Virus record (IMG/VR): IMGVR_UViG_3300000101_000135
Location: 1-25,874 of that record
Length of the DNA: 25,874 bases
DNA from: a virus
Direction: 5' to 3' (one strand)
Below, in pieces: positions 1 through 25,874 of the stretch. Position numbers and translations under genes: made by a program. The first letter of the stretch is position 1. Each line of letters opens with the position of its first letter. The notes under the pieces were generated by a model. The model ran no database searches, was not told the origin of the DNA, and saw only the letters and a list, made by a program, of their open reading frames with translations.

Positions 1-1718
1 TGGAATCTAAATACCTTTTTGGCAACTATGCTCTTGATGTTGAAACTGCCGTGGGGCCAGCTGGAGTGGACAGCTCTAGGTCTAAAGAAATTGTTAGAAC
101 TGGGCTCATTAAGAATTTTTTTGCTAGCGAGTTTTCAGGTGAGATAGAAAAAGATCCTACATACCCCGCAACGATTCAGTCGTCTGCTCTTGTTTTAAAT
201 GGAACATCCTTTAACTCAGTCAGCAGTCCTATAAACTTTGTGTCCTACGTTTATAAGCCATTAGAAAATAGGTTTAAACACTTTGGGACCAGGATGAGAA
301 TCGTGGGCAAGGTAGTCGATAGCGAAATTGCTGGGCAAAACGCTTCTGGCCAATCTACATACTTTACTGTCACGGATTCTAGGACAGACCAGAGCACCAC
401 AATTGCTGGAGGGTCTGGTGGCCTGGCCGTAATGCTAAATCCAGAAACAAACAATGGTTACTATTTTGAGCTAGCGGCATTGACAGCCGTTAACGCTGCT
501 GATTATTCAAATGATGAAAATATTAATAACATGTTTTTCTATAAAATTAAACAGCAGGTGGGTGATGATGGAACTCTAGATGCAATTCCAGAAAAGCTTT
601 GGTGTGGTGTCGGCAATGTTCTTGTTGATGACGGCAAGTTTACAGGACAGGCAAGACTGTCCACCGAGTCAAGCCCCACGGTGTATGACATTGCTGTAGA
701 GTACGCGGATCTCGGGGGATCAAGAAGGTTTTATCTTTATGTAAATAACGTTATCGTCGGCATCGTTGACGACCCAGACCCACTTCCAGTATTCAACAAT
801 ATGGCACTATTTATTCGTGGCTCTGCAAAGTGTATGTTTGAAAATATCTATGCCCTAACAGATAACTATAGCCAAAACTCCACCTTTGCCTTAGACACTC
901 CAGCTAGCTCCGTGTTTGGAAGTAATGAAATAAATGCAATTGAGTCCTTTCAAAAGTATGCAATGAGTGGTTTGATTCAATCAACTTATCTGTCTGGGAT
1001 TAGCTCGTCAGAACCTCCAAGGTACAACATTTATTTTGAAGAGTTTGGAACTATTATGAGGGAGGCTGCGTATTTTGATGTTAGGTACGACAAAGCCTAT
1101 CCAGCACTGTCTGCAAAGATTTCTCCAACATTTAATAGAATGAAGGGGTATACTATTTCAGGATTTACTGCTGGATCTTATGGCGCAGAGTTTCTAGTCT
1201 TTAACAATACTGATAGCTTGTTAAACCTAGACTCTACAAGTGGAAACTACCTAAGAATCCAGGGCGTAACTTTTACCCAGCAGTCTGACCACGAGCTCTC
1301 CGTTGACGAATACTTTGAAAAAATTGGCAACCTCTCAGATCCAGAGATTAACAAAGACATCTTAGTGCTGCCACCAAACAAATACAAAGAAGACTATAAG
1401 GATATTAGGCTTAGTCGCATAACTCAGGGAAAGACTTCTTTTAGCATCGAAGCCCCATATATTCAAAGCCATGACAATGCAGACAGCCTTATGCTTTGGC
1501 TCTCTCAAAAAATAATGAAGCCAAGAAGGGCTGTCGGAGTTGAAGTTTTTGGAATGCCAACGCTTCAGCTAGGAGACATTGTCGGGGTAGATTTTATAAA
1601 TGAAAACGGGGTTAGCGAGATCTCGTCTATTGACTCCAGGTTTGTGATATACAGTATAGAATACAGTCGATCCGAATCTGGACCCAGCATGACAGCATAT
1701 TTAAGTGAGGTGCTATGA
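1..1718 (+). CDS. Minor tail / tail-hub-like protein (5' partial)
   Basis: The reading frame is open from base 3 to the stop at 1716-1718, so the gene begins outside the window; the GTG at 51 is in frame but nothing marks it as the true start. About 570 residues are visible. The middle is beta-rich with many Gly/Ser/Asn residues and resembles a carbohydrate-binding or LamG-like virion domain. The last ~120 residues contain a stretch like ADSLMLWLSQKIMKP followed by a block resembling LQLGDIVGVDF, a pattern seen in hub/minor tail proteins of siphophages. No enzymatic motif was seen. The gene ends in an ATGA overlap with the next tail gene and heads a run of coupled virion genes, which supports a tail-tip or baseplate role. 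The virion assignment rests on context and fold-like features; the exact role is inference. Confidence 0.7.
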   Translation, partial: ESKYLFGNYALDVETAVGPAGVDSSRSKEIVRTGLIKNFFASEFSGEIEKDPTYPATIQSSALVLNGTSFNSVSSPINFVSYVYKPLENRFKHFGTRMRIVGKVVDSEIAGQNASGQSTYFTVTDSRTDQSTTIAGGSGGLAVMLNPETNNGYYFELAALTAVNAADYSNDENINNMFFYKIKQQVGDDGTLDAIPEKLWCGVGNVLVDDGKFTGQARLSTESSPTVYDIAVEYADLGGSRRFYLYVNNVIVGIVDDPDPLPVFNNMALFIRGSAKCMFENIYALTDNYSQNSTFALDTPASSVFGSNEINAIESFQKYAMSGLIQSTYLSGISSSEPPRYNIYFEEFGTIMREAAYFDVRYDKAYPALSAKISPTFNRMKGYTISGFTAGSYGAEFLVFNNTDSLLNLDSTSGNYLRIQGVTFTQQSDHELSVDEYFEKIGNLSDPEINKDILVLPPNKYKEDYKDIRLSRITQGKTSFSIEAPYIQSHDNADSLMLWLSQKIMKPRRAVGVEVFGMPTLQLGDIVGVDFINENGVSEISSIDSRFVIYSIEYSRSESGPSMTAYLSEVL

Positions 1719-2242
1719 TGACAAGTAATGTACAGGCAACACCAGATTATCCAGCAAATCAGTCTACATCAGATAGCAGCCCCTCTAGTGCAATTAAGGT
1801 GGCTACCCCAGATTTAATTATAACTGATGGCGGAGCCCTGCCCGTTGACTTGATGACAGACTTGCTTTTTGAAAACGTCGGCGGCCAAGAGATTATTGGT
1901 ATTTCTAGAAATGATATAGTTAATGGGCAAGATGTTTCTTACCAGCTAATCAGCAATACTAAACTCTTAGATCGTAGATACAACCCAAACAATGTTTTTA
2001 GTATTTCTGGAACCTTGGACAAGTACTTTGCTAACTTTTCTATTAGACTAGATGTTCATATCCCTGAGAATGGAACTGGCCCAGAGGTCCTTCCGGGACA
2101 AAATCAGAGGGTATATGTAGACAGCCTTACCGGAGATGTTGTCATAGATATAACAAACATGGAAACTAACGAAAGACTAGACGTTGAAATCTTGAAAGAA
2201 GGTTCCGTAGATAATGATACAATATATGTGGAGGCATCATGA
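1715..2242 (+). CDS. Conserved virion-associated protein, unknown role
   Basis: A 175-aa protein starting at an ATG in a 4-bp ATGA overlap with the upstream tail gene, with a GAGG-like ribosome site a few bases before it; a second ATG follows directly at 1718. The first ~30 residues are Ser/Pro/Thr-rich and probably disordered. The rest alternates short hydrophobic strands with polar turns (beta-rich), including a block resembling YQLISNTKLLDRRYNPNN. There are no membrane segments, cysteines or enzymatic motifs. It sits between two tail genes, all coupled, so a tail-tip or baseplate component is most likely. I do not recognise a named family. Confidence 0.6.
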   Translation: MMTSNVQATPDYPANQSTSDSSPSSAIKVATPDLIITDGGALPVDLMTDLLFENVGGQEIIGISRNDIVNGQDVSYQLISNTKLLDRRYNPNNVFSISGTLDKYFANFSIRLDVHIPENGTGPEVLPGQNQRVYVDSLTGDVVIDITNMETNERLDVEILKEGSVDNDTIYVEAS

Positions 2243-3390
2243 TTACCAATAAAGGAAGAAACATCTTAGCCAAGTACTTGATTGGCCAGGCACCAGCGTA
2301 TGCCTCTTATTTAGCCATGGGTGTTGGCGCAAACCCTCTAGGCCCTACAGATTCCTTGGGGAATTATGCCACCCAGAACAGCCTTGAGTTCGAGGCTCTT
2401 AGAATTCCTATTACATCAAGAGGCTACGTCTATGACGACAATGGTGTGGCGAATGTTGTTTTTGCTGGTGAGCTGCCCAGTAATCAGAGGTACCTTTTTA
2501 CAGAAATTGGCGTTTATTCTGCTAAATCAAATCCAGCCGCGGGAGCACAGGATAGTAAAATGATCTACACATTCTCTACCTCAGAAAATTGGGAGTATCA
2601 CACTGAGCTGACAGCCGTAGGGATTGACACACTTGTTGAACCACTAAACCTTGAGGTTGCGGGGTATACAATAGAGACTACAGAGCCAGTATTTAGAACA
2701 AACTCGGACAACTATATCTTTAATAGTAATATTAGAAAACAAAGGTTTGAGAACCCAAGATTCTTGGACAGAACGCTTGTTTTGTCTGGGGCAACATCAT
2801 TCCTAGAGTCCGATGGGACATCTGTCACACTTAAGGCACGTGGAGCGGGAGATCCCTACTACGGGTCTCACATTCACCTTACGGGTATCAGTCCAGACTT
2901 TAATAAAAACTCAGCAGAAGACGAGCTACGTCTTGCATTTTCTATCCTAAGCAAAGACGATTCTCCTTCTGGGGCTAGCGTTGGGGGAGTTAGAATCTTG
3001 CTAGAGTTTGCATCTACGGACTCAATTGACCCAGACAATTACGCCAGGGCCTCTATTGATCTCGGACCGAACGACGTAAATTTTGCAGAAAATAGATACA
3101 TAGTCACGACTACCAAGCTGAGCGAGTTGGAGAAGAGTGTTGGATTTACTTGGAATACCGTTAATTCCGTAAAGTTCTATGTCATGGTCTTTGATACCAT
3201 TACCGAAGAGCCTTCTTCAGACTTCTATGTGGCTCTAGATGGTTTAAGGTTGGAAAACGTAACGGCTCAGAATCCACTCTACGGTCTTAGTGGCTACACG
3301 CAAATCTTAACAGATGATGGACTGCCTATTACAAAAGAGCCGAACTCTTCAAGCATTGTAGAGTTTAGGTTTGGAATGGATGTAGGTTAA
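2239..3390 (+). CDS. Minor tail protein / tail fibre-like
   Basis: A 383-aa protein with a strong GGAGG ribosome site at 2230-2234 and an ATGA overlap with the preceding gene. The N-terminus (NKGRNILAKYLIG, then SYLAMGVG) resembles the start of phage minor tail/fibre proteins in which a short helix precedes a beta-strand ending in 'ALG' or 'AMG'. Residues ~30-130 look like an N-terminal tail-attachment domain. Residues ~165-345 form a second beta-rich domain that could be a jelly-roll carbohydrate-binding module, with alternating strands and motifs such as FYVALDGLRLEN. No catalytic residues are evident. A role in the distal tail and host contact is inferred from domain style and from neighbouring virion genes on both sides. 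Confidence 0.65.
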   Translation: MITNKGRNILAKYLIGQAPAYASYLAMGVGANPLGPTDSLGNYATQNSLEFEALRIPITSRGYVYDDNGVANVVFAGELPSNQRYLFTEIGVYSAKSNPAAGAQDSKMIYTFSTSENWEYHTELTAVGIDTLVEPLNLEVAGYTIETTEPVFRTNSDNYIFNSNIRKQRFENPRFLDRTLVLSGATSFLESDGTSVTLKARGAGDPYYGSHIHLTGISPDFNKNSAEDELRLAFSILSKDDSPSGASVGGVRILLEFASTDSIDPDNYARASIDLGPNDVNFAENRYIVTTTKLSELEKSVGFTWNTVNSVKFYVMVFDTITEEPSSDFYVALDGLRLENVTAQNPLYGLSGYTQILTDDGLPITKEPNSSSIVEFRFGMDVG

Positions 3391-3833
3391 TGCCGAGAGG
3401 TCAAGAACAGGTAAGAGTACCTAGGTCCGATCTGCCAGAGCTTTCCAAGCTGGCAAATGGGAACTATGGGCATATAATTAGGTACAGGGTTGTCTCAGAA
3501 GACCAAAACAGATTTTCTCACTGGAGTCCAATAGCACAGCTCGAGGTGCCAGCAGTTACTCAAGTTGAGGGAGACGTCGTGGTGTCTGGAAATATCATTC
3601 AGGCTGTATGGAGTGACGAAGAGAATCGACCAAACTATGATGTTTTTGTAGATTTTGACAATTCTGGTTATTCCTATCATGGAACAACGCCAATACATAC
3701 ATACTCTTTCCTTTCAAATATATCGTACTCAACTGTGCAAGTGGCTATACAGGTGGCGAGCATAGAAAAAGAACGAGCTAGCAGCATAACAATATTTGAA
3801 AGTCCAGAGATTAATCTGGTAGAATTAAGTTAA
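3390..3833 (+). CDS. Small tail protein with fibronectin type III-like fold
   Basis: A 147-aa protein whose ATG overlaps the previous stop by one base (TAATG), so translation is coupled. The sequence has the pattern of an FN3/Ig-like module: a HIIRYRVVSED strand, a Trp-containing strand (FSHWSPIAQLEV), a central strand with a core Trp (AVWSDEE), a YDVFVDFD strand, and a final VQVAIQVASIEK strand. FN3-type modules are common in actinophage tail proteins, where they are thought to bind cell-surface polymers or act as spacers. No signal peptide, cysteines or catalytic motif. The FN3 call is by eye; a different beta-sandwich is possible. Confidence 0.6.
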   Translation: MPRGQEQVRVPRSDLPELSKLANGNYGHIIRYRVVSEDQNRFSHWSPIAQLEVPAVTQVEGDVVVSGNIIQAVWSDEENRPNYDVFVDFDNSGYSYHGTTPIHTYSFLSNISYSTVQVAIQVASIEKERASSITIFESPEINLVELS

Positions 3834-3848
3834 GAGAAAAAGGAAAAT

Positions 3849-4295
3849 ATGTCAAAAATACCGTTGCCAGAACGAGGTCAGCCACTAGACCTTTCATACA
3901 TCTACCAGGTTGCAAATGCAGTTAATGAGCTTTCTGCACAGCTTTCTCCAACAACCGGGAGATATACCAGCGTTGACACAGCCTCTGCTGGTCAGCAGTC
4001 TGTCAGGACCTCTGACGCTAGGATTGTTGGGGGCTATGTCACAGTTACCAACAGCTCTACCACAAGCCCAGACGGCGAGGGTAGCTTTAGTTATAACTTT
4101 AGTGACTTCAACTACGCACCAGTGGTTACTGCCACGCCACTACTTGTAGATGAAAATTCTACAGAATCTGGGAAAGACATCTCTGTTGTCCTAACTAAAG
4201 TTACAAATAACCGTGTAGAAGGCATTGTGAAATTCAACACGATTGGTGTTGCCTCTGTTGGTATTAATCTTCTTATGGTCGGTATCCCAGTCTAG
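3849..4295 (+). CDS. Small fibre-tip / receptor-binding candidate
   Basis: A 148-aa protein preceded by an AGGA-type ribosome site. Residues ~15-35 (IYQVANAVNELSAQL) form a hydrophobic-heptad helix that could trimerise. Residues ~55-148 are beta-rich, with a block FNYAPVVTATPLL, a later VVLTKVTNNRVEGIVKF, and a hydrophobic end VGINLLMVGIPV. This order (short trimeric coil, then a compact beta domain ending in a strand) resembles small phage fibre tips and, loosely, H-type lectin-like domains. It is the last gene of the tail cluster. A receptor-binding role is inference; the sequence directly shows only the coil-plus-beta architecture. Confidence 0.5.
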   Translation: MSKIPLPERGQPLDLSYIYQVANAVNELSAQLSPTTGRYTSVDTASAGQQSVRTSDARIVGGYVTVTNSSTTSPDGEGSFSYNFSDFNYAPVVTATPLLVDENSTESGKDISVVLTKVTNNRVEGIVKFNTIGVASVGINLLMVGIPV

Positions 4296-4304
4296 GATAT
4301 CTTG

Positions 4305-4826
4305 ATGGATCGAGAAGCTTATAACAGTGCTCCAGTAATTCCTGGTAGCAAAAAGGTATGGTTCCTGAACGGAGATCTTGTAAGAAAGTATCACTTCAAT
4401 AGGTCTAACGGAATCATGTCCGTCTTTAACGTGACAAAGGGTAGGCTAGAAAGTTGTTTGATTAGCGACTTTAAGAAGAACCGCCAGAGGGCCTACACTT
4501 TGATCGAGACGGCACAGCTTATGTCTAGGCATCAAAAGCATTTGGCAAGGTTGGCTGTTCAGGGACTTATTCAGAAGCCAATGGGGGCTAGCCAGGGTGG
4601 GGCTCCCACCTGGGGGTTAAGGTCTTATTACTCAGAAACTCAGGTCAGAGAGATCCGCGATATACTTGCACTACAATCACACGGTAGACCAAGAAAAGAC
4701 GGCTTGATTACCAATAGTAACACTCCAACTGTTCAGGAGTTGACAAGACGTATGGGGGATGGTATCCTTACATATATGAGAACAGAAGACGGAAAGTTTA
4801 TTCCGCTATGGACTGAGTCCATATAA
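4305..4826 (+). CDS. MerR/excisionase-like helix-turn-helix DNA-binding protein
   Basis: The start is taken at the ATG at 4305, because AGGA at 4294-4297 sits 7 bases upstream; a TTG at 4302 is in frame but too close. The product is 173 aa. The N-terminal third is a basic segment with short strands (VWFLNGDLVRKYHFNR). The middle (AYTLIETAQLMSRHQKHLARL) fits a winged-helix/MerR-type HTH in which a helix-turn-helix is followed by a wing containing aromatic and Gly residues. A C-terminal region has a second helical stretch (VQELTRRMGDG). It lies at the border between the tail cluster and the replication genes, a natural place for a transcriptional regulator, although an architectural DNA-binding role is also possible. 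Its DNA target is unknown. Confidence 0.65.
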   Translation: MDREAYNSAPVIPGSKKVWFLNGDLVRKYHFNRSNGIMSVFNVTKGRLESCLISDFKKNRQRAYTLIETAQLMSRHQKHLARLAVQGLIQKPMGASQGGAPTWGLRSYYSETQVREIRDILALQSHGRPRKDGLITNSNTPTVQELTRRMGDGILTYMRTEDGKFIPLWTESI

Positions 4827-4843
4827 AACTAAAGGGGTATGAG

Positions 4844-5050
4844 ATGGATAAGAACGAAACTAAAGTTAACATTGCTCTGGGTTATACACTGAACCTTGGC
4901 AATTTCCAGTCACTCAGAATCGATCTTGGTGTTGAAGATTCTGTACGTCAGGATGAGAATGTAGATGATGCATTTTCTCGGGTATATGATTTTGTAGAAC
5001 AAAAGCTTATCACCAAAATTAACGAAGCTAAAGAAGAAACTACAGACTAG
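4844..5050 (+). CDS. Small conserved phage protein of unknown function
   Basis: A 68-aa protein with a clear AAAGGGG ribosome site at 4831-4837, six bases before its ATG. An upstream ATG at 4839 is in another frame and soon stops. The first half is beta-type (NIALGYTLNLG, LRIDLGVED) and the second half is a charged helix (DDAFSRVYDFVEQKL). This two-strand plus helix layout recalls small proteins found next to phage helicase genes, but I cannot name a family. Its stop codon overlaps the GTG start of the next gene. A role connected to replication is inferred from position only. Confidence 0.6.
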   Translation: MDKNETKVNIALGYTLNLGNFQSLRIDLGVEDSVRQDENVDDAFSRVYDFVEQKLITKINEAKEETTD

Positions 5051-5358
5051 TGGCCGAGCGCAAAGACCGAATGGCTTTGCTCAGTCGCTACAGTAAGTTG
5101 CATACGCTGCGTTATGAAGAAAAGCCAGTACACAATATTAACAAAGAGCAATGGGCCGCCGATGGCCTAATTGAGTCATATGGCATGTCTATGTGCTATG
5201 ACCTAATGCAATACTACTTTGATGTTTCTCCTAACCCTAGTTGGGGATACTTTGCCAACTACGCGGATAAGATCATCGAGGCTAGGAAGCGTTTAGACCA
5301 AGATTTACAAGAGAGAGCCGAAAGGCAAAAGATGGCGAGGGCATGGTTAAATGAGTAA
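5050..5358 (+). CDS. Unknown protein immediately upstream of the helicase
   Basis: A 102-aa protein starting at GTG, whose G is shared with the previous stop (TAGTG), indicating coupled translation. It is mainly helical and contains an aromatic block (MCYDLMQYYFDV, then WGYFANYADKI) followed by a long basic/acidic C-terminal helix (IIEARKRLDQDLQERAERQ). Its last eight bases overlap the start of the DnaB-type helicase gene. Small helical proteins coded next to phage helicases are sometimes helicase loaders, but no AAA+ motif or known loader signature is visible, so that is only a hypothesis. Confidence 0.6.
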   Translation: MAERKDRMALLSRYSKLHTLRYEEKPVHNINKEQWAADGLIESYGMSMCYDLMQYYFDVSPNPSWGYFANYADKIIEARKRLDQDLQERAERQKMARAWLNE

Positions 5359-6574
5359 TACGGAAGCAAAACTAATTTCTGCAGTACTAGAGGACAAGCA
5401 AGTCCATGTATTGTTACAGGCAAATGTAGATAATCTTCTGCGTACTCACAATGATGTCTGGCTGTTTATCAGAAACTACTTTGAGAACAATCATTCCGTT
5501 CCGCCAGTGGCCCTGGTCGTAGAAAAGTTCAGAGACTTTGAACCTCTCAAGGGCATTGGAGCAACGAAACACCACCTTGATGAGCTTCAGGTTGAGTATC
5601 TGAACGATAGCCTTAAGGATATTCTACGCAATGCTGCAACAGAGGTCCAGCTAGGTCAGGGTTCCGAGGCTCTAGAAAAACTTATTGGATCAACCTCAGA
5701 GCTTAAAAAGAATACATCTACCATTAGAGATATTGATGTAACAGATTTAGATTCTGCAATTGCTTTTTATGAAAATGTAAAGAAGCAACAAGAAGCTGGC
5801 TCAATGGGGATTAAGACTGGTTTGCCAGGCTTTGATGATTACCTGCCTTCAGGAATTATGCCTGGACAGCTTGGAGTATTCCTGGCCTATCCTGGTATTG
5901 GCAAGTCCTGGCTATCGCTTTATTTTGCGGTACAGGCTTGGAAGCAGGGAAGGTCTCCATTAATTATTAGCTTGGAGATGTCAGAGACAGAGGTTCGTAA
6001 CCGTGTATATACTATTATGGGAGAAGGCCTTTGGTCTCACAGAAAGATTAGTTCTGGAGACATCGAGCTAGACACATTAGCAACATGGCACAAGAATCAT
6101 TTACAGGGTAAGCCTGAATTTCACATCATTTCTAATGATAGTGGTGGAGAGATTACTCCGTCGGTTTTGCGTGGAAAGATTGATCAATACAAGCCAGACT
6201 TTGTGATTGTAGACTACCTTCAGCTGATGAGTCCAAACCAGAAGTCAGACAATGAGACAGTAAGGATGAAGAACCTGTCTCGTGAACTTAAGCTTATGGC
6301 AATTTCTGAAGAGGTTCCTATTATTGCAATCTCCTCAGCGACTCCAGATGACGTTACAAAATTAGATACTGTTCCAACTCTGGGCCAGACTGCCTGGAGC
6401 CGTCAGATAGCCTATGACGCTGACTGGGTCATGGCTCTGGGTCGTGGCAGCAACAGCGATGTCATGGAGTGTGTCTTCAGAAAAAACAGGAATGGCTTTA
6501 TGGGAGAGTTTATGGTTCAGGTAGACTTCGATAAGGGGCTCTACAAATATAAAGATGTCCTAAATCTCAACTAA
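5351..6574 (+). CDS. Replicative DNA helicase, DnaB-type
   Basis: A 407-aa RecA-fold helicase that unwinds DNA at the replication fork. Residues ~1-110 form a helical N-terminal part, shorter and more diverged than a bacterial DnaB N-domain. The C-terminal motor has a Walker A loop AYPGIGKS (179-186, DnaB style, with Ala instead of the first Gly), a catalytic glutamate in SLEMS (E209), and Walker B IVDYLQLM with D288. A TAWSRQIAYDADWVMAL segment and a FRKNRNG block near the end match DnaB motifs H3/H4. GAGGG at 5337-5341 precedes the ATG. The gene lies upstream of the primase and SSB, forming a primosome unit. A loader is not obvious; the small preceding gene is the best candidate. Confidence 0.93.
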   Translation: MSNTEAKLISAVLEDKQVHVLLQANVDNLLRTHNDVWLFIRNYFENNHSVPPVALVVEKFRDFEPLKGIGATKHHLDELQVEYLNDSLKDILRNAATEVQLGQGSEALEKLIGSTSELKKNTSTIRDIDVTDLDSAIAFYENVKKQQEAGSMGIKTGLPGFDDYLPSGIMPGQLGVFLAYPGIGKSWLSLYFAVQAWKQGRSPLIISLEMSETEVRNRVYTIMGEGLWSHRKISSGDIELDTLATWHKNHLQGKPEFHIISNDSGGEITPSVLRGKIDQYKPDFVIVDYLQLMSPNQKSDNETVRMKNLSRELKLMAISEEVPIIAISSATPDDVTKLDTVPTLGQTAWSRQIAYDADWVMALGRGSNSDVMECVFRKNRNGFMGEFMVQVDFDKGLYKYKDVLNLN

Positions 6575-6602
6575 ATAAACAAATGGGCTTTATAATGGAT
6601 GA

Positions 6603-6929
6603 ATGGAACGCATACACCACAAGCCAATAAAGCTTTACAGTCTAGATGGCAACATCTATGACGACTCTATTCTCTGGAGACTACGCATAGAGTACTCAGA
6701 TCTTTTAATTGCAGAGATGAGATTTGCGGGTTATGTTCCAAGACTAGACATTGACGAAAACTTTACTATAGGGTATAATGAAAACATAAAAGGTTTTAAT
6801 TTTAAGCTTTCAATGTATGGAATTTATGTGGGGAAGAGAAAGAGCGAATGGATATTCGGAGTAGACGGAACGCTGGTCATTCCTATGCGCCAGAGCAAGT
6901 TAAGCGAATCCTGGCAGGAAGTGGTGTAG
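6603..6929 (+). CDS. Conserved unknown protein overlapping the primase start
   Basis: A 108-aa protein. A TGA lies directly before the ATG at 6603, so the start cannot be earlier. The body has an alternating pattern with SLDGNIYDDSILWRLRIEY and a well-packed LLIAEMRFAGYVPRLDI block, ending in a compact beta region (FELSMYGIYVG-like). No catalytic motif, cysteine or membrane segment was seen. Its last 82 bases overlap the primase gene in a different frame. The coding appearance (non-repetitive, no low-complexity bias) argues for a real gene. A TATAAT at 6591-6596 lies just upstream but no good -35 accompanies it, so a promoter is only possible. Confidence 0.6.
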   Translation: MERIHHKPIKLYSLDGNIYDDSILWRLRIEYSDLLIAEMRFAGYVPRLDIDENFTIGYNENIKGFNFKLSMYGIYVGKRKSEWIFGVDGTLVIPMRQSKLSESWQEVV

Positions 6930-7792
6930 ATATAGAGTCTGAGGTAGACTCAGACTTCATCATCTTCTGCCCTTTTCACGGCAATCATAGAACTCCAGCT
7001 GGAGAAATTGACAAAGTTCGTGGTACATTCTTTTGTTTTTCTTGTCACCATATTGCAGATCTTGCAGAGTTCGTTATGCATCAGACTGGTAGGACATACT
7101 TTGAATCACTTAGGTTTATTAAAAGCAAAGAGGTGGCAACTAACCTTGAGTCTGAGATAGATCAAAAGCTTGTAGAGAAGCCCCTATATGTTCAATATGA
7201 TGAGGTTCAGGTAAAGAGGCTACACTCTACAGCGATGGAGTCGCCTCGTGCCCATACATACTATAGTGGTCGCAAGATTAGTGATAGTTCTATTAAAAAG
7301 TTTAGCTTGGGCTACTCAGACAAGCAAGACATGACAACTATCCCAGTTCATTCCCCAGACGGAATGCTTGTTGGATTTGTCGGTAGATCTGTAGAGGGGA
7401 AGACCTTTAAGAATACCCCAGGTCTTCCAAAAGGTAAGACTTTATTTAATTTAAACCGTGTAAAGAATTCACGTACTGTATATGTGGTGGAGTCCTCTTT
7501 TGACGCCATACGCCTTGACCAGTGCGGTTTTGCAGCGGTAGCAACACTTGGCTCAAACGTGTCTAATTTTCAAGTGGACTTGCTAAAAAAATACTTCAAT
7601 GATATAATTGTCATTGCAGACAACGATGAGGCAGGCGGCAACATGAAAACCAGGCTTACAGAAAAGCTTGGTTCTCGCGTCTCTGTCTTGTTGTTAGAAA
7701 CAAAATATAAAGATATAGGCGACATGAATGACGAAGACATTAAAGCTCTAAGTTTTAGCTTCGACCAGTCAATAGCCGAAATACTACAATAA
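6848..7792 (+). CDS. DNA primase, DnaG-type (zinc finger and Toprim)
   Basis: A 314-aa primase that makes RNA primers for lagging-strand synthesis. The N-terminus has a CHC2 zinc-binding module: C41, H44, C63 and C66 in the CPFH...CFSC arrangement. The catalytic Toprim domain shows E215 in VVESSFDAI and the acidic pair D258 and D260 in ADNDEAG, with a later DIGD motif. The usual C-terminal helicase-binding domain is missing or very short, so the protein is about half the length of bacterial DnaG, as in many phages. The ATG at 6848 is the only credible start before the conserved YAPEQV segment, which forces the 82-bp overlap with the upstream gene. It sits between helicase and SSB. Confidence 0.92.
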   Translation: MDIRSRRNAGHSYAPEQVKRILAGSGVDIESEVDSDFIIFCPFHGNHRTPAGEIDKVRGTFFCFSCHHIADLAEFVMHQTGRTYFESLRFIKSKEVATNLESEIDQKLVEKPLYVQYDEVQVKRLHSTAMESPRAHTYYSGRKISDSSIKKFSLGYSDKQDMTTIPVHSPDGMLVGFVGRSVEGKTFKNTPGLPKGKTLFNLNRVKNSRTVYVVESSFDAIRLDQCGFAAVATLGSNVSNFQVDLLKKYFNDIIVIADNDEAGGNMKTRLTEKLGSRVSVLLLETKYKDIGDMNDEDIKALSFSFDQSIAEILQ

Positions 7793-7834
7793 CAGTATAA
7801 ACAAAGTATATACAAAAAATATAAGGAGAAAAAT

Positions 7835-8491
7835 ATGAGTGTAATTAAGGGTCTCAAAAATATTAATGCCCTACTTGACAAGCCAAAGTACGACAGCGAC
7901 AAGCCTCGCGTTCGTTGGCTGAAACTAGCAGACGCACAGTCAGTGAAGATTCGTTTTATCGAAGAGCTGGACGAAGAGTCTGCCAACTATAATGAAAGCC
8001 GTGGCCTTTCCTTGGTGGTTAAAGAACACACCAATCCAAAAGACTACCGTCGTAAGGCCGTAGACACTATGGACTCAGAGGGCCGAGACTGGGCTGAAGA
8101 GATGCATCGCAAGGATCCAAAAGCTGGGTGGCGTGGACGTCTTCGTTTCTACTGCAACGTTCTCGTTGACGATGGAATTGAAGAGCCATACGCCGCTATC
8201 TGGTCAATGGGTGTCAGCAAGATGTCGTCTTTCAACACCATTCGGGAATACGCTTTGGAGACGGGTAGCATTTCAAATCTTACCTGGAAGCTTAAGCGTA
8301 ACGGTCAGGGTACGGAAACAAGCTACACGCTTATTCCTTCGGCTCCAGATAGTGAGCCATTCGCCTGGGGTGAGGTAGAGCCGTTTAACCTTGAGCTGGC
8401 TCTCACACAGATCCCTTATGCAGAGCAGGAAGCCTTCTACTTGGGCTTTGACACACCCTCTGTTACCTCTGCCACTAACGTGGAGTGGTAA
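7835..8491 (+). CDS. Single-stranded DNA-binding protein (T4 gp32-like candidate)
   Basis: A 218-aa protein with the strongest Shine-Dalgarno of this region (AAGGAG at 7823-7828, six bases before the ATG) and a 42-bp AT-rich leader upstream, suggesting high expression. The sequence has many aromatic and basic residues spread over beta-like segments (RWLKLADAQSVKIRF, GRLRFYCNVLV, AIWSMGVSKM, LTWKLKRNG), as expected for an OB-fold ssDNA binder. The N-terminal basic stretch resembles the helper-binding end of gp32-like proteins, and the C-terminus is acidic/aromatic before ending in VEW. Placement between primase and polymerase supports the role. No zinc-binding CxHC set like T4 gp32 is visible, so the family assignment is moderate. 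Confidence 0.75.
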   Translation: MSVIKGLKNINALLDKPKYDSDKPRVRWLKLADAQSVKIRFIEELDEESANYNESRGLSLVVKEHTNPKDYRRKAVDTMDSEGRDWAEEMHRKDPKAGWRGRLRFYCNVLVDDGIEEPYAAIWSMGVSKMSSFNTIREYALETGSISNLTWKLKRNGQGTETSYTLIPSAPDSEPFAWGEVEPFNLELALTQIPYAEQEAFYLGFDTPSVTSATNVEW

Positions 8492-8497
8492 TCTAGG

Positions 8498-11400
8498 ATG
8501 GGGTATGTTGGCTTACATGTTCACACTCATTTCAGTCTTTTCGATGGAATCGCTACTCCACAGGAGTACGTAGACAGAGCGGCAGAACTGGGAATGACTG
8601 CCTTGGCAATCACTGACCACGGTTCTCTTTCTGGTCACAGAGAGATGTATCGCGCTGCAAAAAGTAAGAACATTAAGCCAATACTTGGCGTGGAGGGCTA
8701 TATTACTGAAGACCGCTTTGATAAGCGGGATCGGGATAGTAGAGAAGGTCCTTTGGACTTGGTCTACAATCACATAGTCCTCCTAGCCAAGAACCAAAAA
8801 GGTCTAGAAAATCTTAATAGACTTAATGAGATTGGTTGGACAGAGGGCTTCTACAAGAAGCCACGTATTGACTATAAAGTTTTAGAGCAGTACAAAGAGG
8901 GCGTTATCGTTACCTCTGGGTGCCTCAGCGGAACTGTTGCTAAAGCAATTGAGGCTGGAGAGATTGCAGAGGCTAAGCGACAAATAGAGTGGCACAAAGA
9001 TGTGTTTGGCGATGACTATTACATAGAGATCATGCCACATAATCCAGCAGAGATGAACCATCAGCTTTTAGCTTTGGCAGATGAGTTCGGGGTAAAGCCA
9101 GTGGTAACCCCAGACTGTCACCATGCCCACACGGGGCAAAAAGACATCCAGGAGCTTAAACTAATTCTTAATACATACAGTAATAAGATTGAAAAAGACG
9201 CTACCTTTGAAAAGTCTAAGAAGAAGGATAGCCTCATGGATAGGCTTGATTATCTTTATGGTGCAGATCGACAAATGAGCTTTAACAAGTTCGATATCCA
9301 CCTCCTGTCTGATGAAGAAATGCGGACAGCAATAACGTCTCAGGGTATTGATAGGGAAGATATCTATGAGTCTACCCTGGAGATTGCTGATAAGGTAGAA
9401 GACTATAGTATTAATGATGGGCTGGACCTGCTTCCCGTTCAGTACCAAAACCCTGACCAGGAGCTTCGCACCCTAGCTCTGGAAGGATTAAAAGAGCGTG
9501 GAGTAGAGACCCAAGAGTATCTTGACAGGCTAGAAGAAGAGCTTAAGGTCATTGAGTCAAAGAACTTTGGGCCATACTTCCTTGTTGTTCGCAACATGAT
9601 TAACTGGGCAAAGAAGGAAGGGATCCAGGTTGGTCCTGGACGTGGCTCTTCTGCTGGCTCTCTGCTGTGCTATGCACTAAAAATCACAGACATTGACCCA
9701 ATTAAATATGGGCTTCTGTTCTTTAGGTTTATTAACCCAGACCGGAATGACTTCCCAGATATTGATACCGACATTCAGGACACAAGGCGTGAAGAGGTTA
9801 AGGATTATCTAGTTAAGCAGTACCGACACGTGGCTTCTATTGCAACATTCTTGCAGTTTAAAGACAAGGGTGTGGTGCGTGATATTGCTCGGGTGTTGCA
9901 CATCCCTCTGTCAGACGTTAACAAGGTTGGAAAGTTATTTGACACCTGGGATGACTACTGCTCTTCCAAGCAAACAGCTTGGTTCCGTGAAAAGTACCCA
10001 GAGATTGAGAAGTATGGCGACCAGCTGCGTGGTCGCATTCGCGGCACTGGTATCCATGCCGCTGGTGTTGTAACCAGCAAAGAGCCTATCTTCCGTCATG
10101 CTCCAATGGAAACACGCACCGCTCCAGGTTCTGGAGAGCGTATCCCTGTTGTGGCGGTAGATATGGAAGAGGCAGAGCGTATTGGTCTGATTAAGATTGA
10201 TGCCTTGGGCCTGAAAACGCTAAGTGTTCTCCGTAGCGCACTTGACATTATTAAAGAGCGTCACAAGAAAGATATTGACCTGCTCAAGATCGATCTAGAT
10301 GACCCCAATATTTATGAAATGCTTTCTAGCGGACATACAAAGGGCGTGTTCCAGTGTGAGGCAACTCCATATACAAACCTTTTGGTTAAGATGGGCGTCA
10401 GCAACTTTGACGAGCTGGCTGCTTCTAATGCTTTGGTTCGACCTGGGGCCATGAACACCATTGGAAAAGACTATATTGCCCGTAAGCATGGCAAGCAGAG
10501 TATTCGCTTTCATCACCAAATTATGAAAGAGTTTACCTCAGAGACCTATGGCTGTATCTTGTACCAGGAGCAGGTCATGCAGGCTTGTGTAAACTTGGGC
10601 GGGATGTCTATGGTCGAGGCAGACAAGGTACGTAAGATTATTGGTAAGAAGAAGGATGCCAAAGAGTTTGACGTGTTCAAGGATAAGTTTGTGGAGGGGG
10701 CTTCTAAGCTCATGGCCCCTAATGCAGCTACAGATCTGTGGCAAGACTTTGAGGCTCACGCGGGGTACTCTTTTAACAAGTCCCACGCTGTTGCTTATTC
10801 TACTCTATCTTATTGGACAGCATGGCTAAAGTATCACTATCCACTAGAGTTTATGTTCTCTATTCTTAAGAATGAAAAAGATAAAGATGCTAGAACAGAG
10901 TACCTGATTGAAACTAAGCGTATGGGGATTGCTATCAAGCTTCCACATGTTAACGACTCAGATACTGACTTTAAGATTGAAGGCAAGGGCATTAGGTTTG
11001 GTCTTTCTGGAATTAAATATATTTCAGATAACATTGCTTCTAAGTTTATGGCAGCAAGACCATTTGGCTCATATGCCGAGCTGGAAGACTTTTCTTCTCG
11101 TAAAGGTACCGGAGTAAACTCAAGATCTCTTCAGGCCTTGAGGATTATCGGTGCCGCAACATTTGAAGATAATCCAAGGGACGAGGAAGAGATTCGCTCT
11201 AACCTATATGAATATTTAAACTTACCAGAGTTTAATATTACGGTACCTTCCCACTACCATGCTTTTATTAATGAGGTCATAGACTTCGAGGAGAAGGGGT
11301 GCTTCGTCCTCCTGGGGATGGTTAAAGCTGTCAAGAGGGGCAAGGGCTGGTCTCGGGTAGAGATTCTAGACAAGACCGGCTCTGTTGGTATCTTCGACGA

Positions 11401-11770
11401 AGAGCAGACTGGCATTGAGACAGGAAAGACATACCTGTTGCTTGCAAGCGATAATCGAATTGTTTCCGCCATTCCAGCCGACGAGATAAAGGGCTCTGAC
11501 GCTGCTTTGATTAAGTTCTTAAACTATAAAATGTTGCCCTATAAAGATGACGAGATGCTTGTGGTTTCGTTTAAGCCAAGGGTAACGAAGGCTGGCAAAA
11601 AGATGGCAACACTGACAGTGGCAGACTCTTCTAGAGAACTCCATTCTGTGCTAGTGTTTCCAACTACATTTGCCAAAGCATATATGAAGATTCAGGAAGG
11701 CAATGTTCACACATTCTCTTTCGGAAAAACAAAAGATGGGACAGTGATATTAGATGACATACTTGGATGA
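8498..11770 (+). CDS. DNA polymerase III alpha subunit, DnaE-type, with intact PHP domain
   Basis: A 1090-aa replicative polymerase of the C family. The N-terminal PHP domain retains all nine metal-ligand positions known from actinobacterial DnaE1 (H7, H9, D16, H41, E66, H92, C142, D206, H208), suggesting a working 3'-5' proofreading site. The polymerase core has the PGRGSSAGS nucleotide-binding motif, the catalytic pair D421 and D423 in PDIDTD, and the third aspartate D568 in KIDALGLKTL. A helix-hairpin-helix region follows the YSFNKSHAVAY block, and an OB-fold (KAGKKMATLTVAD) lies near the C-terminus. Length is close to bacterial DnaE. The gene starts six bases after the SSB stop with a weak ribosome site and overlaps mazG by 17 bp. 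A separate DEDDy exonuclease lies at 13.5 kb. Confidence 0.95.
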   Translation: MGYVGLHVHTHFSLFDGIATPQEYVDRAAELGMTALAITDHGSLSGHREMYRAAKSKNIKPILGVEGYITEDRFDKRDRDSREGPLDLVYNHIVLLAKNQKGLENLNRLNEIGWTEGFYKKPRIDYKVLEQYKEGVIVTSGCLSGTVAKAIEAGEIAEAKRQIEWHKDVFGDDYYIEIMPHNPAEMNHQLLALADEFGVKPVVTPDCHHAHTGQKDIQELKLILNTYSNKIEKDATFEKSKKKDSLMDRLDYLYGADRQMSFNKFDIHLLSDEEMRTAITSQGIDREDIYESTLEIADKVEDYSINDGLDLLPVQYQNPDQELRTLALEGLKERGVETQEYLDRLEEELKVIESKNFGPYFLVVRNMINWAKKEGIQVGPGRGSSAGSLLCYALKITDIDPIKYGLLFFRFINPDRNDFPDIDTDIQDTRREEVKDYLVKQYRHVASIATFLQFKDKGVVRDIARVLHIPLSDVNKVGKLFDTWDDYCSSKQTAWFREKYPEIEKYGDQLRGRIRGTGIHAAGVVTSKEPIFRHAPMETRTAPGSGERIPVVAVDMEEAERIGLIKIDALGLKTLSVLRSALDIIKERHKKDIDLLKIDLDDPNIYEMLSSGHTKGVFQCEATPYTNLLVKMGVSNFDELAASNALVRPGAMNTIGKDYIARKHGKQSIRFHHQIMKEFTSETYGCILYQEQVMQACVNLGGMSMVEADKVRKIIGKKKDAKEFDVFKDKFVEGASKLMAPNAATDLWQDFEAHAGYSFNKSHAVAYSTLSYWTAWLKYHYPLEFMFSILKNEKDKDARTEYLIETKRMGIAIKLPHVNDSDTDFKIEGKGIRFGLSGIKYISDNIASKFMAARPFGSYAELEDFSSRKGTGVNSRSLQALRIIGAATFEDNPRDEEEIRSNLYEYLNLPEFNITVPSHYHAFINEVIDFEEKGCFVLLGMVKAVKRGKGWSRVEILDKTGSVGIFDEEQTGIETGKTYLLLASDNRIVSAIPADEIKGSDAALIKFLNYKMLPYKDDEMLVVSFKPRVTKAGKKMATLTVADSSRELHSVLVFPTTFAKAYMKIQEGNVHTFSFGKTKDGTVILDDILG

Positions 11771-12077
11771 AATGGCAGATCATCTGCACCAAGTTGCAAC
11801 AGAAAAAGGCTTCTGGCCAGAAGTAGTCGATGACATTTTTATTACCAAGCAACTAATGATGGTAGTGTCTGAGGCCGTAGAGGTTATGGAAGCAATCAGG
11901 AAAGACAAGGGTAAGGCAGAGGTAGCAGATGAGATGGCTGACATCATCATTCGCACGCTTGACTTATATGCTGGACTAGTAGAGAATGACTATACAGATA
12001 TTTCTCTAGACCAGGCTCTAGAAAGCAAAGTTAACTTTAATAAAGCAAGACCAGAAAGGCACGGTGTTAGGTTCTGA
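11754..12077 (+). CDS. MazG-like nucleotide pyrophosphohydrolase
   Basis: A small all-alpha NTP pyrophosphatase of 107 aa that hydrolyses NTPs or dNTPs to monophosphates; phage versions may also adjust (p)ppGpp or the dNTP balance. The MazG metal-binding signature is visible as EAVEVMEAI followed by EVADEMADIII (ExxE then ExxD). The start is uncertain: ATG at 11754, overlapping the polymerase gene by 17 bp, or the in-frame ATG at 11772 (giving MADHLHQ); neither has a strong ribosome site. It ends in an ATGA overlap with recA. It belongs with the other nucleotide-pool genes of this phage (DUF1599-like, GMPR-like, RNR). Confidence 0.88.
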   Translation: MTYLDEMADHLHQVATEKGFWPEVVDDIFITKQLMMVVSEAVEVMEAIRKDKGKAEVADEMADIIIRTLDLYAGLVENDYTDISLDQALESKVNFNKARPERHGVRF

Positions 12078-13084
12078 TGACAACAATTGATGAAGCTCTA
12101 TCGCAGCTAGATCCAAAGATTAGAAAAAAGTTGGGGCCAGCAGTTGGGATTAAAACTGAATTTCAGCCTACCCCTAGCCCAGGCTTGAATCGAGCATTGG
12201 GTGGAGGGCTTCCTTATGGGAGGCAGGTTCTCCTTTGGGGGAGCAAGGCTAGTGCCAAGTCTTCTTTGTGCATGCAGACTATTGGTCTAGCGCAAAAAGA
12301 AGGCAAGCTCTGTGCTTGGGTAGACGCTGAGATGTCCTACGATGAAAGTTGGGCACAAAGGCTGGGGGTAGACACCTCGCAACTATTATACTCAGAAGCT
12401 CGTAGTATTAATGACATGGTAGACGTCACTGTAGCACTGCTACACGCAGGCGTTGACCTGATTGTTATTGATAGCATTAGCTCTCTACTGCCAGCAGTTT
12501 ATTTTGAGAAAGACTCTTCCGAGCTGAAGCAGCTTGATAATACTAAGCAAATTGGTGCAGAGTCTAAAGATCTTAAACATGCTTGGATGATGATTAACTA
12601 TGCGAATAACCAGGAGAAGCCATCGTTGATCATGGCCATCTCTCAAGCCAGGAACAACATTACACCAATGTATACCCAGTCTGTTCCTACTGGTGGGAAT
12701 GCAACACAGTTCTTCTCATCTACAATCATTAAGCTGTTCTCGTCGTCATCAGACAACAATGCTATTAAGAGTAAAATTAGGTCTGGAGACAAGTTGATTG
12801 AGCAAAAGGTTGGTCGTAAGATTCGTTGGGAAGTCCAGAACTCTAAGACTTCTGCTCCAGGAGAGTCTGGAGAGTACGACTTCCACTTTAGGGGGGACCA
12901 AATAGGAATTGATGCTATTGGGGATCTTGTAGATACTGCAGAGATGCTTGGGCATGTCTCTAGGACTGGTGCCTGGTATCAACTCGAGGACGGCACCAAG
13001 GTCCAGGGACGAGAGGCCTTCATCGAGAAAGTAAAAGAAGATAAGTCGTTGCAAGAAAAGTTGAGGGCAAGTATCGATGGCTAG
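12077..13084 (+). CDS. recA: RecA recombinase
   Basis: A 335-aa RecA-family strand-exchange ATPase. The Walker A loop is GSKASAKS (55-62), which departs from the usual GPESSGKT but keeps the GxxxxxKS spacing. The catalytic glutamate lies in VDAEMSYD (E85), Walker B is LIVIDSISSLLP, and the ISQARNN segment plus GGNATQFF correspond to the RecA L1/L2 DNA-binding loops. The C-terminal part retains the GAWY motif typical of bacterial RecA, so it is closer to RecA than to T4 UvsX. Coupled to mazG by ATGA and followed by an overlapping zinc-ribbon gene, it heads the recombination cluster. Likely roles are recombination-dependent replication and double-strand break repair. Confidence 0.93.
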   Translation: MTTIDEALSQLDPKIRKKLGPAVGIKTEFQPTPSPGLNRALGGGLPYGRQVLLWGSKASAKSSLCMQTIGLAQKEGKLCAWVDAEMSYDESWAQRLGVDTSQLLYSEARSINDMVDVTVALLHAGVDLIVIDSISSLLPAVYFEKDSSELKQLDNTKQIGAESKDLKHAWMMINYANNQEKPSLIMAISQARNNITPMYTQSVPTGGNATQFFSSTIIKLFSSSSDNNAIKSKIRSGDKLIEQKVGRKIRWEVQNSKTSAPGESGEYDFHFRGDQIGIDAIGDLVDTAEMLGHVSRTGAWYQLEDGTKVQGREAFIEKVKEDKSLQEKLRASIDG

Positions 13085-13256
13085 CTACAATATATTCCCT
13101 GGCAAGTTTAAATGTCACACCTGTAAAAGTGAGGTGACAACTCTTCGTCTGTACGAGGAGACAAAGGTCATAACCTGGATGTGTCGTGACAGGCATGTCA
13201 GCCGTGTGTCCTTACAAACTAAAAAGAGTAAGAGAGATTATGAGCGAAAGATCTGA
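13077..13256 (+). CDS. Small zinc-ribbon protein
   Basis: A 59-aa protein read from the ATG at 13077, overlapping the recA end by 8 bp and the next gene by 17 bp. It has a clear zinc-ribbon style pattern: FKCHTCKSEV gives a CxxC pair (C13, C16), and WMCRDRH supplies a Cys and a His (C36, H40). The C-terminal third is very basic (QTKKSKRDYERK), suited to nucleic-acid contact. It starts the gene run just after recA, so it may act with RecA or with the nuclease candidate that follows. Function not known; the metal-binding pattern is seen, the role is inference. Confidence 0.72.
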   Translation: MASYNIFPGKFKCHTCKSEVTTLRLYEETKVITWMCRDRHVSRVSLQTKKSKRDYERKI

Positions 13257-13527
13257 GAGTAAAAGAATCGGAGCTAAGCTAATAAAAAACAGCGGAAGAG
13301 GCCAGAAAAAGGGGGACGCATCCTGGCATAATTTTATAGTGGACTTCAAAGAAGTTGGTAAGAGTTTTACTTTAAATAAAGATGTATGGGCAAAAGCTAC
13401 AACTGATGCCTTGAAATCTAACAAAGACCCTGCTATAGTTGTAGTTATAGGTAGCGAAGGAATGAAGACAAGACTAGCAGTCATAGAGATGGCTTTGCTA
13501 GAACAATTGCTAGAAGAGAGAGAATAA
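13240..13527 (+). CDS. Hjc-like PD-(D/E)XK endonuclease, Holliday junction resolvase candidate
   Basis: The start is taken at ATG 13240, giving 95 aa; an in-frame GTG at 13186 would add a tail lying inside the zinc-ribbon gene and is less likely. The sequence has an early basic GAKLIKNSGRGQKKGDA block, then DFKE after a short spacer, a long helix (WAKATTDALKS), and a strand AIVVVIGSE. A Ser-Gly-Arg-x-x-x-K-x-D segment followed by (D/E)xK is the pattern of small archaeal/phage Hjc-type resolvases and related PD-(D/E)XK enzymes. It would cut branched DNA produced by RecA. The match is by motif and length only; another member of this nuclease superfamily is possible. Confidence 0.6.
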   Translation: MSERSESKRIGAKLIKNSGRGQKKGDASWHNFIVDFKEVGKSFTLNKDVWAKATTDALKSNKDPAIVVVIGSEGMKTRLAVIEMALLEQLLEERE

Positions 13528-14138
13528 TGAAAATATTAATGCTGGATATAGAGACGACACCCCTGCAGGTTTATACTTGGGGGCTTTGGGACCAGAACAT
13601 TGGTATCAATCAAATCATCAAGCCCACCGAGATGATGTGCTTCGGTGCAAAGTGGCAGGGCAAAAAGAAGGTTACCTTTAAGTCAGTGCACCACGACGGC
13701 AAAGAGGCAATGCTCAATGAGCTTCATAGCATGATGGAAGAAGCAGATGCCCTTGTTGGGTGGAACTCCGCTGCCTTTGACCACAAACACATCAAAAGGG
13801 AATTCCTTGAAAACAAGCTGTCTCCTCCATCGGTTGTTAAAGACCTGGACCTGATGAGTGTTGTCAAGGCTAACTTCAAGTTCCCGTCTAACAAGCTTGA
13901 CTACGTAGCGCAAGCATTAGGTGTTGGTTCTAAAGTAAAGCATTCAGGGTTTCAGTTGTGGATTGACTGCATGGCTGGTGACGACAAGGCATGGCGTGAG
14001 ATGAAGAAATACCAGATTCAGGATGTTGTTCTTCTAGAAGAGCTTTACCAGGTCCTGATCCCCTGGCTTCCAGGAGCTAGCAGCGTAACCATCAAGGAAA
14101 AGAGAGAGATCTCAGACCCAGAGAAGATGGTACAATAG
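13527..14138 (+). CDS. DnaQ-like 3'-5' exonuclease (DEDDy)
   Basis: A 203-aa exonuclease of the RNase H-like/DEDD fold. The first acidic pair is D7 and E9 in LDIETTP, the second block is VGWNSAAFDHK with D85, and the third motif is YQIQD with Y162 and D166, so this is the DEDDy class. The TAATG junction with the previous gene indicates coupling. It may proofread for the phage DnaE, whose own PHP domain also looks active, or trim DNA ends in recombination. No polymerase domain is attached, so it resembles the free-standing exonucleases seen in actinophages. Start choice is firm. Confidence 0.85.
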   Translation: MKILMLDIETTPLQVYTWGLWDQNIGINQIIKPTEMMCFGAKWQGKKKVTFKSVHHDGKEAMLNELHSMMEEADALVGWNSAAFDHKHIKREFLENKLSPPSVVKDLDLMSVVKANFKFPSNKLDYVAQALGVGSKVKHSGFQLWIDCMAGDDKAWREMKKYQIQDVVLLEELYQVLIPWLPGASSVTIKEKREISDPEKMVQ

Positions 14139-14139
14139 T

Positions 14140-14451
14140 ATGGTAACGACAGAGAACAAAACAACGATTGACATGATTAATGGTTTGTCAGAAATAGCAG
14201 AGTTCATGGATGATGAGGATCTTACACAGGCTCTCACTATGGTGGCTAAGCTAATTCTAAATCCAGGTATCCCAATCAATGTTGCTACACTAGAAATTGT
14301 GCGGTTACAAGCAATTGCAACAAAGATGTCTTTTAAGGCAACCTGGATGGCTAACGTAGATAAAGGAGACAGGGCGAAGAAGAACATATACTTTACAGCG
14401 GCATCATCTATCAATGATCTAGTTGCTGCCCTTAAGTATATTACCCGATAA
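14140..14451 (+). CDS. Small helical protein in the recombination cluster
   Basis: A 103-aa protein starting at an ATG two bases after the exonuclease stop. It is almost all alpha-helical: a first helix with NGLSEIAEFMDD, a second around LTQALTMVAKLIL, a helix with EIVRLQAIATKMSFKATWM, then basic residues (DKGDRAKKN) and a final helix ending in LVAALKYI. No cysteines, membrane segments or catalytic motifs. Its place between an exonuclease and a Cas4-like nuclease, near recA, makes a recombination-mediator or scaffold function (in the manner of UvsY) worth testing, but sequence similarity to UvsY is only vague. Confidence 0.62.
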   Translation: MVTTENKTTIDMINGLSEIAEFMDDEDLTQALTMVAKLILNPGIPINVATLEIVRLQAIATKMSFKATWMANVDKGDRAKKNIYFTAASSINDLVAALKYITR

Positions 14452-14455
14452 CATT

Positions 14456-15253
14456 ATGGCTAAAAGTTTATTAAATGAATTAATGGAAAAAGGTGAGAGG
14501 ACACAAAAGTCTTCTCCCGATATGGATGCTTTAATCCAAAAGATTCAGTCTGGATATGTCGCTAAGCGTGGTCCTAGGCATCAGCAGAAGAAAAGCTTTG
14601 CTCCTTCTACTATTGCTTACGGCCACGGTGAGTGCGCTAGATATTGGTACCTCGCCTTTGAGGGCGGTACCTTTGAGGACTATGCAGATCCCTTTGCTGG
14701 TGCAAACATGACCAACGGCACCAAGTCCCATGAGCGTATTCAGAAAGCAATGGAAGATGCGGGGATGCTCATTGATTCGGAATTTAAGATTATTAATGAA
14801 GACCCACCAATTTTTGGGTATGGGGATGTAATCTTAGACTGGAACGGAGAAGAGCTTCTTGGTGAGATCAAGACAGCTATGCAGGAAGGCTTCGAGTACA
14901 GAAAGAAGAGTCGTAAGGCTAAGAGCGGTCATTTGATTCAGCTTCTTATCTATATGAAGATTCTTAAAAAAGCAAAAGGTGTTCTCATTTATGAAAACAA
15001 GAATAATCACGAGCTGTTGACTATTCCAGTTGAAATAAATGACTACTACATTACATGGGTAAACCAAGCATTTGAGTGGATGAGAGATGTTCGTAAGGCG
15101 TGGGAAGCAAAAACATTGCCTACAAAAAACTATAGATCTAATTCTAAGATCTGCAAGACATGCCCTTTGGCAAAAGTCTGTGCGGATGCTGGAACTGGAG
15201 ACATCAAACTTAAAGCATTGGAGCCCCTGGATGAAGCCCTGTCAGTGGTGTGA
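14456..15253 (+). CDS. Cas4-like Fe-S PD-(D/E)XK exonuclease
   Basis: Start taken at ATG 14456, five bases after the previous stop; an upstream in-frame TTG at 14423 would overlap the preceding gene. The 265-aa protein has the core of the RecB/Cas4 nuclease family: a GTKSHERI segment with H92, GDVILDW (D124) and GEIKTA (E137, K139), then QLLIYMKIL (Q162...Y166). One Cys in GECARYW (C60) and three in CKTCPLAKVC (C233, C236, C242) are placed like the 4Fe-4S ligands of Cas4 and AddB. Such enzymes resect or trim DNA ends. No cas1, cas2 or array is present, so it is most likely a recombination or end-processing nuclease rather than part of CRISPR adaptation. Confidence 0.87.
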   Translation: MAKSLLNELMEKGERTQKSSPDMDALIQKIQSGYVAKRGPRHQQKKSFAPSTIAYGHGECARYWYLAFEGGTFEDYADPFAGANMTNGTKSHERIQKAMEDAGMLIDSEFKIINEDPPIFGYGDVILDWNGEELLGEIKTAMQEGFEYRKKSRKAKSGHLIQLLIYMKILKKAKGVLIYENKNNHELLTIPVEINDYYITWVNQAFEWMRDVRKAWEAKTLPTKNYRSNSKICKTCPLAKVCADAGTGDIKLKALEPLDEALSVV

Positions 15254-15539
15254 TACAACCTTTAAGGCAAATGTAAGCTACCAGATATATTGCTCTCCAG
15301 AGTGCCGGAACGCTGCAACTAAAGATAAAATATCTCAAAGATATGCGATCTCTCGTAGGACAAAGATGATGGCTAAAAAAAGATTCTGCAAATCTTGCGA
15401 GGTGTTGCTGTCTGCCTACAACGATGATGTGCTTTGTTTGTCTTGTGTTGTTAATCCAACAGATGTCTCCAAAGCTTTAAAAGAAATTAAGGGTATCTTA
15501 GATGGTAAAACTAAGCCAGATAACAAATCAACCGAATAG
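15231..15539 (+). CDS. Double zinc-ribbon protein
   Basis: A 102-aa protein starting at ATG 15231 after a GGAG site at 15220-15223; a longer version from 15087 would lie mostly inside the Cas4-like gene. Two zinc-binding clusters are visible: KPCQWCD with YCSPECRN (CxxC then CxxxC), and FCKSCEVLL with DVLCLSCV (two CxxC pairs). The linker between them is very basic (RYAISRRTKMMAKKR). The C-terminus is a charged helix and a Lys/Asp tail. The N-terminal cluster resembles treble-clef or recombination-endonuclease zinc knuckles, but no HNH or other catalytic residues are seen. It overlaps the Cas4-like gene by 23 bp and the RuvC-like gene by 38 bp, suggesting tight coupling. Confidence 0.7.
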   Translation: MKPCQWCDTTFKANVSYQIYCSPECRNAATKDKISQRYAISRRTKMMAKKRFCKSCEVLLSAYNDDVLCLSCVVNPTDVSKALKEIKGILDGKTKPDNKSTE

Positions 15540-16077
15540 AATATGTGCAATAGATGCTAGTACCAACAGCCTGGCCTTTGCAATCTTTGACAAGGACGAG
15601 CTTGAGGCCTGTGGCAAGATTCGGTTTGAGGGAATAAACACCTACAAGAAGTTGGCAGATGCTGCTATTAAAACACAAGCATTCTTCAATGTATATGGCA
15701 AGTTTGATGCTGTTGTAATTGAACATACTGTGTTTATGAATAGTCCAAAGACGGCGGCAGACCTTGCATTAGTGCAGGGAGCTTTGCTGGGGGCAATGTC
15801 GGTAATCGGGGTAAAGCAAATTAAATCAATTAACCCAATTGCTTGGCAAACCTTTATTGGTAATGGTAGGCTAACTACTCCAGAGAAGCAAGTTATTAGA
15901 TCTGATAATCCAGGAAAGAGTGACTCTTGGTATAAGACTAAGGAGCGAGAGTTCCGTAAGCAAAGAACTATCAGGTTTGTTAATACTATTTATGATAAGA
16001 GTATAGATGACAACGATGTATCAGACGCAATTGGCATTGGTCACTATGCAATAAGCAATTGGTCCAGGCTAGGTTGA
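15502..16077 (+). CDS. RuvC-like Holliday junction resolvase
   Basis: A 191-aa protein with RNase H-like resolvase motifs in order: ICAIDAST with D18, VVIEHTVF with E74, a long helix segment (AADLALVQGALLGAMS), and a final DVSDAIGIGHY with D172 and D175. This is the RuvC pattern, in which four acidic residues bind two metals. Phage RuvC-like enzymes resolve Holliday junctions and can debranch DNA before packaging. The start ATG at 15502 lies inside the preceding zinc-ribbon gene (38-bp overlap), and the first conserved strand follows within 15 residues, so it fits well. With the Hjc-like candidate at 13.2 kb, this phage may carry two different resolvase folds. Confidence 0.87.
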   Translation: MVKLSQITNQPNRICAIDASTNSLAFAIFDKDELEACGKIRFEGINTYKKLADAAIKTQAFFNVYGKFDAVVIEHTVFMNSPKTAADLALVQGALLGAMSVIGVKQIKSINPIAWQTFIGNGRLTTPEKQVIRSDNPGKSDSWYKTKEREFRKQRTIRFVNTIYDKSIDDNDVSDAIGIGHYAISNWSRLG

Positions 16078-16089
16078 CAAGGAGACACT

Positions 16090-16245
16090 ATGGCTGCTAA
16101 ACTTTATACAAACCAAACTTGGCTAAAGAAAAGGTTCCACCTAGATCGCAAAACTCCAGAAGAGATAGCGAAAGAGTGTGGGGTAAGCGTAGAAACTATC
16201 TATGTTTATTTATCAAAATTCGGATTAAGGAAGTCTAGGCGTTGA
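16090..16245 (+). CDS. 51-aa helix-turn-helix protein
   Basis: A small protein read from ATG 16090 with an excellent AAGGAG site (16079-16084, five bases upstream). The sequence has a basic N-terminal part (TWLKKRFHLDRK), then a classic HTH: TPEEIAKECGVSVETIYVYL, where the first helix (EEIAKECG), the turn (VS) and the recognition helix (ETIYVYLSKFG) are plain, followed by a basic tail (LRKSRR). It resembles sigma-region-4 or resolvase-type HTH segments but has no other domain. The stop overlaps the next TTG start by four bases. A regulator of late transcription is one possibility; function unknown. Confidence 0.72.
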   Translation: MAAKLYTNQTWLKKRFHLDRKTPEEIAKECGVSVETIYVYLSKFGLRKSRR

Positions 16246-16514
16246 GCAAAGAGACAGAGCAAAAGATAACAGAAGTAATGTCTGGCATTGAAAAGATGCT
16301 AATTGAAAAGAACAGGGCCTACGGAGATTCTGCCATTGATCCAGTTAGAGTGTTTTCAAAAGCTGATGCGGTAGAACAAATCTATGTGCGCATCGATGAT
16401 AAGCTTTCAAGGGTTAAACGGGGGCATGAATACCCTGGAGATGATACCATCTCAGACTTAATAGGATACTTAGTGTTATTACTTGTTGCAAAGGAGAAAA
16501 ATGAGAGAGTATAG
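16242..16514 (+). CDS. MazG-like / DUF1599-like small protein
   Basis: A 90-aa, mostly helical protein starting at TTG 16242 inside the HTH gene's stop. It has the block KNRAYGDSAIDPVRVF followed by IYVRIDDKLSRVKRG and DTISDLIGYLVLL. That order (an YGDS/F motif, then RIDDKL, then DLIGYL) is characteristic of DUF1599, the 'nucleotide modification associated domain 1' group, which is thought to relate to all-alpha NTP pyrophosphatases. Its neighbour is a GMPR-like enzyme, so a nucleotide-pool role is likely. It ends 14 bases past the ATG of that gene. The catalytic activity of this family is not established for this protein. Confidence 0.72.
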   Translation: MSKETEQKITEVMSGIEKMLIEKNRAYGDSAIDPVRVFSKADAVEQIYVRIDDKLSRVKRGHEYPGDDTISDLIGYLVLLLVAKEKNERV

Positions 16515-17520
16515 CAATAAAGAGCAGGTGTCGTTTGACGACATCCTTCTGGTCCCACAGGTTTCGGATATTAAGAGTCGAAAAAATGTATCGCTATCCA
16601 CCATCTTGGGGGATGGCCTAGAGCTAGATTTTCCAATTATTGCCGCCCCAATGGATACGGTGTGCGAAGCTGGCATGGCCCTTGCAATGAGCAACTATGG
16701 CGGCCTTGGCATCATTCATAGATACATGCCAATTGAAGAGCAGGCCAGCATGGTAGAGATGGTGAGGCAGGCCAATGCCGTTGTCGGAGGTTCTGTCGGT
16801 GCGACTGGATCGTTTCTAGAAGATGCAGGGCAGCTCGTTAACGCTGGTGCAACCCTGGTCCTTGTCGACGTTGCAAATGGTCACAGTCATCACGCAATCA
16901 ATGCTGTCTCAGCACTGAGAGAAGAGTTCGGAGAATCCCTACACATTATGGCTGGCAACGTTGCTACCTGGGATGGCTTCGCAAGACTGGCTGATGCTGG
17001 TGCAAACTCTATTCGGGTGGGGATTGGTGGTGGATCAGCTTGCACTACCAGAGTAGTTAGTGGACACGGCGTTCCAACGCTTGCATCAATCATGGATATT
17101 CGTGAAAGAGTAAGCTATGAAGATGCCCCCGCTCTAATTGCAGATGGTGGAATCAGAAATTCTGGGGATGCGGCTAAGGCTCTGGCAGCAGGTGCTCATG
17201 CCGTAATGGTTGGAAGATTGCTTGCTGGAACTTCAGAGTCTCCTGGAGAAGTTGACAATAATCACAAGGTGTTTCGAGGAATGGCATCTAGGGAGGCACA
17301 GGAGGAGGGCAGGGGCTCTGTATCTGGGGTAGAAGGCATCACGACTACCGTTCCTTTCGTTGGATCAGTTAGTAATATTATTAATGATTTCAGGGCGGGA
17401 TTGCGTAGTGCTCTATCTTATACTGGGGTAGACAACCTCTTTGACTTCCACGCCGATAGCGTGTATAATAAAGTATCAAGCAATTCACTAAATGAAACTA
17501 AACCTCACGCAAAGGAGTAA
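16501..17520 (+). CDS. IMP dehydrogenase/GMP reductase family enzyme, GMP reductase-like
   Basis: Start taken at ATG 16501, with AGGAG just upstream; upstream in-frame starts lack a ribosome site. The 339-aa TIM-barrel enzyme has no CBS domain insertion, matching GMP reductase length. The catalytic loop GGGSACTTR carries C181; SDILLVPQ-like start, [28 protein letters not shown] and VMVGRLLAG are the family's phosphate- and nucleotide-binding blocks. The flap after FRGMAS is short and lacks the Arg-Tyr pair of IMPDH, while E278 in VEGITTTVP matches the conserved catalytic glutamate. GMP reductase converts GMP to IMP with NADPH. This favours GMPR over IMPDH, but a CBS-less IMPDH cannot be excluded. 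It is a notable auxiliary metabolic gene. Confidence 0.85.
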
Positions 17521-17522
17521 TC

Positions 17523-17834
17523 ATGGCTCGTGGTCGCAAGACAGGCACAGGGGGAGTACCCTCAAAGTTTTTTCGTTTCCCAGAAATCACAGTAGATAAT
17601 TTTGTGATTGAGAGGGGAGAGATCATTAAGGTCAAAGACCAGTGGGGCATGAGGTTTAAGTTTGATAGCCTTGTTACAAATACTGAAACTGGTTCTCAGT
17701 GGGTAGACTGCTACGAAGTCTATAAGTTACGGACTGGATGTCTTCGGGCTTTTCCCCTAGACCAAATAAAGAGAATTCCAAAGAAAAGGGGCAAGCGACG
17801 TGCAAAGCGAACAACAACTAGTCCAGCATCTTGA
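17523..17834 (+). CDS. Basic conserved protein upstream of the terminase
   Basis: A 103-aa protein with a strong AAAGGAG site before ATG 17523. It is basic at both ends (MARGRKTGTGG, and a C-terminal Lys/Arg cluster around KKRGKRRAKR), with a core of beta-like segments: FFRFPEITVDNFV, GMRFKFDSLV and WVDCYEVYKL. This charge layout suggests nucleic-acid binding. It overlaps the small terminase candidate by 35 bp. A role in packaging or DNA binding is inference from charge and position. I cannot name the family. Confidence 0.6.
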   Translation: MARGRKTGTGGVPSKFFRFPEITVDNFVIERGEIIKVKDQWGMRFKFDSLVTNTETGSQWVDCYEVYKLRTGCLRAFPLDQIKRIPKKRGKRRAKRTTTSPAS

Positions 17835-18336
17835 CACAGTAAACAAGGTTGTTGGGGAATATCTTAAGGGTACAGACCCAACAAAAATTTCCAAGCAGCT
17901 CAGCATCCCTCGTACCAAGGTCGTAGAATATCTTAACGAGTGGAAAGAGATGGCTTCTGCCAATGACACAATTAGAGCTAGGGCCAGAGAAGCTTTGGCT
18001 GCTGCAGACGAGCACTATGGCAGACTAATCTCCAAGTCCTACGAAGTGATTGATGATGCAGATACCAATGGAGACTTGCGGTCTAAGTCTGGCGGTATCA
18101 AGTTAGTCATGGATATCGAGTCTAAGCGTATTGAGATGCTGCAGAAGGCTGGCCTGTTAGAGAATAAAGAGCTGGCAGAAGAAATGCTTGAGATCGAAAA
18201 GCGTCAAGAGATTCTCATGGGCATTCTTAAAGATGTTGCTGCAGAGCATCCAGAGATTAGGGATAAGATTATGAGAAGGCTTTCTGAAGCCTCTAATAAG
18301 CTAAATGAAACGGTAACGATTGTTCACGATGTTTGA
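17800..18336 (+). CDS. Small terminase subunit candidate
   Basis: A 178-aa, almost wholly helical protein starting at GTG 17800, after an AGGGG-like site in the overlapped gene. Residues ~28-50 (TKISKQLSIPRTKVVEYLNEW) form an HTH, followed by helices with KSYEVIDDAD and LVMDIESKRIEML, and a C-terminal coiled-coil (ELAEEMLEIEKRQEIL). An HTH plus a central oligomerisation helix region is the usual plan of small terminase subunits, which bind the packaging site and recruit the large subunit. The gene directly precedes terL and overlaps it by 8 bp, which is the main support. Pairwise similarity to a known TerS was not tested. Confidence 0.75.
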   Translation: MQSEQQLVQHLDTVNKVVGEYLKGTDPTKISKQLSIPRTKVVEYLNEWKEMASANDTIRARAREALAAADEHYGRLISKSYEVIDDADTNGDLRSKSGGIKLVMDIESKRIEMLQKAGLLENKELAEEMLEIEKRQEILMGILKDVAAEHPEIRDKIMRRLSEASNKLNETVTIVHDV

Positions 18337-20110
18337 TGATTTTTTGGAGGCCCTGGAGGACAGCCCATTTGAAGAAACTCCTGTAGACGCACACACGTTT
18401 GTAGAAGATTCAAACTTTTTGGGCCAGCCACCACTGTCCAAGATTCAGTATGACATTGTAGAAGCTATGAGCCAGATCTATCGTAAAGAAGATCTTATTG
18501 TTTTGATGGGTGAAGAGGCTGGTGCCCAGTACTTTAAAAAGTTTACAAAGAATGAAGTCATCTTGCAGCTTGGCAAGGGTAGCGGTAAGGACTTCGTTTC
18601 TACCGTAGCTGTAGCATACATTGTATACAAGCTTCTATGCCTGAAGGATCCTGCTAGATACTATGGCAAGCCTTCCGGTGACGCCATTGATATTATCAAC
18701 ATCGCAATCAACGCACAGCAGGCAAAGAATGTTTTCTTTAAGGGATTCAAGACGAAGATTGAGAAGTCTCCTTGGTTTGCTGGTAAGTATTATTCAAAGA
18801 TGGACTCTATTGAATTTGATAAAACTGTTACTGTTTACTCTGGACACTCTGAGAGGGAATCTCACGAGGGCCTAAACCTTTTGGTAGCGGTGCTTGATGA
18901 GATTTCTGGCTTCTCCTCTGATGTTGGAACTGGTAATGAGCAGGGCAAGACGGCTGACAATATCTATAAAGCCTTTCGTGGTACCGTAGACTCTCGCTTC
19001 CCAGACTTGGGGAAGGTTGCGTTGCTGTCCTTCCCACGGTATCCTGGCGACTTTATTTCATCTAAGTATGATGATGCTATTTTAGAAAAAGAAGTGATAG
19101 AGAGAACCCACAAGTTTGTTATTAATCCAGATCTTCCAGAAGACTCTCCTGGTAATACCCTAGATATTGCTTGGGAAGAAGACCAGATTACTGGATATAA
19201 ATACCCCAATGTGTTTGCCTTAAAACGTCCCACTTGGGAGGTAAACCCCACGAGGAAGATTGATGATTTTAAGTTGGCATTCTATACAGATCTTGGTGAC
19301 GCTATGATGCGGTTCCTTTGTGTGCCGACCTATTCCTCTGACGCATTCTTTAAGCAGCGGGACAAGGTTAGGGCTTGTATGAGTCTTCGCAACCCCTTGG
19401 ATGCATTCAGAAGGTTCGAAGAAAACTTTAAGCCAGACCCAGATAAAAAATACTTTGTCCATGCCGACCTTGCTCAACGCCACGACAAGTGTGCTGTAGC
19501 AATTGCTCACGTGGATAAGTGGGTTAATATTCAGGTCATCAAGGACTACGAGCAGGTTGCTCCATTTGTTGTTGTGGATGCTGTGGCATGGTGGGAGCCA
19601 AAGATCGAGGGGCCAGTCAATCTGTCAGAAGTTAAGCAATGGATCCAAAACCTTCGTAGGCTAGGCTTTGACATTGGAATGGTAAGCTTTGACCGCTGGC
19701 AATCTTTCGATATCCAGAATGAGCTTAAATCTGTTGGTATGCGAACAGAAACTGTGTCTGTAGCCAAGAAGCACTATGAAGACATGGCTATGCTGATGTA
19801 TGAAGAGCGTCTAGTTATGCCAACAATTGAGCTTTTATTTGAAGAGCTTACAGAGCTTAAGATTATGAAGGGCAACCGGGTAGATCACCCACGCAAAAGC
19901 TCTAAGGACTTGGCGGATGCTGTGTGTGGTGCTGTTTTTGGTGCCATCTCTCATACCCCAAAGAGCAACAACCTTGAGGTAGAGGTTCACACTTTTAGGG
20001 ACAGATCCAAGACACGACTTGAAGAACTGCCCGATAACGTGATACACTATAAGTCGAAAGAAATGCCAGAAGACGTTCGAGACTATTTGGATAGGCTTGG
20101 TTTAGTGTAA
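18329..20110 (+). CDS. Terminase large subunit (packaging ATPase and nuclease)
   Basis: Start taken at ATG 18329 (MFDD); a TTG at 18320 would add three residues. The 593-aa protein is the packaging motor. The ATPase half has a Walker A loop GKGSGKD (82-88) and Walker B ending in VLDEISG (D190, E191). The nuclease half is RNase H-like: VHADLAQRHD with D380, SFDRWQSFD with D455, and KDLADAV with D527/D530. The short gap between domains and the order match headful- or cos-type TerL proteins. It lies next to a TerS candidate but is separated from virion genes by the replication region, an unusual layout. Sixty-two bases of untranslated DNA follow. Confidence 0.95.
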   Translation: MFDDFLEALEDSPFEETPVDAHTFVEDSNFLGQPPLSKIQYDIVEAMSQIYRKEDLIVLMGEEAGAQYFKKFTKNEVILQLGKGSGKDFVSTVAVAYIVYKLLCLKDPARYYGKPSGDAIDIINIAINAQQAKNVFFKGFKTKIEKSPWFAGKYYSKMDSIEFDKTVTVYSGHSERESHEGLNLLVAVLDEISGFSSDVGTGNEQGKTADNIYKAFRGTVDSRFPDLGKVALLSFPRYPGDFISSKYDDAILEKEVIERTHKFVINPDLPEDSPGNTLDIAWEEDQITGYKYPNVFALKRPTWEVNPTRKIDDFKLAFYTDLGDAMMRFLCVPTYSSDAFFKQRDKVRACMSLRNPLDAFRRFEENFKPDPDKKYFVHADLAQRHDKCAVAIAHVDKWVNIQVIKDYEQVAPFVVVDAVAWWEPKIEGPVNLSEVKQWIQNLRRLGFDIGMVSFDRWQSFDIQNELKSVGMRTETVSVAKKHYEDMAMLMYEERLVMPTIELLFEELTELKIMKGNRVDHPRKSSKDLADAVCGAVFGAISHTPKSNNLEVEVHTFRDRSKTRLEELPDNVIHYKSKEMPEDVRDYLDRLGLV

Positions 20111-20172
20111 CCACAAATACTAGGGACTTTCCCAGATTCAACCACTACATTTTGTATAAAGAGGAAGTATAA
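20111..20172 (+). promoter_or_regulatory. Short leader before nrdI with possible regulatory repeats
   Basis: This 62-bp gap is one of the few non-coding stretches on the + strand. It holds an NrdR-box-like string at 20111-20126 (CACAAATACTAG core; C..A and T.G positions of the box kept, central A/T mismatched), a small inverted repeat GGGA-CTT-TCCC at 20123-20133, and TACA-TTT-TGTA at 20146-20156, about 32 bp from the first. GAGGAAG at 20161-20167 serves as ribosome site for nrdI. The spacing between the two dyads is close to three helical turns, as in paired NrdR boxes, but the second does not match the consensus well. Regulation by host NrdR is a weak hypothesis. Confidence 0.3.
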
Positions 20173-20572
20173 TTGACTTTACCAATTGATTTAGTTTACT
20201 TTTCTAACAAATCTGAAAACACTAAAAGATTTGTAGATAAGCTAAGTGACCTTAGCTGGAGAATTCCTTTAGTCTGGGATAGCGAGAATCCATATTTGCA
20301 TAGTCGAGAATTTGTTCTCGTATTGCCAACATATGGAGCTGGCAGGGGTAGCCACGTTATTCCTTCTCAGGTGAGGAAGTTTCTTAATGTTAGATCAAAC
20401 AGAGAGATGCTTCGTGGGGTTATCGGGACTGGAAATACTAATTTTGGAGAGCATTTCTGTAAAGCTGCAGAAATGATCTCAGCCAAAACAGGGGTACCAC
20501 TCATTGGCAAAATAGAAATATTCGGTACAGAAGACGACGTTAAAACAATTAAAGAAAGATTGAGGCTGCTTT

Positions 20573-20583
<11 letters not shown>
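20173..20583 (+). CDS. nrdI: NrdI, flavodoxin-like RNR activator
   Basis: A 136-aa flavoprotein that supplies the oxidant for assembling the dimanganese-tyrosyl radical cofactor of class Ib ribonucleotide reductase. The start is TTG 20173, after GAGGAAG. NrdI features are visible: an early phosphate-binding loop [12 protein letters not shown], a LPTYGAGRG loop, and the [15 protein letters not shown] segment that contacts FMN. The C-terminus overlaps nrdE by 11 bp. Gene order nrdI-nrdE-nrdF is the standard class Ib operon. No nrdH (glutaredoxin-like) gene is seen here, so reducing power for NrdE must come from the host or from elsewhere in the genome. Confidence 0.92.
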
Positions 20584-24026
<3,443 letters not shown>

Positions 24027-24035
24027 AGTAATAGA

Positions 24036-24043
24036 AGTATACT
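24036..24043. promoter_or_regulatory. Palindromic AGTATACT, possible bidirectional -10 element
   Basis: AGTATACT is its own reverse complement and therefore gives TATACT, a good -10 hexamer, on both strands. On the minus strand it lies 9 bases before the ATG of the SNase-like gene, so transcription would start almost at that codon. On the + strand it would fire toward the holin-like gene. No clear -35 element is seen on either side. Position and symmetry are observed; promoter activity is inference. Confidence 0.4.
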
Positions 24044-24077
24044 GTGTTTTTATAAAAAAGGGTTTTTAATATGGAGT

Positions 24078-24083
24078 TATAAT
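24078..24083 (+). promoter_or_regulatory. Consensus -10 (TATAAT) upstream of the holin-like gene
   Basis: A perfect TATAAT lies in the 100-bp intergenic gap, 44 bases before the ATG of the holin-like gene. Transcription would start around 24089-24091. No convincing -35 hexamer is present at the expected distance, so activity may depend on an activator or a phage factor. It is the best candidate for a late-lysis promoter here. Confidence 0.45.
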
Positions 24084-24089
24084 AGTATT

Positions 24090-24105
24090 AGTAGAGTTAT
24101 CTACT
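24090..24105 (+). repeat. Perfect inverted repeat at the predicted transcript start
   Basis: AGTAGA-GTTA-TCTACT, with six perfect base pairs and a four-base loop, begins about seven bases after TATAAT, so it would form the 5' end of the mRNA. It could be an operator for a dimeric repressor or a 5' hairpin that stabilises the transcript. A GAAAGG ribosome site follows at 24112-24117. Confidence 0.45.
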
Positions 24106-24126
24106 GCTACCGAAAGGCTCCCCCCT

Positions 24127-24366
24127 ATGTTTGTTTTTAATATAATTGGTCGTATGTTTGCTGTTTTTGTCGTAAATGCGTTTGCTGTCCTTGCTGGCGG
24201 TGCCATCCTCGACATTGAATGGTGGAAGACGCTAATCATTGCTGGTTTAATTGGTGTTGGTCAGGTGTTGGATGACATGGCCCGTGCTTACATTGCAGAT
24301 GGCAAGTTGACAAAAGATGAAGTTGAGCAGGCTTTTGAGAATGCCTCTCACTCAAGCGATAACTAA
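24127..24366 (+). CDS. Holin-like small membrane protein
   Basis: A 79-aa protein with GAAAGG about ten bases upstream, separated from the ATG by an odd CTCCCCCCT run. It has two hydrophobic segments: residues ~2-28 (FNIIGRMFAVFVVNAFAVLAGG and on) and ~33-46 (WKTLIIAGLIGVGQV), with a short acidic turn between. A charged, probably cytoplasmic C-terminal helix (KLTKDEVEQAFENAS) follows. Such a short, two-segment membrane protein, with its own promoter and followed by a terminator, fits holins and related membrane proteins of actinophages. No endolysin is seen in the window. A general membrane protein is the alternative. Confidence 0.6.
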   Translation: MFVFNIIGRMFAVFVVNAFAVLAGGAILDIEWWKTLIIAGLIGVGQVLDDMARAYIADGKLTKDEVEQAFENASHSSDN

Positions 24367-24379
24367 ATAACTAAAACCT

Positions 24380-24404
24380 ATAGCACTGGTTTGCTATTTT
24401 TTTT
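24380..24404 (+). terminator. Intrinsic terminator downstream of the holin-like gene
   Basis: A six-base-pair stem ATAGCA ... TGCTAT with a six-base loop is followed directly by a T run (24397-24404). The stem is AT-rich and thus rather weak, so read-through is plausible. The ribosome site of the next gene begins right after the last T, so this could also work as an attenuator for that gene. Confidence 0.65.
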
Positions 24405-24409
24405 AGGAG
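24405..24409 (+). promoter_or_regulatory. AGGAG ribosome site that decides an ATT start
   Basis: AGGAG lies eight bases before an ATT at 24418 and has no ATG, GTG or TTG at a usable distance. The only in-frame standard start is TTG 24391, which sits within the terminator and upstream of this site. The spacing argues for ATT as the start codon. Confidence 0.5.
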
Positions 24410-24417
24410 TTAAAATT

Positions 24418-25874
24418 ATTAAAAGAGCCTGTTTCCTGTCTGCGATCTTACTGTTAGCTGTTGGCCCTGTGTTTGTTGCAGGGCCTGCGGCTGCTTCGTC
24501 ATTGCTATTGCTGAGTGCACCAGAAAACGTCACAGCAGAATATTCCGAAGGTAATATTCTTGTCACTTGGGACAACCCTGACACGGGGACTCTGAGTGCT
24601 GAGAGGTATATCATTATTTATGGAGCGGGGGACTCATTCTCTACTGCCATAGCTACTGGGAACGTTGGAGACAGCACAGCGCCAGATACGAGATACTCGT
24701 TCAGCTGTGAAAGTCTGCAGTCAGCACTTGGCGTAGCTGATTGCGTTGGAAAGTTTAGTTTTAGGGTTGTATCAAACAATACAACAGATCGGAAGTCCAA
24801 GTCGGTCTACTCTGCTTGGTCAAATATTGCCACTGTAGACGAAGAGGCTAGGTTAGCAGAAGAAGCTCGGCTAGCAGAGGAAGCTCGGCTAGCAGAAGAA
24901 GCAAGATTAGCAGAAGAAGCAAGATTAGCAGAAGAAGCAAGATTAGCAGAAGAAGCAAGATTAGCAGAAGAGGCTAGGGTAGCAGAGGAAGCAAGACTGG
25001 CAGAAGAGTCTAGGTTAGCAGAAGAGGCTAGGCTAGCAGAGGAAGCTAGGTTATCAGAGGAAGCTAGGGTAGCAGAAGAGGCTAGGCTATCAGAGGAAGC
25101 TAGGTTATCAGAGGAAGCTAGGGTAGCAGAGGAAGCGAGGCTAGAAGAGGCTAGGGTCTCCGAGGAGGCCAGGGTGGCACAGGTAGCTAGGGCTGCAGAA
25201 GAGGCTAGGGCTGCAGAAGAAGCCAGGGTAGCAGAACAGGATAGGGTAGCAGAAGAGGCTAGGGTAGCAGAAGAAGCCAGGGTAGCAGAAGAAGCCAGAC
25301 TGGCAGAAGAAGCAAGGGTAGCAGAAGAAGCAAGAGTCGTGGAGTTGGCAAGGATAAAAGAAGAACAAGAAGAGCAGATCAAGCTAGAAGAAGAAGAGCG
25401 GGTCAGGCTAGAAGAAGAGCGGCTGAGGCTAGAAGAAGAGCAGGTCAGGCTAGCAGAAGAAGAGCAGGTCAGGCTAGCAGAGGAAGAGCGGCTGAGGTTA
25501 GAGCAGGAGATGCTGGACCTGTTAAGTATAGAAGAGCTACAAGATCTGCAAATAGAAGAGCTAGAGTCAGAAGCAGATGAGATTTTTCAAACGGCAGACA
25601 AAGGCTCAGCAGAGTACCAAAAAGGACTAGACATTCTTACAGAAGCTGCAAAGGTAGATGACATAAAAGTATCTCCAGAACTTGCCAGTGCCCCAGTAGT
25701 TGGAGATATTGCAATAGCCGCAGTAAATGTGATCAATGCCATTGATAACTTTGGGGCAGACATGTCCCCCGAGGTGAGAGAAGACTCAGAGGAAGTTGTT
25801 GTCGCTGCCGTAATCGTTGGCGGGGTAGCTCAGCTAGCTTCTGGACCGGCAGCGGCAGCCAGTGCCGTCAGAAC
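24418..25874 (+). CDS. Secreted FN3-like protein with long hexapeptide helical repeats (3' partial)
   Basis: The frame is open from the ATT at 24418 to the window end (485 codons), so the gene is cut at its 3' side. Residues 1-26 form a clear Sec signal peptide: KR, a hydrophobic LLLAVGPVFVA core, and an AGPAAA cleavage region. Residues ~34-140 look like an FN3 domain (core Trp in ILVTWDNP, FSFRVVSNN strand), with C97 and C109 able to form a disulfide. From residue 142, about 28 copies of the hexad EEARLA/EEARVA follow to ~308, then acidic RLEEE-type helix to ~365, then ordinary helical sequence and a hydrophobic VVVAAVIVGG segment. It follows a holin-like gene. Function unknown: a cell-surface, spanin-like or virion-associated fibre are options. 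Alternative start: TTG 24391. Confidence 0.75.
   Translation, partial: MKRACFLSAILLLAVGPVFVAGPAAASSLLLLSAPENVTAEYSEGNILVTWDNPDTGTLSAERYIIIYGAGDSFSTAIATGNVGDSTAPDTRYSFSCESLQSALGVADCVGKFSFRVVSNNTTDRKSKSVYSAWSNIATVDEEARLAEEARLAEEARLAEEARLAEEARLAEEARLAEEARLAEEARVAEEARLAEESRLAEEARLAEEARLSEEARVAEEARLSEEARLSEEARVAEEARLEEARVSEEARVAQVARAAEEARAAEEARVAEQDRVAEEARVAEEARVAEEARLAEEARVAEEARVVELARIKEEQEEQIKLEEEERVRLEEERLRLEEEQVRLAEEEQVRLAEEERLRLEQEMLDLLSIEELQDLQIEELESEADEIFQTADKGSAEYQKGLDILTEAAKVDDIKVSPELASAPVVGDIAIAAVNVINAIDNFGADMSPEVREDSEEVVVAAVIVGGVAQLASGPAAAASAVR
24841..25342 (+). repeat. Tandem 18-bp repeats coding for EEARLA hexapeptides
   Basis: About 28 head-to-tail copies of an 18-bp unit, such as gaagaagcaagattagca, in frame. 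Four neighbouring copies near 24895-24966 are identical, whereas the later copies diverge by third-position and Leu/Val changes. One copy lacks a codon near 25141, shifting the hexad register by one residue. The pattern suggests recent expansion by slippage or unequal recombination at the 5' end and an older core. The minus strand is also open through the array, but as a low-complexity Ser/Ala shadow. Confidence 0.9.

Follow-up and report, generated by a model that had tools for sequence, protein, structure and literature searches.

A stalked exported protein and its small membrane partner in the lysis region of actinophages: a possible receptor for lysis timing

At the end of a viral contig, just behind a holin-like gene, lies a reading frame that starts with a secretion signal, continues with a compact head and then runs into a very long array of six-residue repeats. 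The question raised by this locus is what a phage might use such a protein for. The window, i.e. the whole stretch of DNA analyzed here, is the complete IMG/VR record IMGVR_UViG_3300000101_000135 of 25,874 bases and is probably a fragment. The reading frame, referred to as S, is the last one of the window, lies on the plus strand and runs open off the 3' end of the contig. A preliminary description had considered, among other options, a surface protein for superinfection exclusion, a spanin-like factor and a processed virion fibre. Our analysis indicates that S is the first of two genes that make up a module in the lysis region of an actinophage, the second encoding a partner termed M; relatives allow the module to be followed as far as M. 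We consider it very likely that the anatomy of S and M described below is correct for the window and for the family.

The phage and the architecture of S in the window

The terminase large subunit (TerL) of the window and its counterpart in Yaboi (Stanwilliamsviridae) and similar Streptomyces phages share about 53% identity along the whole protein, and the gene order DnaB-primase-SSB-PolIII-MazG-UvsX-resolvase-Cas4-like-RuvC is the one found in Yaboi at 54.8-71.0 kb. The replication/terminase block at 5351-20110 is a distant, shorter form of the Stanwilliamsviridae block, so that the window stems from an uncultured relative of that family. Additionally, a WhiB match was found in 12 of 25 related records (above the cut-off in 11), including the named phage DSL-LC01. 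TerL, replication gene order and WhiB thus agree with the actinophage origin proposed before, and we assign the window and its relatives to actinophages on these markers. The Pfam family TerL_ATPase was not found in eight records; PF03354 is unsuited to this phage group. Despite the likeness, Yaboi contains neither the FN3 domain of S nor M when the whole genome is searched. In the window, a flavodoxin-like gene lies directly 5' of both ribonucleotide reductase subunits (20173-23631) and is perhaps their electron donor.

S offers no canonical start codon with a Shine-Dalgarno sequence. The most plausible start codon is the ATT at 24415 or the one at 24418, two adjacent codons (24415..24420, plus strand) located 5 or 8 nt past an AGGAG (24405..24409, plus strand) that is conserved in the relative L247 and in other members with an AUU start. 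The window and L247, a close relative, have AGGAGTTAAAATT in common, and an upstream TTG of the window (24391) is CTG in L247; AUU is therefore the likely start. With the start corrected in this way, S still opens with the Sec signal peptide that had been claimed (24418..24495, plus strand; IKRACFLSAILLLAVGPVFVAGPAAA followed by SS), and export of S by this route is predicted. A signal-like N-terminal core was found in 116 of the 119 distinct complete members of the family.

The head follows at 24517..24834 (plus strand) and carries the family motif AERY..IATGNVGD (alignment A5). AlphaFold2 models it as one FN3 domain with a pLDDT of 91.6, and its closest folds in the PDB are FN3 domains (VIA Z up to 11.8). 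Model and fold matches support the FN3-like β-sandwich suspected at the outset, although the Pfam fn3 score of 17.0 bits lies below the cut-off of 25. In the model, Cys97 and Cys109 stand on either side of a short helix and are a candidate disulfide; the pair is no general feature of the S family.

Behind the head, Tandem Repeats Finder delineates the EEARLA hexad array at 24841..25331 (plus strand; period 18 nt, 27.4 copies, score 464), close to the roughly 28 hexads counted previously. The units differ chiefly by synonymous changes, with a pN/pS of 0.12 over 24 regular units that is biased downward by the regular expression used to pick them, which suggests that the hexad is conserved by selection on the protein. 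The array passes into a charged helical continuation rich in E, R, L and Q (25332..25530, plus strand). Altogether, the stalk comprises 232 residues (E 77, A 53, R 37, L 27) and contains neither proline nor glycine. A hydrophobic stripe at 100 degrees is absent (moment 0.01), and its ion pairs are regular, namely E-R and R-E at i+3 and R-E at i+4; ion pairs at i+3 and i+4, no hydrophobic seam and no helix breakers are the hallmarks of single alpha-helices. Since the seam is absent and the ion pairs are regular, the stalk is predicted to form a single alpha-helix, as the preliminary description had supposed, and not a heptad coiled coil; if continuous, it should measure about 35 nm. Where PHROG families match the stalk (7964, 5070, 5353), the aligned residues belong mostly to the repeat, and no function is given for these families.

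A left-handed β-helix, the hexapeptide-repeat fold, would instead make the array a rod of about 6 nm. The unit read as LAEEAR does agree with the pattern [LIV][GAED]xx[STAV]x, and NCBIfam returned weak matches to YdcK and LpxD. These matches are far under the family cut-offs (43.8 bits vs 350 for YdcK, 25.5 vs 242.5 for the LpxD family). Moreover, AlphaFold2 models the first hexads as a helix with a pLDDT of 93-96, the composition is one of E, A, R and L with neither Gly nor Pro, and relatives possess other helix-type stalks, so that we regard this fold as barely credible.

The remainder of S (25531..25874, plus strand) is a C-terminal domain with GADMSPEVRE from 25753, corresponding to the family motif GADMSxExxE, and a transmembrane (TM) helix from about 25795. 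The segment NFGADMSPEVREDSEEVVVAAVIVGGVAQL aligns with the family anchor, and the window contains a TM-grade 19-mer (KD 1.86). Of the acidic helical region previously noted behind the repeats, the charged helical stretch stands, and the anchor domain with its TM helix has to be added to it. The contig end cuts S inside this domain; the tail of S and the M gene would lie beyond. The C-terminus of the window used alone as a query against viral sequences, for which it is too diverged, gave no relative, and an exact 27-mer near the contig end, sought in order to extend the window, matched no contig.

Distribution and variation of the S family

A first viral scan with the S head of the window yielded 98 relatives. 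They follow a common plan, in which a signal peptide precedes a variable head and a long stalk, and a C-terminal domain with a TM helix leads to a basic end. We distinguished two anchor subfamilies, a freshwater-type (A2) and a marine-type (A3), whose habitat names are our own and not taken from sample data; at least 562 viral stretches match A2 and at least 558 match A3. IATGNVGD occurs in 43 of the 119 complete members, a conservation that is partly selected because the motif was among the patterns of the first scan; the anchor scans recover many members that do not contain it. A TM-grade 19-mer is found in 151 of 153 distinct S tails, and the charge behind the TM is net positive in all 153, while the LPXTG-type motif of sortase-anchored surface proteins was present in 0 of 128 members. 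An AlphaFold2 model of the full relative L062 was used for element order only, its overall confidence being low (62.8).

Pattern scans of 84,980 cell genomes with the head (A1) and the freshwater-type anchor gave 35 and 94 matches, respectively, and no relative; these scans rely on short patterns that may overlook diverged copies and left out the marine anchor and M. Among the sequences scanned here, the S family was found only in viral contigs, and the search for homologues in actinophages and their hosts that had been suggested earlier thus produced many relatives in actinophage contigs and none in the cell genomes. PADLOC, NCBIfam, Pfam and PHROG give no entry of known function for the S and M module, the S anchor has no family match in the same libraries, and a PADLOC match on the stalk of one relative was weak and dismissed as compositional. 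Annotated lysis families match neither S nor M, and window S and four relatives match no PHROG tail family, in keeping with the initial view that S is not a standard tail or lysis protein.

Among 72 distinct heads we identified PA14 in 14, fn3 in seven, the SUEL lectin domain in three and GLEYA in one (E 0.001). PA14 is above the Pfam cut-off in freshwater relatives (39.5 bits vs 24 in one of them), not in the window, and exceeds it in 15 of 28 records; across 28 records, FN3 never occurs more than once per record. Among solved PA14 domains, the nearest to these heads is the extracellular one of RsgI3, a membrane anti-sigma factor. The PA14 domain of L062 has homologues in RsgI3 (8.5e-23) and in an RTX adhesin (5.6e-6) and retains the Asp-Asp pair (alignment A4), a predicted calcium/sugar site. 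In such PA14 domains this pair binds calcium and sugar (PMC6650083). PA14 matches lie in S-sized reading frames with one exception, which is situated in a 1302-aa frame of another gene in the record of L008 (G006:C1:18807-19118).

In 383 of 836 pairs of members whose anchors are at least 80% identical, the heads have no detectable similarity. Dissimilar heads on near-identical anchors imply that heads are swapped on a constant base. The stalks measure 217-706 residues (median 401; 61 members) and are of a helix type, acidic, rich in Thr, Ser and Pro, or mixed. Judged by these sequences, a long spacer appears to be conserved and its chemistry free to vary. The stalk of L060 (6285-9191) is made of DTDGDGVFD-type repeats and not of a helix; the repeats look like calcium-binding thrombospondin type 3 repeats.

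The unusual start of the window recurs in the family. From the upstream stop to the signal core, 39 of 132 distinct S genes (about 30%) contain no ATG, GTG or TTG at all. The best-scoring codon in these genes is ATT (26), ATA (7), ATC (3) or CTG (2), one case being undecided, and most of the non-canonical starts stand behind a Shine-Dalgarno sequence. AUU, AUA or AUC starts are found in the window (24405-24420) and in L014, L024, L032, L034, L037, L041, L043, L067, L070, L078 and others. The same scoring picked ATT, ATA or ATC in neighboring genes in 4 of 129 (C0), 2 of 111 (C1), 1 of 68 (C2) and, as the highest value, 4 of 32 cases (C8). AUU starts are weak and, in known cases, sensitive to IF3. 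In Streptomyces, IF3 represses initiation at GTC in a pair of translationally coupled genes (PMC5472188). The frequency of AUU, AUA and AUC starts suggests that synthesis of S should stay low.

The partner gene M and its surroundings

M, located 3' of S, encodes a small membrane protein with two hydrophobic (2-TM) stretches and the conserved core TLLGxxIAWxxLxGSAxxxxGxA...W...R. Considering distinct S genes with at least 450 nt downstream, M was found within 900 nt in 154 of 155; the sole exception is L060, in which S is followed by a frame of like appearance. The usual gaps between S and M are 0, -3, 3 or 4 nt from the last sense base, i.e. the genes mostly overlap or directly adjoin, and this tight spacing indicates that their translation is probably coupled. 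The order in L255-L259 is S, holin, small TM gene, M.

In the Actinomycetia phage DSL-LC01, S and M are a single reading frame (L087:10705-13539) annotated as 'hypothetical protein'. A profile of IMG/VR M proteins matched the S protein of DSL-LC01 at 3e-7 for the C-terminal 100 aa and at 1e-5 for the full protein, compared to 4.5 at best for shuffles and other reading frames. The match of profile A7 was discounted as circular, since A7 includes DSL-LC01, and the fusion rests on the IMG/VR profile. The genome is metagenome-assembled (PMC10611076), and the fusion, known from this one assembly, is provisional. The near-obligate pairing together with one fusion points to a physical association, and S and M probably form a complex. 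No match to M was obtained by tblastn against a collection of phage isolates. No Pfam, NCBIfam or PADLOC family scored above the cut-off for M, and PHROG matches were to families of unknown function only. Described holin families in Pfam or PHROG likewise gave no match to M, a comparison for which holins are often too diverse.

The gene directly 5' of S in the window (24127..24366, plus strand; cluster C2) encodes a small holin-like membrane protein. It matches phrog_26427 (2e-24) and the holin family phrog_443 (2.8e-4), the latter in agreement with the holin-like neighbor noted at first sight; the 'nuclease' label of phrog_26427 is probably wrong, as the window member appears to be a small holin-like membrane protein. 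Homologues of C2 adjoin S in 75 loci. The commonest neighbors of S are a DUF5675 protein (C0, in the loci of 134 of 190 members) and holin-like proteins, and where 4 kb were available on both sides, another holin-like gene occurs in 30 of 34 loci and the DUF5675 gene in 28 of them. Some DUF5675 proteins 5' of S extend into an apparent peptidoglycan-binding repeat, which suggests that C0 is probably an endolysin. We infer from the holin-like and DUF5675 neighbors that S and M belong to the lysis region.

Further genes were observed near S. A micrococcal-nuclease-like gene (23628-24026, minus strand) stands just before the holin-like gene of the window, and 38 loci have relatives of this gene (C8) in the vicinity of S. 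A gene for an HslV-type peptidase (phrog_1040; C4) was seen close to S in L057, L076, L081 and about 50 loci. Cluster C16 (L083, L085, L086, about 20 loci, often 5' of S) encodes a second exported protein, rich in Ala, Thr and Val (MNSFKKISIATAAALAIVGLSVAPSSAA...) and resembling proteins of the surface-layer type.

Possible functions of S and M

S and M as an assembly, and their near-obligate pairing, correspond to no catalogued system; heads, stalk types and the holin-like topology are known pieces. We found no description of the module in the literature on freshwater actinophages, lysis cassettes, PA14 and DUF5675. Of the options listed in the preliminary description, the surface protein is the one that stands, and two features have to be added to it: anchoring in the membrane at the C-terminus and a gene for a membrane protein that almost always accompanies S.

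The closest precedent in terms of logic is found in T4, whose exported protein RI restrains the holin T once DNA of a superinfecting phage has entered the periplasm (PMC12642591). S and M similarly combine an exported protein with a co-encoded membrane protein in the lysis region, and by pairing and position M might likewise take part in governing lysis. Compared by description only, RI is small and periplasmic, whereas S combines a large head and a long stalk with a C-terminal TM helix of its own; M has two TM stretches, and the host type is not that of T4. In F1 mycobacteriophages, the lysis cassette encodes two membrane proteins, LysF1a and LysF1b, that are both required for efficient lysis (PMC13056207). 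This actinophage pair also has one 2-TM member with N-in-C-in topology, but by description LysF1b has an N-terminal TM helix and neither an exported head nor a stalk. Outside phages, RsgI anti-sigma factors, the PA14 sensors of Clostridium, join a homologous extracellular PA14 domain to a single TM helix; they are cellular proteins with a cytosolic sigma-binding domain, in contrast to the short basic tail of S. In RTX and yeast adhesins, a long stalk is likewise tipped by the PA14 fold with its Asp-Asp sugar site, yet these proteins differ in export, stalk and anchoring and are not phage-encoded.

One reading consistent with these data is that S and M would be one membrane complex on the infected cell, in which a stalk of tens of nanometres would hold the S head outside the wall. 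The head would bind an external target, such as glycans on neighbors or debris, or arriving virions, and M would relay this binding to the lysis machinery, so that the moment of lysis would change. We prefer coupling to lysis because mere masking or sticking needs no constant partner in the lysis region. On the other hand, most loci already have another holin-like gene and M matches no holin family, so that M may not act in lysis; the Thr/Pro-rich stalks of some members would be unable to relay a rigid signal, and the window itself ends before M. On balance, coupling to lysis as the purpose of the receptor comes near an even chance without reaching it. The full proposal, i.e. a wall-crossing receptor for lysis timing that is kept scarce through AUU starts and IF3, binds sugars or particles with its swappable heads and reports host density, debris or phages to the holin, is tentative and on the doubtful side.

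Alternatively, S could be a late surface lectin, with M only aiding its anchoring or insertion. The heads might cover the host glycans that phages use, prevent progeny from binding to debris, shut siblings out or stick the cell to new hosts; superinfection exclusion is possible. Lectin-type heads with the Asp-Asp pair of sugar-binding PA14 domains, the exchange of heads on a constant anchor and the constancy of stalk length with varying chemistry all fit, and head swapping and stalk variety are explained as well as, or better than, by coupling to lysis. This alternative nevertheless leaves the near-obligate M and the position in the lysis region unexplained, weak start codons are ill suited to a coat protein, and the head domains are not common to phage tail genes, the one PA14 domain excepted. 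We take it as a serious contender, if clearly below an even chance.

An envelope-disrupting lysis factor, in which S and M would weaken or tear the wall or surface layer as a spanin counterpart in the absence of an outer membrane, would suit the lysis-region neighbors and a protein that is anchored in the membrane by one end and carries glycan-type binding domains on the opposite end. However, S has no enzymatic domain, and free exchange of heads and stalks is unsuited to a force-bearing machine. The spanin-like factor considered earlier is disfavored, as a lipobox-like motif was found in 0 of 128 members, S combines a cleavable signal and a C-terminal TM helix instead of the N-terminal TM anchor of an inner-membrane spanin, and the phage is actinobacterial. 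We hold envelope disruption to be improbable. A processed virion fibre, to which the rod-like stalk and binding heads would correspond in outline, is more improbable still, because signal peptide and C-terminal TM helix are kept in nearly all complete members, the scanned members match no PHROG tail family and the tail-matching genes of the window lie at the end opposite to S.

The dominant actinobacteria of freshwater and the sea have abundant phages that have hardly been cultured. The occurrence of S and M in hundreds of viral stretches points to a common, unrecognized step at the surface of the infected cell. The recurrent AUU and AUA starts would additionally provide a rare natural set for the study of non-canonical initiation in actinobacteria. 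If S is a masking lectin, the module would represent a new, widespread route of superinfection control; if coupling to lysis is true, sensing of the environment before lysis would extend beyond the models T4 and N4, which would be of major importance.
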